The position numbers were made by a program, and so were the translations under genes. A stretch of 64,000 nt of DNA from Bradyrhizobium manausense (GTDB lineage Bacteria > Pseudomonadota > Alphaproteobacteria > Rhizobiales > Xanthobacteraceae): positions 434,001-498,000 of the forward strand of contig NZ_JAFCLG010000001.1 in NCBI RefSeq assembly GCF_018129685.1, in the 5' to 3' direction. Numbering within the stretch: position 1 is the first letter of the stretch; the number at the start of each line of letters is the position of its first letter. The notes beneath the pieces were generated by a model. That model saw nothing but the letters and a program-made list of their open reading frames with translations, was not told the origin of the DNA and searched no databases. Below are positions 1-64,000 of the stretch, one piece after another.

Positions 1-1
1 T

Positions 2-622
2 GGCGGCATCGTCATCGGCACCGGCGATCTCTCCGAGCTCGCGCTCGGCTGGTGCACCTATGGCGTCGGCGACCAGATGGCTCATTATAATGTCAACGCC
101 GGCGTGCCGAAGACGCTGATCCAGCACCTGATCCGCTGGGTGATCGCCTCGAAGCAGTTCAGCGGCGATGTCAACGGGACACTCGCCTCGATCCTATCGG
201 CCGAAATCTCGCCCGAGCTGGTTCCCGTCAAGCCGGGCGAGAAGCCGCAAAGCACCGAGGCCTCCGTCGGCCCGTACGAGCTGCAGGATTTCAACCTGTT
301 CTACACGCTGCGCTTCGGCATGCGGCCGTCCAAGATCGCGTTCATGGCGTACCAGGCATGGAAGAATGTCGCTGAGGGCGAGTGGCCGCCGGCGTTTCCG
401 GCCGACAAGCGGCGCGCCTATGATCTCCCGGAGATCCGCCGCTGGCTCGAGGTGTTCCTGCGCCGCTTCTTCGCTTTCAGCCAGTTCAAGCGCTCGGCGA
501 TGCCCAACGGACCCAAAGTCTCGGCCGGCGGCTCGTTGTCACCACGCGGCGACTGGCGCGCGCCGTCGGATTCGAGCGCGGCTGCCTGGCTCGAGGATCT
601 CGATCTCAACGTGCCGAAATGA
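2..622 (+). CDS. nadE: NAD(+) synthase, glutamine-dependent (3' end only)
   Basis: The frame is open from the left edge, so the 5' part lies outside the window. The visible ~206 residues begin with [17 protein letters not shown], the nucleotide-binding P-loop-side segment conserved in NAD synthetases, followed by the [19 protein letters not shown] stretch. The enzyme amidates deamido-NAD in the cytoplasm using ATP, the last step of NAD synthesis. The long C-terminal tail after the synthetase core resembles the large (about 680 aa) glutamine-dependent type with an N-terminal nitrilase domain, but that domain is not visible here. The Met at base 77 is internal and is not the start. Confidence 0.88.
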
Positions 623-1103
623 TCTGATCGGGCAAACACTGGATCGGAAAGGGCAGCCCAAAACGACTTCGCGCCGCACGGCTGATCAGGCCGGCGGCGC
701 GAACTCACGTTCAATCTGGAAAGCACGAGGTCCGGAGTGCCTAGGAGTCCGGACCTCGTAACCTTGCCCCAGCCTTTGATCCCCCCGCCTCGGAAGTCCC
801 CCAACCCCGTGGTGCGCGATCAAAAGGTGATGCCCTTGGAAGGCCGCCGATCGATGTCCCGCGATGTAAGCGAGATCAAATTAGGATTCCATTCCGGATC
901 ACTACGGACTGAAAAACACTTGATATTGCGCGCGGATGCATGCGTTTGCACGCGCCGCTGCACGGAATCGATGCAAGATCGATGCAGGCACGCCACAGGA
1001 TGTCCACACCCCCCGCGACCCGCGGAACCCGCTTTTCACCGGCCTGTCATTGAACTGGTCTAGCGCTGCTCCTCGTCATCGTTGACGACCAAGGGAGCAA
1101 GCC
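623..1103. other. intergenic, no gene seen
   Basis: About 480 bases between nadE and the isomerase operon. Open frames here have no protein-like composition. It probably holds the promoter of the isomerase/ABC operon. GATCGATGCA is nearly repeated around 966-988, but no clear operator, RNA gene or terminator was found. Confidence 0.5.
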
Positions 1104-1919
1104 ATGTCGAAGCCGGTGTTGGGCGCTGCGCTATCCATCAAATCGATCCCCGCCCACCGCGACTGGCTGCTCGAACGACAACGCGATCTCGAGGTTCAGG
1201 ATTTCTTCCGCGCCGATCTGCTCGACGGCGACTGGCGCACGCCCGCCGCCGAAATCAAGCAGATGCTCTCGGGCCATACCGGACGCCTCGGCATCCATGG
1301 CCCGTTCTGGGGTTTCAAGATCGACAGCCATGACCCGATGATCCGTCAGGCGGTGACCAAGCGCCTGCTTCAGGGTCTGGATGCCGCTGAATTCCTCGGC
1401 GCGACGCAGATGGTGATGCATTCGCCGTTCACGACCTGGGACCACAACAACCTCGATCTCTATCCTGATAACCGCACCAATCTCGTCGAGCGGGTCAAGG
1501 CGACGCTCGCCGAGGTGATCGCGCGCGCCGAAACCATCGGCTGCGAAATCGTGATCGAGAACATCGAGGACAAGGATCCGCGCGATCGCGTCCGTCTCGC
1601 CAAGGCGCTCGAAAGCAACAAGGTCCGCGTGTCGCTCGACACCGGCCACGCCAACTACGCCCACATCTCCACCGGCGCGCCGCCGGTTGACTATTACGTC
1701 GAGACCGCCGGTGACATGTTGACGCATGTGCATCTCCAGGACACCGACGGCTTTGCCGACCGGCACTGGGCGCCGGGCGAAGGCAACATTCCCTGGGTCG
1801 CGGTGTTTCGTGCACTCAGCCGGCTCACGTCCAATCCGCGGCTGATCCTCGAGCTGCGCAATCATGATGACGTTCGCAAGGGCGCTGCGCATCTCGCCGC
1901 GCTCGGTCTCGCCGAATAA
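1104..1919 (+). CDS. sugar phosphate isomerase/epimerase family protein (TIM barrel)
   Basis: 271 aa of the xylose-isomerase-like TIM-barrel (AP endonuclease 2) superfamily. Typical metal/substrate strands are visible: LGIHGPFWG, MVMHSPF, IVIENIED, VSLDTGHANY, LTHVHLQDTDG and LILELRNHDD, carrying the His, Glu and Asp residues that bind the divalent metal in this fold. The ATG is preceded by AAGGGAGCAAGCC, a good ribosome-binding site. It is the first gene of a run of six tightly spaced genes with an oligopeptide-type ABC importer, so it probably processes the imported solute or a derivative. The exact substrate cannot be read from sequence. Confidence 0.8.
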   Translation: MSKPVLGAALSIKSIPAHRDWLLERQRDLEVQDFFRADLLDGDWRTPAAEIKQMLSGHTGRLGIHGPFWGFKIDSHDPMIRQAVTKRLLQGLDAAEFLGATQMVMHSPFTTWDHNNLDLYPDNRTNLVERVKATLAEVIARAETIGCEIVIENIEDKDPRDRVRLAKALESNKVRVSLDTGHANYAHISTGAPPVDYYVETAGDMLTHVHLQDTDGFADRHWAPGEGNIPWVAVFRALSRLTSNPRLILELRNHDDVRKGAAHLAALGLAE

Positions 1920-1947
1920 CCGACATCACAGGGCAGGGGTCACCGCC

Positions 1948-3585
1948 ATGAGCAAGCTCACCCGTCGCACCATCCTCAAATCCGGCGGCGCCGCCGCCGG
2001 CACGCTGCTGCTGCCGCGCTTCGCCATCGCGCAAGGCGACAATCGTCCGTCGGTAACGATCGCCGTGCAGAAGGTGACCAACTCGAACGTGCTCGACGTG
2101 CTGCGCGAGCAGTCCAATGTCGGCGAGCGCGTGTTCTTCTCCTCGATCTGGGAAGGCCTGATCTCCAAGAACTGGCGCGGCAATCTCGAAGCGGTGCCGG
2201 GCCTTGCCACGGAGTGGCGCCGCATCGACGACCAGACAGTGGAAGTGAAGCTGCGCCAGGGCGTGAAATTCCACAATGGCGACGAGCTCACGGCGGACGA
2301 CGTTGTCTTCACCTTCAGCCGCGAACGCATGTTCGGCGAGACTGAGGCCAAGAGCCGCACCACGATCCAGGCGTTCGAGAAGATCCCGATGCCGAAGCCC
2401 GGCAAGGAGCTGCCGCCTGACGTGCCCGCGGTCGCGCGCCGCATCTGGCCGGACCTCGTCCGCGTCGATGCCGTCGACAAGTCCACGGTACGCTTCTCCA
2501 ACGCGACGCCCGACGTCACCATCGAGGGCCGGCTGTCACGCTATGGCTCTGATATCGCCAACCGCCGCGCCTGGGACGAGTCTGCAAGCTATCTCGACTG
2601 GGCGCGCAAGCCGGTTACGACCGGTCCCTACAAGGTCGTCGAGCTCAAGCCCGACGTGTCGCTGACGCTGGAAGCCCACGACGAATATTGGGGTGGCCGG
2701 CCGCCGCTCAAGCGAATCCGCTTCCTCGAAGTGCCTGAGGTCGCGAGCCGCATCAACGGGCTGCTCTCGGGCGAATACCAGTTTGCCTGCGACATTCCGC
2801 CGGACCAGATCGCCGGCATCGAGAAGAATTCGGCGTTCGAAGTGCAAGGCGGCACCATCCTCAACCACCGCCTGACCGTGTTCGACAAGAACCACGCCGT
2901 GCTCGCCAACCCGCTGGTGCGGCGCGCCTTCACCCACGCGATCGATCGCCAGGCCATCGTCGACAGCCTTTGGGCCGGCCGCACCCGCGTGCCGAAGGGC
3001 CTGCAGTGGGAATTCTACGGCGACATGTTCAACGCCGACTGGGACGTGCCGGCCTATGATCCCAAGCTCGCCCAGGATCTGTTGAAGCAGGCCAATTACA
3101 AGGGCGATCCCATTCCCTATCGCCTGCTCAACAATTACTACACCAACCAGGTCGCGACCGCGCAGGTTCTGGTCGAGATGTGGAAGTCGGTCGGCCTCAA
3201 CGTCCAGATCGAGACCAAGGAGAACTGGTCGCAGATCATGGAGCGCGCGCCGACCCGCGCCGTGCGCGACTGGTCGAACTCGGCTGCCTTCAACGATCCG
3301 GTGTCCTCGCTGGTTGCCCAGCATGGCCCGAACGGCCAGCAGCAGCAGATCGGCGAGTGGACCAACGCGGAGCTGAACAAGCTCTCTGAGTTCCTGGAAA
3401 CTTCGACCGACCGCGCCGCACGCAAGAAGGCGTTCCGTCGCATGCTGGAGATCGCCGAGCGCGAGGATCCCGCCTACACGGTGCTGCACCAGAACGCGAC
3501 CTTCACGGCCAAGCCGAAGTCGATCAAGTGGAAGGCGGCCCCGGCCTTCGCGATGGATTTCCGCGCCGGCAATTACGAGGCGTGA
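1948..3585 (+). CDS. ABC transporter substrate-binding protein, family 5 (Dpp/Opp type)
   Basis: 545 aa periplasmic solute-binding protein. The start is placed at ATG 1948, giving MSKLTRRTILKSGG, a twin-arginine type signal with cleavage near AIA-QGD; upstream in-frame codons run into the previous gene. Family-5 features include WEGLISKNWRG, the VEVKLRQGVKFHNGDELTADDVVFTF block and the VRRAFTHAIDRQAIV segment. It lies 28 bases after the isomerase gene and 3 bases before the first ATPase. It should deliver a peptide-sized or glycoside-like solute to the two permeases downstream. There is no lipobox, so it is probably free in the periplasm. Confidence 0.88.
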   Translation: MSKLTRRTILKSGGAAAGTLLLPRFAIAQGDNRPSVTIAVQKVTNSNVLDVLREQSNVGERVFFSSIWEGLISKNWRGNLEAVPGLATEWRRIDDQTVEVKLRQGVKFHNGDELTADDVVFTFSRERMFGETEAKSRTTIQAFEKIPMPKPGKELPPDVPAVARRIWPDLVRVDAVDKSTVRFSNATPDVTIEGRLSRYGSDIANRRAWDESASYLDWARKPVTTGPYKVVELKPDVSLTLEAHDEYWGGRPPLKRIRFLEVPEVASRINGLLSGEYQFACDIPPDQIAGIEKNSAFEVQGGTILNHRLTVFDKNHAVLANPLVRRAFTHAIDRQAIVDSLWAGRTRVPKGLQWEFYGDMFNADWDVPAYDPKLAQDLLKQANYKGDPIPYRLLNNYYTNQVATAQVLVEMWKSVGLNVQIETKENWSQIMERAPTRAVRDWSNSAAFNDPVSSLVAQHGPNGQQQQIGEWTNAELNKLSEFLETSTDRAARKKAFRRMLEIAEREDPAYTVLHQNATFTAKPKSIKWKAAPAFAMDFRAGNYEA

Positions 3586-3588
3586 TCC

Positions 3589-4572
3589 GTGGCGCCGCTG
3601 GTCAGCATCCAGGGCCTCAACGTCGCCTTTGGCGGCGTGCCGGTGCTGCGCGGCGTCGATCTTGCTCTTGGCAAGGGCGAGGCCCTGGGCCTCGTTGGCG
3701 AGTCGGGTTCGGGCAAGTCGGTGACATGGCTTGCCGCACTCGGCCTGCTGCCGCGGCATGCCAAGGTGACCGGGTCGGTGCGGCTCGACGGACGCGAGCT
3801 CCTCGGCGCGCCGGCCTCCGAGCTCGATGAGGTCAGGGGCGGGCGCGTCGCGATGATCTTCCAGGATCCGGCGAGTGCGCTCAATCCGGTGCTCACCATC
3901 CGCAAGCAGCTCTGCGAGACGCTGGCGCTGCATCGCGATCTCTCGGGCGAGGCCGTGAAGGCCGAAGCGCTGCGGCTGCTCAATCTCGTCGGCATCCCCG
4001 ATGCGGTACGGCGGCTGTCCGCCTATCCGCACGAATTCTCCGGCGGCCAGGTCCAGCGCATCATGATCGCGATGGCGCTGGCCGGAAATCCTGACGTGCT
4101 GATCGCGGACGAGCCGACAACCGCGCTCGATGCCACCATCCAGGCGCAGATCCTCGAATTGCTCTCCACCATCCGCCGCGAGATGAACATGGCGATGGTC
4201 CTGATCAGCCATGATCTCGGCGTCGTCGCCGAAAACTGCGACCGGGTCGCCGTCATGTATGCCGGCCGCATCGTCGAGCAGGCGCCAGCCAGCCAGCTCT
4301 TCGCCGATCCCATGCATCCCTATGCGCAAGGCCTGATCGGAGCGCTGCCGCCGCTCGACGGGCCGCGCCGTCGCCTCACCGCCATTCCCGGCACTGTGCC
4401 CGATCCAGCGCATCTGCCTGACGGCTGCGCTTTTGCGCCGCGTTGTCCGCTGGCGGCCGAGCCATGCCGGCTTGCAGTTCCGGGCCTTGCGGTCATCGCC
4501 GACGACCGCGCCGTCGCCTGCGTCCGCGCAGAGGCGTCTCGCCGCGCGCTGCTCGGGATCGCCGCCGAATGA
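3589..4572 (+). CDS. ABC transporter ATP-binding protein (DppD/OppD type)
   Basis: 327 aa, starting at GTG three bases after the binding-protein stop. Walker A GESGSGKS (about residues 37-44), signature FSGGQVQR, Walker B VLIADEPTTALD and the H-loop ISHDLGVV are all present. The C-terminal oligopeptide-transporter extension is present too, with cysteines in DGCAFAPRCPLA and AEPCRLA that resemble the iron-sulfur or zinc-binding tail of DppD/OppD. It is one of two nucleotide-binding subunits powering the importer. Its stop overlaps the next start (ATGA). Confidence 0.9.
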   Translation: MAPLVSIQGLNVAFGGVPVLRGVDLALGKGEALGLVGESGSGKSVTWLAALGLLPRHAKVTGSVRLDGRELLGAPASELDEVRGGRVAMIFQDPASALNPVLTIRKQLCETLALHRDLSGEAVKAEALRLLNLVGIPDAVRRLSAYPHEFSGGQVQRIMIAMALAGNPDVLIADEPTTALDATIQAQILELLSTIRREMNMAMVLISHDLGVVAENCDRVAVMYAGRIVEQAPASQLFADPMHPYAQGLIGALPPLDGPRRRLTAIPGTVPDPAHLPDGCAFAPRCPLAAEPCRLAVPGLAVIADDRAVACVRAEASRRALLGIAAE

Positions 4573-5561
4573 GCGCGCCGCTCGTCGAGGTATCCTCGAT
4601 CTCGCGCAGCTACAGCATGCGCTCCGGGATGTTCGGCCGCGCTGCGGCCGTGCATGCCGTCGATGGCGTCTCGCTGACGATTCCCAAGGGCGAGACATTG
4701 GGCCTGGTCGGCGAGTCCGGCTCGGGCAAGTCCACCACGGGACGCATCGTGCTCGGCCTCGAAGCGCCCGATCGGGGCGATGTGCGGTTCGACGGTAAGC
4801 CGATGGCTACGCCGGGGACACAGGCGTGGCGCGCGCAGCGGTCGCGTATGCAGATGATCTTCCAGGACCCGCTGGGCGCGCTGGACCGTCGCTTGCCGGT
4901 CGCGACCCAGATCCGCGAGCCACTCGACATTCACGGTCTTGGAACACCGGCCGAACGCGACGACCGCGTCCGTGAACTGCTGCGCGCCGTCGAGCTGACG
5001 CCCGCGCATGGAGCGCGCTATCCCGGCGCGCTCTCCGGCGGGCAGCGCCAGCGCGTGGTGCTGGCGCGGGCGCTGGCGACGAAGCCGGATTTCCTCGTCT
5101 GCGACGAGCCGGTCAGCGCGCTCGACGTCTCGATCCAGGCCCAGGTGGTGAACCTGCTCGCCGATCTCCAGGCTCAGCTGTCGCTGACGCTGCTGTTCAT
5201 CAGCCACGATCTGCGGGTCGTCAGGCAGATCAGCAACACCGTCGCCGTCATGTATCTCGGCCGCATCGTCGAGATCGGCAGCGCCGATGATCTGTTCGCG
5301 CACCCCGAACATCCGTACACGCAGGCGCTGGTCTCGGCGTCCCCCGCACCGGGCCGGCGCAGCGCGGGCCGCATCGTGCTGGCGGGCGATCCGCCGAACC
5401 CGGCGGCGCGGCCCCAAGGCTGTGCCTTCCATCCGCGCTGCCCGCGCGCCATCGCGCGTTGTGCAGCCGAAGTTCCAGCGCTTTCAGCCGTCGGCGGCGA
5501 CCGTCAGGTGGCCTGCCATCTCGTCACCGGGCCGCAGGCCGCCACGCAGGACGCCGCGTGA
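4569..5561 (+). CDS. ABC transporter ATP-binding protein (DppF/OppF type)
   Basis: 330 aa. The start is ATG 4569, overlapping the previous stop by four bases, giving MSAPLVEVSSISRSYSM; in-frame codons further upstream lie inside the preceding gene. Walker A GESGSGKST, signature LSGGQRQR, Walker B FLVCDEPVSALD and H-loop ISHDLRVV are intact, and the C-terminal GCAFHPRCPRA tail is typical of OppF/DppF. It pairs with the upstream ATPase as the second nucleotide-binding subunit. Overlapping junctions on both sides imply translational coupling. Confidence 0.9.
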   Translation: MSAPLVEVSSISRSYSMRSGMFGRAAAVHAVDGVSLTIPKGETLGLVGESGSGKSTTGRIVLGLEAPDRGDVRFDGKPMATPGTQAWRAQRSRMQMIFQDPLGALDRRLPVATQIREPLDIHGLGTPAERDDRVRELLRAVELTPAHGARYPGALSGGQRQRVVLARALATKPDFLVCDEPVSALDVSIQAQVVNLLADLQAQLSLTLLFISHDLRVVRQISNTVAVMYLGRIVEIGSADDLFAHPEHPYTQALVSASPAPGRRSAGRIVLAGDPPNPAARPQGCAFHPRCPRAIARCAAEVPALSAVGGDRQVACHLVTGPQAATQDAA

Positions 5562-6490
5562 TGGGACGCTATTTCGCCATTCGCATCGGACGTGCGGTGC
5601 TGACGATCGTGCTCGTCGTCACTTTCGCGTTCGTCGTGCTGCGTCTCTCCGGCGATCCCGCGCTGATGATCCTGGGGCCCGAAGCGCCGCCGGAGGTTCT
5701 GGCTGCCTTCCGCAAGGCCTGGGGCCTCGATGATCCCATCTGGTTTCAATACCTCGATTACTTCGGCGCCATCGCCAAGGGCGAACTCGGTCGCTCCATG
5801 CGCGACGGACGACCGGCGATCCAGCTCGTGCTGGAGCGCATCCCGGCCACGCTGGCGCTGACGCTGCCGGCCTTTGTCTTCAAGGTCGCGCTCGGCATTC
5901 CCGCCGGCATCTACGCCGCGCTGCATCGGGGCTCGGGAATCGACCGGGCCGTGATGATGACCGCGGTCGCCGGCTTCACCGTGCCGAGCTTCGTCCTCGC
6001 GCTGGTGCTGGTGCTCGTCTTTGCCGTGCAGCTCGGCTGGCTGCCGTCGGGCGGGCAGGACAGCTGGCGCCACGCCATCCTGCCCATCGCCACGCTAAGC
6101 CTTGGCGGCGCCGCAGTGCTGGCGCGTTTCACCCGCAGCGCCATGCTGGAGGTGCTGGGCCAGCCCTATATCCGCACCGCCTCCGCCAAGGGCGTTCCGT
6201 GGCGCAAGGTGGTGACGTCGCACGCGCTGCCGAATGCGGCGATCCCGACCGTGACGATTCTGGGCTTCATGGTGGGCTCGCTGATCGCGGGCGCCGTCGT
6301 GGTCGAGAGCGTGTTTTCATGGCCCGGAGTAGGGCGCCTGCTCGTCGTCGCCGTCGCCAACCGCGACCTCGCCGTCGTGCAATGCATCCTGCTGCTGGTC
6401 GCGCTGACCATGGTCACGTCGAACCTGATCGTCGACTTCCTCTACGGCTTTCTCGATCCGCGCCTCCGTGCCAAGGGAGCGCATGCATGA
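5561..6490 (+). CDS. ABC transporter permease (DppB/OppB type)
   Basis: 309 aa integral membrane protein. ATG 5561 shares its A with the TGA of the upstream ATPase gene. The N-terminal TM helix (IGRAVLTIVLVVTFAFVVL), GDPALMILGPEA, and the EAA loop region around YIRTASAKGVPWRKV followed by HALPNAAIPTV are diagnostic of the OppB/DppB family. It forms half of the translocation channel. The later ATGs seen upstream of the next gene are out of this frame. Confidence 0.9.
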   Translation: MGRYFAIRIGRAVLTIVLVVTFAFVVLRLSGDPALMILGPEAPPEVLAAFRKAWGLDDPIWFQYLDYFGAIAKGELGRSMRDGRPAIQLVLERIPATLALTLPAFVFKVALGIPAGIYAALHRGSGIDRAVMMTAVAGFTVPSFVLALVLVLVFAVQLGWLPSGGQDSWRHAILPIATLSLGGAAVLARFTRSAMLEVLGQPYIRTASAKGVPWRKVVTSHALPNAAIPTVTILGFMVGSLIAGAVVVESVFSWPGVGRLLVVAVANRDLAVVQCILLLVALTMVTSNLIVDFLYGFLDPRLRAKGAHA

Positions 6491-7347
6491 CCGACGCGAC
6501 GCTCAAGGAAGCATCCGCTCACCGCCGCATCAGCTTGCCTGCAATCCCGGTGTCGGTCGCGCTTGCGCTCGCCTGGATCGTCGCGATGCTGCTGATCGCC
6601 GCGCTCACGGAGAAGTTCGCACCCTATAGCTACACCCAGTTCGACCTGCGCAATCGCCTCGCTGCGCCCGGCAATGTCGCCCACTGGCTCGGCACTGACG
6701 AGCTCGGCCGCGACGTGCTGTCGCGCCTCATCGTCTCGATCCGCATCTCGCTGCTGATTGCCTTCGGCGCCACCGCGATCTCGGCGATCGTCGGCACCAC
6801 GCTCGGCTTTCTCGCCGCGCATTTCCGCGGGTTCGTCGAGCAATTCGTGCTGATGCTGTCCGACTTCCAGGCCAGCATGCCGTTCCTGATCATGGCGCTC
6901 GCCGTGCTCGCCTTCTTCGGCAACTCGCTGCCGCTGCTGATCGGCCTGATGGGATTTTTTGGCTGGGAGCGCTACGCCCGCATCGCCCGCGGCCTTGCCA
7001 TCTCCGCCAATGCGCAGGGCTATGCCGCCGCGGTGCGCCAGTTGGGGGCGACGCCGTCGCGGATCTATCTGCGCCATATCCTGCCCAACATCGCCTCGAC
7101 CCTGATCGTCTCGACCACGCTGGTTTTCCCCGAGGTGATCCTGATGGAGTCGGGCCTGTCCTTCCTCGGCCTCGGCGTACAGCCGCCGATGACCAGCCTC
7201 GGCAACATGGTCGGCTATGGCCGCGAGTACCTGACCCGGGCGCCCTGGATCATGCTGGCCCCGGCGACCACCATCGTCGTGACCACGTTGGCCGTCTCCG
7301 TGATCGGCGACTGGCTGCGTGACCGGCTCGATCCGACCCTGCAATAG
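6487..7347 (+). CDS. ABC transporter permease (DppC/OppC type)
   Basis: 286 aa, start ATG 6487 overlapping the previous stop by four bases. It has an N-terminal TM segment, then the family signature LGTDELGRDVLSRLIVSIRI, several hydrophobic helices, and the EAA loop GYAAAVRQLGATPSRIYLRHILPN. The C-terminal block ESGLSFLGLGVQPPMTSLGNM is highly characteristic of OppC/DppC. It is the second permease half and the last gene of the importer operon. A GC-rich inverted repeat (GGGCCG...CGGCCC, 7347-7380) follows but lacks a T-tract. Confidence 0.9.
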   Translation: MTDATLKEASAHRRISLPAIPVSVALALAWIVAMLLIAALTEKFAPYSYTQFDLRNRLAAPGNVAHWLGTDELGRDVLSRLIVSIRISLLIAFGATAISAIVGTTLGFLAAHFRGFVEQFVLMLSDFQASMPFLIMALAVLAFFGNSLPLLIGLMGFFGWERYARIARGLAISANAQGYAAAVRQLGATPSRIYLRHILPNIASTLIVSTTLVFPEVILMESGLSFLGLGVQPPMTSLGNMVGYGREYLTRAPWIMLAPATTIVVTTLAVSVIGDWLRDRLDPTLQ

Positions 7348-7489
7348 GGCCGCGCCGGGAGCAGGGGAGCCCTGTCCGGCCCAAGTTCCCGTTGCGCGCG
7401 CCCACCCCGTGCGCTATCCGGCCGGAAAGGCCTGAGGCGGCTCCATATTTTCCCGCTGAGGCCAGTCAAACCCGAGGACGGAAACCGCC

Positions 7490-9340
7490 ATGCCAGCCTA
7501 TCGCTCCCGCACCACCACCCACGGCCGCAACATGGCGGGCGCCCGCGGCCTTTGGCGCGCGACGGGCATGAAGGACGGCGATTTCGGCAAGCCGATCATC
7601 GCGGTCGTCAATTCCTTCACCCAGTTCGTCCCCGGCCATGTCCACCTCAAGGACCTCGGCCAGCTGGTCGCACGCGAGATCGAGCAGGCCGGCGGCGTCG
7701 CCAAGGAATTCAACACCATCGCGGTCGACGACGGCATCGCCATGGGTCATGACGGCATGCTCTACAGCCTTCCGTCGCGCGAGCTGATCGCCGACAGCGT
7801 CGAATACATGGCCAATGCGCATTGCGCCGACGGCCTCGTCTGCATCTCCAACTGCGACAAGATCACGCCCGGCATGCTGATGGCGGCGCTGCGGCTCAAC
7901 ATCCCCGCCGTGTTCGTCTCCGGCGGGCCGATGGAAGCCGGCAAGGTCAAGCTGCAGGGCAAGACCAAGGCCGTCGACCTCATCGACGCCATGGTGGCCG
8001 CCGCCGACTCCAAGGTCAGCGACGAGGACGTCAAGGTGATCGAGCGCTCGGCGTGCCCGACCTGCGGTTCCTGCTCGGGCATGTTTACCGCCAATTCGAT
8101 GAACTGCCTCACCGAGGCGCTTGGCCTGGCGCTCCCCGGCAACGGCACGGTGGTGGCCACCCATGCCGACCGCAAGCGCCTGTTCGTCGAGGCCGGCCAC
8201 ACCATCGTCGATCTCGTCCGCCGTTATTACGAGCAGGACGACGCAAGCGTGCTGCCGCGCAACGTCGCCAACTTCAAGGCGTTCGAGAACGCGATGACCC
8301 TCGACATTGCGATGGGCGGCTCGACCAACACCGTGCTGCATCTGCTCGCCGCCGCCCATGAAGGCGAGGTCAAATTCACCATGCAGGACATCGATAGGCT
8401 GTCCCGCCGCGTGCCCGTGCTCTGCAAGGTCGCCCCGTCGGTTGCGGACGTGCATGTCGAGGACGTGCATCGCGCCGGCGGGATCATGGGCATTTTGGGC
8501 GAACTCGATCGCGCCGGCCTGATCGACACCTCTGTTACCACCGTGCACGCGCCGACCATGAACGAGGCGCTGGAGCGCTGGGACATCAAGCGCTCCAGGA
8601 GCGAGTCTGTGCGCACCTTCTATCGCGCCTCGCCCGGCGGCATTCCGACCCAGGTCGCCTTCAGCCAGGAGCGCCGTTACGACGAGCTCGATACCGACCG
8701 CGAGAAGGGCGTTGTCCGCGATCTCGCGCACGCCTTCAGCAAGGACGGCGGCCTCGCCGTGCTCTATGGCAACCTCGCGCAGGACGGCTGCATCGTGAAG
8801 ACCGCCGGCGTTGATAGCTCGATCCTGAAATTCTCCGGCCCCGCGCGCGTGTTCGAGAGCCAGGACGCGGCTGTGGAAGGCATTCTGGGCGGCAAGGTCG
8901 TCGCCGGCGAGATCGTGGTCATCATCTATGAAGGCCCGCGCGGCGGCCCCGGCATGCAGGAGATGCTGTATCCGACCAGCTACCTGAAATCGATGGGCCT
9001 CGGCAAAGCCTGCGCGCTCGTCACCGACGGCCGCTTCTCCGGCGGCTCCTCGGGCCTGTCGATCGGTCATCTCTCGCCTGAGGCGGCCGAGGGCGGCAAC
9101 ATCGCGCTGGTGCGCACCGGCGACCGCATCGCCATCGACATCCCGAACCGCAGCATCAACCTCGAGATCTCCGACGAGGAGCTCGCGAGCCGCCGTGCGG
9201 CGGAAGAGGCGAAGGGCGATGCCGCCTGGCAGCCGGCCGCGCGCAAGCGCAACGTCTCGACCGCGCTGCAGGCTTACGCTGCGCTCACCACCAGCGCCGC
9301 GCGCGGCGCCGTGCGCGAAGTGAAGCGGCGCACGAAGTAA
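7490..9340 (+). CDS. ilvD: dihydroxy-acid dehydratase
   Basis: 616 aa, the usual length. It removes water from 2,3-dihydroxy-isovalerate or -methylvalerate in isoleucine/valine (and pantothenate) synthesis in the cytosol. Visible marks are [29 protein letters not shown], the iron-sulfur ligand regions [10 protein letters not shown] and [20 protein letters not shown], and the C-terminal [17 protein letters not shown]. The start ATG follows GAGGACGGAAACC. It is separated by 142 bases from the ABC operon and is probably transcribed on its own. No leader peptide typical of attenuation was seen. Confidence 0.95.
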
Positions 9341-9391
9341 GATCGTCGGTATGATCGCGAGCCTCGCGCTCGCGCATGGTCAATAAGTTCT

Positions 9392-9417
9392 GAACGGCCG
9401 GTGATATCAGGCCGTTC
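9392..9417. repeat. inverted repeat downstream of ilvD
   Basis: GAACGGCC (9392-9399) and GGCCGTTC (9410-9417) form a perfect 8-bp stem with a 10-base loop, 52 bases after the ilvD stop. There is no T-run, so it may be a weak terminator, an mRNA 3' stabiliser or a regulatory palindrome for the next gene. Confidence 0.4.
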
Positions 9418-9517
9418 GCATTAAGGATGCCCCGACGAACTTCGGCAGAGATCGAATTTGCGGCGTATAATGCGGCCACCTTCGCAAATCCCTTTCGGGC
9501 AATTGGGGCGCCATAGA

Positions 9518-9895
9518 ATGTCTCGTACTCTTGCTGTTGTCTTCGGAACAGTCATCGCTGCGATTTCGATGACGAGCGCGGCCTCTGCCGGCTGCTACAA
9601 TTGCTACGCGCCGCCGCAGCCGTGCCAGACCTGCTATCAGCAGCAATACGTCGCGCCGCAATACCGCACCGTCGATGAGACCGTGATGGTGTCTCCAGGC
9701 GCAACCGTCGCGCACCGCACGCCCGCGCAGTATCGCACCGTGATGGTTCCGCAGACCGTGATGGTAGCGCCGCCTGGTGTCCAGTACGAGCAGATCCCGC
9801 CGCAATATGCGACGCGCCAGCGCGTCGAGATGGTCTCGCCGGGCTATTCCTATTACGCGCCGGTGCAGCCGGCTTGCGGCCATTGCGGCTACTGA
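9518..9895 (+). CDS. small secreted Cys/Tyr/Gln-rich repeat protein
   Basis: 125 aa. Start ATG 9518 yields a clean signal peptide (MSRTLAVVFGTVIAAISM, cleavage after SAASA). The mature protein begins GCYNCYAPPQPCQTCYQQQ, rich in cysteine and tyrosine, then repeats a QYRTV...VMV unit (YRTVDETVMVSP, YRTVMVPQTVMVAP) and ends PACGHCGY. No enzyme domain is recognisable. The composition suggests a cell-surface or periplasmic structural protein that could be cross-linked through its cysteines. It ends 40 bases before a convincing terminator. Confidence 0.7.
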   Translation: MSRTLAVVFGTVIAAISMTSAASAGCYNCYAPPQPCQTCYQQQYVAPQYRTVDETVMVSPGATVAHRTPAQYRTVMVPQTVMVAPPGVQYEQIPPQYATRQRVEMVSPGYSYYAPVQPACGHCGY

Positions 9896-9934
9896 GCCGA
9901 AGCGACAGAACATCAACGCAACATCAGGTCTTCG

Positions 9935-9962
9935 CGCGGCGTTCGAAAGGGCGCCGCGTTTT
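9935..9962 (+). terminator. rho-independent terminator
   Basis: CGCGGCG (9935-9941) pairs with CGCCGCG (9952-9958) around a 10-base loop, followed by TTTTCC. It lies 40 bases after the stop of the Cys/Tyr-rich protein gene. Confidence 0.65.
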
Positions 9963-10274
9963 CCTGTGCTGCGCGTTCTCTTGCAAGGAGAAGCCAGACG
10001 AGGCCCGGAAATGGAGGCGAATCCAACCGGGCCTCGCGACCAGCGACGCCCTGGGCGGCGTTGCCAATGGCTGGGATGGCTGACGGGCCGGTTGCCCATG
10101 AATCACCCCGTCGTGCTGCTTCAGGCTAGACGACCGGCCTGACGCCCGCCTGACACGGTGTGCCGTCAAGAGTCTGCGTTTTTCCACACCCACGACGCGC
10201 TGTAGCTCTCGCGCTCACTGAGGCCCTACCTGTTGACAATTTGACTTTGGCCGACCTCGCGTTTCGATGGCGGC

Positions 10275-10508
10275 ATGATTGTCCGCATCATCAAGCACGA
10301 AACCGTACCCGGTACCGGCAGCTACGAGGTGCGCTTCGCTGATGGGCGCCGGAGTCGCTATTTTTATTTCGACGATCTTCCCTCGCGCCGGCTGCGACCG
10401 GGACAGATGCCGCGTGAGCAAGCACTCGATTGGGCAAAGATGTTCGCGCGAATTATGCGAAGCAACATTGAAGGCTGGCATGAACCAAGCGGCTCGTCAG
10501 CGCGATAG
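10275..10508 (+). CDS. conserved hypothetical protein, 77 aa
   Basis: MIVRIIKHETVPGTGSYEVR reads as a small cytoplasmic protein: a beta-rich N-terminal half (SYEVRFADGRRSRYFYFDD) followed by a helical half (REQALDWAKMFARIMRSN). It has no signal peptide or membrane helix and no known motif. The competing frame starting at 10279 has unlikely composition. It is preceded by a ~380-base gap and ends ~60 bases before a bidirectional terminator-like hairpin. Function unknown. Confidence 0.55.
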   Translation: MIVRIIKHETVPGTGSYEVRFADGRRSRYFYFDDLPSRRLRPGQMPREQALDWAKMFARIMRSNIEGWHEPSGSSAR

Positions 10509-10570
10509 TTGAGCCTGCTCGGCCGAGCTGGAGCCTCATCTCTTTCAAATTCAAGAGGTGGTGCGAATGC

Positions 10571-10598
10571 AAAAAAGCCCCGGCATAGCCGGGGCTTT
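10571..10598 (-). terminator. rho-independent terminator, probably bidirectional
   Basis: An 11-bp perfect stem, AAAGCCCCGGC / GCCGGGGCTTT, with an ATA loop. Read on the minus strand it ends in six Ts, just downstream of the outer-membrane protein gene at 10619-11395. On the plus strand it ends in TTT and could also serve the gene ending at 10508. Confidence 0.85.
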
Positions 10599-10618
10599 GA
10601 TGTCTCGTTGGCGATTGA

Positions 10619-11395
10619 TCAGTACTTCGCGATGACGGGCCCACCGAACCTGTAGTTGATGCGCGCAGTGACCATGTCGACGTCTTGACGAATGCTATCC
10701 GTTCGCGAGAGGCCTCCAACCGGAGGAAGCGCGGAGGTGAACGTCAAATCCCGCCTTCCGAGGAAGAGATGGTCGTATTCAACGCCAACCGACCAGTTCG
10801 GAGCAAAACCGAACTCAATACCCGTGCCAACCGAACCGCCATATCTGGTTTCGGAAGCGCGATCGAAAGTGACCGATGTCGCTGTCAGGATGCCTTCATA
10901 TTTATCATGGGCGATCGCCAGGCCACCCTTCGCATACCAGAGCATGTTGCTCCAGGCATAGCCGACCTGGCCCGTGATCAGACCAATAGCGTCGATCTTG
11001 CTCTGATTGGTCGCCGCGAAACCGAAGATTGGTACGGACGCCAAACTGGCATTCGATCCCTTCAGGTTCGCCCAGTCGCCCTGGCCTTCGACGCCGAACA
11101 CCCAGGCAGCCGATTGCCAACGATAGCCGACCTGTCCGCCGACGAGGCCGCCCGTCGCATCATGGCAGCCCTCGTTGAAAGCCGGGACGGTCGGTCCGCC
11201 CAGCGTGCTGGTATTGGTCCAGCACTTCCTGCTCCAACCGCCACCACCGTTCGCCCCGATGTAGAAGCCGCTCCAATCATAGATTGCCGCAACCATTGGC
11301 GGGGCTTTCGTATACGGACGGGCGGCAAGATCAGCGGAGAACGCCGCTCCCGCGCCGGTCAAGAGAATAACTAACGAGATTCCGATCCGCTTCAT
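10619..11395 (-). CDS. outer membrane beta-barrel protein (Omp25/Omp31-like)
   Basis: 258 aa with a signal peptide (MKRIGISLVILLTGAGAAFSA). The mature start ADLAARPYTKAP and the motif YDWSGFYIGANGGGGW are the hallmark of small rhizobial outer-membrane barrels. Alternating hydrophobic strands follow, and the protein ends INYRFGGPVIAKY, with a terminal aromatic expected for Bam recognition. Its ATG follows GGGGAGCAGTC. It is monocistronic, with a strong terminator downstream. Two paralogues with the same ending lie at 33618-34382 and 40617-41339. Its role is structural or porin-like; the substrate is unknown. Confidence 0.88.
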   Translation of the reverse strand: MKRIGISLVILLTGAGAAFSADLAARPYTKAPPMVAAIYDWSGFYIGANGGGGWSRKCWTNTSTLGGPTVPAFNEGCHDATGGLVGGQVGYRWQSAAWVFGVEGQGDWANLKGSNASLASVPIFGFAATNQSKIDAIGLITGQVGYAWSNMLWYAKGGLAIAHDKYEGILTATSVTFDRASETRYGGSVGTGIEFGFAPNWSVGVEYDHLFLGRRDLTFTSALPPVGGLSRTDSIRQDVDMVTARINYRFGGPVIAKY

Positions 11396-11515
11396 GACTG
11401 CTCCCCAGCAAATACTGCTTGAGTGCTACCAGCTTTTCTCAACTTTGACCGTCGCCGGAGGGCAACAGTGGCGAGCAAATTGGACAAGTTGTCGCAGTCG
11501 TCACGTCTCGTCTAA

Positions 11516-11699
11516 AACGTCCATCCGAAGGTGGTTCTGGAACGGCTTGGGCACGCCAGCATGGCGATCTCGATGGATCATTGATTCCCATCCGATGCCG
11601 AACATGCAGGGGGACGCGGCGGCGGCTGTTGACGGAGTGCTGCGCGCCGCCATAAACAAGCGCGCCGACGACGTCGGGCGGCAAAACGGTCGCAAGTGA
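11516..11699 (+). pseudogene. decayed tyrosine recombinase (phage integrase) C-terminal fragment
   Basis: Bases 11516-11581 read NVHPKVVLERLGHASMAI then SMDH, the core of the XerC/integrase C-terminal domain (LGH-S-x-x-x-T/S-x-x-x-Y-S-H). The frame then meets TGA at 11582. Removing one base (G at about 11583) restores Y-SHPMPNMQGDAAAAVDG and an alanine-rich tail running to the stop at 11697-11699. The catalytic tyrosine codon is destroyed by this insertion, and a TAA lies immediately upstream at 11513-11515, so this is a dead remnant. It sits 52 bases before tRNA-Ser, a classic integration context. Confidence 0.75.
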
Positions 11700-11751
11700 C
11701 TCGCTTAGTTCTCCCGAGCAAAGCCACAAAGCTTTGTATAATCAGAGGCTT

Positions 11752-11841
11752 GGAAGGGTGGCCGAGTGGTTTAAGGCACCGGTCTTGAAAACCGGCGTGC
11801 CCGCAAGGGTACCGTGGGTTCGAATCCCACCCCTTCCGCCA
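11752..11841 (+). tRNA. tRNA-Ser (anticodon UGA)
   Basis: 90 nt including an encoded CCA. The acceptor stem GGAAGGG pairs with CCCTTCC, the D arm is GCC...GGC, the anticodon stem CCGGT/ACCGG encloses loop CTTGAAA (anticodon TGA at 11786-11788), a long class-II variable arm follows (CGTGCCCGCAAGGGTACC), and the T arm is GTGGG-TTCGAAT-CCCAC with discriminator G. It decodes UCA/UCG-type serine codons. Confidence 0.97.
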
Positions 11842-12243
11842 AAACCATTGAGCTCATTGTTGTTTTCTCGCTTTTCTGTACTTGCCTCCGGCTCTACCCC
11901 CGGGGTGGACGATGAAGCCGGGCCTCCAATTTCAATCGCGAGCCGACCCATCCGGTATCGCCTATTGGGCGTTGCACTCCCTGTCACGTGCCTTCGTGGC
12001 CGAGTTAGCGCGCTGGAGTGCGGCTATCCGCTGTCGTCGCTGAAGGAGCGCATCTACTCACTGGCCCGGCCCAAGCCGATCGTTTCGGCATTTTGATCTA
12101 TACCTCGACGGCCGGAGGGCAGGGGACGCTGACGGTTCTTGGTGATGGATTTCCACTCCTGGGTAATCAGTAGGACGAGATCGAAAGAAGCGGGACGGCC
12201 GGAGGATCACCGCTCCTCCAAAGGGCGGGATGTTTCAAATCAG
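11842..12243. other. intergenic, no gene seen
   Basis: About 400 bases between the tRNA and the end of the cytochrome gene. Open frames are low-quality. No second copy of the tRNA 3' end (attachment-site repeat) was noticed in the window. It may be the scar of the element whose integrase remnant lies on the other side of the tRNA. Confidence 0.4.
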
Positions 12244-14727
12244 TCAGCGCGGCGGGTCATCGGTGCGAGGCACGGTCGTGCGCCGAAGGTCGTCAATCAG
12301 CTTGGTGAGATTGGGGTCCCCCGGTGTGATGACGGCGAGGCGCTGCGCATAGGTCAGCGCGGCTTCTCCATCGCCGTCTGTGCGACTGAAGGCAATGAGC
12401 GCGGAGAGGATGCTGCGATCGTTGGGATGGCTGGTCAGGGCCTGTTTAAGGACCGTCATGGCTTCGCCAGCGTGGCCGGCTGAATGGAGCGCTACCGCGT
12501 AGACATAGGCGTATTGCGAACTATCCGGCTGCAGTTCGGTCGCCCTCTGGAATTCGGCAAGAGCTTCGTCCGGTCGTTTCAGCCGTGTCAAGGTTAGCCC
12601 GAGCGCATGGCGGACCGCTGCGTCGCGAGGAGACGTCGTGATCGCCGTACGCAGCACATTCTCGCCGTCGCCGTTCCTGCCGAGTTGCCGATAAAGATCC
12701 GTGAGATTGATGGCTGCGACTGTATATTGCGGGCTCAGCCGCAAGGCGGCCTTGTATTCCGCCTCGGCCTCAGCCGATTGTCCCCGCTGCGTCAGGAAAT
12801 TTGCCAGTGTCGTCCGTGCCTCGGGCCTCTCGGCGTTGGCCCGTTGCGCATCGACGAATTCCGTTGCGACGCGATCGAAGCGCGCACGATCTGCTTGAGG
12901 TTGTCTTGCGACAGGCACGGCTGCGAGCAGCGAAACTGCTCGGATCCTGACGCCTCGCACGGGGTCGGCCAGGAGAGGAGCTGCCAGTGACCATATCTGG
13001 GCAGCCGGCAGGTTAGCCAGCATATCGAGTGCACCGATCCGAACCATCGGGTCGGGATCGGACAGTCCGTTTCGCGCAGCTGTGACATTCGCTGGTGAAA
13101 CGCGCGAGGCGAGTTCGCTGAGCGCGCTGGCGCGCGCGACGGCCGGTACATTTTTGTCCGCGGCGATGATGCCGAGAAGTGCTGCAGCATCGGCCGCATC
13201 GGTGCGCGCGGCGTGGAAGGCGGCGCCGTAGGTCTGAAAGCCCTTTCGGTCGGGCCCGAACCATTGCTCGACGGCCGCCGCGGCCCAATCGGCGGGTTTG
13301 TCGTGGTGACAATCGTTGCACGCATTCGGGGTGCCCAGCGTGACCGACAGGTCGGGCCGTGGGACGCGGAAGGTGTGGTCGTGGCGGGGATCGACGACCA
13401 TAAAGGTGCGCGTCTGCATATGGCAGGAGATGCAGGTCGGCTGTGGCTCGACCCCGCCGTGGTGATGGTGCTTCGCGTCGGCGAATTTGTCCGGCGCGTG
13501 ACATTGCAGGCAAACGCCTTGGCCTGAAACGCGGAGCTTTGCGCCATGGGGCTCGTGGCAGTCGCTGCAAGTGACGCCGGCGGCAAACATCTTGCCTTGC
13601 TTGAATGGCGTATAATTGTACGGCTCTTCGACATCACGGATTTGGCCGTCGGGATGATAAGTGGTGCGCGCGAGCGGCTCGACCACATGGGTCTGGGACA
13701 GCCACTGGCCGGGCATCCAGTCCTCGTGGAAGCCGGCGCGCCGCGCGTGGCACAGTCCGCAGGTTTCGACCTCCTTGCGAAGGGTGGCAGGCGCAACGCT
13801 CCGTTTGCCGATACCGGTTTGCGGATCAATCGGCCAGGTCACGCCATGACGTTCGTCGAACAGGGCGAGCAGTCCCTTGCTGGGATCGCCGCGCTTGCCG
13901 AAAGGCCACCAGTTTTGCTGCTCCCGCGCCCATGCCACATGACGCGAACCCTGGCCGTGGCAGGCTTCGCAACCCACGCTGATCTCTGCCCAGCTTGTCG
14001 CAAAGTGGTCCGTCTTGGCATCGTAGTTTTTGCGCACCCCCGTGGAGTGGCACTCGGCGCACATGAAATTCCAATTCTGGTTCAGTTTGGTCCAGTGCAG
14101 GACATCGTCGTGCTTGATCTCCTCATTGGGATAGATGTGAAACCAGCGCTGGCCGCCCTTGTCCTGCGGTCGGCTGTCCCAGGCGATCGAAAGCGCTTGA
14201 ATGCGGCCGTCCGGAAATTCGACCAGATACTGCTGCAGCGGATCGACCCCAAATGTGTATTTCACCTCATAGGCGGCGAGCTGGCCGTCCGGTCCGTCGG
14301 TCTCGACCAAAAATTTCCCGTCCTTGCGGAAGAAACGCGAGTGGACACCATAGTGGTCGAAGCTGGCCTCGTTGAAGTTGCCGAGCACTGTCTTCTCGGT
14401 GGCGTGTTGCATCGCAACCTTGTGCTGCGAGGCGCTCCAGAGCTTTGCTTCGGTCTGATGACAGCCCGCGCAGGCTTCGCTGCCGACGAAGGACGCGGCT
14501 GCGTAGTCCTGCGTACCGGAGACCAATCCGCCGGTATTCAAGATATAAAGGGCAAAAACAGAAGCAAGGAGGATCAACGCGAGCGAAATCGCGATCCAAA
14601 TTGGCCGCTTGGTGGAGCGAGGAGCAGCAAGTGCTGGCAACGCCTTTGATCGCGACCTGTCTCCAGCGGGATCGCTTTTTGATCCCCGCCTGCCGGTGGA
14701 CTTTCGTTGCTTGCGTGCCAACGACAT
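12244..14727 (-). CDS. octahaem cytochrome c with C-terminal HEAT/TPR region
   Basis: About 827 aa from ATG 14727 (a TTG further upstream at 14796 is possible). One N-terminal TM segment (WIAISLALILLASVFALYI) anchors a periplasmic protein. Eight CxxCH haem sites follow in order: CAGCH, CAECH, CEACH, CGLCH, CSDCH, CLQCH, CISCH and CNDCH. The C-terminal half has HEAT-like repeats (PMVRIGALDMLANLP, GVRIRAVSLLAAVP) then several TPRs (AEAEYKAALRLSPQYTVAAIN, DEALAEFQRATELQPDS). This resembles doubled-CXXCH/cytochrome c554-type multihaem proteins fused to TPRs. Electron transfer is likely; the partner and substrate are unknown. The cyclase gene lies upstream on the same strand. Confidence 0.85.
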   Translation of the reverse strand: MSLARKQRKSTGRRGSKSDPAGDRSRSKALPALAAPRSTKRPIWIAISLALILLASVFALYILNTGGLVSGTQDYAAASFVGSEACAGCHQTEAKLWSASQHKVAMQHATEKTVLGNFNEASFDHYGVHSRFFRKDGKFLVETDGPDGQLAAYEVKYTFGVDPLQQYLVEFPDGRIQALSIAWDSRPQDKGGQRWFHIYPNEEIKHDDVLHWTKLNQNWNFMCAECHSTGVRKNYDAKTDHFATSWAEISVGCEACHGQGSRHVAWAREQQNWWPFGKRGDPSKGLLALFDERHGVTWPIDPQTGIGKRSVAPATLRKEVETCGLCHARRAGFHEDWMPGQWLSQTHVVEPLARTTYHPDGQIRDVEEPYNYTPFKQGKMFAAGVTCSDCHEPHGAKLRVSGQGVCLQCHAPDKFADAKHHHHGGVEPQPTCISCHMQTRTFMVVDPRHDHTFRVPRPDLSVTLGTPNACNDCHHDKPADWAAAAVEQWFGPDRKGFQTYGAAFHAARTDAADAAALLGIIAADKNVPAVARASALSELASRVSPANVTAARNGLSDPDPMVRIGALDMLANLPAAQIWSLAAPLLADPVRGVRIRAVSLLAAVPVARQPQADRARFDRVATEFVDAQRANAERPEARTTLANFLTQRGQSAEAEAEYKAALRLSPQYTVAAINLTDLYRQLGRNGDGENVLRTAITTSPRDAAVRHALGLTLTRLKRPDEALAEFQRATELQPDSSQYAYVYAVALHSAGHAGEAMTVLKQALTSHPNDRSILSALIAFSRTDGDGEAALTYAQRLAVITPGDPNLTKLIDDLRRTTVPRTDDPPR

Positions 14728-14823
14728 CCTCAGTGTTGAGACCGCGATGCTACGATCCGGGCAGTGCCAGGCATCATCGGTCGGCCTTCCGGCCAATTCA
14801 AGTGGAGCGGCCCAGGCCCTTAG

Positions 14824-16557
14824 CTATTTGTCGACGCGCGACGATCCGTCCCAGTTCTGAGGCGGCGGGCTTTCCTTGAGCTCTTCGCTGCGTTTGAGCA
14901 TCGCGATCGATGGTCCGTCGCCCGGCATCGCTTCGAGCGATGCACCGAACTTGGCGACGGCTTCGTCCCATCGCCGATCTCGGTAGGCTGCAAGGCCTTC
15001 CGAATATCTCTCCCGCAACGTGACCTGTTCCGGCAGGAGCTTGCCTTTAGCCCCGAGGATTTCAAAGACGACTTCGGAATGGGTGTGGCCTGCAACGACG
15101 ATCCGATCGATTTCCCGGACCTCGACCGCAGCGGTCGCAGCAACAACTGTTCTTTCAGAGACCAGATTCCGAGTCCCGTACGCCTTGTTCGCGCCTTCGA
15201 GCCGCGAGGCGAGGTTTACGACGTCACCCATGACGGTGTAGCTCATCATGACGTCGGACCCGATGCTCCCGACCAACGCTTCTCCGGTCGCAACGCCGAT
15301 ACGTATGTCGCAGGTTTCCATGGGGGTGCCGAGCACACCAAGCAATTCAGGGATTTCACGGCGCAATGTCGCGATGCGCTCGATCATCTCGAGGGTCGCC
15401 TGGCATGCGAAGCGTGCGTGGTCCGCTTCGTCGACGAAGGGAGGGCCCCAATAAGCCATGATGCCATCGCCGATATACTTGTCGATGATCCCTCGGTGAG
15501 TGCGGATCGGTTCGGACATGATCGAGAGGTAGCGGTTCATCACCTTGACCAGACCTTGCGGGGTCATCCCCTCGCTGAGGCTGGTGAACCCCTTGAGGTC
15601 GCAGAACAACACCGTCATCACCCGGCGCTGGCCCTCGGCCGCCGTGAGGTTCGGCCGCTCTATAAGTCCCTCCACGACGCGCGGATCGATGTATTTGCCA
15701 AACGTCTCCCTGACACGCTGATTGTCGCGCAGCTGCACGACCATCCGGTTGAACGCCGCAGCGAGTTGACCGATTTCGTCGGCTGTACGTACGTCGATGG
15801 ATTGATCGAGATGGCCCGCCTCGACGGCGCGCGTACCGTCGAGCAATTGCCGGACGGAGCGAATGATGCCGCCGCTGACGAAATTGGCAAAGATCAGCCC
15901 GACGATCGCCGCGAGCGCCGTCACGATTGCCGAGGTCAGCACGGCCTGGGTCTGTTCCGACCTGATGATTGCAATTGCGCCGTAGCTCACTTTCAGCATG
16001 TCGGCGCGGACGGCTTCGACCTTCTCATCGAACTCGTCGCGCAACGCGTCGGTCCTGGCAAGGCTTCGCCGTACGGCCGCGAAATCACGCGTTTCGAGCG
16101 CGGCGATCAACTCGGCCGACTCCTGTTTCAAATGATGCCGGAACTCGCTGACCAGACTGTCGACCCGGCTGTCGATGCGCGCCAGCGCGGTGTTGTCGGA
16201 CGGCGTGCTCGTGTCCGCCATCACGGCGCCGATGAGCTTGCGCGCTGCGTCGGCCTCCTGGTCGACCTCCGCGTCCTTGGCGTCGTATAGCTGCTTTCGT
16301 GCCCGGTATCCGATTTCGTCGGGAGGGTCCTGCAGCTTCGAAATCACCATTCGGCGCAGGGCGAGGGCCCGCTCAAAGGACAGAATGCTAATTCGCGTGA
16401 GATGCGCGTTTGCGGGGATGTACCTATCGGTGATTTCGTCCAGCAGATGGCCGACCCTCCCGACCATCACCATCGACAGAACCGATGTCGCGACCATGAG
16501 GACAATCAGCCCGACGGCTATGGCAACGATGCGCTGTCTGATCGATTGCCTGATCAT
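14824..16557 (-). CDS. membrane adenylate/guanylate cyclase with HAMP domain
   Basis: About 577 aa from ATG 16557 (MIRQSIRQRI); an ATG at 16620 would add 21 residues, and neither has a strong ribosome-binding site. It has an N-terminal TM helix, a ~160-residue periplasmic helical sensor region, a second TM, a HAMP domain (GTRAVEAGHLDQSIDVRTADE) and a class III cyclase domain. Metal ligands are visible in LFCDLKGFTSLSEGM and KYIGDGIMAYWG. It probably makes cAMP in response to a periplasmic cue. It is transcribed toward the octahaem gene (~100-base gap) and divergently from the sigma-54 unit at 16.9 kb. Confidence 0.87.
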   Translation of the reverse strand: MIRQSIRQRIVAIAVGLIVLMVATSVLSMVMVGRVGHLLDEITDRYIPANAHLTRISILSFERALALRRMVISKLQDPPDEIGYRARKQLYDAKDAEVDQEADAARKLIGAVMADTSTPSDNTALARIDSRVDSLVSEFRHHLKQESAELIAALETRDFAAVRRSLARTDALRDEFDEKVEAVRADMLKVSYGAIAIIRSEQTQAVLTSAIVTALAAIVGLIFANFVSGGIIRSVRQLLDGTRAVEAGHLDQSIDVRTADEIGQLAAAFNRMVVQLRDNQRVRETFGKYIDPRVVEGLIERPNLTAAEGQRRVMTVLFCDLKGFTSLSEGMTPQGLVKVMNRYLSIMSEPIRTHRGIIDKYIGDGIMAYWGPPFVDEADHARFACQATLEMIERIATLRREIPELLGVLGTPMETCDIRIGVATGEALVGSIGSDVMMSYTVMGDVVNLASRLEGANKAYGTRNLVSERTVVAATAAVEVREIDRIVVAGHTHSEVVFEILGAKGKLLPEQVTLRERYSEGLAAYRDRRWDEAVAKFGASLEAMPGDGPSIAMLKRSEELKESPPPQNWDGSSRVDK

Positions 16558-16737
16558 CGATCCGGAGAACGTCTTCAGGCCCGGAAATGTGCGAGTGCTG
16601 GAAATGGCACGCCCTCCCATGCGTCTGCTGTTTATGCGCAGAGCGAGTATTCGGCCGAGAGCAGCCGCCTCTGTTGATATGAGTCAAATGGATTGTCCAA
16701 ACCCACCAGGGACAGCGTTTGTCGGCGTCAGATTTAA

Positions 16738-16772
16738 CTCCGAGATTTCGGAGAAGCTCCGACATTTCGGAG
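16738..16772 (+). promoter_or_regulatory. tandem palindromic operator (putative UAS of the sigma-54 activator)
   Basis: CTCCGAGATTTCGGAG (16738-16753) and CTCCGACATTTCGGAG (16757-16772) are two near-identical 16-bp palindromes (arms CTCCGA/TCGGAG, 4-base centre), spaced 19 bp start to start, about two helical turns. They lie ~132 bp upstream of a -24/-12 promoter. The same pair at the same spacing recurs before the arylsulfatase gene. Binding by the activator encoded at 19303 is inferred. Confidence 0.75.
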
Positions 16773-16868
16773 CCTGGAGACCTCGGTCGTTGATCAAGAC
16801 CCTGGGACCGATCCAGTCCAGCACTGATTGGCCACGCGTTTTCGGTCGGGTGGTGAACGCCGGCCTGT

Positions 16869-16883
16869 TGGCCTGCTTCTTGC
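16869..16883 (+). promoter_or_regulatory. sigma-54 (-24/-12) promoter
   Basis: TGGCCTGCTTCTTGC matches the sigma-54 consensus TGGCACG-N4-TTGCW, with GG at 16870-16871 and GC at 16882-16883 (10 bases between). Apart from two positions it is identical to the promoter at 21131. It should drive the monooxygenase-like, HdeA-like and hydrolase genes. Confidence 0.75.
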
Positions 16884-16932
16884 GAACCTCAGCGCGGTAA
16901 TCGCCAACAGATGCGACTGAAAGAAGCAGCCT

Positions 16933-17265
16933 TTGATCGTGTTCTCGCTGGAGATCGTGGCGCCGGACCGGGTGAGAACCGCATTGCTGCGTACGCTTGG
17001 ATCGGTGATCGAACCTACCCGGGTTGCGCCGGGCTGTCGCTCGGTTCGACTCTTTACCGATCTCGACAGGCGAAGGTCCCTCGTTTTCGTCGAGGAATGG
17101 GAGACGCTCGAACAATTCGAACTCAATCTCGATGCGACAAAGCTCAACACCATCGTTGGAGCCATCGAGCTCTCGGGTGAGGCACCACTGGTCCGCATCG
17201 ACACCATCGAGCGGGAGGAGGGCGTCGATGTTCTGGCGCTGCATCAATCCGGCGTCGGAAGGTAA
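16933..17265 (+). CDS. antibiotic biosynthesis monooxygenase (ABM)-fold protein, quinol-monooxygenase-like
   Basis: 110 aa from TTG 16933; no in-frame ATG fits. The ferredoxin-like ABM pattern is visible: strand IVFSLEIVAPDRV, helix, APGCRSVRLFTDLDRRRSLVFVEEWET, then a helix (LEQFELNLD) and a final strand. Relatives of this fold (YgiN-like) are cofactor-free quinol or aromatic oxygenases, though many are of unknown function. It is the first gene after the sigma-54 promoter at 16869, and the HdeA-like gene follows after 39 bases. Confidence 0.65.
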   Translation: MIVFSLEIVAPDRVRTALLRTLGSVIEPTRVAPGCRSVRLFTDLDRRRSLVFVEEWETLEQFELNLDATKLNTIVGAIELSGEAPLVRIDTIEREEGVDVLALHQSGVGR

Positions 17266-17304
17266 ATCCCGGGCACGCAATATCTGAATGGAAGGCAGGT
17301 CTAT

Positions 17305-17637
17305 ATGCGGAAATCACCCATCGTGGCGGCGATGTTCCTCGGTGCCATCTCCGTTGCTCACGCTCAGGTCGAGCTGAAGAACTACGCAGACGCAAACGGC
17401 TATATTGACGTGCAGAAGCTGACATGCGCGCAGTTGGCGGGCACGTATCAGGAAGATGCCGACTTTTTGGGGATCTGGTATAGCGGCTGGTACAACGGCC
17501 TCGCAAAGAAGCATGCGATCAACGTGTCGCGTACCAAAGCCGGAATTCACAACGTCATCGTCTATTGCAAGGCAAATCCCGGCAAGAAGGTGATCGAAGC
17601 GATCGACGTCATTCTGAAGGATGAAAAGAACCAGTGA
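17305..17637 (+). CDS. HdeA/HdeB-like periplasmic acid-stress protein
   Basis: 110 aa with a signal peptide (MRKSPIVAAMFLGAISVAHA). The mature part has two cysteines, KLTCAQLAG and VIVYCKANP, at the spacing of the single disulfide in HdeA, and the region FLGIWYSGWYNGLAKK typical of HdeA-family proteins. HdeA/B are small periplasmic chaperones that unfold at low pH and protect clients. Whether this one is acid-responsive is unknown; here it sits in an apparent sigma-54 operon. Confidence 0.78.
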   Translation: MRKSPIVAAMFLGAISVAHAQVELKNYADANGYIDVQKLTCAQLAGTYQEDADFLGIWYSGWYNGLAKKHAINVSRTKAGIHNVIVYCKANPGKKVIEAIDVILKDEKNQ

Positions 17638-17807
17638 TCAAGCGGCGCGTGTCGGAGCGCGCGCTGTCGACATCAAACGACGGCATCTGCGGGAAGGTCC
17701 AGCCCGGCCAAGGCCGCATAGCAGGACGCTTGATCGAGAACAAATCGACGGCCTCGAAAGACTGCGCGGAGGCAATTCAAAAGGTCGAGGCAATGGCCGC
17801 CCCATAA
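17634..17807 (+). CDS. possible small protein, 57 aa, coupled to the HdeA-like gene
   Basis: A frame starting at GTG 17634 overlaps the HdeA-like stop (GTGA) and reads VIKRRVSERALSTSNDGICG...KVEAMAAP before TAA 17805. The four-base overlap resembles translational coupling, and the C-terminal half looks helical and protein-like (CAEAIQKVEAMAAP). There is no signal peptide and no recognised family. It could equally be a chance frame. Confidence 0.3.
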   Translation: MIKRRVSERALSTSNDGICGKVQPGQGRIAGRLIENKSTASKDCAEAIQKVEAMAAP

Positions 17808-17976
17808 GTGAAGGACGCGGACGGAGCCGTGGAAGTCGGCTTCGCGAGGTGAGACCATACCGCTGTTCACCAATTGCCCTTGCGGGCCACTCCTCACCAT
17901 TGTGATCATGGCCGATTGTCGTAAGGTGGAAGGCCTCTCGAGCGCGAGAGATGTAGAGTCCGGATCAAGCAGCGTA

Positions 17977-19065
17977 ATGGCCAGATCTCAGCGTGTCGCA
18001 ATGTACGCAGCGGTGGTCGTTTCGCTTGCGCTTGGTGGCTGCAGCGGTCGCCCGTCGCAGGGCGTGCTCGTTCCGGTGACCGAGACTTTCGCAGGAGCAT
18101 CCCGCGTTCCGGTGCTCGTGGCGACAACCCGTCAACGTTCCGAGGCGGACAGAGGCGAGATGTTCAGCAGCGAGCGAGGCGAGGCGGTCGCCTACGCCGC
18201 GATTACCGTATCGATACCGCCGGACTCAGGACGCGAGGTCGGTCAAATCCAATGGCCTTCCTCCATCCCAGGCGATCCCCACCGCGACTTCGTGACCGTG
18301 TCGGCGGACTACATCGACAAGCCGACCTTTTTTAACTCGGTCACCGCGCAGGCGAAGCAGGCGCGGCCCGGTAAGGTGCTCATCTTCGTCCACGGCTTCA
18401 ATAACAAGTTCGACGACGCGGTTTACCGGTTTGCCCAGATCGTCCACGACTCCAAGGCGCCCGGTATTCCGGTGCTGTTTACCTGGCCATCGCGCGGCGA
18501 GCTCAAGCTGCGCGCCTATACTTACGATCGCGAGAGCGCCAACTATTCGCGCGATGCGCTCGAGGAGCTCATCGATACCCTGGACCGCAACCCGAATGTC
18601 AGCGAGGTCAATATTCTCGCGCACTCGATGGGAAACTGGGTCGCGCTGGAGGCGCTGCGGTCACGCTACATCAGGCCCGGTCGCTTCGTGGACAAGCTCA
18701 AGAACGTCATGCTCGTTGCGCCGGACGTCGATGTCGATGTCTTTCGCACCCAGATTCGCCGGATGGGAGCAAGGCGACCGCGATTTGCGCTGTTCGTGTC
18801 CCAGGATGACAAGGCACTGGCCTTGTCGAAGACCATCTGGGGCGGAGGGCCCCGGCTTGGAGAGGTCAATCCTGAGCAAGATCCATGGCGCAGCGAATTG
18901 GTTCGGGACCAGATCGAGGTCTTTGACCTGACAAGCCTCAGGAAGCCCGGGGATGACGCGCATGATCGGGCTTTCTCGGATGTGACCTCTGTTGTCGGAA
19001 TGATCAAGCAACGGCTCCGGGAGGGGCAGCAAATGACGGACACCAAGTCGATCAGTATGGACTAG
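17977..19065 (+). CDS. alpha/beta hydrolase lipoprotein (DUF900-like)
   Basis: 362 aa from ATG 17977. The signal ends in a lipobox (SLALGGC), so it is probably a lipoprotein. The alpha/beta-hydrolase core shows KVLIFVHGFNNKFDDAVYR (oxyanion strand), VLFTWPSRGE, and nucleophile elbow NILAHSMGNW, where Ser sits in AHSMG rather than the usual GxSxG. MLVAPDVDVDVF probably supplies the acid. This pattern is typical of DUF900 proteins, whose substrates are mostly unknown. It lies downstream of the HdeA-like gene and upstream of the activator gene, all on one strand. Confidence 0.8.
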   Translation: MARSQRVAMYAAVVVSLALGGCSGRPSQGVLVPVTETFAGASRVPVLVATTRQRSEADRGEMFSSERGEAVAYAAITVSIPPDSGREVGQIQWPSSIPGDPHRDFVTVSADYIDKPTFFNSVTAQAKQARPGKVLIFVHGFNNKFDDAVYRFAQIVHDSKAPGIPVLFTWPSRGELKLRAYTYDRESANYSRDALEELIDTLDRNPNVSEVNILAHSMGNWVALEALRSRYIRPGRFVDKLKNVMLVAPDVDVDVFRTQIRRMGARRPRFALFVSQDDKALALSKTIWGGGPRLGEVNPEQDPWRSELVRDQIEVFDLTSLRKPGDDAHDRAFSDVTSVVGMIKQRLREGQQMTDTKSISMD

Positions 19066-19248
19066 CCACCGAAGGGGCTCTTGGTGTGGCGGCTTTGCCC
19101 GAAGTGCGGCTTAAGACCTCCTGGCCGTTGATGTGGATCAACCGGTCGTTTCTCAATCTGATACTGTGGAACCGGGAGCGAGGCCTGGAGCACGATTTCG
19201 GCTTTTCTCAAGTCTGGCGCCCGGTGATACCGGCGCGTCGTTCTCCCT

Positions 19249-19290
19249 GGAATTTCGGAATTTCCCATCGTTCCATCCCGAATTTCGGGA
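19249..19290 (+). promoter_or_regulatory. putative autoregulatory palindromes before the activator gene
   Basis: GGAATTTCGGAATTTCC (19249-19265) and TCCCGAATTTCGGGA (19276-19290; arms TCCCGAA/TTCGGGA) contain the ATTTCGG core of the CTCCGA-N4-TCGGAG operators. The second ends 12 bases before the start codon and overlaps the ribosome-binding site, which would suit self-repression. The spacing differs from the tandem UAS, so binding is an inference. Confidence 0.45.
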
Positions 19291-19302
19291 GTACAGGTGC
19301 CA

Positions 19303-20907
19303 ATGGCAGACGCGATGTCTCTCGGCAAGCCGTCTTTAGTGAGGACAGGACCCGGCGCGTCGGCCGATGAGCGCTTGGCGTTCGAGCGCTTGCTCGTGGA
19401 TATCTCCTCAAAATTCGTGAATTTAGCCGCCGATGAGCTCGATGCCGTCACACAGACGTCTCTCCTTCGGGTTCGCGAATTTCTCGGTTTCGATCGGGTA
19501 AGTTTCGGCGAACTCGTCGAGAACGGTTTGATGGATATCCTGTACTCAAGTGCAGTCGAGGGTATCGATCCGGTGCCGAGCGGAAGTCTTTCGCTGGATT
19601 TTGTCTGGTACCTGCGCAAGCTTCGCGGCGGCGAAATGATCGTTCTTCAGACGCTGCCGGATGATCTGCCGCCGGAAGCAATCGCCGAAGCCGAATATTG
19701 TCGGAGCGCCGGCTTTCGCGCGCACGTGAACATCCCGATCCGCGTTGGCGGACGCTTCTCCGGATTCCTTGCCTTTGGATCGTTCCGGGAATCCCGACAG
19801 TGGCCGGTCGATCTGATCGCCAGGGCCAAGCTCATTGGCGAAATCATCGCGCAGGCGTTTGAGCGCAAGCGATCCGACGAAAAGCTCGCCGCGGCGCTGG
19901 CTGAGGTCAGGAGTCTCAAGGACCGCCTCGAGCAGGAAAATGCGTACCTTCGAAATGTCGTGCATGAGAAGCTGCCACAAGGTCTTGCAAGTCGCTCCCC
20001 ACGTTTCCAGGAGGTTGTCGAGGAGGCGGGCCAGGTCGCGCAAACAAACGCCACGGTTCTTTTGCTTGGCGAAACCGGCAGCGGCAAGGAAGTTCTGGCG
20101 CAGGTCATTCACGATGCAAGCGCCCGGAAGGACCGACCGATGGTCAAGGTCAATTGCGCAGCGCTGCCGGCGACCTTGATCGAATCGGAGCTTTTCGGTC
20201 GCGAAAAGGGAGCGTTCACCGGCGCAATCGCGCGGCAGGCGGGCCGCTTCGAGATCGCCGACGGTTCCACGATCTTTCTCGATGAAATCGGTGAACTGCC
20301 GCTTGAACTCCAGCCCAAGCTTCTGCGCGTGCTGCAGGAAGGAGAATTCGAGCGTTTGGGCGGCTCGCGGACGATCAAGGTCGATGTCCGCGTCATCGCT
20401 GCGACCAACCAGGATCTCGCACAGGCGGTTCGCGAGGGCAGGTTTCGGGAGGATCTGTTCTACCGGCTTGACGTATTCCCGATCGAATTGCCGCCGCTAC
20501 GCGAACGTCGCGAGGACATTCCGCTGCTGTCGTGGACATTCGTCAAGGAGTTCAGCAACTCGATGGGCAAGCAGATCGAGAAGATATCGCCGGACTCGAT
20601 GAGCGCGCTGACAGCCTATTCCTGGCCTGGCAACATCCGCGAACTTCGCAATGTGGTCGAACGTGCGATGATCCTCGCGCATGGTCCGGTGCTGCACGTC
20701 AAGCTGGCGCACAAGCCACTTCAACTCGATCCGGCAAAAGCGACGGACGGTACATTGGATCAGGCAGAGCGCGCGCATATCGTGCGTGCGCTCGACCGGT
20801 GTGGCTGGCGCATCCGTGGTATCGGCGGCGCGGCCGAGCAGCTTGGCATCAAGCCGACAACTCTCGAATCCCGCATGAAGAAACTCGGGATCGTTCAGGC
20901 GCGGTAA
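19303..20907 (+). CDS. sigma-54-dependent transcriptional activator (GAF-AAA+-Fis)
   Basis: 534 aa from ATG 19303 (GTG 19297 is an alternative); GGGAG lies ~11 bases upstream. Residues ~25-185 form a GAF-like sensory domain (LLVDISSKFVNL, VREFLGFDRVSFGEL, ARAKLIGEIIAQAFERK), then a coiled-coil linker. The AAA+ domain has Walker A GETGSGKE (~256), the sigma-54 contact loop GAFTGA (~303) and Walker B TIFLDEIGE, with DLFYRLDVFPIELPPLRER and SWPGNIRELRNVVER. A Fis-type helix-turn-helix closes the protein. This domain order resembles FhlA/NorR-type activators. It lies between two sigma-54 promoters with matching operators and probably controls both. Confidence 0.93.
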   Translation: MADAMSLGKPSLVRTGPGASADERLAFERLLVDISSKFVNLAADELDAVTQTSLLRVREFLGFDRVSFGELVENGLMDILYSSAVEGIDPVPSGSLSLDFVWYLRKLRGGEMIVLQTLPDDLPPEAIAEAEYCRSAGFRAHVNIPIRVGGRFSGFLAFGSFRESRQWPVDLIARAKLIGEIIAQAFERKRSDEKLAAALAEVRSLKDRLEQENAYLRNVVHEKLPQGLASRSPRFQEVVEEAGQVAQTNATVLLLGETGSGKEVLAQVIHDASARKDRPMVKVNCAALPATLIESELFGREKGAFTGAIARQAGRFEIADGSTIFLDEIGELPLELQPKLLRVLQEGEFERLGGSRTIKVDVRVIAATNQDLAQAVREGRFREDLFYRLDVFPIELPPLRERREDIPLLSWTFVKEFSNSMGKQIEKISPDSMSALTAYSWPGNIRELRNVVERAMILAHGPVLHVKLAHKPLQLDPAKATDGTLDQAERAHIVRALDRCGWRIRGIGGAAEQLGIKPTTLESRMKKLGIVQAR

Positions 20908-21003
20908 CGGCCCGGACTTCGGGAGGCCGGTCGTTCGCAGGCGCGCGTCTCATCCCAAGATCAACGGCACTGAGCATTCAACGACACGCGTGGAACGGCG
21001 GAC

Positions 21004-21038
21004 CTCCGATATTTCGGAGAGCCTCCGATATGTCGTGC
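21004..21038 (+). promoter_or_regulatory. tandem palindromic operator (putative UAS) before the arylsulfatase gene
   Basis: CTCCGATATTTCGGAG (21004-21019) is a perfect copy of the 16-bp operator. CTCCGATATGTCGTGC (21023-21038) is a second copy with a degenerate right arm. Start-to-start spacing is 19 bp, as at 16738. The distance to the -24 GG is about 128 bp, against 132 bp at the other site. Confidence 0.75.
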
Positions 21039-21130
21039 GCGATTCCGTCAGGCTGCGCGGGTGGCGTATCGACCGTCAGATAACTCGCTGATCCCGCATC
21101 AGTTTTTTTCAGGATGCCGATCGAGCGTGC

Positions 21131-21145
21131 TGGTCCGCTTCTTGC
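21131..21145 (+). promoter_or_regulatory. sigma-54 (-24/-12) promoter for the arylsulfatase gene
   Basis: TGGTCCGCTTCTTGC has GG at 21132-21133 and GC at 21144-21145, exactly 10 bases apart, and shares the CTTCTTGCGA 3' half with the promoter at 16869. It lies ~125 bases upstream of the arylsulfatase start. Confidence 0.75.
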
Positions 21146-21271
21146 GAGGTGAGAGACCAGCGACCGGCTAGGCTAGTCGCCTTGTGCTTGTGGGCAGGCG
21201 GCGACCTGCGGCAATCCGAGCCTACGTATTCGGCGGCGCTCGCCGGCAATGGGATCACGAGAGGCAGAAGC

Positions 21272-22882
21272 ATGAAGAATCTCAGACGGGCAATATTTGC
21301 AGCGCTCGGTCTTGCGGCGGTTTTGCTGCAGTTCGCGCCGGCCCAGGCTCAGGCTCAGGCGCCCAAGAAGCCCAACATCCTGATCATCTGGGGCGATGAC
21401 GTCGGCCCGTTCAACGTCAGCGCCTACAATATGGGGATGATGGGTTACAAGACCCCGAACATCGACAGCATCGCGCAGCAGGGAGCCGTCTTTACCGACT
21501 GGTACGGCCAGCAGAGTTGCACCGCGGGCCGCGCGGCGTTTATCACCGGGCAGTCACCCATTCGAACCGGCCTCACCAAGGTTGGTCTGCCAGGCGCCCC
21601 CGAGGGCATCAAGAAGGAAGACCCGACACTCGCTGAGCTCCTCAAGCCTCTCGGTTACACCACGGGCCAGTTCGGCAAGAACCATCTGGGCGACCGCAAC
21701 GATATGTTGCCGACCGTCCATGGCTTCGATGAATGGATGGGCAATCTCTATCATCTGAACGCCGAGGAGGAACCGGAGAACGTCGACTACCCGAAGGATC
21801 CTGCGTTCAAGGCGAAGTTCGGTCCGCGCGGCGTGCTGCATTGTCTGGCGACGGATAGCGATGATCCGACCGATGATCCGCGCTTCGGCAAAGTTGGCAA
21901 GCAAAAGTGCGAAGATACTGGTCCATTGACCAGGAAGCGCATGGAGACCGTCGACGAAGAAGTCACAGCCGGAGCGATCAAGTTCATCGACAAGGCGGTC
22001 AAGGAGCAAAAGCCATTCTTTGTCTGGTGGAATTCTTCCCGCATGCATGTCTTCACGCACCTGAAGAAGGAGAGCGAAGGCAAGACCGGCCTGGGCATCT
22101 TTGCGGACGGAATGGTCGAGCACGACGGCATGGTTGGCCAGTTGCTGGCCGAGCTGAAGGCGCTTGGCGTCGATAACAATACTATCGTCATGTACTCCAG
22201 CGACAACGGAGCTGAATCACTGTCGTGGCCCGACGGCGGCACGACGATGTTCCGGGGCGAAAAGAATACGCCCTGGGAGGGAGGGTTCCGAGTTCCCACG
22301 CTGATTAGCTGGCCCGGCGTTATCAAGCCCGGCACTGTCATCAACGGCCTCGGTGCGCACGAAGACATGTTGCCGACATTGCTCGCGGCGGCGGGCGACA
22401 CCACGGTCACGGAGGATCTGCTGAAGGGCCGAAAGATCGGCGACATGACCTACAAGGTGCATCTCGACGGCAGCAACCTGATCCCGTTTTTAAAAGGCGA
22501 AGTGAAGGACTCGCCGCGCCAAGCCTTTATCTACTGGACTGATGACGGCAGCGTCGCGGCGCTGCGCTACCGCGATTACAAAGTGATGTTCCTGAAACAG
22601 AATGCTTTGGGTCTCCGTGCCTGGCAGCATCCTTTCGAGGAACTGCGCGCGCCGCTCATCACCAACTTGCGGATGGACCCGTTCGAGCGCGCGGAAGAAG
22701 AAAATGCGATGGGTTATCAGCGTTGGTACATCGAACACATGTACGCCTTCGCGCCCGCGGCGGCGTATGTCGGCGGTTGGCTGCAGAGCTTCCGCGAATT
22801 CCCGCCGCGGATGAAGCCCGGCAGCTTCAGCCTGGACCGCGTCATGGAGGCGGTGACCGCACCGCCGAAGGGCAGCAACTGA
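21272..22882 (+). CDS. arylsulfatase (type I, formylglycine)
   Basis: 536 aa from ATG 21272 after GAGAGGCAGAAGC. It has a signal peptide (FAALGLAAVLLQFAPAQA), so it is exported. PNILIIWGDDVGP carries the paired metal-binding Asps; SCTAGRAAFITGQSPIRTG holds the C-x-A-x-R motif in which C83 would be converted to formylglycine. GQFGKNHLGD, VMYSSDNGAE and the late MFRGEKNTPWEGGFRVP are further sulfatase-family blocks. It hydrolyses sulfate (or related) esters outside the cytoplasm, possibly for sulfur scavenging. Conversion by a formylglycine-generating enzyme is required; none is seen in this window. Expression is probably sigma-54 dependent. Confidence 0.92.
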   Translation: MKNLRRAIFAALGLAAVLLQFAPAQAQAQAPKKPNILIIWGDDVGPFNVSAYNMGMMGYKTPNIDSIAQQGAVFTDWYGQQSCTAGRAAFITGQSPIRTGLTKVGLPGAPEGIKKEDPTLAELLKPLGYTTGQFGKNHLGDRNDMLPTVHGFDEWMGNLYHLNAEEEPENVDYPKDPAFKAKFGPRGVLHCLATDSDDPTDDPRFGKVGKQKCEDTGPLTRKRMETVDEEVTAGAIKFIDKAVKEQKPFFVWWNSSRMHVFTHLKKESEGKTGLGIFADGMVEHDGMVGQLLAELKALGVDNNTIVMYSSDNGAESLSWPDGGTTMFRGEKNTPWEGGFRVPTLISWPGVIKPGTVINGLGAHEDMLPTLLAAAGDTTVTEDLLKGRKIGDMTYKVHLDGSNLIPFLKGEVKDSPRQAFIYWTDDGSVAALRYRDYKVMFLKQNALGLRAWQHPFEELRAPLITNLRMDPFERAEEENAMGYQRWYIEHMYAFAPAAAYVGGWLQSFREFPPRMKPGSFSLDRVMEAVTAPPKGSN

Positions 22883-22898
22883 CTGACAACCACTTGTG

Positions 22899-22923
22899 GG
22901 CCGGCCGCATCGAGCGGCCGGCC
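22899..22923 (+). repeat. strong hairpin between arylsulfatase and metallophosphatase genes
   Basis: GGCCGGCCGC (22899-22908) and GCGGCCGGCC (22914-22923) form a perfect 10-bp GC stem with a 5-base ATCGA loop, 17 bases after the arylsulfatase stop. It lacks a T-run, so it is more likely an mRNA-stabilising or partial-attenuation element than a full terminator. Confidence 0.55.
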
Positions 22924-22978
22924 GCGACGGCGGAAAGAATCGCCGATTTCCGAGCGGGCCAAGCAGCAAGAGTTCGTC

Positions 22979-23398
22979 ATGAGCAATCCGTCCCGTCGTG
23001 ACGTGTTGGGCGCATCAGCGGCGGCGGCCGCTACGGTCCTCCTGGGCAGCGAACCAGTCGCAGCGGCGGAGGGGAAGACGACTTTCACCATCCTGCACAC
23101 CAACGACCTCCACTCCAACTTGGTCGGGATGGCGCCGGCTTCCGACTACACGCCATTCACGCTCAACGACGACACGACCCGCGGCGGGTTTGCACGTCTT
23201 GCAACCTTGGTCTCGCAGCGGAAAGCGGCGCGCGCGGGGCAGGGACCGGTGCTGATCCTGGACGCCGGGGACTATAGCATGGGGACCGCGTTCGGTTCGG
23301 CCACCCGCGAAACCGGCGGCGAATTGCAGTTCGCGCCGCCGAGGCGCGAGCGATCAAGGTTGGGTGAGTACCAGAGGAGGGCATGGCAAAGAACGTGA
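22979..23398 (+). pseudogene. truncated metallophosphatase/5'-nucleotidase (N-terminal fragment)
   Basis: The first ~117 residues are a good UshA-like N-terminus: twin-arginine signal (SRRDVLGASAAAAA), metal site FTILHTNDLHSN and second block LILDAGDYSMGTAFG. After ETGGELQ (about base 23330) the sequence changes to FAPPRRERSRLGEY and stops, losing the GNHE/D block, the remaining metal ligands and the whole C-terminal nucleotidase domain (full proteins are ~500-600 aa). The junction runs straight into the upstream region of the DUF2252 gene, consistent with an internal deletion. It is probably non-functional. Confidence 0.75.
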
Positions 23399-24774
23399 TC
23401 AGAACCGTTGAACAACGCCGTAAAGCAGGCAGGTTGCTGCGGGGCGGGTGTCCGCGCGCGTCGCATGCCAGTACCGGTGTCGGGCGCGGCAAGAAGCGCG
23501 ACATCGTCGCAATGATCAAGGCGTCGAACCAGGACCGGGTCGAGACCCTGATCCCGATCCGGCACGGCCGTATGCTCCAGTCCGAATTCGCGTTCTTTCG
23601 CGGCACGGCCGCGCTTCAGGCCCACGATCTGGCCGGCACACCTTCCAGCGGAATCACGGTCCAGTCATGCGGCGACTGCCATCTGATGAATTTTGGCGGA
23701 TTTGCCACGCCGGAACGAAATCTGGTGTTCGACATCAATGATTTCGACGAGACGTTTCCGGCGCCGTTTGAATGGGACCTGAAACGGCTGGCCGCGAGCT
23801 TCGTGATTGCCGCGCGCTGGCGCGGGTTCCGGCCCGATCAAGCGAAGGAGATAGCGGCTGAAGCCGCTCGCTCTTACCGGAAGTCGATGCGAGAGCACGC
23901 TGGGCGCGGGATCCTGGAAGGCTGGTACGCCAAGATAACGCTCGAAGATGTCCGCTCGGTCTTCGGCGTGAATGAACAGGCCCGGCGCCACGTGGACAAG
24001 AAGGCCGCCGAAGCGCAAAGGCAGACCAACGAGCACGTCGCGAACAAGATTACGGCGCCGACCTCCAGAGGGCGTTTGCGCATCGTCGACCAGCCCCCTC
24101 TGCTTTACCACGCCGACAAGCGGGACGTGAACGAGCGCACTCTGGCGGAGTTCTTCAAGCAGTATCGCAATACTCTGGCCGAAGAGCGTCGCATGCTCTT
24201 CGACCGCTTCGAATTGGTCGATGCGGCCGTGAAGGTCGTTGGTGTGGGGAGCGTCGGAACGCGCTGCTATGTCGCGCTTTTCCTCGCCGCGCCGGACGAT
24301 CCGTTGTTCCTCCAGGTCAAGGAGGCGCGCCGTTCGGTACTGGAGCCCCACCAGCGGCATTCTCCTGCAGCGCACAACGGCCAACGCGTCGTGACCGGAC
24401 AGCGTCTGATGCAGTGTTCGAGCGATATCTTCCTCGGCTGGTCAAGGGGGCCCGGCGGTCGCGATTTCTATGTACGTCAGCTTCGCGACATGAAGGTTGC
24501 CCCCGAGGTGGAGGCGCTGACGCCGCGAATGATGCGAGCCTACGCCACCCTTTGCGGTCAGGCGCTGGCACGCGCCCACGACAAGGCTGGCGATGCGGCA
24601 ACAGTCGCGGGTTATCTGGGCGGCAGTGACGAATTCGACGAAGCGATCGCGGAATATGCTGTAGCCTATGCTGATCAGGCTGCGCGCGACTATGCGAGCT
24701 TCGTCAACGCCGTGCGGGCAGGCGAACTGAGTACCGACGTAAAACCTGGCAAGCTCGAAGTCGCGTTGAGATGA
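23383..24774 (+). CDS. DUF2252 family protein
   Basis: 463 aa from ATG 23383 after an excellent AGAGGAGGGC site; it overlaps the end of the truncated phosphatase frame by 16 bases. DUF2252 marks are RHGRMLQSEFAFFRGTA, SCGDCHLMNFGGFATPERN and VFDINDFDETFPAPFEWDLKR. The pair GDCHxxNFG ... D-I-N-D-F-D resembles the catalytic and metal loops of aminoglycoside phosphotransferase-like kinases, so a small-molecule kinase is conceivable, but no DUF2252 activity is firmly established to my knowledge. It has no signal peptide and is probably cytoplasmic. It may be cotranscribed from the sigma-54 promoter at 21131. Confidence 0.85.
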   Translation: MAKNVIRTVEQRRKAGRLLRGGCPRASHASTGVGRGKKRDIVAMIKASNQDRVETLIPIRHGRMLQSEFAFFRGTAALQAHDLAGTPSSGITVQSCGDCHLMNFGGFATPERNLVFDINDFDETFPAPFEWDLKRLAASFVIAARWRGFRPDQAKEIAAEAARSYRKSMREHAGRGILEGWYAKITLEDVRSVFGVNEQARRHVDKKAAEAQRQTNEHVANKITAPTSRGRLRIVDQPPLLYHADKRDVNERTLAEFFKQYRNTLAEERRMLFDRFELVDAAVKVVGVGSVGTRCYVALFLAAPDDPLFLQVKEARRSVLEPHQRHSPAAHNGQRVVTGQRLMQCSSDIFLGWSRGPGGRDFYVRQLRDMKVAPEVEALTPRMMRAYATLCGQALARAHDKAGDAATVAGYLGGSDEFDEAIAEYAVAYADQAARDYASFVNAVRAGELSTDVKPGKLEVALR

Positions 24775-24855
24775 AACGGATATCGAAGCTTGCCGGTTCG
24801 ATCGCCCCGAAGGCGAACAGATGTTTGATTGTCACCAGATCGCGGGAGTCTTGCC

Positions 24856-25911
24856 ATGCCACGTAATGCGCCGGGATTTCGGACGATTGGCTTCGCGGCA
24901 GCGGGCGCGCTTCTCGCGCTCTCACCTGGCGTTTCTCGCGCCGACGAGAGCGGCATATCGTTCTGGTTGCCCGGGTTATATGGCAGCCTCTCCGCCACTC
25001 CCACCACGCCCGGCTGGTCAGCGGCTGCGATCTACTACCACACCAGCGTCAACGCATCGGGCGCGGCTGCGGCAGCGCGGGAAGTCCAGGTCGGGAGATT
25101 TTCTCCCACCGTCAACGTCAACCTGAATGTTGCTCTGAGCGGCCAAGCCGATCTGATGTTCGTGGCTCCGACCTATACGTTTGCAACGCCGGTACTCGGG
25201 GGCCAGTTGTCGGCAACGCTTGCCAGCGTCTACGGAAGAAATTCCGCGAACGTGGCTGGCACGTTGACGGCGACCGCGGGGCCGATCGTCACCACGCGGA
25301 ACGGATTTCTCGAAGATGCTCTCGTCTCCTATGGGGATCTCTATCCGACCTTCAAGCTCAAGTGGAACAACGGCGTTCACAACTACATGGTTTACGGTGC
25401 CGGCGACATTCCTGTGGGTGACTATAGTGCGAACCGGCTGGCCAACTTGGGCATAGGCCACGGTGCGATCGACTTCGGCGGCGGGTACACCTACCTGAAC
25501 CCGGCGTCAGGCGTGGAGTTATCGGGCGTCGGCAGCTTCACCTACAATTTCAAGAATCCCACGACACAATACCAGAGCGGTATCGATTTTCACTTCGACT
25601 GGGGCGTGTCGCAATTCTTATCCAAGCAGGTTTTCTTTGGGTTCGTCGGCTATGCCTATCAGCAGATCACCGACGACTCCGGCCAGGCGGCCGTTCTCGG
25701 CGCATTCCGCTCGCGCGTTTTCGGCATCGGCCCCCAAATTGGATATATTTTCCCGATCGGAGCCAACCAGGCATTCCTGGGCGTGAAGGGATATGGCGAG
25801 TTCAGCGCCGCCAACCGGCCATCCGGCTGGAACACCTGGTTGATGTTCTCGATCTCCGAAGCCGCCCCGGCCAGCACAGTGACGCCGACCAATCACCTGG
25901 TGAGGAAGTAG
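24856..25911 (+). CDS. outer membrane MetA-pathway/SphA-like beta-barrel transporter
   Basis: 351 aa from ATG 24856 (GCGGGAGTCTTGCC upstream). A signal peptide (GFAAAGALLALSPGVSRA) precedes GISFWLPGLYGSLSATP, the typical opening of 'phenol-degradation MetA' or SphA outer-membrane proteins. Long amphipathic strands follow (LMFVAPTYTFATPVLGG, IDFGGGYTYLNPASG, QVFFGFVGYAYQQITDDSG). These proteins are thought to pass hydrophobic compounds across the outer membrane. Its position after the sulfatase and DUF2252 genes suggests uptake of the sulfatase substrate or product. The 81-base gap leaves room for its own promoter. Confidence 0.75.
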   Translation: MPRNAPGFRTIGFAAAGALLALSPGVSRADESGISFWLPGLYGSLSATPTTPGWSAAAIYYHTSVNASGAAAAAREVQVGRFSPTVNVNLNVALSGQADLMFVAPTYTFATPVLGGQLSATLASVYGRNSANVAGTLTATAGPIVTTRNGFLEDALVSYGDLYPTFKLKWNNGVHNYMVYGAGDIPVGDYSANRLANLGIGHGAIDFGGGYTYLNPASGVELSGVGSFTYNFKNPTTQYQSGIDFHFDWGVSQFLSKQVFFGFVGYAYQQITDDSGQAAVLGAFRSRVFGIGPQIGYIFPIGANQAFLGVKGYGEFSAANRPSGWNTWLMFSISEAAPASTVTPTNHLVRK

Positions 25912-26076
25912 GGCGTTCGCCACGGGCAGTTAGCGGCCAAGCATTCAAGTCGTAGCGAACGTCCGTCGAGGGCAAAGCGCGAAACTCTAACCAGACGAGG
26001 CGGCGGCGCTCTTCGGCCCTGAGCCCGAGCCGAGAGGGCAGGAGACTTCGCAACGCCTGCAACGCGAGCGGCAGCC

Positions 26077-26385
26077 TCAGAACGGGAACGGCAATTCGCG
26101 GGCACCGAGGCTGTCAAACCCGACGCCGGTAGCGGGGCCGGTACGGTAGTGACCATTGTAATGACCGAGGGCCGGCCGGCCTTCTGCCGGCGGTGGACAG
26201 GCAAGGTCGGGCCGATCGGCGAGCAGCGGGAGCCGGCGTTCGCGATAGCGCGTTGGCCAGCAGTTGCAGTTCTGGTCGCACACCATCCGTATCTCGACGA
26301 GCGGCGGGCGGCTGCCGAGAGTGACGGTTGGATCGCCGGCCGCGAGCAGCGCGACCTGAACGGCACCGAGCAACAGATTGACCAT
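26077..26385 (-). CDS. hypothetical protein, 102 aa
   Basis: The ATG at 26385 follows a good GGAGAG site. The N-terminus MVNLLLGAVQVALLAAGDP is hydrophobic and could be a signal or anchor. MVCDQNCNCWPTRYRERR (Cys-rich then basic) recalls small secreted Bradyrhizobium proteins, and the C-terminus is Gly/Tyr-rich. A longer frame on the same strand (25893-26450) is less protein-like. Function unknown. Confidence 0.5.
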   Translation of the reverse strand: MVNLLLGAVQVALLAAGDPTVTLGSRPPLVEIRMVCDQNCNCWPTRYRERRLPLLADRPDLACPPPAEGRPALGHYNGHYRTGPATGVGFDSLGARELPFPF

Positions 26386-26409
26386 TTCAGGCTCTCCGGA
26401 GGCGTATGT

Positions 26410-26718
26410 CTATCGGGTTGGTGTGAGTGAAGTTGTCCAGAGTTCGCCAAGGCGCGCGCAATCGAACCAGAAATTGTCGCCCCGGCGAAGGATTGTTTGC
26501 CGGTGGGTGCTCTTCACGAAGGTCGAGATGGCAGACGCACCGTGCGGATAGGTGATCCGCACCGTGGCTTTCAGCAGCCAGTCGCCAACCAGCGCATAGG
26601 GCAGCTCTTCAGACGAGAGAACCTCCATGTGGCAGCGAGATGACGTCGCAGCGCCGGCGCTCACCGCGGACAGCAATATGAATGCAAGCGCGACTGTGGG
26701 AACTCTTCCGTAGCTCAT
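26410..26718 (-). CDS. hypothetical secreted protein, 102 aa
   Basis: A clear signal peptide (VPTVALAFILLSAVSAGAA) precedes a small beta-rich domain with two cysteines (SSRCHMEVLSS, FDCARLGEL). The segment LVGDWLLKATVRITYPHG looks like a strand-rich fold. It lies 24 bases upstream of the 102-aa gene on the same strand, so the two may be cotranscribed. No known family recognised. Confidence 0.6.
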   Translation of the reverse strand: MSYGRVPTVALAFILLSAVSAGAATSSRCHMEVLSSEELPYALVGDWLLKATVRITYPHGASAISTFVKSTHRQTILRRGDNFWFDCARLGELWTTSLTPTR

Positions 26719-26816
26719 GGCGGGCTTTCTGGCGAAGGAAGCGGCACGTTTCGGCGCCGGATGATGACTGTCCGATAAGCCTGTGGTAGGGTTCTATCCG
26801 GCGCTGGATGACATGA

Positions 26817-27089
26817 ATGCGGTTGCTCGGTCTTGTTCTGCGGACGCTCTTCCTTCTGGTGGTGATCGTCGTCACCTTTCGTGTTGCGACCCCCCAGAAC
26901 GAGAGCTTCTGGACGGCCTACGACACGCCGTCCGACATGATTCGATTCATATTGGGCGTGATAGTCTGCGGATTCATCGGCTTCCAGATATTCCTGTATC
27001 CGAAAAATCCGGCCGAGATGGGCAAATGGGTCCCGATCGGGTTGGCCCTGGTGCCGCTCGCGCTGCTGTGCGCGCTGGTCATCTGGTAG
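26817..27089 (+). CDS. small inner membrane protein, 90 aa
   Basis: Three hydrophobic segments are visible: MRLLGLVLRTLFLLVVIVV, FILGVIVCGFIGFQIFLY and WVPIGLALVPLALLCALVI. The short loop YPKNPAEMGK and the terminal Trp are protein-like. It has no motif of known function. The antisense frames over the same bases are shadows. It lies between divergent small genes and the RND operon. Confidence 0.65.
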   Translation: MRLLGLVLRTLFLLVVIVVTFRVATPQNESFWTAYDTPSDMIRFILGVIVCGFIGFQIFLYPKNPAEMGKWVPIGLALVPLALLCALVIW

Positions 27090-27114
27090 GCGATCCACCG
27101 GCAGAGCGTCCGCA

Positions 27115-28665
27115 TTATCTGGTCTCGCTTACCTGGATGGGCGCGGCAGGGGCGTCCGCCAGCACGCAGTCGCGCCAATCCGTCGTCTTACAATGTGCCG
27201 GCCAGCCGCCGCCGAGCGCCATGAACAGGGCGGCGGTGTCCGAGAGGCGCGTCGCTTGCGCCTGAACGCGGACGACCGCAGCGTTCAGATAGACCTGCTG
27301 GGCATTGAGCACGACCACCTGATTGACCTGCCCGAGAACGAGCTGCTTCTGAATGATGTCGAGACTTGCCTTGGCGGCGAGTTCGGCCTTGACCGCGGCT
27401 TGCACGGCGCGCGCGTCGGCCTGGAGGCTGCGCAGAGCGTCGGCGACGTTCTGCATCGCCGTGATGACGGCCTGGCGATAGAGTGCGTCCGCCTGCTCGA
27501 CCGCGGCCTCGGCGGCCTTCTGCTTGTGGTAAAGCGTCAGCCCATCGAAAAGCGGCTGCGTCATGCTCGCCGCAATGACATAGAAGCTGCTCCCTGGAGT
27601 GAACAGCTCGGCCAGGCTGAAGCCGGTCGCTCCCGCATTTCCGGTAATCGTGACGTTGGGCAGCCGCGCTGCGATCGCCACGCCCACCAGGGCGTTCGTC
27701 GAGTGCAGAAGCGCCTCGGCGGCCCTGACGTCCGGACGCTGGCCTACCATCCGGCTCGGCAGGCTCACCGGCAGATTTGCGGGTAGCTTCAGCCCGTCGA
27801 GCGTAAACCTTTGCAGGATTTCGTCACTGGAGAATTGCCCGGCAAGCGCGGTCAGGAGGTCGCGCTGAACGGCGAGCTGCTTTTCTAGCGGCGGCAGCAG
27901 CTGCTCGGACTGTGCCAGTGCTGCCTCCTGCGCCAGCACATCGACCTGGGAGGCACTGCCTGCGTTGAACTGGTTCTTCGCGATCTCCAGGATACCGCGT
28001 TCGATCTTCACGACCCGCTGAATCGCGGCAATCTGGCCGCGAAGTGATGCTTCCTGGATCGCCGCGGTGACGACGTTGGCAGTCAGCGTGAGGTAGGCGG
28101 CCTCGAGCTGGAACAGTTGCTGCTCAGATATTGCATCGAGACTCTCGACGGCGCGGACGTTCTGACCCCAAATGTCAGGCACGAAACTGACGTTCAATTG
28201 CGCGGTATGGAGCGAAAATACCGATGGAGACTGGCCACCTGGGCCCGAACTCGAGGCACCGGATATTTGTTGCTCGGAGGGCGTGTAATTTGCGCCGATC
28301 TGAGGGAAGAAAAGCCCGCGTTGGGCCAACGCGTTGTATTGCGCGATTCTGATCGACGCTTCGGCCGACTGCAGGGTGGGGTTGTGCTCGACTGACATCT
28401 TGATCAGCTGGTCGAGCGGCGTCGAACGAAATGCCGTCCACCACCGCTGGGACACGTCTTCTCCGCTGACGAAATGCTGCTTCGGCACGCGAGGACCCCC
28501 GGCACTCGTGCCGGGCGAAGATAGCTTCTCTGGTGTGTAGCTGACGACGTCGGGGGCCGGCGGCGGGCTGAAATTTGGCCCCACCGCACAGCTCGCCAGC
28601 CAAAGGCTCGCGCCACCGGTTACGAGGCCGCGGGTGAGGCGGCGCGTGGCGGTCATGGGACGCAT
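27115..28665 (-). CDS. RND efflux outer membrane lipoprotein (NodT/OprM family)
   Basis: 516 aa. The N-terminus has a lipobox (LWLASC) followed by AVGPNFSPP, the standard opening of NodT-type outer-membrane factors. It contains the duplicated OEP repeat with long coiled-coil segments (ALAQSEQLLPPLEKQLAVQRDLL) and PSRMVGQRPDVRAAEALLHS in the second repeat. It forms the trimeric outer-membrane channel of the tripartite pump. Its ATG directly follows the pump's stop (GGAGGGTGGCTGA-ATG), so it is translated with the pump gene. Confidence 0.9.
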   Translation of the reverse strand: MRPMTATRRLTRGLVTGGASLWLASCAVGPNFSPPPAPDVVSYTPEKLSSPGTSAGGPRVPKQHFVSGEDVSQRWWTAFRSTPLDQLIKMSVEHNPTLQSAEASIRIAQYNALAQRGLFFPQIGANYTPSEQQISGASSSGPGGQSPSVFSLHTAQLNVSFVPDIWGQNVRAVESLDAISEQQLFQLEAAYLTLTANVVTAAIQEASLRGQIAAIQRVVKIERGILEIAKNQFNAGSASQVDVLAQEAALAQSEQLLPPLEKQLAVQRDLLTALAGQFSSDEILQRFTLDGLKLPANLPVSLPSRMVGQRPDVRAAEALLHSTNALVGVAIAARLPNVTITGNAGATGFSLAELFTPGSSFYVIAASMTQPLFDGLTLYHKQKAAEAAVEQADALYRQAVITAMQNVADALRSLQADARAVQAAVKAELAAKASLDIIQKQLVLGQVNQVVVLNAQQVYLNAAVVRVQAQATRLSDTAALFMALGGGWPAHCKTTDWRDCVLADAPAAPIQVSETR

Positions 28666-31600
28666 TCAGCCACCCTCCTGAGGCGCTGCTTCGGACGGCG
28701 GCGATGCGGCCGGATTGCTCTCCTCCGACGGCGCCGGCTCACGCGACAGGAAGATCTTGCGCAGGGCAGGTGCCACCACGAGCAGCAGCAGCGGACCGAT
28801 GAACATGCCGCCGACCACGACGGTGGCCAGTGGCCGCTGCACCTGGCTGCCGATGCCGTGCGACAGCGCCGCCGGAAACAGGCCGACGCCGGCCGACAGC
28901 GCGGTCATCAGCATCGGCCGCATGCGCTGCTCCGCGCCGTTGAAGACGGCATCGGTGATGCTCATGCCGGTCGCGCGCAGCTCGCGGAAATAGGTGATGT
29001 TGAGGATGCCGTCCATCACCGCGACGCCAAACAGCGAGATGAAGCCGATCGCGGCCGAGATGCTGAAATCGAGGCCGGCAAGGAAGAGCGCGATCAGGCC
29101 GCCGCCGACCGCGAAGGGGATGCCGGCGAGCGCCAGCAGGCTGTCGCGCACCGAGTTGAACAGGCTGTAGAGCAACACGAAGATCAGCAGCAGCGTCACC
29201 GGCACCACGATCATGAGACGCGCCTTTGCCGCCTCGAGATTGTCGAACTCGCCGGACCAGATGATGCGGTAGCCGGTCGGAAGCTGCACAGCATCAGCGA
29301 CGCGCTGCTGCGCCTCCGCAACCGTGGAGCCGAGATCGCGGCCACGCACGCTGAACTTGATCGGGATATAGCGCTGACTTTTCTCGCGATAGATGAACAG
29401 CGCGCCGGTATCGAGCGAGATGTTGGCAAGCTCGCTCAAGGGAATGTAGGCATTGGTGCCCGACGGTGTCGCGTAGGCGACCTTCAGGCTCTTGATCTCG
29501 TCGATGTTCTTGCGGAATCTCGGATCGAGGCGCACTGCGACGCCGAAGGTGCGATCGCCTTCCAGCACGTTGGTGGCCACGGAGCCGCCGAGCGCGGCCT
29601 GAACCACCGTGGTGACATCGCCGGTGTTCAGTCCATATCGCGCAGCCTTCTCTCTGTTGACCTTGATGTTGAGGTTGGGCTGGCCGACCAGATGAAAGAT
29701 GCCAAGATCGGCGACGCCGTTGATGTCGCGCATCACCTCCATCACCTTGGTCGCCGTCTGCTCCAGCACGTCGAGGTTGGGGCCGATGATCTTGACCGAG
29801 TTGGCGCCCTTCACGCCTGACAGCGCTTCCTCGACGTTGTCCTGGATGTACTGGGAGAAGTTGAAGGTGATGCCGGGCAGCTCGTCGTCGAACTCCTTCT
29901 GCAACTCCTCGGTCAGCTTCTCCTTGGTCAGGCCGGGCGGCCATTCGTCGAATGGCTTGATCGGCGCGAACAGCTCGACATTGGAGAAGGGGGAGGCATC
30001 GCTGCCATTGTCGGGCCGGCCGTGCTGCGAGACGACGGTGATGATCTCGGGATGACGCAGCAGGATGTCGCGCATCTTGCGCGTCGCCTCGGTGCCCGCG
30101 TCGAGCGAGATCGTCGGCGGCATCGCGGCGCGGATCCAGAAATTCCCTTCCTCGAGCGCAGGCAGGAATTCGCTGCCGAGCTGGCTTGCCGCAAGTGCCG
30201 AGAGGGCGAGGAAGACGACGCCCGCGGTGACCGCGAGCCTGACGCGGCCGAGTGCCCAGTGCAGCACGGGCGTATAGGCCCTGCGCAAGCCGCGCACGAT
30301 CACCGTCTCGGTCTCCTCGATGTGCTCGGGCAGCAGCAGCGATGCGAGAACCGGAGTGACGGTAAAGGTCGCCAGAAGCGCGCCGGCGAGCGCGTAGCCG
30401 TAGGTGCGCGCCATCGGTCCGAAGATCTGGCCTTCGACGCCCTGCATCGTGAACAGCGGCACGAAGGCGGTCACCGTGATCGCGGCGGTGAAGAACACGG
30501 CCTTGTCGACCTGCAGCGCGCTGACGAAGATCATCCTGAGCCGGTCGGTCCAGCGCGCGCCGGACGGCTGGCCGTGCGTGGGCGCGGTCGGATCGGCCCC
30601 CCAATAACCTTCGGAAAGATGTTGCAGGACTCGCGCGCGGGCTTCGGGGCTCGACTGGAAATTGCGGAAAATGTTCTCCATGATAATGACGGCGGAATCG
30701 ACGATGATGCCGAAATCCACTGCACCAAGCGACAGCAGGTTCGCATCCTCGCCCTGGAGAACCAGGATGATGATGGCGAAGAACAGCGCAAACGGAATAT
30801 TGGCGGCAACAATCAGCGCGCTGCGCAGATTGCCCAGGAACACCCACTGGATCACGAACACCAGGAGACAGCCGAACACGAGATTGTGCAGCACCGTGTG
30901 CGTGGTCACGCCGACCAGCGCGCTGCGGTCGTAGTAGGGCACGATCCTTACGCCCGGCGGCAGCGTGCCGTCGCTGTTGATCTTGGCGACTTCATCCTCG
31001 ACCTTCGGAATGATGTCGTTGGTATGCTGGGTCCGTCCCATCACCACAATGGCCGCGGCGATGTCGTCATCCTTGTCCTTGCCGGCGATGCCGAGCCGCG
31101 GCACATAGCCGATCGTGACCTTGGCGACGTCCTTGATCTGGATAGGCAGCCCGTTCTGCTGGGTCAGGACGATGTTCTCGATGTCCTGGACGTGGTAGCC
31201 CTTGGTGACGTCGTCGGCGCCGCCGGAATCGATCAGGCCGATGCCGCGAATGTTGACCGACTGCTGCCCGATCGCGATCTCGCGGCCACCGACATTGGCG
31301 TTGGAGTTGCCGAGCGCGGTGACGAGCTGGGGCACGGTGATGTTGTAGGATTCGAGCTTGGCGAGGTCGGCGTCCACATTGAATTGCTTGGTGGTCCCGC
31401 CCCAGGAATTGACCTGGACGACGCCGGGGATGGTCATCAGGCGCCGCGTAACGACATAGTCCTGCAAGGTGCGCAAGTTCGTCAGGCCGAAATTCGGCGG
31501 GCCGACCAGCCGGTAGCGGTAGATCTCGCCGACCAGGCTCGACTGCTGGATCGTCGGCACGAGATTGCCGGGAAGCTGGATGTTCTGCTGGATGCTGTTG

Positions 31601-31932
31601 GCGGCCTGCGTCAGCGCGAAATAGTAATCGACGCCGTAGCGGAAAGTGACGCGGACAAAGGACAGGCCGTAGAACGAGGTCGAGCGGATGTTGACCACGC
31701 CCGGCGTCGGATAGAGGCCGACCTCCATCGGGATCGTGTAGTACTTCTCCATCTCCTCGGCCGAGAGCCCCGGCGCCTGCGCGGTGATCTCCAGGATCAC
31801 CGGCGCCGGATTAGGATAGGCCTCGATGTTCAGCTTGCTGAAGGCGACAAGGCCCGCGGCGCAGAACACGATGAGGCCGAGCACGACGATCGCGCTTCGG
31901 GTCAGGCCAAACTGGAGAAGACCTTTAATCAA
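28666..31932 (-). CDS. RND efflux pump, heavy-metal (CusA/CzcA) type
   Basis: 1088 aa, twelve-TM RND architecture with two large periplasmic loops. The TM4 motif DFGIIVDSAVIIMEN carries Asp, Asp and Glu at the spacing of the proton-relay residues of CzcA-type (HME) pumps. ETTs such as LNIEAYPNPAPVILEITAQAPG and SEFLPALEEGNFWIRA are also family-like. Energy comes from proton influx; the substrate may be a divalent or monovalent metal, but no substrate-specific residues could be verified. It is the middle gene of adaptor-pump-channel on the minus strand, with 48 bases to the adaptor gene. Confidence 0.9.
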   Translation of the reverse strand: MIKGLLQFGLTRSAIVVLGLIVFCAAGLVAFSKLNIEAYPNPAPVILEITAQAPGLSAEEMEKYYTIPMEVGLYPTPGVVNIRSTSFYGLSFVRVTFRYGVDYYFALTQAANSIQQNIQLPGNLVPTIQQSSLVGEIYRYRLVGPPNFGLTNLRTLQDYVVTRRLMTIPGVVQVNSWGGTTKQFNVDADLAKLESYNITVPQLVTALGNSNANVGGREIAIGQQSVNIRGIGLIDSGGADDVTKGYHVQDIENIVLTQQNGLPIQIKDVAKVTIGYVPRLGIAGKDKDDDIAAAIVVMGRTQHTNDIIPKVEDEVAKINSDGTLPPGVRIVPYYDRSALVGVTTHTVLHNLVFGCLLVFVIQWVFLGNLRSALIVAANIPFALFFAIIILVLQGEDANLLSLGAVDFGIIVDSAVIIMENIFRNFQSSPEARARVLQHLSEGYWGADPTAPTHGQPSGARWTDRLRMIFVSALQVDKAVFFTAAITVTAFVPLFTMQGVEGQIFGPMARTYGYALAGALLATFTVTPVLASLLLPEHIEETETVIVRGLRRAYTPVLHWALGRVRLAVTAGVVFLALSALAASQLGSEFLPALEEGNFWIRAAMPPTISLDAGTEATRKMRDILLRHPEIITVVSQHGRPDNGSDASPFSNVELFAPIKPFDEWPPGLTKEKLTEELQKEFDDELPGITFNFSQYIQDNVEEALSGVKGANSVKIIGPNLDVLEQTATKVMEVMRDINGVADLGIFHLVGQPNLNIKVNREKAARYGLNTGDVTTVVQAALGGSVATNVLEGDRTFGVAVRLDPRFRKNIDEIKSLKVAYATPSGTNAYIPLSELANISLDTGALFIYREKSQRYIPIKFSVRGRDLGSTVAEAQQRVADAVQLPTGYRIIWSGEFDNLEAAKARLMIVVPVTLLLIFVLLYSLFNSVRDSLLALAGIPFAVGGGLIALFLAGLDFSISAAIGFISLFGVAVMDGILNITYFRELRATGMSITDAVFNGAEQRMRPMLMTALSAGVGLFPAALSHGIGSQVQRPLATVVVGGMFIGPLLLLVVAPALRKIFLSREPAPSEESNPAASPPSEAAPQEGG

Positions 31933-31980
31933 GATGGCACACTTGCAGCGGGCAGCAGGAGAGCGGGATGCACAACCGGG

Positions 31981-33186
31981 TCAGCCCGTGGCCGCGATGG
32001 CAAACTTGTTGCTGAGGAAGATTGCGCCTGATGAAGCGACCAGGTCCCCCGGGTTCAGGCCTTCGAGGATCTGACGCCAACCATTCTGCTCCAGCCCGAC
32101 CTTCACGGTGCGCCGCTTGAAGCGACGACGGTCGGTCGTGACCCAAACTGTCATGGATCCGTCACCTTCGCGGACGATGGCATCAGCGGGGACCGCAACC
32201 GAAGCTTTCGGTCCGTCGATCTCGATCGAGAAGCTGGCCAGCATGCCGGCGCGCAGCTTGTGGCTCGGGTCTTCGATCACGGAACGAACCAGCTGGCGGT
32301 GCGTGCCGGGATCGATATTGACCCCGAGCGTCGTCACCGTGCCGCGAAACACCTCGTCCGGATAGGCCGGCACCGTGACGGCAACCGGCTGGCCGAGACG
32401 GTAGGCGGGAGCGTCGGTCTCGATCACGTTGGCGATCATCCACATGGTGGAGAGATCGGCGAGGGTGTAAGGCGCGGGCGCGTTCCCGGGCTGGACATAG
32501 AGGCCGGGGGCCGCGCTGCGGGCCACGATCTGGCCCGAGATCGGACTCGGCACGCGCAGGATCGAATCGAGCTTGCGATCGGCGAGGATGCGGTCGATCT
32601 CCTCGTCGGTCTTTCCGAAGATGCGCACGGCGTCGCGACCGGCCTTGTAATTGCCTTCCGCGGTCTGCTGGTCTGAGGTCGCCTGGTCGACGTCTTTCTG
32701 CGCGCCGCCGCCCGTCTTCAGAAGCTGCTTCACGCGATTTAGCGTCCGGGTCTGCAGCTCCAGCACGCCGGCCGCCGCCAGCAGCGAGGATTCAGACTGC
32801 AGCAGGTCCGGACTGTCGATCGTGAACAGGGTCTGTCCCTTGGTGACGGTATCGCCGACGTTGAGGACAACATCGACGATCTTCCCCGGGTTGGTCGTGA
32901 ACGCCTGGACCAGCATGTTCTGGTTGAAGTCGATCGAGCCGACCGCATTCTTCACGACGCGGAAGTTGCGCGATTCCGCCGGCTCGATCTTGAAACCGCC
33001 GGCCTGCTTCTCGCTGATGTCGACGGTCTGCTGCGCGACATCGACGTCGCTCGGCGCGGCCGCTGGTGCCGCCGCCTTGGCGGAGCGCAACTCGCCGGTG
33101 TGTGTCAGCAGCCAGGCGCCGCAGGCGATGGCGGCCACCGCTGCAATGCCGGCCGTCATCCCGGCATGCTTGACGCGAAATGCCAT
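31981..33186 (-). CDS. RND efflux periplasmic adaptor (membrane fusion protein)
   Basis: 401 aa from ATG 33186; the frame is open to 33309, but MAFRVKHAGMTAGIAAVAAIACG is the natural signal-anchor start. Lipoyl/barrel-sandwich segments (VVLNVGDTVTKGQTLFTIDSPDL, ILRVPSPISGQIVARSAAPG), a helical hairpin (LLAAAGVLELQTRTLNRVKQLLK) and a beta-barrel/C-terminal domain (GTVTTLGVNIDPGTHRQLV) identify a CzcB/CusB-like adaptor. No His-rich metal-binding extension is visible. It is the first gene of the efflux operon and should bridge pump and channel. Confidence 0.88.
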   Translation of the reverse strand: MAFRVKHAGMTAGIAAVAAIACGAWLLTHTGELRSAKAAAPAAAPSDVDVAQQTVDISEKQAGGFKIEPAESRNFRVVKNAVGSIDFNQNMLVQAFTTNPGKIVDVVLNVGDTVTKGQTLFTIDSPDLLQSESSLLAAAGVLELQTRTLNRVKQLLKTGGGAQKDVDQATSDQQTAEGNYKAGRDAVRIFGKTDEEIDRILADRKLDSILRVPSPISGQIVARSAAPGLYVQPGNAPAPYTLADLSTMWMIANVIETDAPAYRLGQPVAVTVPAYPDEVFRGTVTTLGVNIDPGTHRQLVRSVIEDPSHKLRAGMLASFSIEIDGPKASVAVPADAIVREGDGSMTVWVTTDRRRFKRRTVKVGLEQNGWRQILEGLNPGDLVASSGAIFLSNKFAIAATG

Positions 33187-33551
33187 CACATAGCCCCGTT
33201 CCACACGCTTCGGATGTCCGCCCTCGGACCTGCTGGATCGCTGCACGAAGTCTGCGACGCGGAGCATCGGGGCGGACGAAATCTTGTTAACAAGCCCAAC
33301 TGACGTCAACCTTACAGTGATGCGACGCTTGGGTTGCCACAGGTCAGTATTAACGGCGCGTTTATCTGTTTTCGATGCAGGAAACGGGGAGAATTAATAC
33401 ACAAATGATAGCGCCGAATGAGCGCCAACGCGCGATTGAACAAAAGCCGGTCCACTGCACACCGCCTTTGCCTGCGCTGCGATCAATTCAAATTTCTCGA
33501 CGTGCAAATTGCATTTCGGATTGTCCGCCTTTCGCAGGATTAGCCGCAAAC
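33187..33551. other. intergenic: promoter region of the RND operon
   Basis: About 365 bases between the adaptor gene and a terminator. There is no convincing gene. AT-richer stretches around 33345-33410 may hold the efflux operon promoter; no operator palindrome was recognised. Confidence 0.4.
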
Positions 33552-33578
33552 AAAAAAAGCCCCGGACGGACCGGGGCT
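33552..33578 (-). terminator. rho-independent terminator
   Basis: AGCCCCGG (33558-33565) pairs with CCGGGGCT (33571-33578) around ACGGA. On the minus strand it is followed by a run of seven Ts, 40 bases after the stop of the outer-membrane barrel gene at 33618. Confidence 0.88.
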
Positions 33579-33617
33579 AAGGAGTCTGGAGGTTTGCAGA
33601 GATAGTCGAGGTGGAAT

Positions 33618-34382
33618 TCAGTATTTGGCGACGACCGGGCCGTCCCAATGCAGCTTGTAGTTCACGCCCACCAAGACGGTCTGAACGCGCTGCTGGGAGC
33701 CGATGACTTCGCCTGCGCCGCCGTCGGGCAGGGTGAAGGATTGCGCGTTGTCATCGTGGAACCACATGTAGTCATACTCGGCGAACACCGACCAGTTCGG
33801 TGCGAACATCCACTCGGCACCGATGCCGGCCGTAATGCCAGGCTGGTAGAAGCTCGCGGACTCGAACAAGCCGCCGCCTGGCGCGAAGACCTGATTGCGA
33901 TTCTTGATATACGCCGCGCCGCCCTTGAGATAGCCGAGGAATTGCGGCGCCCAGAGATAGCCGATGCGGCCGGTCGCGGTGTAGATCTCCTTCAGGTTGT
34001 TCGCTTCCGAGAAGGTGGGGAAGTCCGTCAAGGCGTGCCGGCCCTTGATGTTGCCGAAATCGAAGCTGCCGCCGAAGCCGAAGACCAGATTGCCGGTCTG
34101 GAAGTCGCAGCCGACTTGTCCGCCGCCGATGAAGCCGCTGTCGTTTTCGCGGCCGTAATTTGCGGGCGCCGCGGCGCCGGTGGCGTCAGAGATGCGCTGG
34201 GTATCCAGCCGCGTCCACCCGCCGCCGACATTGGCGCCGAGGTAACAGCCGGTCCAGTTGTAGAGAGACACCGCCGGCATCGGTCGCGCCTTGAGCGGCA
34301 GGTCCGCAGCATTCGCCGTGACGGTAGTACCAAGCCCCAGCAACATTCCCGCGACGAGTGCGGATTTCAGTCTAGCGTACAT
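33618..34382 (-). CDS. outer membrane beta-barrel protein (Omp25/Omp31-like)
   Basis: 254 aa, signal peptide MYARLKSALVAGMLLGLG...ANA, mature start ADLPLKARPM. YNWTGCYLGANVGGGWTRL is the conserved first strand (with an unusual Cys in place of Phe). Further strands include FIGGGQVGCDFQTGNLVFG and WSVFAEYDYMWF, ending VNYKLHWDGPVVAKY. The ribosome-binding site AGGGGGC and the downstream terminator indicate a monocistronic unit. It is a paralogue of the barrels at 10619 and 40617. Confidence 0.88.
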   Translation of the reverse strand: MYARLKSALVAGMLLGLGTTVTANAADLPLKARPMPAVSLYNWTGCYLGANVGGGWTRLDTQRISDATGAAAPANYGRENDSGFIGGGQVGCDFQTGNLVFGFGGSFDFGNIKGRHALTDFPTFSEANNLKEIYTATGRIGYLWAPQFLGYLKGGAAYIKNRNQVFAPGGGLFESASFYQPGITAGIGAEWMFAPNWSVFAEYDYMWFHDDNAQSFTLPDGGAGEVIGSQQRVQTVLVGVNYKLHWDGPVVAKY

Positions 34383-34674
34383 TCAAGCCCCCTGCATGGC
34401 CGTCTGGCCAATCCGTTGTCGATGACGATCTTATGGAGAGCAGGAGGATTCCGCGATGTAGAAACGGCTTTGAAACCGCAAAGAGGCTGCTTTTTGAGCG
34501 CTCGTTGCGCGCTCGCGACATCGCAAAGTGCCGCAAACAATTAAGAGAAAATATCTTTCGCCGGAGCGCGAGGGTTTTTCTGGATGAAGAGACGGAACGG
34601 CTTGGCCATGCACTGCAGGCCAGTCACTTCGCGTTTGCGCCGTTGTTTATCGGCTTTCGCGTGCGCGGCAACGA
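34383..34674. other. intergenic: promoter region of the outer membrane protein gene
   Basis: Roughly 290 bases. No gene seen. The sequence near 34535-34560 (ACAATTAAGAGAAAATATC) is AT-rich and could be part of a promoter. Confidence 0.35.
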
Positions 34675-34797
34675 TCACGTTCGATCGCCCGTGCGCCAGA
34701 CGAAGATGATGAAAATTGCGACAACGACTGCACCGGCAAGCATCCAGTACTGAACGTCGAAACCGAAAAAGTTGAATTTCTGAATGAGCAAGTCCAC
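34675..34797 (-). CDS. small single-pass membrane peptide, 40 aa
   Basis: Starts at GTG 34797 with AAAGGGGCGGACGCG upstream, and reads VDLLIQKFNFFGFDVQYWM, then a TM helix (LAGAVVVAIFIIFVWRT) and GDRT before TGA. The amphipathic aromatic N-terminus followed by one strongly hydrophobic helix and a charged tail is characteristic of real small membrane proteins. It stands alone, ~130 bases downstream of the 75-aa gene that ends the two-component operon. Function unknown. Confidence 0.6.
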   Translation of the reverse strand: MDLLIQKFNFFGFDVQYWMLAGAVVVAIFIIFVWRTGDRT

Positions 34798-34928
34798 CGC
34801 GTCCGCCCCTTTCTTGTGCAAGGTAAGCGGTTCGCGCAAAAAAATATATTATTTATTTACGGGCGCGAGTTCGTGCTGTGCACGAGCGCTCTACCCGTGC
34901 GGTTTACCTGAGTGAAGCGGAAGGGCGA

Positions 34929-35156
34929 TCAGACGGCCGCGCGTGAGGCGCGCTCGATGACGAGACCGTTGAGGAAGTCCTCGAGCGCAATCCGGCCTGC
35001 CTGATAGGCGGCGTGGTGCGAGGGAAAGTTGGACTCCCTGAGCCTGACGCCCATCGGCTTGCGCTTGCGGCGGATTTCCCAGAACCAGCCGTCTTGCACA
35101 TTGCCGCTCCAGGAGACGACCAGGTAGAAGCAGCGGCGCGGGCAGGGACGAAGCAT
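34929..35156 (-). CDS. hypothetical protein, 75 aa, coupled to the response regulator
   Basis: Its ATG shares a base with the TGA of the response-regulator gene (TGATG), implying translational coupling. The protein has a Cys/aromatic N-terminus (RPCPRRCFYLVVSWSGNV), a basic middle (EIRRKRKPMGVRLRES) and a helical end (AGRIALEDFLNGLVIER). No known domain. Cotranscription with a two-component pair suggests an accessory role. Confidence 0.6.
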   Translation of the reverse strand: MLRPCPRRCFYLVVSWSGNVQDGWFWEIRRKRKPMGVRLRESNFPSHHAAYQAGRIALEDFLNGLVIERASRAAV

Positions 35157-35881
35157 CAGCTCACCCGATCGGCGACGGGCACGGCGTCGAACCGGTTCTG
35201 AAGCCGGTAGCCCACCCCGGATTCCGTTATCAGCAGGCGCGGCTGATTCGGATCGGTCTCGATCTTCTGGCGAAGCTTGCGCACGAGAATGCGCAGGTAC
35301 TGGATGTTGTCGCGCTGATTGCCGCTCCAGATCTCCTTGAGAAGCTGGTCATGCGTGACGACGAGCCCGACATGCATGGCCAATACGTGCAGGAGCCGAT
35401 ACTCTTTGCGCGTCAGTCGAACCAGGGTCTTGTTCAGGGAGACGGTTCGGGTCACGAGGTCGACCGAGAGCGGGCCTGCGACGACGACGGGATTCTCCGT
35501 CGCCGATTTGAAGTACCGACGCAGTGCTGCCTCGCTGCGCGCGAGCAGCTCGGCCATGCCGAACGGCTTGACCACATAGTCATCGGCGCCGGCCTGAAGC
35601 AGACGAACCTTGTCGTCCTCTCCTGCAGCGACGGACAGGATGATAATCGGTACGTTCGACCACGCCCGAATGCGTTCGAGAACCTCTGCGCCGTGAAGGT
35701 CCGGCAGGTTCAGATCAAGAACAATCAGATCCGGCGGACTGAATGTCGCAATCTTGAGAGCCTCCGCTGCGTTTTCCGCCTCCAGCACCACGAAGCCGTT
35801 GAGCTCGAAGCCCGCACGCAGGAAGCGCCTAATCTTCGGCTCGTCGTCGATCAGCAAAACAACGTTCGCGGGCTTACTCAT
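35156..35881 (-). CDS. response regulator, OmpR/KdpE type
   Basis: 241 aa. The receiver has the acidic pair in LLIDDEPKIRRFLRAGF, the phospho-acceptor Asp in LIVLDLNLPDLHG, and the Lys in DDYVVKPFGMAELLAR. The C-terminal winged helix (VRLTRKEYRLLHVLAMHVG ... ILVRKLRQKIE ... GVGYRL) is of OmpR class and closest in feel to KdpE. Its start overlaps the end of the histidine kinase gene by 8 bases. No kdpFABC genes lie in the window, so its targets are elsewhere or different. Confidence 0.9.
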   Translation of the reverse strand: MSKPANVVLLIDDEPKIRRFLRAGFELNGFVVLEAENAAEALKIATFSPPDLIVLDLNLPDLHGAEVLERIRAWSNVPIIILSVAAGEDDKVRLLQAGADDYVVKPFGMAELLARSEAALRRYFKSATENPVVVAGPLSVDLVTRTVSLNKTLVRLTRKEYRLLHVLAMHVGLVVTHDQLLKEIWSGNQRDNIQYLRILVRKLRQKIETDPNQPRLLITESGVGYRLQNRFDAVPVADRVS

Positions 35882-37472
35882 TGGCAGAGGCCGTCAGTTC
35901 GCAGGTGGACGATGCTGATGCGGGCAGCGAGATCGACACCGTTGTGCCTTGTCCGGCCCCCCGGCTTTGAACCGAAAGGGTGCCTCCATTGGCTTGGACG
36001 AAGGTCGTCGCGATCCAGAAACCAAGACCGGAGCCTGGAACGGAAGTTTGGTGCCGTGCGCTGCGGAACGATCGGTGGCCAAGCTTCTGCTGCTCGTCGG
36101 GCGTGATGCCGACACCCTGGTCGCAGACCTGCACCACCACGTGCCCCGGTTCGGATCGTACTTCGATGGCGATAATCGAGCCGGAGGGCGAGTATTTGGC
36201 GGCGTTCTCGAGGATCTGACCGCAGGCTTCCTCGACCAGGCCGGAATCGACGTGGATCAACGGCAGCTCGTCGGCGAACGCTGTCTCGATCCGATGTGCG
36301 GCAAGCCGGCGCCCGCGCTGCTTGATGGCACCGTTGACGATGTCCCTTGGGTCGGCCCATTCGAGGCGCGGGCTGAGGCCGCCGGCAGTGACGCGCGTTG
36401 CGCTCAACAGGTTCTGGATGTAGCCATCGAGTTGCGCCGTCTCCTCGGAGATGGCGTCGACCAGGGCACGCGTGCGCGCGTCCTCGCGCACGGCCGGAAC
36501 GGACTCGAGCACGCTGGCCGAGCCTTTGATTGCGGCGAGCGGCGAACACAGTTCGTGCGAAAGCGTGCCATGGAAGGCATCGCGCAACAGCTGCGCCTGC
36601 AGGTGCAGCCTGGCGCTTTCCATGGCCTTGCCGATGTCGAGCCGCTGCAGCGCCAACGCAGTCTCGTCGAGGACAGCCTCGATCCGCATGGTTCTCGCCT
36701 CGATCGTCTGCTGAGAGCCGATGCCGATATTGATGGCGATAACGCCGTGCACCGAACCGTCGGACGAGATTGCGCGGAGCAGCCAGATTTCCCTGCGCCG
36801 CTCATCGACGATCGTGCGGGCGAGCGGACCGACGCCCGCATTCATCGCCGCGGCGGTGGTCTGCACATCGGGCGGTGCGAATCGCGCCTCCGAAGGCTCG
36901 AAATGACCATCGGCAGTCGCCACAAAAAAGGTCGCGGGATGCCCGAAGGCGAGCTCGAGGTGCCGCTGTATCGCGGCGACCAGATCGGCAATCGTGAAGC
37001 AAGCTGCCAATCTGCGGGAGAACTCATAGAGCGCATGCATCTCCTGCTCGCGCTGGCGCAGCGTCTCGGTTTCCTTGCGCAGCCTTGACGCCAGATTGCT
37101 GCTGACCAGCGAGACGATGAGGAACAGCAGCAGATCGACCGCTTCCGATGGGTCATCCACGCGAAAGCTGTAGATCGGCGCGAAGAAGAACCAGTCGGCC
37201 GCGGCCATGCCTGCAACCGATGCCAGGATGGCCGGCCAGATGCCCCATCTGGTTGCCGCCAACATGACGGGAATCAGATACGCGAGCGGTACCAGCATGG
37301 TGGCAACGTTGACGTCGACCGCGAGCAGGGCAGCGGTAACCAGCCCTATGCTGAGGAGCGACAGCAGGAGCGGAACAACGGTACGTCGCACGAAGCTGTG
37401 TGGAGCGAACTCCCGCAAGGTGGTCGCTCCGGTCCGTCCCAGTTCGATTCGGTTCGGCCGCATGATCGCCAT
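35874..37472 (-). CDS. sensor histidine kinase, KdpD C-terminal-like (DUF4118)
   Basis: About 532 aa from ATG 37472 (TTG 37508 and ATG 37463 are alternatives). Four closely spaced TM helices form a DUF4118 region (VVPLLLSLLSIGLVTAALL, MLVPLAYLIPVMLAA, WPAILASVAGMAAADWFF), then a GAF domain. HisKA follows, with the phospho-His in GTLSHELCSPLAAIKGS, then the HATPase N, G1 and G2 boxes (ILENAAKYSPSG, VCDQGVGI, GSGLGFWIA). It matches the C-terminal half of KdpD but lacks the ~370-residue cytoplasmic KdpD/Usp N-terminus. It pairs with the overlapping response regulator. Confidence 0.88.
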   Translation of the reverse strand: MAIMRPNRIELGRTGATTLREFAPHSFVRRTVVPLLLSLLSIGLVTAALLAVDVNVATMLVPLAYLIPVMLAATRWGIWPAILASVAGMAAADWFFFAPIYSFRVDDPSEAVDLLLFLIVSLVSSNLASRLRKETETLRQREQEMHALYEFSRRLAACFTIADLVAAIQRHLELAFGHPATFFVATADGHFEPSEARFAPPDVQTTAAAMNAGVGPLARTIVDERRREIWLLRAISSDGSVHGVIAINIGIGSQQTIEARTMRIEAVLDETALALQRLDIGKAMESARLHLQAQLLRDAFHGTLSHELCSPLAAIKGSASVLESVPAVREDARTRALVDAISEETAQLDGYIQNLLSATRVTAGGLSPRLEWADPRDIVNGAIKQRGRRLAAHRIETAFADELPLIHVDSGLVEEACGQILENAAKYSPSGSIIAIEVRSEPGHVVVQVCDQGVGITPDEQQKLGHRSFRSARHQTSVPGSGLGFWIATTFVQANGGTLSVQSRGAGQGTTVSISLPASASSTCELTASANE

Positions 37473-37851
37473 TGAAAACATGCGGCTTAGATGCAGATGA
37501 AAGATCAAAATACGTATGCGCCTTCGCTGGGCGACATCGAGACCTGACTGCCGGTCAGGTCAGTCTGCAAGCGGGACGTGGTCGGACGTCGATGACAATG
37601 GTCCCCCGATCGGCATCCGCCGATGGGATGTTCGCCCCAAAGTCGCTAAACGTCACGATGCAGATCCAGCTTCAATGTCGTCAACTACCCAGCGACTCAA
37701 CGATGTTCCAAAACTGCGTAGAAAATCTATGCTGCTGTGCCCACGCAGAAATATAAAAGTAATAGTCAAACGGCTCCGGAAAACTACGGAATTTGCCGCA
37801 AGTCCCGCGCGCGTCGGGAGCAGCCTATGGATTTGCGATGGGGAGAGTTGA
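37473..37851. other. intergenic: promoter region of the KdpDE-like operon
   Basis: About 380 bases without a plausible gene. A perfect 8-bp inverted repeat occurs at 37541-37561 (listed separately). The remainder shows nothing recognisable. Confidence 0.4.
37541..37561. promoter_or_regulatory. perfect palindrome upstream of the KdpD-like gene
   Basis: GACCTGAC (37541-37548) and GTCAGGTC (37554-37561) flank a 5-base TGCCG centre: a 21-bp symmetric element ~70 bases upstream of the kinase start. The size and spacing suit a dimeric repressor operator, or a short hairpin in the 5' leader. The binding protein is unknown. Confidence 0.45.
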
Positions 37852-38475
37852 TTAGCCTCTGGCCGGCGTGGCCGGCCCGGAGGATACAGCTTCGTGCCCC
37901 TCTCGAAGCATGCTCGCATATTGGAGGGCGCGCTTTGCGCCGAGCAGTTCCGGCTTGGACGCACGGTAGAGGCCGACTTCGTCGGCCAGGCGGCTTTGCG
38001 GAACTGCCAGCGCGGCGACCGCGGCGGCGCTGATCTGCTTGGGCGGATAGAGATAGAATTCCATCAGCGGCATGTGCGGTCCGTGCGCGCTCTGCTGCAG
38101 GATATCGAGAGCCGTCTCTCCGGCCTCGGGATAGATCGCTCTCCATCCGGCAAAGCTGCTGGCGAGTATTTCCAGCGAGAGTATCGTCGTTGCGATCTGC
38201 ACGAAGCCTTCATTGGCTTTCTTGGCACTGCGGGTGGTCGAGGCTTTGCGGAGCAGATGCCGAAGCTCTCCGTGACGTTCGATCAGCGGGCCCATGCGAA
38301 ATTGCCAAAGCATGTTCGGCAGCGACGCGAAGCCGTGCACCTCGTGATACGATTCGATCAGGCTGCGGCACTGTTGCGTCAGGTTCTCTGGCAGGAAAGT
38401 GAGATCGAACTCGATTTCGTTTCGTTTCCGAGACGCCTTGCCGTTGATGCGCGCGGCACGAGTCACGGCTTCCAT
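37852..38475 (-). CDS. hypothetical protein, 207 aa
   Basis: ATG 38475 has GCGAGGTTCGACC upstream. The protein is largely helical and soluble: RNEIEFDLTFLPENLTQQC, HGELRHLLRKASTTRSAKK, GFVQIATTILSLEILASSF. There is no signal peptide and no recognised catalytic motif. It lies alone between two intergenic gaps; GC and codon use look like the neighbours. Function unknown. Confidence 0.65.
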   Translation of the reverse strand: MEAVTRAARINGKASRKRNEIEFDLTFLPENLTQQCRSLIESYHEVHGFASLPNMLWQFRMGPLIERHGELRHLLRKASTTRSAKKANEGFVQIATTILSLEILASSFAGWRAIYPEAGETALDILQQSAHGPHMPLMEFYLYPPKQISAAAVAALAVPQSRLADEVGLYRASKPELLGAKRALQYASMLREGHEAVSSGPATPARG

Positions 38476-38913
38476 GGTCGAACCTCGCGAAGCAGATTGC
38501 TTGTACGATCAGCATAGCGACTCCCGACATATATCTTCGATCAACAATCCGGCGCGCTCACGTAGCAAAAAAATAGCGTAGGCGCGTTGCGCCACGATTG
38601 TTGCGACCAAGTCTGGCACTGCAGCGAGCGAAGTATGACGAAAATGACACAGCTTGCAGGAAAGGTTTGCGCTGCGACATCGTTCGAGCGTCAAAAGAGC
38701 GCTTTTTCGCCGACGCTTTGAGCAAATGGGCTGAGCACTTGATGCTTGTGCAGGCAAATGGCGCGCGGTGGCGTCACTGCGCTATTTTATTTTAATGAAG
38801 CCGAGTGGGAAACCGTATCGCTTTTTATTGGCCGCATCACGAAGGATTGCACCGAGCTTAACGAAACCGAAAGAACGCCTTGAAGGCGTCGGTACTCAAC
38901 CGCTTGGGGCAAT
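38476..38913. other. intergenic: promoter region of the porin gene
   Basis: About 440 bases, no gene. It is AT-richer than average, with an A-run at 38565-38571 and TTTTATTTTAAT near 38785, consistent with divergent promoters for the hypothetical gene and the porin. Confidence 0.4.
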
Positions 38914-40548
38914 ATGATGAGAAACTATCTTTTGGCAGGCGCATCGCTCGTTGCGATGATGGGGATGGGCGGCGCTGCCAATGCGGCGGACACGCTTCCG
39001 CCGGTGGGGCAGACGTTCTGCGATCCGTACAAGAAGTATTCGTGTCTCGACAGCTATCTCGGCACCGACTTCTTCACGCGCTTCATCAACTACTATCGGC
39101 TCGAGTGGAATCACGACGCCGCGCCCGCCGATCCGAAGGCGCCGCCGTCACGCCGCGCCGAATGGCCGACGACGCCGCAAAGCACGCCGCCGATGCCCTT
39201 CACGGAGTGGCCCTATGGCGGCACGACCAACCTCGGCGTGACGCGGCCGAGTTCGGTCGACAGCCCGTTGATGAGTGCGCTTTCCAACACCACCCTCGGA
39301 TCGTGGATGAACGACGCCCATATCCAGGTGTACGGCTGGATCGATCCGGGCGGCAACCTCAGCAGCAACACCGTCCGTGGCGGCAATGCCCCTGCCGCCT
39401 ACAGCTACAATCCCAACACGGTTCAGCTTGATCAGGCGGTTGTCTACATCGAGCGCCTGCCCGACACGGTCCAAAAGGACCATGTAGATTGGGGTTTCCG
39501 CATCGCGCCGATCTATGGCGAGAACTATCGCTACACCACGGCCTACGGCCTGTGGAGCAACCAGCTGCTCCAGCAGAACAGGAACTACGGCTATGACATG
39601 CCGATGGCCTACGGCGAAGTCTTCATTCCGCAGGTCGCGGAAGGTCTGAACATCCGCTTCGGACGGTTCATCTCGATTCCGGACATCGAAGCGCAGCTCG
39701 CGCCGAACAACTACATGTACTCGCATTCGATGACCTATACGTTCGACAACTATACCAACACGGGTGTCCAGGCGACGCTGGCGGCGACGAAAAACCTGAT
39801 TATCCAGTTGGGTTCGACGATCGGCACCGAGGCGATGCCCTGGCAGTGGGGTGCGAGGATCGCGAATACCAATCCGAACCCGCTTTATCCCGGCACCACA
39901 TTCCTGAAAGATCCAGGTGCAAGACCGAGCATCACCGCCGGCGTCCGCTATACGACCGACAGCGGCAACGACAGCATCAACATCGTCGCAGACGGCATCA
40001 ACAACGGCGTCTGGGGCTACAACAATCTGCAGTGGTACGGACTGACCTACTACCACAAGTTCAACGACCAGTGGCACGTCTCGTTCGAGAGCTATAACGG
40101 GCATCAGAGCGGCGTACCGAACCTGAACAATGCCGTTGTGCAGGCCATCAATGCTGCGGGTGCGGGCACGCCGTTCTCGGCGAATATCATGCCGTTCAAC
40201 GCGCCCGGCCAGGCGTTTTGCAAGAACGCGGATGCACTCACCTGCAATGCCTCCTGGCAGACTTACCTGATGTACCTGAACTACAAGGCAACGCCGCTCG
40301 ATAACATCTCCTACCGTTTGGAGTGGTTTGACGACAAGCAGGGCCAACGTACCGGCACCAAGACCCGTTACGTCGAGACCGGCATCGGCTGGCAGCACTG
40401 GTTCTCGCCCCAGATCGAGATTCGGCCTGAGGTTTCGTTCTACAGGGCGCTGGATGCGTTTGCGTTCAACGGCAACTCGAACCTCGGTATCCCGGCGAAC
40501 CGCAAGAACGCCCTCATCGGCTCGGCGGACATCATCATTCACTTCTGA
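38914..40548 (+). CDS. outer membrane beta-barrel porin (BBP2/OmpL-like)
   Basis: 544 aa (or 543 from the second ATG). The signal peptide (MMRNYLLAGASLVAMMGMGG, cleavage ANA-A) precedes a long mature barrel rich in aromatic strands: VYGWIDPGGNLSSN, FRIAPIYGENYRYTTAYG, INIRFGRF-like segment GLNIRFGRFISIPDIE, WYGLTYYHKFNDQWHVSFE and YRLEWFDDKQGQRTGTK, ending ALIGSADIIIHF. This fits the BBP2 (putative beta-barrel porin-2) family common in rhizobia. It is expected to be an outer-membrane channel of unknown specificity. A hairpin follows. Confidence 0.82.
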   Translation: MMRNYLLAGASLVAMMGMGGAANAADTLPPVGQTFCDPYKKYSCLDSYLGTDFFTRFINYYRLEWNHDAAPADPKAPPSRRAEWPTTPQSTPPMPFTEWPYGGTTNLGVTRPSSVDSPLMSALSNTTLGSWMNDAHIQVYGWIDPGGNLSSNTVRGGNAPAAYSYNPNTVQLDQAVVYIERLPDTVQKDHVDWGFRIAPIYGENYRYTTAYGLWSNQLLQQNRNYGYDMPMAYGEVFIPQVAEGLNIRFGRFISIPDIEAQLAPNNYMYSHSMTYTFDNYTNTGVQATLAATKNLIIQLGSTIGTEAMPWQWGARIANTNPNPLYPGTTFLKDPGARPSITAGVRYTTDSGNDSINIVADGINNGVWGYNNLQWYGLTYYHKFNDQWHVSFESYNGHQSGVPNLNNAVVQAINAAGAGTPFSANIMPFNAPGQAFCKNADALTCNASWQTYLMYLNYKATPLDNISYRLEWFDDKQGQRTGTKTRYVETGIGWQHWFSPQIEIRPEVSFYRALDAFAFNGNSNLGIPANRKNALIGSADIIIHF

Positions 40549-40562
40549 TGCGCGGCAAAGCG

Positions 40563-40586
40563 GCGCGGCCTGGATCGCCGCGCTTT
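40563..40586 (+). terminator. terminator-like hairpin after the porin gene
   Basis: GCGCGGC (40563-40569) pairs with GCCGCGC (40577-40583) around a 7-base loop, followed by only TTT. It may partly terminate transcription or separate expression of the porin from the barrel gene 31 bases further on. Confidence 0.5.
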
Positions 40587-40616
40587 CATCAGGACCATTC
40601 GACAGGGGTTTTCAAA

Positions 40617-41339
40617 ATGAAGCGGTTTCTTCTCACCACGGCCTCGCTCTGCGCGCTTGGTCTCGCATCGCCGGTCTATGCGGCCGATCTTCCGATCTAC
40701 GGCAAGGCGCCGGCGATGGCGACGCCAGCCTATGACTGGAGCGGTTTCTATCTCGGCGTATTCGGCGGATATGGCCTCGGCAACCATAATCTGAACAACG
40801 CAACCGGTCCGGCGGGCTTCGCGAACTTCACCGCCAACTACGATTCCACGGGCGCCCTCGGCGGTGGCGAGATCGGCTACAACTGGCAGTCCGGCAACAT
40901 CGTGTTCGGCGTCGAAGCCACTGGCTTCGGGGCGGACATCAAGGGTGGCGACAATTTTGCCCTCGGTTGGGATGACTCGACCAAGCTGCGTTGGGGCGGC
41001 ACGGTTCGTGCGCGCGGTGGTATCGCGGTCGATCGGCTGCTGCTGTTCTTCACCGGCGGCTGGGGCTACGGCGCGCTGACGCATACCAATACCAATCCAG
41101 GCGTCGGCGTCGACACGTTCAAGACGACACGCAGCGGCCTCGCCGCAGGCGGCGGCATCGCCTATGCGATCACCGAAAACCTGATCGGGAAGTTCGAATA
41201 CACCTACCTCGATCTCGGCACATTCCGTCGCGATGCACCGACCAACGGTGTGCTGGCTTACAACGTCGCCAACACATATTCGCTCGTGACGCTCGGCCTC
41301 GACTACAAGTTCGGAGGCCCGGTGGTGGCGAAGTACTGA
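40617..41339 (+). CDS. outer membrane beta-barrel protein (Omp25/Omp31-like)
   Basis: 240 aa from ATG 40617 (GACAGGGGTTTTCAAA upstream). Signal peptide MKRFLLTTASLCALGLASPVYA; mature start ADLPIYGKAP. It has YDWSGFYLGVFGGYGLG, then EIGYNWQSGNIVFGVEA and FEYTYLDLGTF, and ends LDYKFGGPVVAKY. It is the third member of this barrel family in the window. It lies directly downstream of the large porin and 23 bases before a small lipoprotein gene, so a surface-protein operon is likely. Confidence 0.88.
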   Translation: MKRFLLTTASLCALGLASPVYAADLPIYGKAPAMATPAYDWSGFYLGVFGGYGLGNHNLNNATGPAGFANFTANYDSTGALGGGEIGYNWQSGNIVFGVEATGFGADIKGGDNFALGWDDSTKLRWGGTVRARGGIAVDRLLLFFTGGWGYGALTHTNTNPGVGVDTFKTTRSGLAAGGGIAYAITENLIGKFEYTYLDLGTFRRDAPTNGVLAYNVANTYSLVTLGLDYKFGGPVVAKY

Positions 41340-41362
41340 GACCGTTGGAGGAGGGGGACAAC

Positions 41363-41536
41363 ATGACCGACACGAGGCTAGGTCGGAAGATTGCGGCGAT
41401 GATCGCTCTCGCATGGCTCGGCGCGTGCCTTGCCGGCTGCGTGAGCGATCTTGGCGCGGCGACCGGAGACACGTCTGGTACCCATCAGATGCGCTACTAC
41501 GGAGGACCCAAATATCCGATGTGGCCGAGCCAATGA
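41363..41536 (+). CDS. small lipoprotein with C-terminal RYYGGPKYPMW motif, 57 aa
   Basis: The ATG follows a very strong GGAGGAGGGGGAC site. The N-terminal helix (KIAAMIALAWLGAC) ends in LAGC, a lipobox, giving a mature peptide of ~35 residues finishing MRYYGGPKYPMWPSQ. Its stop overlaps the next gene's start (ATGA), and the next protein ends in nearly the same motif. Function unknown. Confidence 0.7.
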   Translation: MTDTRLGRKIAAMIALAWLGACLAGCVSDLGAATGDTSGTHQMRYYGGPKYPMWPSQ

Positions 41537-41790
41537 GTTCGATCACCCGACCAGGGTTCGCGATCAGAGCAACGGTGAGGTTCGCAATCGCTTTGCTTTT
41601 TGGTGCGCTGCTGATGGTCGGCACCGCCGGCTCGGCGCAGGCCAAGCATGGCCATCGGCACCGGCACGCCCATCATCACGCGCCGACCGCGACTGCGCGT
41701 CTTGCTGCGCAGGAGCCCAGTTCTCTTGGACCGATGCGCTACTACGGCGGACCGAAATCTCCGATGTGGCGCGGTCCGGCGGCGAACTGA
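41533..41790 (+). CDS. small secreted His-rich protein with RYYGGPKSPMW motif, 85 aa
   Basis: ATG 41533 overlaps the previous stop by four bases. A signal peptide (FAIALLFGALLMVGTAGSAQA) is followed by a His cluster, KHGHRHRHAHHHAPT, that could bind metal ions, and a tail MRYYGGPKSPMWRGP. The shared ending with the preceding lipoprotein suggests the motif is a sorting or interaction tag. Function unknown. Confidence 0.7.
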   Translation: MSSITRPGFAIRATVRFAIALLFGALLMVGTAGSAQAKHGHRHRHAHHHAPTATARLAAQEPSSLGPMRYYGGPKSPMWRGPAAN

Positions 41791-42085
41791 CCCCGAGGGA
41801 CTTCAGCGACTACGCTCGGAAGGCAATCCCAATCGCAGACGCGGCCGGGAGGATCGTTTCTTCAAGGAATGCATGCGCGCGCCCGGTCCGCACGGCTGCT
41901 GCCTTCGCTTTGGTCCATCCGAAAATTGCACATTGATGCGGCAGTTGCCGAATAATCTTGCCTGCGCCGAAAATTGGGATCAGCATTGGAATCTCAGGGG
42001 ACAACAAGACGCCGGATAGAGTCGTCGTTGGAAATGCCCAAAACCTCGTCCGTCCGAGTTGTCTCGCATCAGATGGAGGGTGCCG
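41791..42085. other. intergenic, no gene seen
   Basis: About 295 bases. A minus-strand frame at 41810-42223 covers it but has an unlikely composition. No element recognised. Confidence 0.35.
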
Positions 42086-42304
42086 ATGTCCAGGACTCTT
42101 GCTCTCGTTGGTGTCGCGACCGGATTTACGACGTTGTTGCTGGCCCAACCCGCTTCGGCCGGCGCGTCGGCCAGCGCGCCGTCGAAATACAGCCAGAACC
42201 GGCAGGTCGTCGTTGCGCATCAAACGCGCCAGCCGCAGAAGACCGACTTCGCGATCACGGAGTATTCTTCGTCCTCAGCGAAGACGACCTCGCCGAAGCG
42301 GTGA
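42086..42304 (+). CDS. small secreted Ser/Gln-rich protein, 72 aa
   Basis: ATG 42086 follows ATGGAGGGTGCCG. A signal peptide (MSRTLALVGVATGFTTLLLA, cleavage ASA-G) leaves a ~48-residue mature protein, low-complexity and polar (SASAPSKYSQNRQ, ITEYSSSSAKTTSPKR). The opening MSRTLA resembles the small protein at 9518. No recognised family. Confidence 0.6.
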   Translation: MSRTLALVGVATGFTTLLLAQPASAGASASAPSKYSQNRQVVVAHQTRQPQKTDFAITEYSSSSAKTTSPKR

Positions 42305-42351
42305 TCTCGCTGGTGCGTCACTCTAGGATGGCCTGAAGCGATCGCTCGCCC

Positions 42352-43188
42352 TCAATCCGAGTGCGTGAGCGCGGGCGCGCTGGCTTGATCGCGGCGGTTG
42401 TTGCGGCTCACGACGTCACGCGCCGCCTGCAGGACGATGGGGAGGAGGCTTTCGACCTCCTTCCTGGTCATGCCCGGCCGGATCCGCGGATCGTAGAGGA
42501 TGTTGAGCAGGTATTGGTCGTAGATGTCGAAGAAGCCCATCTGGACATCGTCATTGAACATGGTCCAGGGGACCGAGCGATCGTCGTTGATCGCACCCAG
42601 GGCCTGCAGCAATTCTTCGTAGGCACAATCATAGAAGGTGAACTCGCCGGCATCGACCGGCAGGATCACCTCGGCGCGCCTGATCCGGTAGGCGCCGTCC
42701 TTGGCGATGCCCGACAGGCATTGCGGATTGAGGGAATGCTCGATCTGCCGGGCCTTCTCGCTGCCGAACCGTGCGCGAATGGTCGGCAGCAATTGACGAG
42801 CAGTGATCAGCGTCACTACGAAATTGGCTGCGCTGCGATTGTCGGTCACTGCAACATCCAGATGATCGATGCGCGCGCGGATGTCCCTTACGACGGCGTC
42901 GAGCGCTGCAGTCCGCTGCGGCGAGACGTTGCCGTCGACAAAGATCCGGACCGGTTCGTCGAACTTGCGGATGCGATGGGTCCGCGCCCCGAGTTGCAGC
43001 TCGGCATCCAGCGCGATCTTTAAGAAGCCATCCTGGATTTCGGCGTCGCTGAATGTCCGTCGTTGCTCGGCGCGCCGATTTGAGATGTCGGGGCTTTCCG
43101 CACGGGTCGGAACCGCGAGGGCACCAAGTGCCACGGCAGCGCCAAGAGCTATCGCCAGAAGCCGGATCATCACTCGCAATTGCCTCAT
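42352..43188 (-). CDS. DUF2927 domain-containing secreted protein
   Basis: 278 aa from ATG 43188 (ATG 43170 is also plausible; the frame is open to 43290). The signal peptide MIRLLAIALGAAVALGALAVP precedes FSDAEIQDGFLKIALDAELQ and RIRKFDEPVRIFVDG, the start of the DUF2927 domain. The later AEVILPVDAGEFTFYDCAYEELLQALG and RPGMTRKEVESLLPIV also match this family. The domain is thought to be a non-catalytic zincin-like fold; the role is unknown. It is convergent with the small secreted protein gene. Confidence 0.78.
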   Translation of the reverse strand: MRQLRVMIRLLAIALGAAVALGALAVPTRAESPDISNRRAEQRRTFSDAEIQDGFLKIALDAELQLGARTHRIRKFDEPVRIFVDGNVSPQRTAALDAVVRDIRARIDHLDVAVTDNRSAANFVVTLITARQLLPTIRARFGSEKARQIEHSLNPQCLSGIAKDGAYRIRRAEVILPVDAGEFTFYDCAYEELLQALGAINDDRSVPWTMFNDDVQMGFFDIYDQYLLNILYDPRIRPGMTRKEVESLLPIVLQAARDVVSRNNRRDQASAPALTHSD

Positions 43189-43427
43189 GAGATCGTCCGG
43201 ATTTCTAAGCAAGACTCGTACCGGCGAACCCGAACCCAATATCGTCGCTAGGCGGGTATGAATTCGAGGAGAGGCGGTCAACGATCGCATAGGCGCGGCA
43301 TAAAGCCGGCGCGGCCAAGATCAGCTTGGAGTCGGAGTCCAGGAAGGATCTCAGTTTACGTTCTTGCTATCGAGATGGTCGATAAACGATATGGATTTGC
43401 TATGTCGGGCCGGGCAATTGATCCGCG

Positions 43428-43937
43428 ATGTTAGTCCAACGAAAGCAACAGGAACGGACATTGTCGCGCAGAAAACCTGTCATGGCCCTTTGCTGGGCTG
43501 TCGGTTTGTTTTTGACGGACGGACCTTTCGCTCTCGCCCAATCCGCTCCGCCACCGGAGCAGGACGGCCTGCTCAGAAGCGGACCGCCGACATGGGACGC
43601 CAATCGCGACGGCATCTTCACGTGCGACGAATGGAAGGCCTTCGCGGACCGCATATTCACCCTGGCGGACCGCAATCATAACGGGACGCTCGACAAAAGC
43701 GAATTCGCGACGGTGCAAAAGGCCGATGCGGCGCTGGCCGATGCCGATTTCGGATATTTCGACGAGAACCAGGACGGCAAGGTCTCGCGCAGGGAGTTCG
43801 TCGACAAGCCGAGCGCATTCATCATGCGGTTTGACAGGAACAGCGATTGCCGCGTCACGGGTGACGAAATAAGGGCGGCGACCGCCCCCAGAGGTCCGCA
43901 GGGGCCGACGGAGCGGCCGCGGGACAGGTTTCACTGA
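43428..43937 (+). CDS. exported EF-hand calcium-binding protein
   Basis: 169 aa from ATG 43428; a TTG at 43461 with CAGGAACGG upstream may be the real start. A signal peptide (MALCWAVGLFLTDGPFALA) precedes four EF-hand-like loops: DANRDGIFTCDEW, DRNHNGTLDKSEF, DENQDGKVSRREF and DRNSDCRVTGDEI. The last has Cys in place of Gly and may bind weakly. The C-terminus is Pro/Arg-rich. It is a probable periplasmic calcium-binding protein. Confidence 0.8.
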   Translation: MLVQRKQQERTLSRRKPVMALCWAVGLFLTDGPFALAQSAPPPEQDGLLRSGPPTWDANRDGIFTCDEWKAFADRIFTLADRNHNGTLDKSEFATVQKADAALADADFGYFDENQDGKVSRREFVDKPSAFIMRFDRNSDCRVTGDEIRAATAPRGPQGPTERPRDRFH

Positions 43938-44034
43938 AACGGGTAACGGACCCCCCCCCGGCAAGTGCTGTTAACGATGTCGGCGCGGCGCGCGATGATC
44001 AGGATAGACAGGCGAGACGCGCCGCAGGCCAGCG

Positions 44035-44292
44035 CTACCAGCGCCGCTCCTGCGATTTCTTCGCCCCGGGTTGCGGGACCTGCTGCTGCTTGAACCTCAC
44101 CCGCGGATTGATGTCGCACATCGTGTTCCATCGGCCGGATGCCGAAGCCAGGCATTGCTCGCGGGTTTCGTACATGCACTCGCCGGGCCAGCCGAGATCG
44201 TCGCCAACGACACACCAGGGATAGTCGCGGTCTGCATGCGCGGCAGAAAGAGATCCAGCGAGGATCAAAAGGGCGAGGGCTGCGGTGCGCAT
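44035..44292 (-). CDS. DUF3551 family secreted protein, 85 aa
   Basis: Signal peptide MRTAALALLILAGSLSAAHA, then the characteristic DUF3551 layout: DYPWCVVGDD, GECMYETREQCLASASGR and MCDINPR, with four spaced cysteines likely to form two disulfides. This family is greatly expanded in Bradyrhizobium; its function is unknown. The tail (QQQVPQPGAKKSQERRW) is polar. Confidence 0.82.
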   Translation of the reverse strand: MRTAALALLILAGSLSAAHADRDYPWCVVGDDLGWPGECMYETREQCLASASGRWNTMCDINPRVRFKQQQVPQPGAKKSQERRW

Positions 44293-44716
44293 CTTGAATC
44301 TCCAGCTATGACGCCCTCACGGACAGGCCGACAGGTCTTGAGGGCAAAAGCCAATGGCGGGTCTGGGACATGGCTCCTGCGGAGCCCATAGCTACCAGAG
44401 CCGCCGCGGCGCGTTAAATCACAACCGCGGTCGCGGTCCATCCCGGGGCGTGCAGGCGGGGACGGCGCTTTACGCTCGATTTCGGAATAATCGCATTATG
44501 CCGCTGTTTTGCCCGACAGGTCAACCGGTTTTGACGAGGCCTCGGCAGCAAGACCTTGGCAACAATGGGTTGGCAGCACGGCCTTGGTGAATCGAGATGT
44601 AAGGTGTTGATCCGAGACGTATCGTCTACTGTGCATGGGGTTGTTTTCGTTCGTTGGAGCGAGGCGGCCTGCGACCGCCAGGCGGAACCTTTGCCTCACC
44701 GGCGCGTTATCGCGCC
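44293..44716. other. intergenic, no gene seen
   Basis: About 420 bases between divergent small genes. Frames here are short and poor. No terminator or operator noticed. Confidence 0.35.
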
Positions 44717-44911
44717 ATGACTGAAGACACTTCGTTCCGACGCAAACCCCTGACACCCGAACAGCGCCAGGCGCGCGATGCCGCACGCCGGATCGAGGCG
44801 GAACAGGCCATCCGCGACCACGAGGCGGCACAGAAGGCGTTTTACGCCAATCGCGAGCGGTTGAGGGCCGAGCGGCTGGCGCGCGAAGCGGCCAACAAGG
44901 CCAAGGCGTAG
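44717..44911 (+). CDS. hypothetical charged helical protein, 64 aa
   Basis: From ATG 44717 it reads MTEDTSFRRKPLTPEQRQ then a long, strongly charged helix (AARRIEAEQAIRDHEAAQK, ERLRAERLAREAANKAKA), probably a coiled coil. It is cytoplasmic, with no known motif. Upstream codons to 44654 are unlikely to be translated. The weak ribosome-binding context lowers confidence. Confidence 0.55.
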   Translation: MTEDTSFRRKPLTPEQRQARDAARRIEAEQAIRDHEAAQKAFYANRERLRAERLAREAANKAKA

Positions 44912-44970
44912 GCTCGACACCAGAGACGCTGCGCGCTCGGGCTCGTGCGGCGCTGTCGCACGACGTCGGT

Positions 44971-45195
44971 TCAGTGCGGGCGGGGACGCCCCTGCGTCAG
45001 CACGACCTTGAGTGCTTCGACGGCAACAGCAATGACACCGCGGGGCGGGGGCACCGCCTCGATCGCTTCGGCCGCCAAGCGGCAGTCGTCGGCTACCTTC
45101 AGCAGCCCTGATCGCGTGAGGTCCAAGGTCGACAGCGCCGCCTGCTCCAGGCATACGCGCTCAAGCCGTCGAAATTCCCGAAGCTCTCTGTTCAT
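44971..45195 (-). CDS. hypothetical protein, 74 aa
   Basis: MNRELREFRRLERVCLEQAA followed by STLDLTRSGLLKVADDCRLAAEAIE is an amphipathic helical protein with two cysteines. No signal, TM segment or known family. CGAGAGCC precedes the ATG. Composition is protein-like, and no overlapping alternative is better. Confidence 0.5.
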   Translation of the reverse strand: MNRELREFRRLERVCLEQAALSTLDLTRSGLLKVADDCRLAAEAIEAVPPPRGVIAVAVEALKVVLTQGRPRPH

Positions 45196-45394
45196 GCATC
45201 GGCTCTCGATTTCCCGGATTCCATGCCTGCGTGAGTCTGGTTAATAAATCGTAAATGTGAGGTCTGGCGGATCATGCTGGTGCGGAGCTGACCGCTGCGG
45301 TCCCTTGGCCGCCCACGGGCGGCTTGACGCCGCCGGACTTCGGCCGGAAGGTTCCAGTCCGGATCCATCAGCGATGAAGCAAATGGAGCTGACC

Positions 45395-45724
45395 ATGACC
45401 ACGTTCGACAAGCGCGAGCAGGGCTTCGAGGCCAAATTCGCCCATGACGAGGAGCTCATGTTCAAGGCCGCGGCCCGGTGCAACAAGATGCTCGGGCTCT
45501 GGGCCGCCAGCCAGCTCGGACTCAGCGGCGATGACGCGGCGGCTTACGCGACGGCGCTGGTCACGGACAATCTGGCGAGCCAGACGATGGACGAGACCCT
45601 GGGCAAGGTGTCGAGCGATCTCGCCGCCAAGGGCATTTCGCGCGAGCAGGTCGCGCAAAAGCTGCAGGAGTGTCAGCACCAGGCGCTTGCGCAGCTCGAG
45701 GCCGCGTCACGCCAAGCCGGTTAG
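45395..45724 (+). CDS. DUF1476 protein, F1-ATPase inhibitor zeta-subunit-like
   Basis: 109 aa from ATG 45395, chosen because GGAG lies just upstream and the family starts MTTFDKREQGFEAKFAHDEE. ELMFKAAARCNKMLGLWAA and LGLSGDDAAAYA complete the DUF1476 signature. In Paracoccus the orthologous zeta subunit inhibits F1F0-ATPase hydrolysis. Here the N-terminal inhibitory segment is present, so regulation of ATP synthase in the cytoplasm is likely. A Cys in RCNK is unusual. Confidence 0.85.
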   Translation: MTTFDKREQGFEAKFAHDEELMFKAAARCNKMLGLWAASQLGLSGDDAAAYATALVTDNLASQTMDETLGKVSSDLAAKGISREQVAQKLQECQHQALAQLEAASRQAG

Positions 45725-45735
45725 TTTGGACACGC

Positions 45736-46326
45736 TCAGTCGGCGGGCTTGCGCGTCGTTGCGTCGCTGAACCTATCGACGAAGGCGATCCCGATCGCCG
45801 ACGCGACGAAAGTAATGTGGATCAGCACCTGCCACATCACGCCGCTCTCGGTGAGGCTGGCGCGGCTCGAGCCGAGATTGCCGGCCTCGATGAAGGTGCG
45901 CAGCAGCGCGATCGAGGAGATGCCGATGATCGCCATCGCGAGCTTGATCTTGAGCACGCTGGCGTTGACGTGGCCGAGCCATTCCGGCTCGTCGGGATGG
46001 CCTTGAAGGTCGAGCCGCGAGACGAAGGTCTCATAGCCGCCGACGATCACCATGACCAGCAAATTGGAGATCATCACGACGTCGATCAGCGCCAGCACGC
46101 TCATCATGATTTCCTGCTCGCTGAGTTCGAGCGCGTGCGATGCGAGGTGCCAGAGCTCCTTCAGGAACAGCACGATGTAGACGCACTGCGCCACGATCAG
46201 CCCGAGATAGAGCGGCAGCTGCAGCCAGCGCGAACCGAAGATGATCATCGGCAGCAGGCCGAGCCGCGGCGAGGGCGGCCGGGGTCCGGTGGTTTCAGGC
46301 TCTGCCGACATCTGGCGTCCACGCAT
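45736..46326 (-). CDS. UPF0114/YqhA family inner membrane protein
   Basis: 196 aa (191 if translation starts at ATG 46311). Four TM helices: LPLYLGLIVAQCVYIVLFL, MMSVLALIDVVMISNLLVMVI, KLAMAIIGISSIALLRTFI and LIHITFVASAIGIAFVDRF. The conserved motif VGGYETFVSRLDL between helices is typical of the TIGR00645/YqhA family. Function is not established. It is convergent with the DUF1476 gene. Confidence 0.85.
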   Translation of the reverse strand: MRGRQMSAEPETTGPRPPSPRLGLLPMIIFGSRWLQLPLYLGLIVAQCVYIVLFLKELWHLASHALELSEQEIMMSVLALIDVVMISNLLVMVIVGGYETFVSRLDLQGHPDEPEWLGHVNASVLKIKLAMAIIGISSIALLRTFIEAGNLGSSRASLTESGVMWQVLIHITFVASAIGIAFVDRFSDATTRKPAD

Positions 46327-46412
46327 CTGGATGATCCCGTCCTCATGTACCCCGCCGCGTTGGCAGGTGGAAGACGCCCCGCCGCTGCGCGCTGTTTGGG
46401 CCGTAAGGTCTC

Positions 46413-46751
46413 ATGCTATCGTGCGGCTTGGCCGGGGATCGGGAGAGGCGGACGGTGGTGCGGGACAGGAAAAGGCTCGGTCACGTCGCGCTCGTGAGTG
46501 CGATGATCCTTGCGATGCTCCTTGGGGGCTTGGCCACGGAGGTTTCGGCGACACCGCTGACACCGTTCCGCTATGAGGACCAGGCCCAGCGCCATTGTCC
46601 CGGCGACAAGGTGGTATGGCTGGATTTCAAGAAGGGCGTCTACTACCGCAAGGGCCAGAAGCTCTATGCCCAGGGATTTGATGGCAGCTATGTCTGCCTC
46701 TCCGAAGCGCGCGACAGTCTCTATCGTCGCTCGCCCCTGGGGCTGCGCTGA
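46413..46751 (+). CDS. hypothetical secreted protein
   Basis: 112 aa from ATG 46413; a GTG at 46455 would give a more usual signal peptide (RLGHVALVSAMILAMLLGG). The mature domain, HCPGDKVVWLDFKKGVYYRKGQKLYAQG then SYVCLSEA, has two cysteines and the CP-x-D-x-VVWL-x-x-K-x-GVY-x pattern seen in many small exported rhizobial proteins. Function unknown. Confidence 0.7.
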   Translation: MLSCGLAGDRERRTVVRDRKRLGHVALVSAMILAMLLGGLATEVSATPLTPFRYEDQAQRHCPGDKVVWLDFKKGVYYRKGQKLYAQGFDGSYVCLSEARDSLYRRSPLGLR

Positions 46752-46760
46752 AGCGCCAGG

Positions 46761-46889
46761 TTATTTCCGAGTCGGCAGCGTCACCGGGACGTGCGGTGAG
46801 GTGCTGATGACCCGGGGGCTTCCATTGGGATAGGTCCGGTCGCTGCGGATCAGCGATTCCAGGACCAGGAAGAACTTCTCGGCAAGCAT
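46761..46889 (-). CDS. hypothetical small protein, 42 aa
   Basis: From ATG 46889 (GAAGGCGACGCAC upstream) it reads MLAEKFFLVLESLIRSD then PNGSPRVISTSPHVPVTLP. The amphipathic hydrophobic N-terminal helix followed by a Pro/Ser segment looks like a conserved small protein of this genus. Its frame extends upstream to 46952 without good start context. Function unknown. Confidence 0.5.
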   Translation of the reverse strand: MLAEKFFLVLESLIRSDRTYPNGSPRVISTSPHVPVTLPTRK

Positions 46890-47046
46890 GTGCGTCGCCT
46901 TCGTTGGTGTTGCCTCTCTGGAATGAGTCGAGGCACCGAACGCGAAATTCAATCAACTAAACGGGAGCAGCACAATCCCGAAGCGGTTGCCCGTTGCTGC
47001 GTCGCAGTAGCGCGGCGGTCCGAAACATTGAAACGGAGGTTGAGGA

Positions 47047-47145
47047 TTAGCCGAAGGCCAGAGCCACGAGGCTCGAGCAGAGCAGGACGATGCCGCCTGC
47101 GGTCAAAGCCAGAAAGCCGTCGGATACGAGGTCATGTTTGCGCAT
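47047..47145 (-). CDS. small single-pass membrane peptide, 32 aa
   Basis: ATG 47145, with AGCAGGTGTCCC upstream, encodes MRKHDLVSDGFLALTAGG followed by IVLLCSSLVALAFG and TAA. Charged N-terminus, one hydrophobic helix. The tight agreement of start, site and hydrophobic profile supports a real small protein. Function unknown. Confidence 0.5.
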   Translation of the reverse strand: MRKHDLVSDGFLALTAGGIVLLCSSLVALAFG

Positions 47146-47246
47146 GGGACACCTGCTGCTCTCGTTCTCGATGCTCGGTCGGATTGATTAAAATTGTCCG
47201 AACGTGCCGCCTTGAAGAGTGATGCAATGTCGCCCGCGCGAGCGCC

Positions 47247-47336
47247 TCAGGCCCTCGTGCGGTAGCCTTCAAACGCATGGGCCAGGAAGATCCCCGCGCT
47301 TAGCAGACCCATCAGTGCCGAAACCGTCTCGATCAT
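47247..47336 (-). CDS. small single-pass membrane peptide, 29 aa
   Basis: ATG 47336 encodes MIETVSALMGLLSAGIFLA then HAFEGYRTRA and TGA: a hydrophobic helix with a charged C-terminal tail, the same plan as the peptide at 47047 on the same strand 100 bases away. The ribosome-binding site is weak (TTGGA). Function unknown. Confidence 0.45.
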   Translation of the reverse strand: MIETVSALMGLLSAGIFLAHAFEGYRTRA

Positions 47337-47701
47337 CGTTAAATTCCAATCCGCCCCTGCGACCGAGAGAACGCGGGCGGCCTTGCACAGTCAAAAGAAT
47401 TCCGGTGAAGCCGGCGATATCGGGAGTGGAGTGAGGTTTTGGCGCAACAGCTTGTGCAGGTCTGGCACAGAGGAGGCGATCCCGAAGCCCTCGCGCCCCG
47501 TAGATCAACGGAGAATACCGAACGTCCTGTTTACCATCCCGACACGAACGCCGAGGGCTCCCCATTTCCGCCGTGTTCGGGTTGCGTTATCGTTACCGCC
47601 TCTGAGACGGTGGTGGGCCGCCTTGGAGTTCGCGGCCCGGAGGGCGCTCCCAGCAAGCAAGCGGGTTAGTGCCGCCTCCGGCGAAATGGTATTTGGGGCG
47701 A
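47337..47701. other. intergenic: promoter region of rlpA and small genes
   Basis: About 365 bases. Two plus-strand frames (47383, 47439) cross it but lack signal, ribosome-binding site or family resemblance. No clear terminator. Confidence 0.35.
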
Positions 47702-48631
47702 ATGGGGATCCGACGGTCAGATTCGGTGGTTCGGGCTGCGCGACGCGTTGCGGTCGTCTCGGCCTGCCTCGCGCTCGCCAATTGCGCCTCGTCCAACAAA
47801 TTCGCCAGCCGGGTCGATCCCAAATATGGCGTGTCCTCCAGCCCGCGCGTCGTGGCCTGGGGCGATCCCGTGCCCAAGGGCGGTGGCACCTATCGCGTCG
47901 GCAAGCCCTATGTGGTGGCAGGCCGGACCTACGTGCCGGAGGAGGACGTCAACTACCGCGCCGAGGGCATGGCGTCCTGGTACGGCGACGATTTCCATGG
48001 CCGCCAGACCGCCAACGGCGAAGTCTTCGACATGGGTTCGCTGACCGCGGCCCATCCGACCCTGCCGATGCCGTCCTATGCGCGGGTGACCAATCTGTCG
48101 AACGGCAAGTCGCTGATCGTCCGCGTCAATGACCGCGGGCCCTATCATGGCAACCGCCTCATCGACGTCTCGAACAAGGCCGCCGAACTCCTTGAATTCA
48201 AAGGCAATGGTGTCGCCAGGGTCCGGGTCGAATATGTCGGCCGGGCGCCGCTCGAAGGCTCCGACGACCGGCAGTTGATCGCGACCCTGCGCACCGGCGT
48301 TCCGGCGCCGTCGCCCTCGATGGTCCGGGTCGCCTCGGCGCGGCCTTTCGTGCCTGAGCTGCCCTCGTCGAGCCGCGGTGCCATCCGCGGCGAGGTTCCT
48401 ATGCCGGAAGGGCGGCCGTACAGCCTCGGCAACACCTCAGTCGACGTCGCCTCGATCAACGCGACCTCGGAAATGTCGGCCTCGAGCCGCAGCCGGGGCC
48501 GGGCGCTCCAGAATGCCCGCCAGGTCTCCTATGACGAAGACGGCCGCTATGCGCGCGATGGCGGTCCTGCCGGTTCCGATGACGGCGCATCCGAAGCTCG
48601 CAGCATTCTGACCGGCCGCGGCCTGTACTGA
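47702..48631 (+). CDS. rlpA: septal ring lytic transglycosylase RlpA family lipoprotein
   Basis: 309 aa from ATG 47702 (TTTGGGGCG upstream). A lipobox (ACLALANC) marks an outer-membrane lipoprotein. The double-psi barrel domain is complete: GMASWYGDDFHGRQTANGE, AAHPTLPMPSYARVTNL, LIVRVNDRGPYHGNRLIDVS and NKAAELLEF. The Asp of NDRGP and nearby His belong to the RlpA active site that cleaves naked glycan strands at division in some species. The C-terminal third is low-complexity with no SPOR domain seen. Confidence 0.88.
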   Translation: MGIRRSDSVVRAARRVAVVSACLALANCASSNKFASRVDPKYGVSSSPRVVAWGDPVPKGGGTYRVGKPYVVAGRTYVPEEDVNYRAEGMASWYGDDFHGRQTANGEVFDMGSLTAAHPTLPMPSYARVTNLSNGKSLIVRVNDRGPYHGNRLIDVSNKAAELLEFKGNGVARVRVEYVGRAPLEGSDDRQLIATLRTGVPAPSPSMVRVASARPFVPELPSSSRGAIRGEVPMPEGRPYSLGNTSVDVASINATSEMSASSRSRGRALQNARQVSYDEDGRYARDGGPAGSDDGASEARSILTGRGLY

Positions 48632-48657
48632 TCGCCGCTTGCGCGTTGCCGCCTCAT

Positions 48658-49614
48658 TCAGTGTGGCGACGCTTCACGCAGAAAGCTGACCAGCGCGGCA
48701 TTGACCTCGTCGGGCCGCTCCTGCTGCACCCAATGGCCCGCGCCGTCGATGATCAGCTTTCGCGCGAGATTCGGCAGCACGCGCTCCAGCTCGTTGACGC
48801 GCTTGGCGCCGATCAGGCCGGTGATGACGGCGTCTTTCGAGCCGGCGATGAAGAGCGAAGGCTGATGGATCTGGGCGTCCTGCCAGGGCGCGGTCAGCTC
48901 CCAATTGCGGTCGAGGTTGCGATACCAGTTCAGCCCGCCGCGGAAACCGGAGTTGCGGAACGACTCGGTGAAATAGGCGAGATCGGCCTCGCTGAGCCAG
49001 GCGGGCAACGGCTCCTCGCCGGATCCGTGACTGAGGAATCCCTTCCCCTCCGGCACGAACATCGCCGCGCTGGGATCGGCAAGGCCGCGTCCGCCAAGCA
49101 CGATGCGCATGGTGCGGGCAACGTCGCGCTCGAGCTCGGCCTCGGCAACGCCGGGCGCCTGGAAGTACTGCCAGTAGAAATTGGTGACGCCGCCCAGCCG
49201 CAGCAGCTCGAGCGGCTTGCCGCGCCCGCGGAACGGCGGCGGGACGCTCAGGCCTGCGACGGCGGTGAAGATATCCGGGCGAAACAGCGCCGCGTGCCAG
49301 GCCACCGGCGCGCCCCAGTCGTGGCCGACCACCATCGCCCTGGTTTCGCCGAGGGCCTGGACGAGGCCAACGACGTCGCCGACGGTATCGAAGATCGAGT
49401 AGGCGGCGACGTCGGTCGGGGCGGCGCTGTGGCCGTAGCCGCGCATATCGGGGGCCACGACGTGGAAGCCGGCGGCCGCCAGCGCCGGGATCTGGTGCCG
49501 CCAGGAATAGGAGAGTTCAGGCCAGCCATGGCACAGCACCACCAGCGGCCCCTGGCCGGCCTCGCGGATGAAGAGGTCGATCCCATTGGCCTTGATCACG
49601 CGGGTCGAGGACAT
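48658..49614 (-). CDS. alpha/beta hydrolase, epoxide-hydrolase-like
   Basis: 318 aa. Oxyanion motif HGWPELSYSW, nucleophile VVGHDWGAPVAW (Asp instead of Ser, as in epoxide hydrolases and haloalkane dehalogenases) and catalytic His in DGAGHWVQQERP are all present; an acid in the LFIAGSKDAVITG strand completes the triad. A cap domain with Tyr residues (FYWQYFQAPG, LNWYRNL) could polarise an epoxide. It is cytoplasmic. A long plus-strand frame covering it antisense is not a gene. Confidence 0.87.
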   Translation of the reverse strand: MSSTRVIKANGIDLFIREAGQGPLVVLCHGWPELSYSWRHQIPALAAAGFHVVAPDMRGYGHSAAPTDVAAYSIFDTVGDVVGLVQALGETRAMVVGHDWGAPVAWHAALFRPDIFTAVAGLSVPPPFRGRGKPLELLRLGGVTNFYWQYFQAPGVAEAELERDVARTMRIVLGGRGLADPSAAMFVPEGKGFLSHGSGEEPLPAWLSEADLAYFTESFRNSGFRGGLNWYRNLDRNWELTAPWQDAQIHQPSLFIAGSKDAVITGLIGAKRVNELERVLPNLARKLIIDGAGHWVQQERPDEVNAALVSFLREASPH

Positions 49615-49767
49615 CGCTTTTCCGCCTTGTTTCAGGGGTTTGGTCGAAAAACATCAGGTGCCACGATAGGGATGCAGCGAGAATCGTGCAATCTCTTGGA
49701 CAGGCACGGATCCGCGTGTTGTTCGCCCCGGTTCCATTTGTTAGAACGCCGCTCTCAGGGCTTGGCC

Positions 49768-51030
49768 ATGGCACTTCGTCTCATCTCGTTTCGCCACACC
49801 GGGGTCACGGCCGGAGTGCTGGCGCGCGGGTTGGTCGCAGCCGCGCTTGCCGTGAGCCTGAGCTGGGGCGGGGTGATCTATGCCGCCAACCAGAGCGTCC
49901 AGGGCGCCAAGAAGACCGAGGATGCCGGCTTCGACGGTGACGCTCCCACTGCGATCCTGATCGAGGCCTCCAGCGGCAGCGTGCTGTTCGAAAAGAACGC
50001 CGACGAGCTGCGCGCGCCCTCCAGCATGATGAAGCTGATGACCGCAGAGGTCGTGTTCAACGCGATCAAGAAGGGTGATGTCAAGCTGACCGACGAATAC
50101 CGGATCAGCGAGAACGCTTGGCGCAAGGGCGGCGCTCCCTCCGGCGGCTCGACCATGTTCGCGGCCATCAACAGCAAGGTCTCGGTCGACGACCTCCTGC
50201 ATGGCGCCATCATCCAGAGCGGCAACGACGCCTGCATCGCGCTCGCCGAAGGCATCGCCGGCGGCGAGAAGATCTTCGCCTCCGACTTCATGACCAAGCG
50301 CGCCCGCGAGCTCGGCATGACCAAATCGACCTTCGCCAATTCCAACGGCTTGCCCGACCCCGGCAACAAGATGACGGTGCGCGAACTCGGCCTGCTCGCC
50401 CGTCACATCATCCTGGACTTCCCCGAATTCTACAAACTGTTCGGCGAAAAGGAGTTCACCTGGAACAAGATCCGCCAGCCTAACCGCAATCCCCTGCTCA
50501 ATTCGCTGGAAGGCGCCGACGGCCTCAAGACCGGTTACACCAAGGAAGGCGGTTACGGCATGGTCGGCTCGGCCGTGCAGAACGGCACGCGGTTGATCGT
50601 CGTCGTCAACGGGCTTGAGGACATCGAGGACCGCGCTACAGAAGCCAAGAAGATGCTGGAATGGGGCTTTCGCAATTTCGAGACCCGTACGCTGATCGCG
50701 GCCGACCAGCCGGTCGGCTATGCCAAGGTGTTTGGCGGCGAGAGCCGCTCGGTGAAGCTCGTCGCGAAAGAGCCCGTGAAGGTGATGGTGCACAAGAGCG
50801 GGGGCGACAAGCTGATCGCACGCGTCGTCTATAACGGTCCTGTGCGCGCACCGGTCGTGGCCGGTCAGCAGGTGGGTGTGGTCAGGGTCTGGCGCAGCGG
50901 CAATATCGCGGTGGAGACACCGGTCTATGCAGCCGAAGCAATCGGCACCGGCTCGACCATGCGGCGGGCGATCGACGGCGCCAGCGAACTGGTGATCGGC
51001 ATGTTCCGCGCAGGCGCCGAGAAGCTCTGA
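49768..51030 (+). CDS. dacC: D-alanyl-D-alanine carboxypeptidase (penicillin-binding protein 5/6 type)
   Basis: 420 aa from ATG 49768. An N-terminal signal (LVAAALAVSLSWGGVIYAA) precedes the serine-acyl-transferase motifs SxxK (S86-MM-K89), SGN (151-153) and KTG (254-256). The C-terminal PBP5-like domain (residues ~310-400) and the amphipathic anchor near SELVIGMFRAGAEKL are present. It trims the terminal D-Ala of peptidoglycan stem peptides in the periplasm. The start is about 150 bases from the divergent hydrolase gene. tmk follows after 2 bases. Confidence 0.92.
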   Translation: MALRLISFRHTGVTAGVLARGLVAAALAVSLSWGGVIYAANQSVQGAKKTEDAGFDGDAPTAILIEASSGSVLFEKNADELRAPSSMMKLMTAEVVFNAIKKGDVKLTDEYRISENAWRKGGAPSGGSTMFAAINSKVSVDDLLHGAIIQSGNDACIALAEGIAGGEKIFASDFMTKRARELGMTKSTFANSNGLPDPGNKMTVRELGLLARHIILDFPEFYKLFGEKEFTWNKIRQPNRNPLLNSLEGADGLKTGYTKEGGYGMVGSAVQNGTRLIVVVNGLEDIEDRATEAKKMLEWGFRNFETRTLIAADQPVGYAKVFGGESRSVKLVAKEPVKVMVHKSGGDKLIARVVYNGPVRAPVVAGQQVGVVRVWRSGNIAVETPVYAAEAIGTGSTMRRAIDGASELVIGMFRAGAEKL

Positions 51031-51032
51031 TC

Positions 51033-51719
51033 ATGGGTGCGAGCACGGGACAGCGGCCGTCCGGACGCGGACGCTTCATCACCTTTGAGGGCGGCGAGGG
51101 GACGGGCAAGTCGACCCAGATCAAGAAGCTCGCCGACCGTCTCGCTGCGGCCAGGCTGCGGACGCTGCTCACGCGCGAGCCCGGCGGGTCGCCGGGCGCA
51201 GAGATCATGCGCCATCTCGTCCTCTCGGGCATGGGCAAGCTGCTCGGACCCGACGCAGAGACGCTGCTGTTCGCCGCGGCGCGTGACGACCATGTCCGGA
51301 CAGTGATCGAGCCCGCGCTGAAGCAGGGCATCTGGGTGCTGTGCGACCGCTTCGCTGACTCGACGCGTGCCTACCAGGGTAGCCTAGGCAGCGTGCCGGC
51401 CGGGTTGATCAACGCCATGCAGAGGGTCACCATCGGCGATCTCAAGCCTGACCTCACGATAGTCCTCGACCTGCCGGTCGAGATCGGCCTGGCCCGCGCG
51501 GCTGCCCGGCGCGGCGGCGGCACGCCTGACAGGTTCGAAGGTGAAAAGATCGCCTTCCATCAGGGCCTGCGCGAGGCCTATCGCAAGATTGCCGCGGATG
51601 ATCCCGCGCGCTGCGTGCTGATCGACGCCAATTCCGATCCTGATACGGTCGCCGGCCGTGTCTGGACCGCGCTGCGCGATCGTCTGCTTCCTACCCCTGC
51701 CTCGGTGATCTCCGCATGA
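51033..51719 (+). CDS. tmk: thymidylate kinase
   Basis: 228 aa. P-loop FEGGEGTGKSTQIKKL, DR(Y/F) motif CDRFADSTRAYQG and LID region ARRGGGTPDRFEGEKIAFHQG are typical. It phosphorylates dTMP to dTDP. It begins two bases after the dacC stop, and its TGA overlaps the ATG of holB, a conserved arrangement in alphaproteobacteria. Confidence 0.95.
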   Translation: MGASTGQRPSGRGRFITFEGGEGTGKSTQIKKLADRLAAARLRTLLTREPGGSPGAEIMRHLVLSGMGKLLGPDAETLLFAAARDDHVRTVIEPALKQGIWVLCDRFADSTRAYQGSLGSVPAGLINAMQRVTIGDLKPDLTIVLDLPVEIGLARAAARRGGGTPDRFEGEKIAFHQGLREAYRKIAADDPARCVLIDANSDPDTVAGRVWTALRDRLLPTPASVISA

Positions 51720-52762
51720 GCCCGCGTCAGGCCGAGCGCGAGAGCGCGATACCGCATCCGCGCGAAACCAGCCATCTGTTCGGCCATCGCGAGGCCGAGG
51801 CTGCGCTGCTGACGGCCTACCGTAGCGGACGGATCCCGCATGCCTGGCTGATCGGTGGTCCGCAAGGGATTGGCAAGGCGACGCTGGCGTACCGTATGGC
51901 GCGCTTCGTGCTCGCCCACGGCCAGCCGCTGGCGCCAGCCGTGCAGGGCGCCGAGGACCTCGCAATCGATCCTGGGGACCCCGTGGCGCGGCAGGTTGCA
52001 GCCGGCTCGCATGGCGGCTTGCTGACCCTGGAGCGCACCGCGAACGACCGTGGGGTGATGCGCACGGTCATCACCGTCGACGAGACGCGCGAGACCATAA
52101 CGTTCTTCGGCTCGACGGCCGCCGCCGAAGGCTGGCGCGTCTGCATCGTCGACACTGTCGACGAGCTCAATCCCAATGCCGCGAACGCACTGCTCAAGAT
52201 CCTCGAGGAGCCGCCGCAGCGGTCGTTGTTCCTGTTGGTGAGCCACGCACCGGCGCGCGTGCTCGCCACCATCCAGTCACGTTGCCGCAAGCTACGCTTG
52301 CGATCGCTGGCAACCGACGAGGTCCTTGGCGCCGCCGCTGAGGCCACCGGCCTCGCAACGACCGATTTGGCATTGCGCGAGGCCGCGGAGGCCTCCGAAG
52401 GCAGCGTTGCTCGGGCACTCACGCTGCTCGGCGGTGAGGCGCTCAAGCTCCAGCAGCGCACGGCGGCGCTGCTGGCGCGCCTGCCTGAGGTCGATCCGCG
52501 CGAATTGCACACCCTCGGCGAATCCCTTGGCACCAGCGATCGCGTGGCGCTCGCAGCCTTCGTCGACGGCATCGATCGCTGGATCGCGGACCGCCTGCAT
52601 GCGGACGAGGCCAATGCCAACCAGAACCTGCCGCGCCTTGCGCGCTTAAGCGAGGTATGGGAAAAGATCGTCCGCGCCGCGCGCGACACCGAAACCTACA
52701 ATCTGGAGCGAAAGCCCTTGGTTTTCTCGGTGTTCAGCTGGCTGGCGGACGCAACGCGCTAG
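51716..52762 (+). CDS. holB: DNA polymerase III subunit delta'
   Basis: 348 aa. It has the clamp-loader AAA+ fold with a degenerate P-loop LIGGPQGIGKATLAYRMARF, then VCIVDTVDELNPNAANALLKILEEPPQRSLFLLVSH and the sensor region RCRKLRLR (SRC-like motif in QSRCRKL). The usual zinc-binding cysteines between P-loop and DEAD region are not seen. It is part of the replicative clamp loader. Overlapping start with tmk (ATGA). Confidence 0.93.
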   Translation: MSPRQAERESAIPHPRETSHLFGHREAEAALLTAYRSGRIPHAWLIGGPQGIGKATLAYRMARFVLAHGQPLAPAVQGAEDLAIDPGDPVARQVAAGSHGGLLTLERTANDRGVMRTVITVDETRETITFFGSTAAAEGWRVCIVDTVDELNPNAANALLKILEEPPQRSLFLLVSHAPARVLATIQSRCRKLRLRSLATDEVLGAAAEATGLATTDLALREAAEASEGSVARALTLLGGEALKLQQRTAALLARLPEVDPRELHTLGESLGTSDRVALAAFVDGIDRWIADRLHADEANANQNLPRLARLSEVWEKIVRAARDTETYNLERKPLVFSVFSWLADATR

Positions 52763-52809
52763 AGCGCAAGTTGAATCCAAATTTCTGAGAAGCCGGTAAA
52801 GGAATCGTC

Positions 52810-54801
52810 GTGGCAACGCGAGCTAAGAAAACCGCCAAGGGCAAGAAGAAGGCTGCAAACAAAGCTGCCAAGGCGCTTGCGCGCAAGTCGACCACGAAGA
52901 CGAAGAAGGCACCGGCCAAGAAGAGCGTGAAGAAGAGCGCAAAGAAGGGCGCAGGGAAGACGGCAAAGAAGGCCGGCAAGAAGGCGGCGAAAAAGCATGT
53001 TGTCGCCAAGACAGCAGGAATGAAGGCGGCTGCCAAGAAGCCAGCAAGGGCTCCGGCGAAGACGGCAGTCAAGAAGGCGAAGTCAGCCGAACCCGCGGCG
53101 ATCCCGGCACCGGCTCCTGTCGCCATTCAGCCGAAGGCCGTGGAGCCCAAGGTCTCGAAACCCAAGGTCTCTAAACCCAAAGCCTCGAAACCCAAGGCGC
53201 CGCCTGTGCCGAAGTTTGAGGCTGCGCCGAAGGCCACAACGCCCGCTGTCGCTCCCGCACGCGACAATGTCTTCTACATTTCGACCGCGATCGCCTATCC
53301 CAACGGCAGCCCGCATATCGGTCATGCCTATGAGGCGATTTCGGCCGACGTGCTGGCGCGCTTCGCACGGCTCGACGGCAAGGACGTGTTCTTCCTGACC
53401 GGCACGGACGAGCACGGCCAGAAGATGGTTCAGACCGCGCAGAACGAGGGCCTGTCCCCGTCTGCGCTGGCGGCCCGCAATGCCTCTCGCTTCAAGGAGA
53501 TGGACGAGCGTCTGAACGTCTCGTTCGACCGCTTCATCCGCACCACCGAGGAGCAGCATCATCGTTCGAGCCAGGAGATCTGGCGGCGTATGGAGGCGAA
53601 TGGCGACATCTATCTCGACAGCTATTCCGGCTGGTACTCGGTGCGTGACGAAGCCTATTACGCCGAGGACGAGACGCGCCTGAACGACGACGGCGTACGC
53701 CTCGGGCCGCAGGGCACGCCGGTCGATTGGGTCGAGGAGAAGAGCTATTTCTTCCGCCTGTCGGCCTATCAGGACAAGCTGCTGAAGCTTTATGCGGACC
53801 ATCCTGAGTTCATCGGCCCGGATTCACGCAAGAATGAGGTGGTGAGCTTCGTACGCGGCGGTTTGCGCGATCTCTCGATCTCGCGCACCACCTTCGACTG
53901 GGGCGTGAAGGTGCCCGGCGCAGACGAGCATGTCATGTATGTCTGGGTCGATGCGCTGACCAACTACATCACCGGCGTCGGCTTCCCCGACGAGGACGAC
54001 AAGAACTGGCGCTACTGGCCGGCCGATCTGCACATCATCGGCAAGGACATCATCCGCTTCCACGCGGTGTACTGGCCGGCATTCCTGATGTCGGCGGGCC
54101 TTGCACTGCCGAAGCGGGTCTATGCCCATGGCTTCCTGTTCAACCGTGGCGAGAAGATGTCGAAGTCGGTCGGCAACGTCGTCGATCCCTTCAATCTTGC
54201 CGATCAGTACGGCGTCGACCAGATGCGCTATTTCTTCCTGCGCGAGGTCTCCTACGGCCAGGACGGCAACTACAACCACGAGGCCATCGTCGCGCGCATC
54301 AATGCCGATCTTGCCAACGATCTCGGCAATCTCGCTCAGCGCTCGCTGTCGATGATCGCCAAGCAGCTCGGCGGCGTGCTGCCGGAGCCCGGCGAGTTCA
54401 GCGACAACGACAAGGCGATCCTGGCGATGGCCGACGGCATGATTGCCGCGTCTCGCGAGGCAATGGCGACGCAGCAGATTCATCACTGGCTCAACACGGT
54501 GTGGGCCGTGGTGGCAGAGGCCAACCGCTATTTCGCGGGCGAGGCGCCGTGGGCGCTCGCCAAGACCGATCCTGCGCGCCAGAAGACGGTGCTCTACGTC
54601 ACCGCCGAAGTCGTCCGCCAGATCGCGATCCTGGCCCAGCCAGCGATGCCGACCGCGTCAAGCTTGCTGCTCGACAGCCTCGGCGTTCCCGCGGGCGAGC
54701 GTCATTTTGCGATGCTCGGCGGCGGGAAGCGGATTGCTCCAGGCTCGACGCTGCCGGCGCCGACACCGGCGTTCCCGCGCTACATCGAGCCGGCGGCCTA
54801 G
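52810..54801 (+). CDS. metG: methionyl-tRNA synthetase with Lys/Ala-rich N-terminal extension
   Basis: 663 aa from GTG 52810. Residues ~152-663 are the synthetase: [21 protein letters not shown] with HIGH at 169-172, TGTDEHGQK, and KMSKS at 449-453. The CP insertion lacks zinc-ligand cysteines. Residues 1-~151 are an unusual basic tail of KK/AK repeats ([18 protein letters not shown]) and [10 protein letters not shown] repeats, like histone H1 or AlgP. No start codon lies near residue 150, so the tail must be translated. It may bind nucleic acid or raise tRNA affinity. It charges tRNA-Met in the cytosol. Confidence 0.95.
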
Positions 54802-55150
54802 CCTCAGGCCGTCTTCGGGCGCCTCGATCCGCAAACCGCATCGTACCAACACAACAACAGCAAGCCGCTTGCGCAGCGTATCCAAGACCTGCGCAGCCGC
54901 TGATGGCCGCAAATCGGTATCGAGATAGGTGGCGGCGCCCAGGACCCGTGCCGGGCGCACGACTCGATTCGCGTCATTGATCCAGATCATTGCAAACGAA
55001 ACGCAGCTCTCTGCTTCTCATGCGTGATGAAGCGACAGCGGTGCATCGCGTCGATGGCCGGCGCGCTCATCGCGGCGGTAACGCAATGTGTGCGCATGGC
55101 ACGTCCAACCATCGCAGGAATCGAACCGTGCAAGGGAGACGAGCAGCTCT
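54802..55150. other. intergenic with a doubtful minus-strand frame
   Basis: About 350 bases. On the minus strand a frame from ATG 54990 reads MIWINDANRVVRPARVLG and LDTLRKRLAVVVLVRCG, which looks protein-like for ~54 residues but then runs into the 3' end of metG (stop 54658). It may be a decayed small gene. No terminator for metG was recognised. Confidence 0.3.
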
Positions 55151-57259
55151 ATGTCGCGTCGTTCACCCGAAAGTGGCCTTCAGAGCCACGTGGTAGGTGA
55201 CTTGAGTCATCCGGATACACGAGACGACGGCAAGGCTTCGGAAAGGCTTGGAGCCTCGTTGTGGCTCAGAATAAAACAGCGACTGCGCGACCTTGGATTC
55301 GGCAAGCCGAGCGCACATCGGGCCAAAACGGCAGCCGATCTGCACGCGAGCGAAGCAAGATTCCGAGGCGTTCTCGCGGCGAGCCCGGACGCCGTACTCA
55401 TGGTCAACAGTGCCGGTGTGATCGAGTTTGCCAGTGACCGCGTCCTGGACATCTTTGGCTACGCGCCTGAAGAACTCGTGGACAAGCCTGTCGAGATACT
55501 GGTCCCGGACCGATATCGCCGCGCACATTTCAGCCATCTGGGCGCTTATTTCACGCAACCCAAGACGCGAATGATGGGCGATGGGCTGTTGCTATGGGGA
55601 CGCCGCAAGGACTCGACGGAATTCCCGGCCGAGATCAGCCTCAGTCCAGTTGCCATGGCCGGTCGGTCCGCCGCGATCGCTGCGGTGAGGGACGTCTCGG
55701 CCCGCAGGTCGCTCGAGGCTCTCCAACAAAAAGCGGCAGAAGCCTTGCGCGAGAGCGAAGAGCGCTTGAGATACTTCATCAAATACGCTCCTGCCGCAAT
55801 TGCGATTCTCGATAAAGATCTGCGCTATCTCATCTACAGCGACCGCTGGCTCACCGACTATGGCCTCGTCGGCAGAGATTTGCGTGGGCTGTCACATTAT
55901 GAGGTCTTTCCGGAGATTCCTGAGCGTTGGCGCACGATTCACCGCCGCGCCCTTGCGGGCGAGACGCTTCACGCCGAGGAGGAAGCGTTCACGAGGGGTG
56001 ATGGACGCGTGCAGTGGTTACGCTGGCAGGTGCGCCCCTGGTTTGATACCCTCGGCAACATCGGTGGCGTCGCCTTCCTGACCGAGGACATTACGGATCG
56101 CAAGCGGGTGGAAGCGCAACTGCTGCAGGCGCAGAAGATGCAGGCCATCGGGCAACTGACGGGCGGCGTCGCGCACGATTTCAACAATTTGCTGACGGTC
56201 GTTCTCGGCAATGCAGAGGCCCTGTTGGACGAGATGAAGAGCGACGATGCGCATCGCAAGTTCGTCGAACCAATTTTTGAAGCCGCCGAGCGAGGCGCAA
56301 GTCTGACACAGCTGATGCTTGCCTTTGCCCGCCGCCAGGCGCTTGAGCCGAGTACGTTTGATCTGAATGAAGTCGTGATGCGTATGAACGCGCTGCTACG
56401 GCGCACGATCGGCGAGAACGTCGAAGTCAATCTTCGACTGATGAAGTCGTTGTGGACAGTGACCGCCGATATTCGTCAAATGGAGACTGCAATCGTCAAC
56501 ATCGTTCTGAATGCGCGAGATGCGATGCCGCACGGAGGCAAGCTGACGATCGAGACCAGCAATGTCGAGCTGTCGGACGAGTACGCCGCACACAGCGTGG
56601 AGGTCATTCCGGGCCAATATGTCATGATGGCGCTGTCCGATACGGGCAGCGGCGTAGCGCCCGAAATACTTGACCGCATCTTCGAGCCGTTTTTTACGAC
56701 CAAACCGGTCGGCAAGGGAACGGGACTTGGGCTAAGCATGGTGCACGGCTTCGTCAAGCAGACGGGCGGCTACATTCAGATTTACAGCGAAGTCGGACAT
56801 GGCACCTGCGTGAAGATCTTCCTGCCGCGTGCCCAAGCGGATACGGCCACTGCCGTTCAGTCGGCCCGGGCTCATGCGGCCCTCGCGACAGGTGCTGAAT
56901 CGATCCTCGTTGTCGAAGACGATCCTCATATGCGCGCCTTCGCGGTCCAGCAATTGCGCCGCCTGGGTTATAGGGTGACCGAAGCCAGCGACGGATCTTC
57001 CGCGCTCCAGGAGGTGTCGCGCGCCGGTGCTCCCGATCTATTATTCACGGACGTTGTCATGCCTGGCGGCATGACCGGACGGCAGCTGGCTGAGCGAGTG
57101 GGGCAGATGGCCCCCGGTACAAAGGTCCTGTACACGTCAGGCTACACCGAGGATGCGATCGTCGATCATGGCCGGCTCGATCCCGGGGTACATCTGCTGC
57201 AAAAGCCCTATAAGATCGACAGGCTCGCACACAAGGTGCGCGAGGTGTTGGACCTCTGA
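55151..57259 (+). CDS. hybrid sensor histidine kinase: PAS-PAS-HisKA-HATPase-receiver
   Basis: 702 aa from ATG 55151 (GGGAGACGAGCAG upstream). It has no TM helix and is probably cytosolic. Two PAS domains (EARFRGVLAASPDAVLMVN ~ residue 67; EERLRYFIKYAPAAIAILD ~ 205) precede HisKA with phospho-His in GGVAHDFNNLLTVVLGNAE, HATPase boxes (NIVLNARDAMPHGG, DTGSGV, GTGLGLSMVHGFVKQTGG) and a C-terminal receiver (VVEDDPHMRAFA, Asp in LLFTDVVMPGGMTG). The receiver probably acts within an internal phosphorelay. No cognate output gene is adjacent; the trigger is unknown. Confidence 0.9.
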   Translation: MSRRSPESGLQSHVVGDLSHPDTRDDGKASERLGASLWLRIKQRLRDLGFGKPSAHRAKTAADLHASEARFRGVLAASPDAVLMVNSAGVIEFASDRVLDIFGYAPEELVDKPVEILVPDRYRRAHFSHLGAYFTQPKTRMMGDGLLLWGRRKDSTEFPAEISLSPVAMAGRSAAIAAVRDVSARRSLEALQQKAAEALRESEERLRYFIKYAPAAIAILDKDLRYLIYSDRWLTDYGLVGRDLRGLSHYEVFPEIPERWRTIHRRALAGETLHAEEEAFTRGDGRVQWLRWQVRPWFDTLGNIGGVAFLTEDITDRKRVEAQLLQAQKMQAIGQLTGGVAHDFNNLLTVVLGNAEALLDEMKSDDAHRKFVEPIFEAAERGASLTQLMLAFARRQALEPSTFDLNEVVMRMNALLRRTIGENVEVNLRLMKSLWTVTADIRQMETAIVNIVLNARDAMPHGGKLTIETSNVELSDEYAAHSVEVIPGQYVMMALSDTGSGVAPEILDRIFEPFFTTKPVGKGTGLGLSMVHGFVKQTGGYIQIYSEVGHGTCVKIFLPRAQADTATAVQSARAHAALATGAESILVVEDDPHMRAFAVQQLRRLGYRVTEASDGSSALQEVSRAGAPDLLFTDVVMPGGMTGRQLAERVGQMAPGTKVLYTSGYTEDAIVDHGRLDPGVHLLQKPYKIDRLAHKVREVLDL

Positions 57260-57417
57260 CAGCGCGGCCACCGCCGATCTCCGCGCTCAATTGGACGAGA
57301 CCGTATCCGGCTGTGTGAGGACGATGTGTCGGCCCCGTTGACGTTCCAACACGCTTCCCCTACCTGTGAACAGCGGCTTTGGCCGCCCTCAGGGCTTGTG
57401 GAAAGCGATACCCGGAA

Positions 57418-58194
57418 ATGCTGGTCGATAGTCATTGTCATCTGGATTTTCCGGACTTTGCAGAGGATCTCGACGGGATCGTGTCGCGTGCACGTGCGGC
57501 CGGGATCGGTCGCATGGTCACGATCTCGACACGGGTGCGGAAGCTCGATCAGCTTCTCGCCATCGCAGGACGCTATGACGACGTCTATTGCACGGTCGGC
57601 ACTCATCCGCACAACGCGGATGAGGAAGACGGCATTTCGTCGGACGAGTTGATCGCGCTGACCCGGCATCCGAAGGTGGTCGCGCTCGGCGAGGCTGGGC
57701 TCGACTATTTCTACGACGACGGCTCGCCCGAGGCGCAGGCGAGGGGCTTTCGTGCTCACATCGCCGCCGCCCGCGCCACCGGCCTGCCGCTGGTGATCCA
57801 TACCCGCGAGGCGGACGAGGATTGCAGCCGCATCCTGGAGGAGGAGGCGGCCCGGGGATCGTTTCATGCCGTGCTGCATTGTTACACGGGCGGGCGCGAA
57901 CTGGCGCTGAAGGCGGTGTCGCTGGGGCTTTACATCGGCTTCACGGGTATCCTGACCTTCAAGAAGTCGGACGCCCTGCGCGCGCTGGCGGCCGAACTGC
58001 CGTCGGACCGTATTCTGGTTGAAACAGACTCGCCCTATCTTGCGCCCGGCAAGTTCCGTGGCAAACGCAACGAGCCGGCCTATGTGGTCGAGGTCGCAAA
58101 GGTGCTCGCCGAGACGCGCGGCGTGTCGTTTGAAGAGATATCGCGCCAGACCAGCGAAAACTTCTTCCGCCTGTTCTCTAAGGTGAAAGCTTAA
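57418..58194 (+). CDS. tatD: TatD family metal-dependent DNase
   Basis: 258 aa from ATG 57418. MLVDSHCHLDFPDF carries the HxH metal site; VGTHPHNADEE, LGEAGLDYFYD (Glu ligand), VIHTREADED, HCYTGG and ETDSPYLAP complete the TatD signature. It is a cytoplasmic metal-dependent nuclease/hydrolase linked to DNA repair and quality control. The MBL-fold gene follows after 9 bases; metG-tatD-MBL hydrolase is a common order, here interrupted by the hybrid kinase. Confidence 0.9.
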   Translation: MLVDSHCHLDFPDFAEDLDGIVSRARAAGIGRMVTISTRVRKLDQLLAIAGRYDDVYCTVGTHPHNADEEDGISSDELIALTRHPKVVALGEAGLDYFYDDGSPEAQARGFRAHIAAARATGLPLVIHTREADEDCSRILEEEAARGSFHAVLHCYTGGRELALKAVSLGLYIGFTGILTFKKSDALRALAAELPSDRILVETDSPYLAPGKFRGKRNEPAYVVEVAKVLAETRGVSFEEISRQTSENFFRLFSKVKA

Positions 58195-58203
58195 GGGAGC
58201 CGC

Positions 58204-59001
58204 ATGACGCTGACGCTGACGATTCTGGGTTGTGGCTCCTCTGCCGGCGTGCCGCGCCCGGCGCTCGGCTGGGGTGCGTGTGATCCCAACAACCCCAAGA
58301 ACCGCCGCCGACGCTGCTCGTTGCTGGTCGAGCGGACATCACGCCACGGCACCACGCGCATCGTGATCGACACCTCGCCTGATCTCCGCGAGCAGTTGAT
58401 CTCGACCGATGTCGATCATATCGACGCGGTGTTCCTGACCCATGAGCATGCCGACCAGACCCACGGCATGGACGATCTGCGCTCCGTCGTGATCCACATG
58501 CGCAAGCGCATTCCTGTTTATTTCAACCAGTCGACCGCCAAAGACATCATGGCGCGGTTCTCCTATTGTTTCATCTCGCCGGAGGGAAGCGACTATCCGC
58601 CGATCCTCAATCGTCATTCGATCGAGGCAGGCGGCAGCCAGATCGTCAGCGGGAAGGGCGGGGACGTGACGATGACTGCCTTTCTGGTCCAGCACGGCAA
58701 CATCCCCGCGCTCGGCTATCGCATCGGCAACGCCGCCTACACGCCCGATCTCAACGACATCCCGCGCGAGAGCTGGGGCGCCTTGGAAGACCTCGACCTC
58801 TGGATCGTCGATGGCCTGCGCTACACCCCGCATGTCAGTCATTTCAACATCGACGAAGCGCTGTCCTGGATCAAGCGCTTCAAGCCGAAGCGCGCCGTCA
58901 TCACCAACATGGCGGCTGATGTCGACTACGAGGTCATCAGGCAGAAATTGCCCGCGGGTGTGGTGCCGGCCTACGACGGCCTCCGGCTCGAGGCGCACTA
59001 A
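58204..59001 (+). CDS. MBL-fold metallo-hydrolase (PhnP-like)
   Basis: 265 aa. ILGCGSSAGVPRPALGWGAC and LTHEHADQTHGMDDLR carry the HxHxDH zinc motif; IVIDTSPDLREQL, IPALGYRIG and VITNM close the fold. The pattern is that of PhnP/RNase Z-like phosphodiesterases usually found after tatD. It probably hydrolyses cyclic phosphodiesters; the substrate is not predictable. The start has GGGAGCCGC upstream. Confidence 0.85.
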   Translation: MTLTLTILGCGSSAGVPRPALGWGACDPNNPKNRRRRCSLLVERTSRHGTTRIVIDTSPDLREQLISTDVDHIDAVFLTHEHADQTHGMDDLRSVVIHMRKRIPVYFNQSTAKDIMARFSYCFISPEGSDYPPILNRHSIEAGGSQIVSGKGGDVTMTAFLVQHGNIPALGYRIGNAAYTPDLNDIPRESWGALEDLDLWIVDGLRYTPHVSHFNIDEALSWIKRFKPKRAVITNMAADVDYEVIRQKLPAGVVPAYDGLRLEAH

Positions 59002-59075
59002 GTAACCGTCAGCAAATCCGACGCGAGGAAAACGCGCGATCGCTGCGAGCCTTGTTTGCAAATGTGTCTGACGCC

Positions 59076-60725
59076 TCAGGCCGTGATGGCCTTGGCGGAT
59101 CCGACCGCATTGCGCAGCAGGAATTTCTGGATCTTTCCCGTCGACGTCTTCGGGATCGGTCCGAACACGACGGCTTTGGGAGTCTTGAAGCCGCTCACAT
59201 GCGTGCGGCAGAAGGCGATGATGTCCGCCTCGGTTGCACTTGCGCCGTCCTTGAGTTCGACGAAGGCGCAGGGCACTTCGCCCCACTTCGGGTCGGGCTT
59301 GGCGACCACGGCAGCGAACAGCACGGCCGGGTGCCTGTAGAGGACGTCCTCGACTTCGACGGAGGAGATGTTCTCGCCGCCGGAGATGATGATGTCCTTG
59401 GAGCGATCCTTTATCGTGACATAGCCCTGCGCATCGAGCACGCCGAGATCGCCGGTGTGAAACCAGCCGCCCTCGAACGCCTCCTTCGTGGCCTTCTCGT
59501 TCTTGAGATAGCCTTTCATCACAATATTGCCGCGGAACATGACTTCGCCGATGGTTTCGCCATCGCGCGGCACCTGCTTCATGGTCTGCGGATTGATGAC
59601 GGTGACGCCTTCCTCGAGCGGGTAGGGCACGCCCTGCCGGCGCTTCATCTTCGCGCGCTCGGCGGCGGGAAGCTCCTCCCAGCCGGGCTGCTCGGCGCAG
59701 ACGGAGGCCGGGCCGTAGACTTCGGTCAGGCCATAGACGTGCGTGAGCTTGATGCCGATGCTCTCGGCGCCTTCGAGCACGGCGACCGGCGGCGCGGCGC
59801 CTGCGATCAGTCCGACGACACGGCGCGCCGCGTTGCCTTTCGGCGCGTCAGGCGCGTTGATCAGCGTGTTGTAGACGATCGGCGCGCCGCACATGTGGGT
59901 GACGCCGTGCTGCTTGATCAGCTCGAAAATCCTGGTGGGCTCGACCTTGCGCAGGCAGACATTGATGCCGGCGGCCGCAGCCAAGGTCCAGGGAAAGCAC
60001 CAGCCATTGCAGTGAAACATCGGCAGGGTCCAGAGATAGACCGGATGCTGGCCGAGATTGCCGGCGAGGATGTTGCTGACGGCGTTGAGATACGCGCCGC
60101 GGTGATGGGTGACGACGCCCTTGGGGTTGCCCGTCGTGCCCGAGGTGTAGCTCAGCGCGATCGCATCCCATTCATCCTGTGGCGGGATCGCCGTAAAATT
60201 CGGATCGCCTTGTGCAACGGCCGCCTCATATTCGATCTCGCCGATGCGCACGCCGCCCTTGAAGGCGGCATCGTCGACGTCGATCACGAACGGCTTTGGT
60301 CCGCTCATCTGCGCGAGCGCGTCGGTGATCACGCCTGAAAACTCGGGGTCGACAAGAATAATCCTGGCGCCGCCATGGTCGAGCTGGAATGCGATCGAGG
60401 GCGCATCGAGGCGGATGTTGAGCGCATTGAGCACGGCGCCGGTCATCGGCACGGCAAAATGCGCCTCGTTCATCGCCGGGATGTTCGGCAGCATCGCCGC
60501 GACCGTGTCGCCAACGCCGATACCCTTGCCGGCAAGATAGGACGCAAAGCGTTTGCAGCGTTCATGCGTCTGGGCCCACGTGAAGCTGCGGCCCTCATAG
60601 ACGGTGCTGACGTGATCGGGATAGACGGCGGCGCTGCGCGCGAGGAAGCTCAACGGGGTCAGCGGCACGTAATTGGCCGGGTTCTTGTCGAGGCCGATAT
60701 TGTACTGGTTCTGCCGCTCGCTCAT
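59076..60725 (-). CDS. acyl-CoA synthetase (AMP-binding family)
   Basis: 549 aa from ATG 60725, where GGAGGGTGTCG gives correct spacing; GTG 60731 is too close to the site. The AMP-binding loop YTSGTTGNPKGVVTHHRGAY, adenylate motif VYGLTEVYGP, hinge GDLGVLDAQGYVTIKDRSKD and C-terminal catalytic Lys in KTSTGKIQKFLLR are all present. It forms acyl-CoA from a carboxylic acid, ATP and CoA. As third gene after a TRAP importer, it probably activates the imported acid. Confidence 0.9.
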   Translation of the reverse strand: MSERQNQYNIGLDKNPANYVPLTPLSFLARSAAVYPDHVSTVYEGRSFTWAQTHERCKRFASYLAGKGIGVGDTVAAMLPNIPAMNEAHFAVPMTGAVLNALNIRLDAPSIAFQLDHGGARIILVDPEFSGVITDALAQMSGPKPFVIDVDDAAFKGGVRIGEIEYEAAVAQGDPNFTAIPPQDEWDAIALSYTSGTTGNPKGVVTHHRGAYLNAVSNILAGNLGQHPVYLWTLPMFHCNGWCFPWTLAAAAGINVCLRKVEPTRIFELIKQHGVTHMCGAPIVYNTLINAPDAPKGNAARRVVGLIAGAAPPVAVLEGAESIGIKLTHVYGLTEVYGPASVCAEQPGWEELPAAERAKMKRRQGVPYPLEEGVTVINPQTMKQVPRDGETIGEVMFRGNIVMKGYLKNEKATKEAFEGGWFHTGDLGVLDAQGYVTIKDRSKDIIISGGENISSVEVEDVLYRHPAVLFAAVVAKPDPKWGEVPCAFVELKDGASATEADIIAFCRTHVSGFKTPKAVVFGPIPKTSTGKIQKFLLRNAVGSAKAITA

Positions 60726-60743
60726 CGACACCCTCCTTCGCGC

Positions 60744-62633
60744 CTACAGGAATCCGATCGAGATCCAGGGGAAGACCGCGACGATAATCAAACCCACCAG
60801 CAGCGCCAGCAGATAGCCCCAGATCGGCCTGATGCCCTCGGCTGGATCGACGCGTCCAATGGCACAGGCGGCATAATAGCCGACGCCGAAGGGCGGGGCG
60901 AACAATCCGATGCCCATGGCCAGAATGATCACCATCGCGTAGTGCACTTCGTGCACGCCGACCGCGCGGGCGATCGGAAACAGCAGCGGTCCGAACAGCA
61001 CGATCGCCGGGATGCCCTCCAGCACGCTGCCGAGGATGGTGAAGGCCAGGATCGAGACGGCAATGAACGAGGCCGAGCCGCCCGGCAATCCGGTCATGGC
61101 CGCAGCCAGCGAGCGCGAGAAGCCGGATTGCGTCAGGCCCCAGGCCATCCCGGTGGCCGTGCCGATGATCAGGAGGATCGCGCCTGACAACGCCGCGGTC
61201 TCCACCAGAATCGGGAACAGCCGCCGCCAGTCGAAGCGGCGGTAGATGAGCAATCCCACCAGCGCGCCGTAGACGATGCCGATGGTGGAAACTTCGGTCG
61301 CGGTAGCGATGCCCTCGACCACGGCGTAGCGGATCACGAACGGCAGGGCCAGCGCGGGCAGGGCGACGATGAAGGTCTTGCCGATCTCGGCGGCGGTAGC
61401 GCGGCGGACATGGCTCATGTCCTCATGGCGATATCGCCACCAGACCAGCATGCAGAGCGTGATCGCGAGCACGATGCCGGGCAGCAGGCCGCCGGTAAAC
61501 AGCGCCGCGATCGAGACGCCGGTGACCGAGCCGATGGTGATCAGCACCAGGCTCGGTGGAATGGTTTCGGTCTGGGCGCCGGTCGCCGAAAGCAGCGCAA
61601 CGAGATCGCCGGGCTTGGCACCGCGCTGCTTCATCTCCGGGAACAGCACGGGCGCAACCGCCGCCATGTCGGCGGCCTTGGCGCCTGATATGCCGGAGAC
61701 GAGGTACATGGCGCCGACAAGCACGTAATGCAGGCCACCGCGGACATGGCCGAGCAGGCTTGCCAGGAAGGCCACCATGGCCCGCGCCATGCCGGTCATT
61801 TCAATCAACAGCCCCAAAAACACGAACAGCGGCACCGACAGCAGAATGAGGTGACTCATGCCCTCGTCCATCCGCCCGACCAGCACCATCACGGGCGTCC
61901 GCGTGGTCAGCGCCAGATAGCCGAAGATCGCAAGGCCAAAGCCGAACGCAATGGGAACGCCGGCGAAGACGCAGAAGCCGGCCACGCCGACGAAGAAGAT
62001 GACAAGGTTGAGATTGCCGAGCGGCCGCAAATATGGCTGCGCCAGCCAGAACAGGCCGACGAGGATGGCAACCGACAGCGCGGCCGTCAGCACCATGCGA
62101 GTGTTGCCGGCACGCAGCAGCCGCAGCAAGGCGAACGCCGCCATCAGGCAGATACCGGCCGGCAGCGCCGCGGCGCGCCACATGTTCGAGATCTGCAACG
62201 CCGGCGTGGTGATGAAGCTTTCCTCGTAGGCGTATTCGGACGCTGGCCAGACGATCAGCGCCAAGAACGCCAGCGCCGCGCAGGTCGCGACGACGTCGAG
62301 ATAGGCGCGCATCGCCGGCCCGGCGCTGGCGACAATCGCGGTCATGCGCATGTGTTCGGAGCGACGGAACGCGACCGCCGCGCCCAGCATCGCCAACCAC
62401 AGGAACAGGATCGAGGCCAGCTCGTCCGACCAGATCAGCGGCCGGTGCACGCCGTAGCGCGCGACCACGCCGGCAAACAGGATCACGATCTCGGCGACCA
62501 CCAGGATCGCCGCCGGAATCTCGACGACAAGGCCGAGGAGCCGCTCCACCGAGGCCAGCCAAGGGGATCGGCGAGGGGGCTGAACAGCCACCTCGCCCAT
62601 GAGTTCGGTCACCTGAACCTCGACGTGAGCCAT
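60744..62633 (-). CDS. TRAP transporter permease, fused small and large subunits (DctQM)
   Basis: 629 aa. The first ~180 residues are a DctQ-like four-helix domain (LFAGVVARYGVHRPLIWSDELA, LFLWLAMLGAAVAFRR). The rest is a DctM large subunit with ~12 TM helices: FVFLGLLIEMTGMARAMVAF, SGISGAKAADMAAVAPVLFPEM and GAQTETIPPSLVLITIGSVTG are its classic signatures. The fusion of DctQ and DctM in one chain is a known variant. It moves an organic acid delivered by the DctP protein using an ion gradient. GGAG precedes the ATG; 15 bases separate it from dctP. Confidence 0.92.
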   Translation of the reverse strand: MAHVEVQVTELMGEVAVQPPRRSPWLASVERLLGLVVEIPAAILVVAEIVILFAGVVARYGVHRPLIWSDELASILFLWLAMLGAAVAFRRSEHMRMTAIVASAGPAMRAYLDVVATCAALAFLALIVWPASEYAYEESFITTPALQISNMWRAAALPAGICLMAAFALLRLLRAGNTRMVLTAALSVAILVGLFWLAQPYLRPLGNLNLVIFFVGVAGFCVFAGVPIAFGFGLAIFGYLALTTRTPVMVLVGRMDEGMSHLILLSVPLFVFLGLLIEMTGMARAMVAFLASLLGHVRGGLHYVLVGAMYLVSGISGAKAADMAAVAPVLFPEMKQRGAKPGDLVALLSATGAQTETIPPSLVLITIGSVTGVSIAALFTGGLLPGIVLAITLCMLVWWRYRHEDMSHVRRATAAEIGKTFIVALPALALPFVIRYAVVEGIATATEVSTIGIVYGALVGLLIYRRFDWRRLFPILVETAALSGAILLIIGTATGMAWGLTQSGFSRSLAAAMTGLPGGSASFIAVSILAFTILGSVLEGIPAIVLFGPLLFPIARAVGVHEVHYAMVIILAMGIGLFAPPFGVGYYAACAIGRVDPAEGIRPIWGYLLALLVGLIIVAVFPWISIGFL

Positions 62634-62648
62634 GATGGCTCCAGCGCG

Positions 62649-63680
62649 TTACGACAGCTTCCCGACGGCCTTTTCGAGCAGTTCCCAGGCCTGGTCGCCG
62701 TATTTGCCTTTCCACTCGCCATAGAAGCCCGCGGAGCGCAGCTTGTCGCGGAACGGCGCGACGGTGGGCTGATTGAAGGTGAGGCCCTTGCCCGCGAGCT
62801 CCTGCTGAAGGGTGGCGTTCAGCTTGGCGGTATCCTCACGTTCCTTGATCGCGGCAGCATTGATGTTCTTGGCGACGATGGTGCGAACATCCTCCGGCAA
62901 GGCGCTCCAGGCCTTGCGGTTGGCCAGGAACCAGAAGCCGTCCCACATGTGATTGGTGAGTGAGCAGAACTTCTGCACCTCGTACAGCTTTGCCGTCGAG
63001 ATGATCGCCAGCGGGTTCTCCTGGCCCTCGACGATCTTGGTCTGGAGCGCGGAATACACTTCGGCGAAATTGATCGATGCGGGCGCGGCGTCGAACGCCT
63101 TGAACATCGAGGTCCACAGCGGCGACACCGGCACGCGGATCTTGAAGCCCTTGAAATCGTCGGGACCGTTGATCGGCTTGGTCGACGACGTGGTCTGGCG
63201 GAAGCCGTTGTCCCAGATCTTGTCCATCACCTCGAGCCCGGCCTTCTTGATCTCGCCGCGGACGAAGCCGCCGAGGTCGCCGTCCATGGCCTTCCAGACC
63301 GTGTCGTAGTCCGGGAACGCGAAGCCGATGCCGTTGATCGAGGCGGCCGGCACGAGGGTCGACAGGATCAAGCCCGACAGCGTGAAGAACTCGACGCCAC
63401 CGGAGCGGATCTGGCTCAGCATGTCGGTGTCGGAGCCGAGCTGGTTGTTCGGGAAGATCTGGAGGTCGAACTTGCCGTTCGTCTCGGTCTTGATCGCCGC
63501 AGCCATCTCCTTGGCGCGCAAGTTCAGCGGATGCGTGTCCGGCAGGTTGTTGGCGTATTTATAAGTGAACTCGGCGGCCTGGGCACGGGCTACATAGGGC
63601 GCGCTGACGCCGCCAAAAACGGCGGTCGCGGCGGAGGCCTTGAGAAGCGTACGGCGGGAAAAACGCGTTGAAAAGACCAT
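62649..63680 (-). CDS. TRAP transporter substrate-binding protein (DctP family)
   Basis: 343 aa from ATG 63680 (GAGGAAGCAGACCC upstream); the frame is open to 63722, but a twin-arginine signal (RFSRRTLLKASAATAVFGG) begins at this Met. The mature domain begins AEFTYKYANNLPDTHPLN. FDLQIFPNNQLGSDTDMLSQ and GFKIRVPVSPLWTSMFKAF contain the conserved Arg region that binds the carboxylate of the substrate, and WDGFWFLANRKAW is typical. It is the first gene of the TRAP/acyl-CoA synthetase operon. Confidence 0.9.
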   Translation of the reverse strand: MVFSTRFSRRTLLKASAATAVFGGVSAPYVARAQAAEFTYKYANNLPDTHPLNLRAKEMAAAIKTETNGKFDLQIFPNNQLGSDTDMLSQIRSGGVEFFTLSGLILSTLVPAASINGIGFAFPDYDTVWKAMDGDLGGFVRGEIKKAGLEVMDKIWDNGFRQTTSSTKPINGPDDFKGFKIRVPVSPLWTSMFKAFDAAPASINFAEVYSALQTKIVEGQENPLAIISTAKLYEVQKFCSLTNHMWDGFWFLANRKAWSALPEDVRTIVAKNINAAAIKEREDTAKLNATLQQELAGKGLTFNQPTVAPFRDKLRSAGFYGEWKGKYGDQAWELLEKAVGKLS

Positions 63681-63950
63681 GGGTCTGCTTCCTCGGAAGT
63701 TTGTTCTTGTTGTGAGACGCAAACCTATACGGACGTCCGGTCAGCAGTCATCTGCGATCTCGCGAAGCCCGCTTATTGCAGCCGGACAAGGTCGCGGCAA
63801 TATCGGCTTTCGGCGTGGCCATCGGCGGCACAGAAACGCGAAAACAACCCCATGCACAGTAGCCGTCAAGATTGGAGACGCTGGGCCAAAAATAGGCGTG
63901 GGAGCAAATGCGGCGTGGTAGCATCTAGACCTAAATATTTGATCTAATTG

Positions 63951-63976
63951 GGTATAAATATATTCCATAATATACC
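63951..63976. promoter_or_regulatory. AT-rich palindromic element in the divergent promoter region
   Basis: GGTATA (63951-63956) and TATACC (63971-63976) are inverted half-sites around a 14-base AT-rich centre, between the TRAP operon and a gene leaving the window to the right. GntR-type regulators of TRAP operons often bind TGGTATACCA-like sites, so a role in TRAP control is possible. The remaining 63681-63950 holds no gene I can support. Confidence 0.35.
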
Positions 63977-63978
63977 TT

Positions 63979-64000
63979 ATGCGAATCACGGATATGGACG
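63979..64000 (+). CDS. possible start of the next gene (partial)
   Basis: ATG 63979 opens MRITDMD and runs off the window. It follows an AT-rich promoter-like stretch but has no clear ribosome-binding site, and too little is visible to identify it. Its position, divergent to a TRAP operon, would fit a transcriptional regulator. Confidence 0.3.

Follow-up and report, generated by a model that had tools for sequence, protein, structure and literature searches.

A putative local sigma-54 regulon with repeated enhancer-promoter modules beside tRNA-Ser in Bradyrhizobium manausense

Genes and control sites of the locus

The window, i.e. the whole stretch of 64,000 nucleotides analysed here, contains a variable region that lies to the right of a tRNA-Ser gene and extends to approximately 44 kb. 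Two intergenic regions carry palindromes in front of sigma-54-type promoters. The features are listed below; G and L numbers refer to the genomes and loci compared, of which G647 and L016 are one contig, as are G648, G565 and L017.

11752..11841, + strand: tRNA-Ser(TGA), left of the variable region
12244..14796, − strand: TPR/multihaem cytochrome gene, a neighbour common to L016, G504 and G541
14824..16620, − strand: HAMP/adenylate-guanylate cyclase-family gene, divergent neighbour, in G504 as well
16674..16687, + strand: second FixK2-type box, TTGATATGAGTCAA, between cyclase gene and enhancer, at the same place in G504 and L016
16738..16753, + strand: putative enhancer palindrome 1a, CTCCGAGATTTCGGAG
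16757..16772, + strand: putative enhancer palindrome 1b, CTCCGACATTTCGGAG, 19 bp from 1a and 112 bp from TGG
16817..16829, − strand: place of the IHF-like element of module 1, weak here, its position standing out on average
16869..16884, + strand: sigma-54-type promoter (−24/−12) of module 1, TGGCCTGCTTCTTGCG
16933..17265, + strand: ABM-fold protein gene (PF03992), the commonest first gene of modules (9 of 25)
17305..17637, + strand: HdeA-family periplasmic protein gene (PF06411)
17902..19065, + strand: predicted lipoprotein alpha/beta hydrolase gene (PF05990, DUF900)
19128..19141, + strand: FixK2/FNR-type box ahead of the activator gene, TTGATGTGGATCAA, with conserved counterparts in G504 and L016
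19297..20907, + strand: gene of the GAF-AAA+-Fis sigma-54 activator, with intact GAFTGA motif
21004..21019, + strand: putative enhancer palindrome 2a, CTCCGATATTTCGGAG
21023..21038, + strand: putative enhancer half-site 2b, CTCCGATATGTCGTGC, degenerate in its right half
21081..21093, − strand: IHF-like element of module 2, TAACTCGCTGATC, at −50 from TGG
21131..21146, + strand: sigma-54-type promoter (−24/−12) of module 2, TGGTCCGCTTCTTGCG
21149..22882, + strand: sulfatase-family gene (PF00884) that probably starts at ATG 21272, with a signal peptide
23383..24774, + strand: DUF2252 gene (PF10009)
24829..25911, + strand: Phenol_MetA_deg outer-membrane-type barrel gene (PF13557)

The gene families that the initial annotation had named for the inferred targets were confirmed by Pfam. 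The cluster reaches beyond the limits given there, and the TPR/multihaem cytochrome and cyclase genes on its left recur with it. The activator gene lies, as had been claimed, between both regions. Its AAA+, GAF and HTH_8 domains score above the Pfam cut-offs (PF00158, 242 bits; PF02954, 31.3 bits against a cut-off of 22), and one GAF stretch was found. The GAFTGA motif is present in the window, in both activators of G504 and in those of G541, G506 and G648, and reads GAYTGA in L018–L020. All 9 aligned activators share the recognition segment KPTTLESR without change; the activator of L016 stands outside this alignment, its reading frame being split near 10985 in the assembly. A single rpoN copy is encoded in the genome, outside the cluster (PF04552, 1.4e-70). 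The AAA+ domain with GAFTGA, the Fis domain, the rpoN gene and the putative enhancers before −24/−12 promoters together point to a sigma-54-dependent bEBP. Matches to the AAA+ activator (E ≤ 1e-60) occur in 36 of 36 same-genus genomes examined, the own genome included. A palindrome at 19276, TCCCGAATTTCGGGA, was considered as an autoregulatory site and set aside: it has a three-base centre and different half-sites and was not seen by eye in nine other upstream regions. Upstream regions of other activators hold a tandem pair with 21-bp spacing (G648), one perfect palindrome (L020) or weak single palindromes (G506, L019).

Three of the four palindromes described initially are present at 16738–16753, 16757–16772 and 21004–21019, with a start-to-start spacing of 19 bp, and so are the promoters TGGCCTGCTTCTTGC at 16869 and TGGTCCGCTTCTTGC at 21131, whose GG follows the start of the first palindrome after 132 and 128 bp. 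The fourth palindrome, at 21023–21038, had to be withdrawn: its left half alone fits, with 9 of 12 fixed bases. Region 1 consists of two perfect palindromes and region 2 of one perfect palindrome and a half-site. In module 2, the proximal distance of 108 bp falls 4 bp short of the usual one and is thereby out of phase by approximately 0.4 of a helical turn. Because of the broken second palindrome and this off-phase distance, module 2 may be weaker than module 1. For the divergent cyclase gene, no sigma-54 promoter above threshold was found in the window.

Pattern searches of the whole genome bear out the claim that the two regions agree too well for chance. At up to one mismatch, CTCCGAN4TCGGAG has 35 sites in 7.48 Mb (17 for the reversed pattern), five of them exact and three of these local, and only the three local palindromes have the module promoter 60–260 bp downstream. 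Near the other 32, the best promoter match reaches 13 of the 16 bases of TGGYCYGCTTCTTGCG, with the GC of its −12 element missing. Exact TGGYCYGCTTCTTGCG occurs at two places in the genome, both at this locus; two of the four matches at up to one mismatch lie elsewhere. Within the genome, the tandem enhancer is likewise confined to this locus. Single palindromes are not enriched in the window at up to two mismatches (7 found, 5.96 expected), and at up to one mismatch they also occur outside the loci (32 of 35 in the own genome, 7 of 19 in G647–G651). The evidence for the predicted enhancers is the exact, tandem and promoter-linked copies, not the single palindromes.

Module geometry and distribution across genomes

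In eight genomes, 25 modules were catalogued, each defined by two palindromes (summed score at least 19 of 24, each at least 8, spacing searched 17–23 bp) and a GG-N10-GC promoter matching at least 11 of 16 positions. Outside this set stand, in G541, two promoter-less tandem triplets and overlapping pairs spaced by 18 bp; in G648, one promoter-less tandem pair; in G506, a pair due to chance; and, with a single palindrome each, the sites at −124 in L019 and at −111 on the minus strand in L020. Module G649a was counted with its element at 111 bp and not with an equally scoring one at 100 bp. The palindrome spacing is 19 bp in all 25 modules. From the proximal palindrome to TGG the distance is 111–115 bp in 20 modules, 102–103 bp in three, 186 bp in one (+7.05 turns of 10.5 bp) and 108 bp in window module 2, so that four of the five modules outside 111–115 bp differ by close to whole turns. 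An IHF-like element at −52 has a mean score of 4.68 of 9 against 2.61 over all offsets (reached in 0 of 2000 rotations), an average that includes orthologous modules, which are not independent of each other. In 22 of 25 modules, at least 10% of shuffles reach the highest IHF score found in the spacer; the average position alone is conspicuous.

The modules had been termed duplicated. The shared layout stands, but literal duplication finds no support in the window, where the two spacers are unlike each other (z −0.5); spacers of orthologous modules across genomes resemble each other (z 8.0 and 11.6). Within one locus, spacers are alike in G504 (z about 6) and G541 (up to 4.9), which allows some copying of modules inside these two loci. 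Besides the ABM gene, the first genes of the modules belong to about eleven families, checked with Pfam, many of them likely envelope or periplasmic. Gene content is highly variable, and 'envelope' is hence a theme rather than a pathway.

Among the 265 same-genus genomes, five contain the tandem enhancer, at 16 forward sites in total (reversed control 0). The same five genomes encode the activator (E ≤ 1e-130), and none of the 260 genomes without it has the tandem enhancer; the chance of this exact coincidence is 1/C(265,5) = 9.5e-11, a figure that ignores relatedness. This presence and absence supports the initial proposal of one activator and one enhancer serving several local sigma-54 operons. 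The modules read as one regulon also because they are kept before orthologous and non-orthologous genes and the exact promoter is absent elsewhere in the genome. Inside the loci lie all exact promoter patterns of the own genome (2 of 2), G504 (3 of 3), G541 (4 of 4), G647 (3 of 3) and G648 (1 of 1); G506 and G649–G651 have none. In an order-wide sample, the activator occurs in 1 of 397 genomes, the own one, and a plasmid collection searched with it gave no match at E ≤ 1e-100. Both Bradyrhizobium-type genomes and gammaproteobacterial assemblies show the layout, with a patchy distribution. The gammaproteobacterial cases come from short contigs (5–18 kb) of metagenome assemblies. In three of five regulon-free relatives examined, the core resumes at about 44.1–44.7 kb of the window, 2.9–9.2 kb after the tRNA. 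Att-type repeats of the tRNA-Ser 3' end of at least 14 bases were not found in the window.

Regulatory model and alternative explanations

The locus probably represents a sigma-54 regulon of local scope that lies in the variable region beside tRNA-Ser and is controlled by a GAF-AAA+-Fis activator of its own. This reading starts from the established sites, the restriction of exact promoter and tandem enhancer to the locus, their co-occurrence with the activator in the genus, the near-constant geometry, an intact activator and one rpoN; activator binding, IHF involvement, promoter activity and operon extents we infer from sequence patterns. The predicted binding sites of the activator (19297–20907) are the tandem palindromes starting at 16738/16757 and at 21004(/21023), and a DNA loop, likely bent by IHF, would bring the protein to the −24/−12 promoters at 16869 and 21131. 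The former would drive the ABM, HdeA and DUF900 genes and the latter the sulfatase, DUF2252 and MetA-type genes. No terminator-like site was found on the + strand between 17265 and 19297; the first transcript might therefore run on into the activator gene, giving positive feedback. Judged from the gene families, the output may be a remodelling of envelope and periplasm by sulfatase, HdeA/HdeD, OpgC, the DUF900 lipoprotein and outer-membrane barrels, the ABM protein being its most constant member.

More loosely predicted is the input: at low oxygen, a FixK2/FNR-type factor may induce both the activator gene and the divergent cyclase gene, and a GAF ligand or redox cue may release the ATPase of the activator. 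The boxes at 19128 and 16674 both fit the consensus TTGA/C-N6-T/GCAA given for FixK2 of Bradyrhizobium diazoefficiens in the excerpt of PMC6710368 and suggest a low-oxygen input into the regulon. The term 'self-contained' used at the outset does not hold in full, as rpoN lies elsewhere and the conserved boxes point to an input from the oxygen control of the host. The regulon could also be imagined without any role of oxygen, with chance boxes and a constitutive activator switched only by a GAF ligand, an alternative to which we give somewhat less than an even chance. In its favour, such a box precedes only the activators of the window, L016 and G504a, and none lies within 300 bp of the other seven of the ten; the two boxes of the window are the chance number (1.94) for the loose consensus. 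Against it, both boxes occupy orthologous places in three divergent loci, before the cyclase gene as well (window, L016, G504), and are prominent in their alignments; the strict pattern at up to one mismatch has five sites in the window, where 1.01 would be expected and 0 of 100 shuffles have as many, and across the genome TTGATNNGNATCAA is found 18 times, its reversed control never.

The other alternatives concern the sites themselves. The palindromes might be operators of an unrelated regulator, e.g. a repressor, lying by chance upstream of sigma-54-like motifs. Tandem enhancers without a recognisable −24/−12 element exist at G541 9104–9144 and 21998–22038 and at G648 9823/9844, and because of them the activator may act in another way as well; but the tandem palindromes track the bEBP gene across the 265 genomes, and both the promoter distances and the absence of the exact promoter pattern outside the loci of these genomes make a chance arrangement very improbable. 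That host NtrC or NifA rather than the local protein drives these promoters is barely credible: all are AAA+ activators of sigma-54, and NifA is the best NCBIfam model here, below its cut-off, but the 260 same-genus genomes that lack the local activator have no tandem enhancer, though AAA+ activators are common in the genus. The second promoter region could have arisen recently by copying of region 1, or be a remnant in decay, and have no function of its own, as its half-broken palindrome and shortened distance would suggest. We regard this as unlikely, since its spacer does not resemble that of module 1 but is similar to the spacers of its sulfatase counterparts in G504 (z 11.6) and L016 (z 5.0), its −24/−12 element is intact, and these sulfatase modules carry imperfect palindromes as well (the second in G504, CTCCGATATGTCGGGC; both in L016, CTCCGATATTTCGGGC).

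If the local sigma-54 regulon is real, it is an undescribed one that can be recognised by sequence alone. Its 25 natural promoters, in which spacing, helical phase and perhaps the IHF position are near-constant while the remaining spacer has diverged, would offer a ready test of the geometry needed by sigma-54 enhancers, and this ABM clade, DUF2252, DUF900, DUF992 and DUF2092 would gain a common regulatory context and a testable inducing condition. Only tentatively do we propose a portable sigma-54 circuit shared by alpha- and gammaproteobacteria, in which the activator would travel with a standard enhancer-IHF-promoter module, plugged into the FixK/FNR oxygen control of the host. The module would then be set before the cargo of each island (25 modules, about a dozen families), with the ABM-fold protein as the most constant output. 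The locus is a good test case for a possible passing of a whole control circuit between bacteria.

Comparison with known sigma-54 systems

Like the activator described here, NifA is a GAF-AAA+-Fis protein with upstream sites, and it is the top NCBIfam match (390.4 bits against a cut-off of 528.85), but no nif genes are among those annotated at the locus. Promoters of nif genes are IHF-assisted, and the NifA site, TGT-N10-ACA, differs from the palindrome of the modules. FhlA shares the GAF-AAA+-Fis architecture, and many metagenome records call relatives 'formate hydrogenlyase transcriptional activator'; the score of 378.6 bits lies below the cut-off of 830, one GAF stretch was found, and formate hydrogenlyase genes are absent among the genes annotated here. 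NorR is likewise a one-component GAF-AAA+-Fis protein with several enhancer sites before a −24/−12 promoter, and three sites upstream of norVW are essential according to the excerpt of PMC2941729. In contrast, the present activator reaches 345 bits against a NorR equivalog cut-off of 476, and its clusters have two palindromes spaced by 19 bp, 1–9 target promoters and no norVW among the annotated genes.

In Desulfovibrio, 10 of 13 one-component EBP genes are co-localised with their predicted sigma-54 operons, and the sites are palindromic there too (excerpt of PMC4641369). Those regulons, as presented there, were reconstructed within one order, whereas the layout described here recurs, with rigid spacing, in a patchy set that spans Bradyrhizobium-type genomes and gammaproteobacterial assemblies. 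FixK2 of B. diazoefficiens also controls rpoN1, and its regulon shares the box consensus; the excerpt names no sigma-54 activator of this family as a target (PMC6710368). Titles and abstract openings of the literature on sigma-54 with arylsulfatase, HdeA, DUF2252, ABM, DUF1254 and DUF2092 do not describe the system, nor do those on horizontal EBP/GAF regulons and Bradyrhizobium genomic islands among the matches listed. The regulon belongs to the known bEBP/sigma-54 class, within which it is marked by a repeated promoter layout of unusual rigidity and by a lead gene without assigned function.

Palindromes, promoters and the activator gene

The locus comprises the gene of a GAF-AAA+-Fis activator and two modules, each composed of tandem palindromes of the CTCCGA-N4-TCGGAG type (the tandem enhancer), a spacer and a -24/-12 promoter. 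G- and L-numbers designate the genomes and contigs compared (G000, own genome; G647 and L016, one contig; G648, G565 and L017, one contig).

16738-16884: module 1, before the ABM gene
19297-20907 (+): activator gene
21004-21146: module 2, before the sulfatase gene

The initial annotation claimed four palindromes within 16738-21146; the first three stand, but the fourth (21023-21038) is a half-site only. Single palindromes at up to two mismatches show no enrichment in the window (7 against 5.96 expected), and therefore the arrangement was tested instead. The 7.48-Mb genome contains 35 sites within one mismatch of CTCCGAN4TCGGAG (reversed control, 17); five of the 35 are exact, three of these at the locus. 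A scan of the surroundings of all 35 found the module promoter, 60-260 bp downstream, only at the three local sites; the claimed agreement beyond chance is borne out by the promoter-linked arrangement. The promoter sequence TGGYCYGCTTCTTGCG occurs exactly twice in the genome (16869 and 21131), with two more matches elsewhere at one mismatch. Its best match near the 32 non-local palindromes has 13 of 16 bases and lacks the GC of the -12 element. Two of these 32 (L007, distance 214 bp; L247, 132 bp) are accompanied by a GG-N10-GC element that agrees with the general sigma-54 consensus at 9 of 11 bases, which leaves room for a possible weak, distant target of the activator outside the locus.

Of 265 genus genomes, 5 encode the activator (E<=1e-130); in an order-wide sample of 397, the own genome alone does. 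The tandem enhancer (up to three mismatches) occurs in the same five genus genomes, with two forward sites in G000, four in G504, one in G506, eight in G541 and one in G565, always on the activator's contig and about 30 kb or less from an activator gene. At the same threshold it was found in none of the 260 genus genomes without the activator; the reversed control also gave none. The chance of matching the same five, 1/C(265,5) = 9.5e-11, is optimistic given relatedness; the tandem pattern was defined from the window and the loci of the five genomes, and the real test is the 260 others. Among single palindromes at up to one mismatch in G647-G651, 7 of 19 fall outside the loci, and the module promoter was absent at all five of these seven that were scanned. 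G504 encodes two activators 23 kb apart. These paralogs (C1 7952632-7954287 and 7975689-7977299) each have their own ABM gene and enhancers of the same core, and cross-talk between them seems likely.

Architecture of the modules

Two-palindrome modules number 25 in eight genomes (G000, G504, G506, G541, G647, G648, G649 and G651). The proximal palindrome lies 111-115 bp from the TGG of the promoter in 20 modules, 102-103 bp in three, 186 bp in one and 108 bp in window module 2. At 10.5 bp per turn and a reference of 112, 24 of the 25 are at most 0.3 turn off whole turns; the exception, at -0.38 turn, is window module 2, which judged by its sequence is imperfect. Two palindrome pairs in G541 each serve two divergent promoters (7547/7581 at 112 and 103 bp, 33041/33075 at 112 and 112 bp). 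On C41 of G541, two outer-membrane barrel genes have triple palindromes (9104-9144 and 21998-22038; spacing 19 and 21 bp) some 170-210 bp upstream. The module promoter was not found near them, and the activator might act there without sigma-54 or as a repressor.

Alignment of the modules on their promoters revealed an IHF-like element at -52 (mean score 4.68 of 9 versus 2.61 over offsets; 0 of 2000 rotations) and after it, near -28, a T-tract. In 22 of the 25 single modules, 10% or more of the shuffles reach the best spacer IHF score. IHF sites are generally common between an enhancer and its sigma-54 promoter (PMC7962754).

Since the spacers of the two window modules are unrelated (z -0.5) while orthologous spacers are mostly alike (window module 1 with L016, z 8.0; window module 2 with G504, 11.6, and with L016, 5.0; no likeness of window module 1 to its G504 counterpart, -0.9), geometry under selection would account for the likeness of the window modules better than recent copying. 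Some copying may have occurred within G504 and G541, because top within-locus spacer z values reach 6.0 and 5.9 in G504 (10 pairs) and 4.9 in G541 (36 pairs); the G647 value is 2.0 (6 pairs).

Predicted target genes, genomic setting and possible oxygen control

The first gene encodes an ABM-fold protein in 9 of the 25 modules (window, L016, L017, G504 twice, G541, G506, L152 and L020), with 21 invariant residues across the nine sequences and identity down to 35%. HdeA follows it in the window and G541. In the public set, 120 proteins are related to the ABM protein at E<=1e-10; for 8 of these 120 clusters the longest contig has the same size as for one of the 120 listed activator clusters (counted by eye), which suggests the same contigs.

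Other first genes behind modules (Pfam)
Sulfatase: window, G504, G541; L016 after a small ORF
OpgC: G504, L016
DUF308/HdeD: L016
DUF900, DUF2092, DUF992 (twice), HAD, periplasmic binding protein, PAS histidine kinase: all G541
PPK2: L018
MetA-type barrel: G504

Behind the ABM gene of L152, a Chromatiaceae assembly, 3529-7857 encodes a pyridine-nucleotide-disulfide oxidoreductase that carries a rhodanese domain, along with a phosphotransacetylase-family protein and acetate kinase. Between the window's sulfatase and DUF2252 genes lies what looks like a truncated gene, a 139-aa ORF (22979-23398) that combines a TAT signal with the beginning of a metallophosphoesterase/5'-nucleotidase-SoxB-like domain. 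A weak terminator-like hairpin (21165-21179, 6 pairs) separates the second promoter from the likely sulfatase start; shuffles contain more hairpins of this kind than the sequence itself, and this one may be meaningless. Two genes within 12244-16620 recur elsewhere: the TPR/multihaem cytochrome gene, close to the activator in L016, G504 and G541, and the HAMP-cyclase gene, preceded by a FixK2-type box, in G504 (L016 matched its first part only).

The variable region that holds the regulon adjoins a tRNA gene:

11752-11841: tRNA-Ser(TGA)

In three of five fetched relatives without the regulon, about 85-100 bp separate this tRNA from the left core gene, and 2.9, 4.5 and 9.2 kb pass before the core, matching window 44.1-44.7 kb, is back; for the other two, the fetched stretch gave no right-hand core match. 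The early return of the core in those three places the regulon, by this comparison, in a variable region some 34 kb long (roughly 10155-44083), which also contains an RND efflux operon (27115-33309; OEP, ACR_tran, HlyD_D23). No integrase was found among the part of the window ORFs scanned with Pfam. In G541 (C41 42-43 kb; L188 2034-3135), a phage-type integrase overlaps the end of a tRNA-Leu just past the nine-promoter cluster of the regulon there.

Two FixK2-type boxes fit the published FixK2 consensus as it appears in a passage of PMC6710368:

16674: TTGATATGAGTCAA, between the divergent cyclase gene and the enhancer
19128: TTGATGTGGATCAA, upstream of the activator

L016 and G504 have such boxes at both corresponding places. 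Roughly 30 bp past the activator box, at what would be a class II spacing, a TA-containing element is kept in the window, L016 and G504. Within 300 bp of seven other activators no FixK2-type box was found. With the loose consensus, chance alone would give 1.94 boxes in the window, as many as the two seen; with the strict pattern and one mismatch allowed, there are 5 in the window versus 1.01 expected. On these patterns we lean towards oxygen control, of the window locus only. In G504, between the two activators, a strict box, TTGATCCATATCAA (C1 7968178), precedes a divergent sulfatase gene by about 60 bp.

The activator and known sigma-54 systems

The GAF, AAA+, lid and Fis domains of the window activator all score above cut-offs, its GAFTGA is intact, and KPTTLESR in the recognition region is common to nine aligned activators. 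The genome has one copy of rpoN. Among 7997 scored public proteins, 3579 are relatives at E<=1e-120, and those among the 120 matches listed come mostly from metagenomes. In L016, the activator frame is in two pieces (9983-11605) and the DUF900 gene is fragmented (9228-9604), either by decay or by sequencing error.

The initial observation is real and its interpretation as a sigma-54 regulon is supported; the regulon's input and output we infer. No description of the regulon was found in a literature search outside which most subscription journals lay. Locally encoded one-component EBP regulons are already described, e.g. in Desulfovibrio (in part of PMC4641369), and an outer-surface theme has been proposed for sigma-54 (in part of PMC3162934). 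The window regulon belongs to the bEBP class. Its activator does not reach the NCBIfam cut-off of NifA, FhlA, NorR or any other family (best 25 of 27 matched families) and is not a member of the NorR, FhlA or NifA equivalogs, whereas in its predicted mode of working the regulon resembles these three systems.
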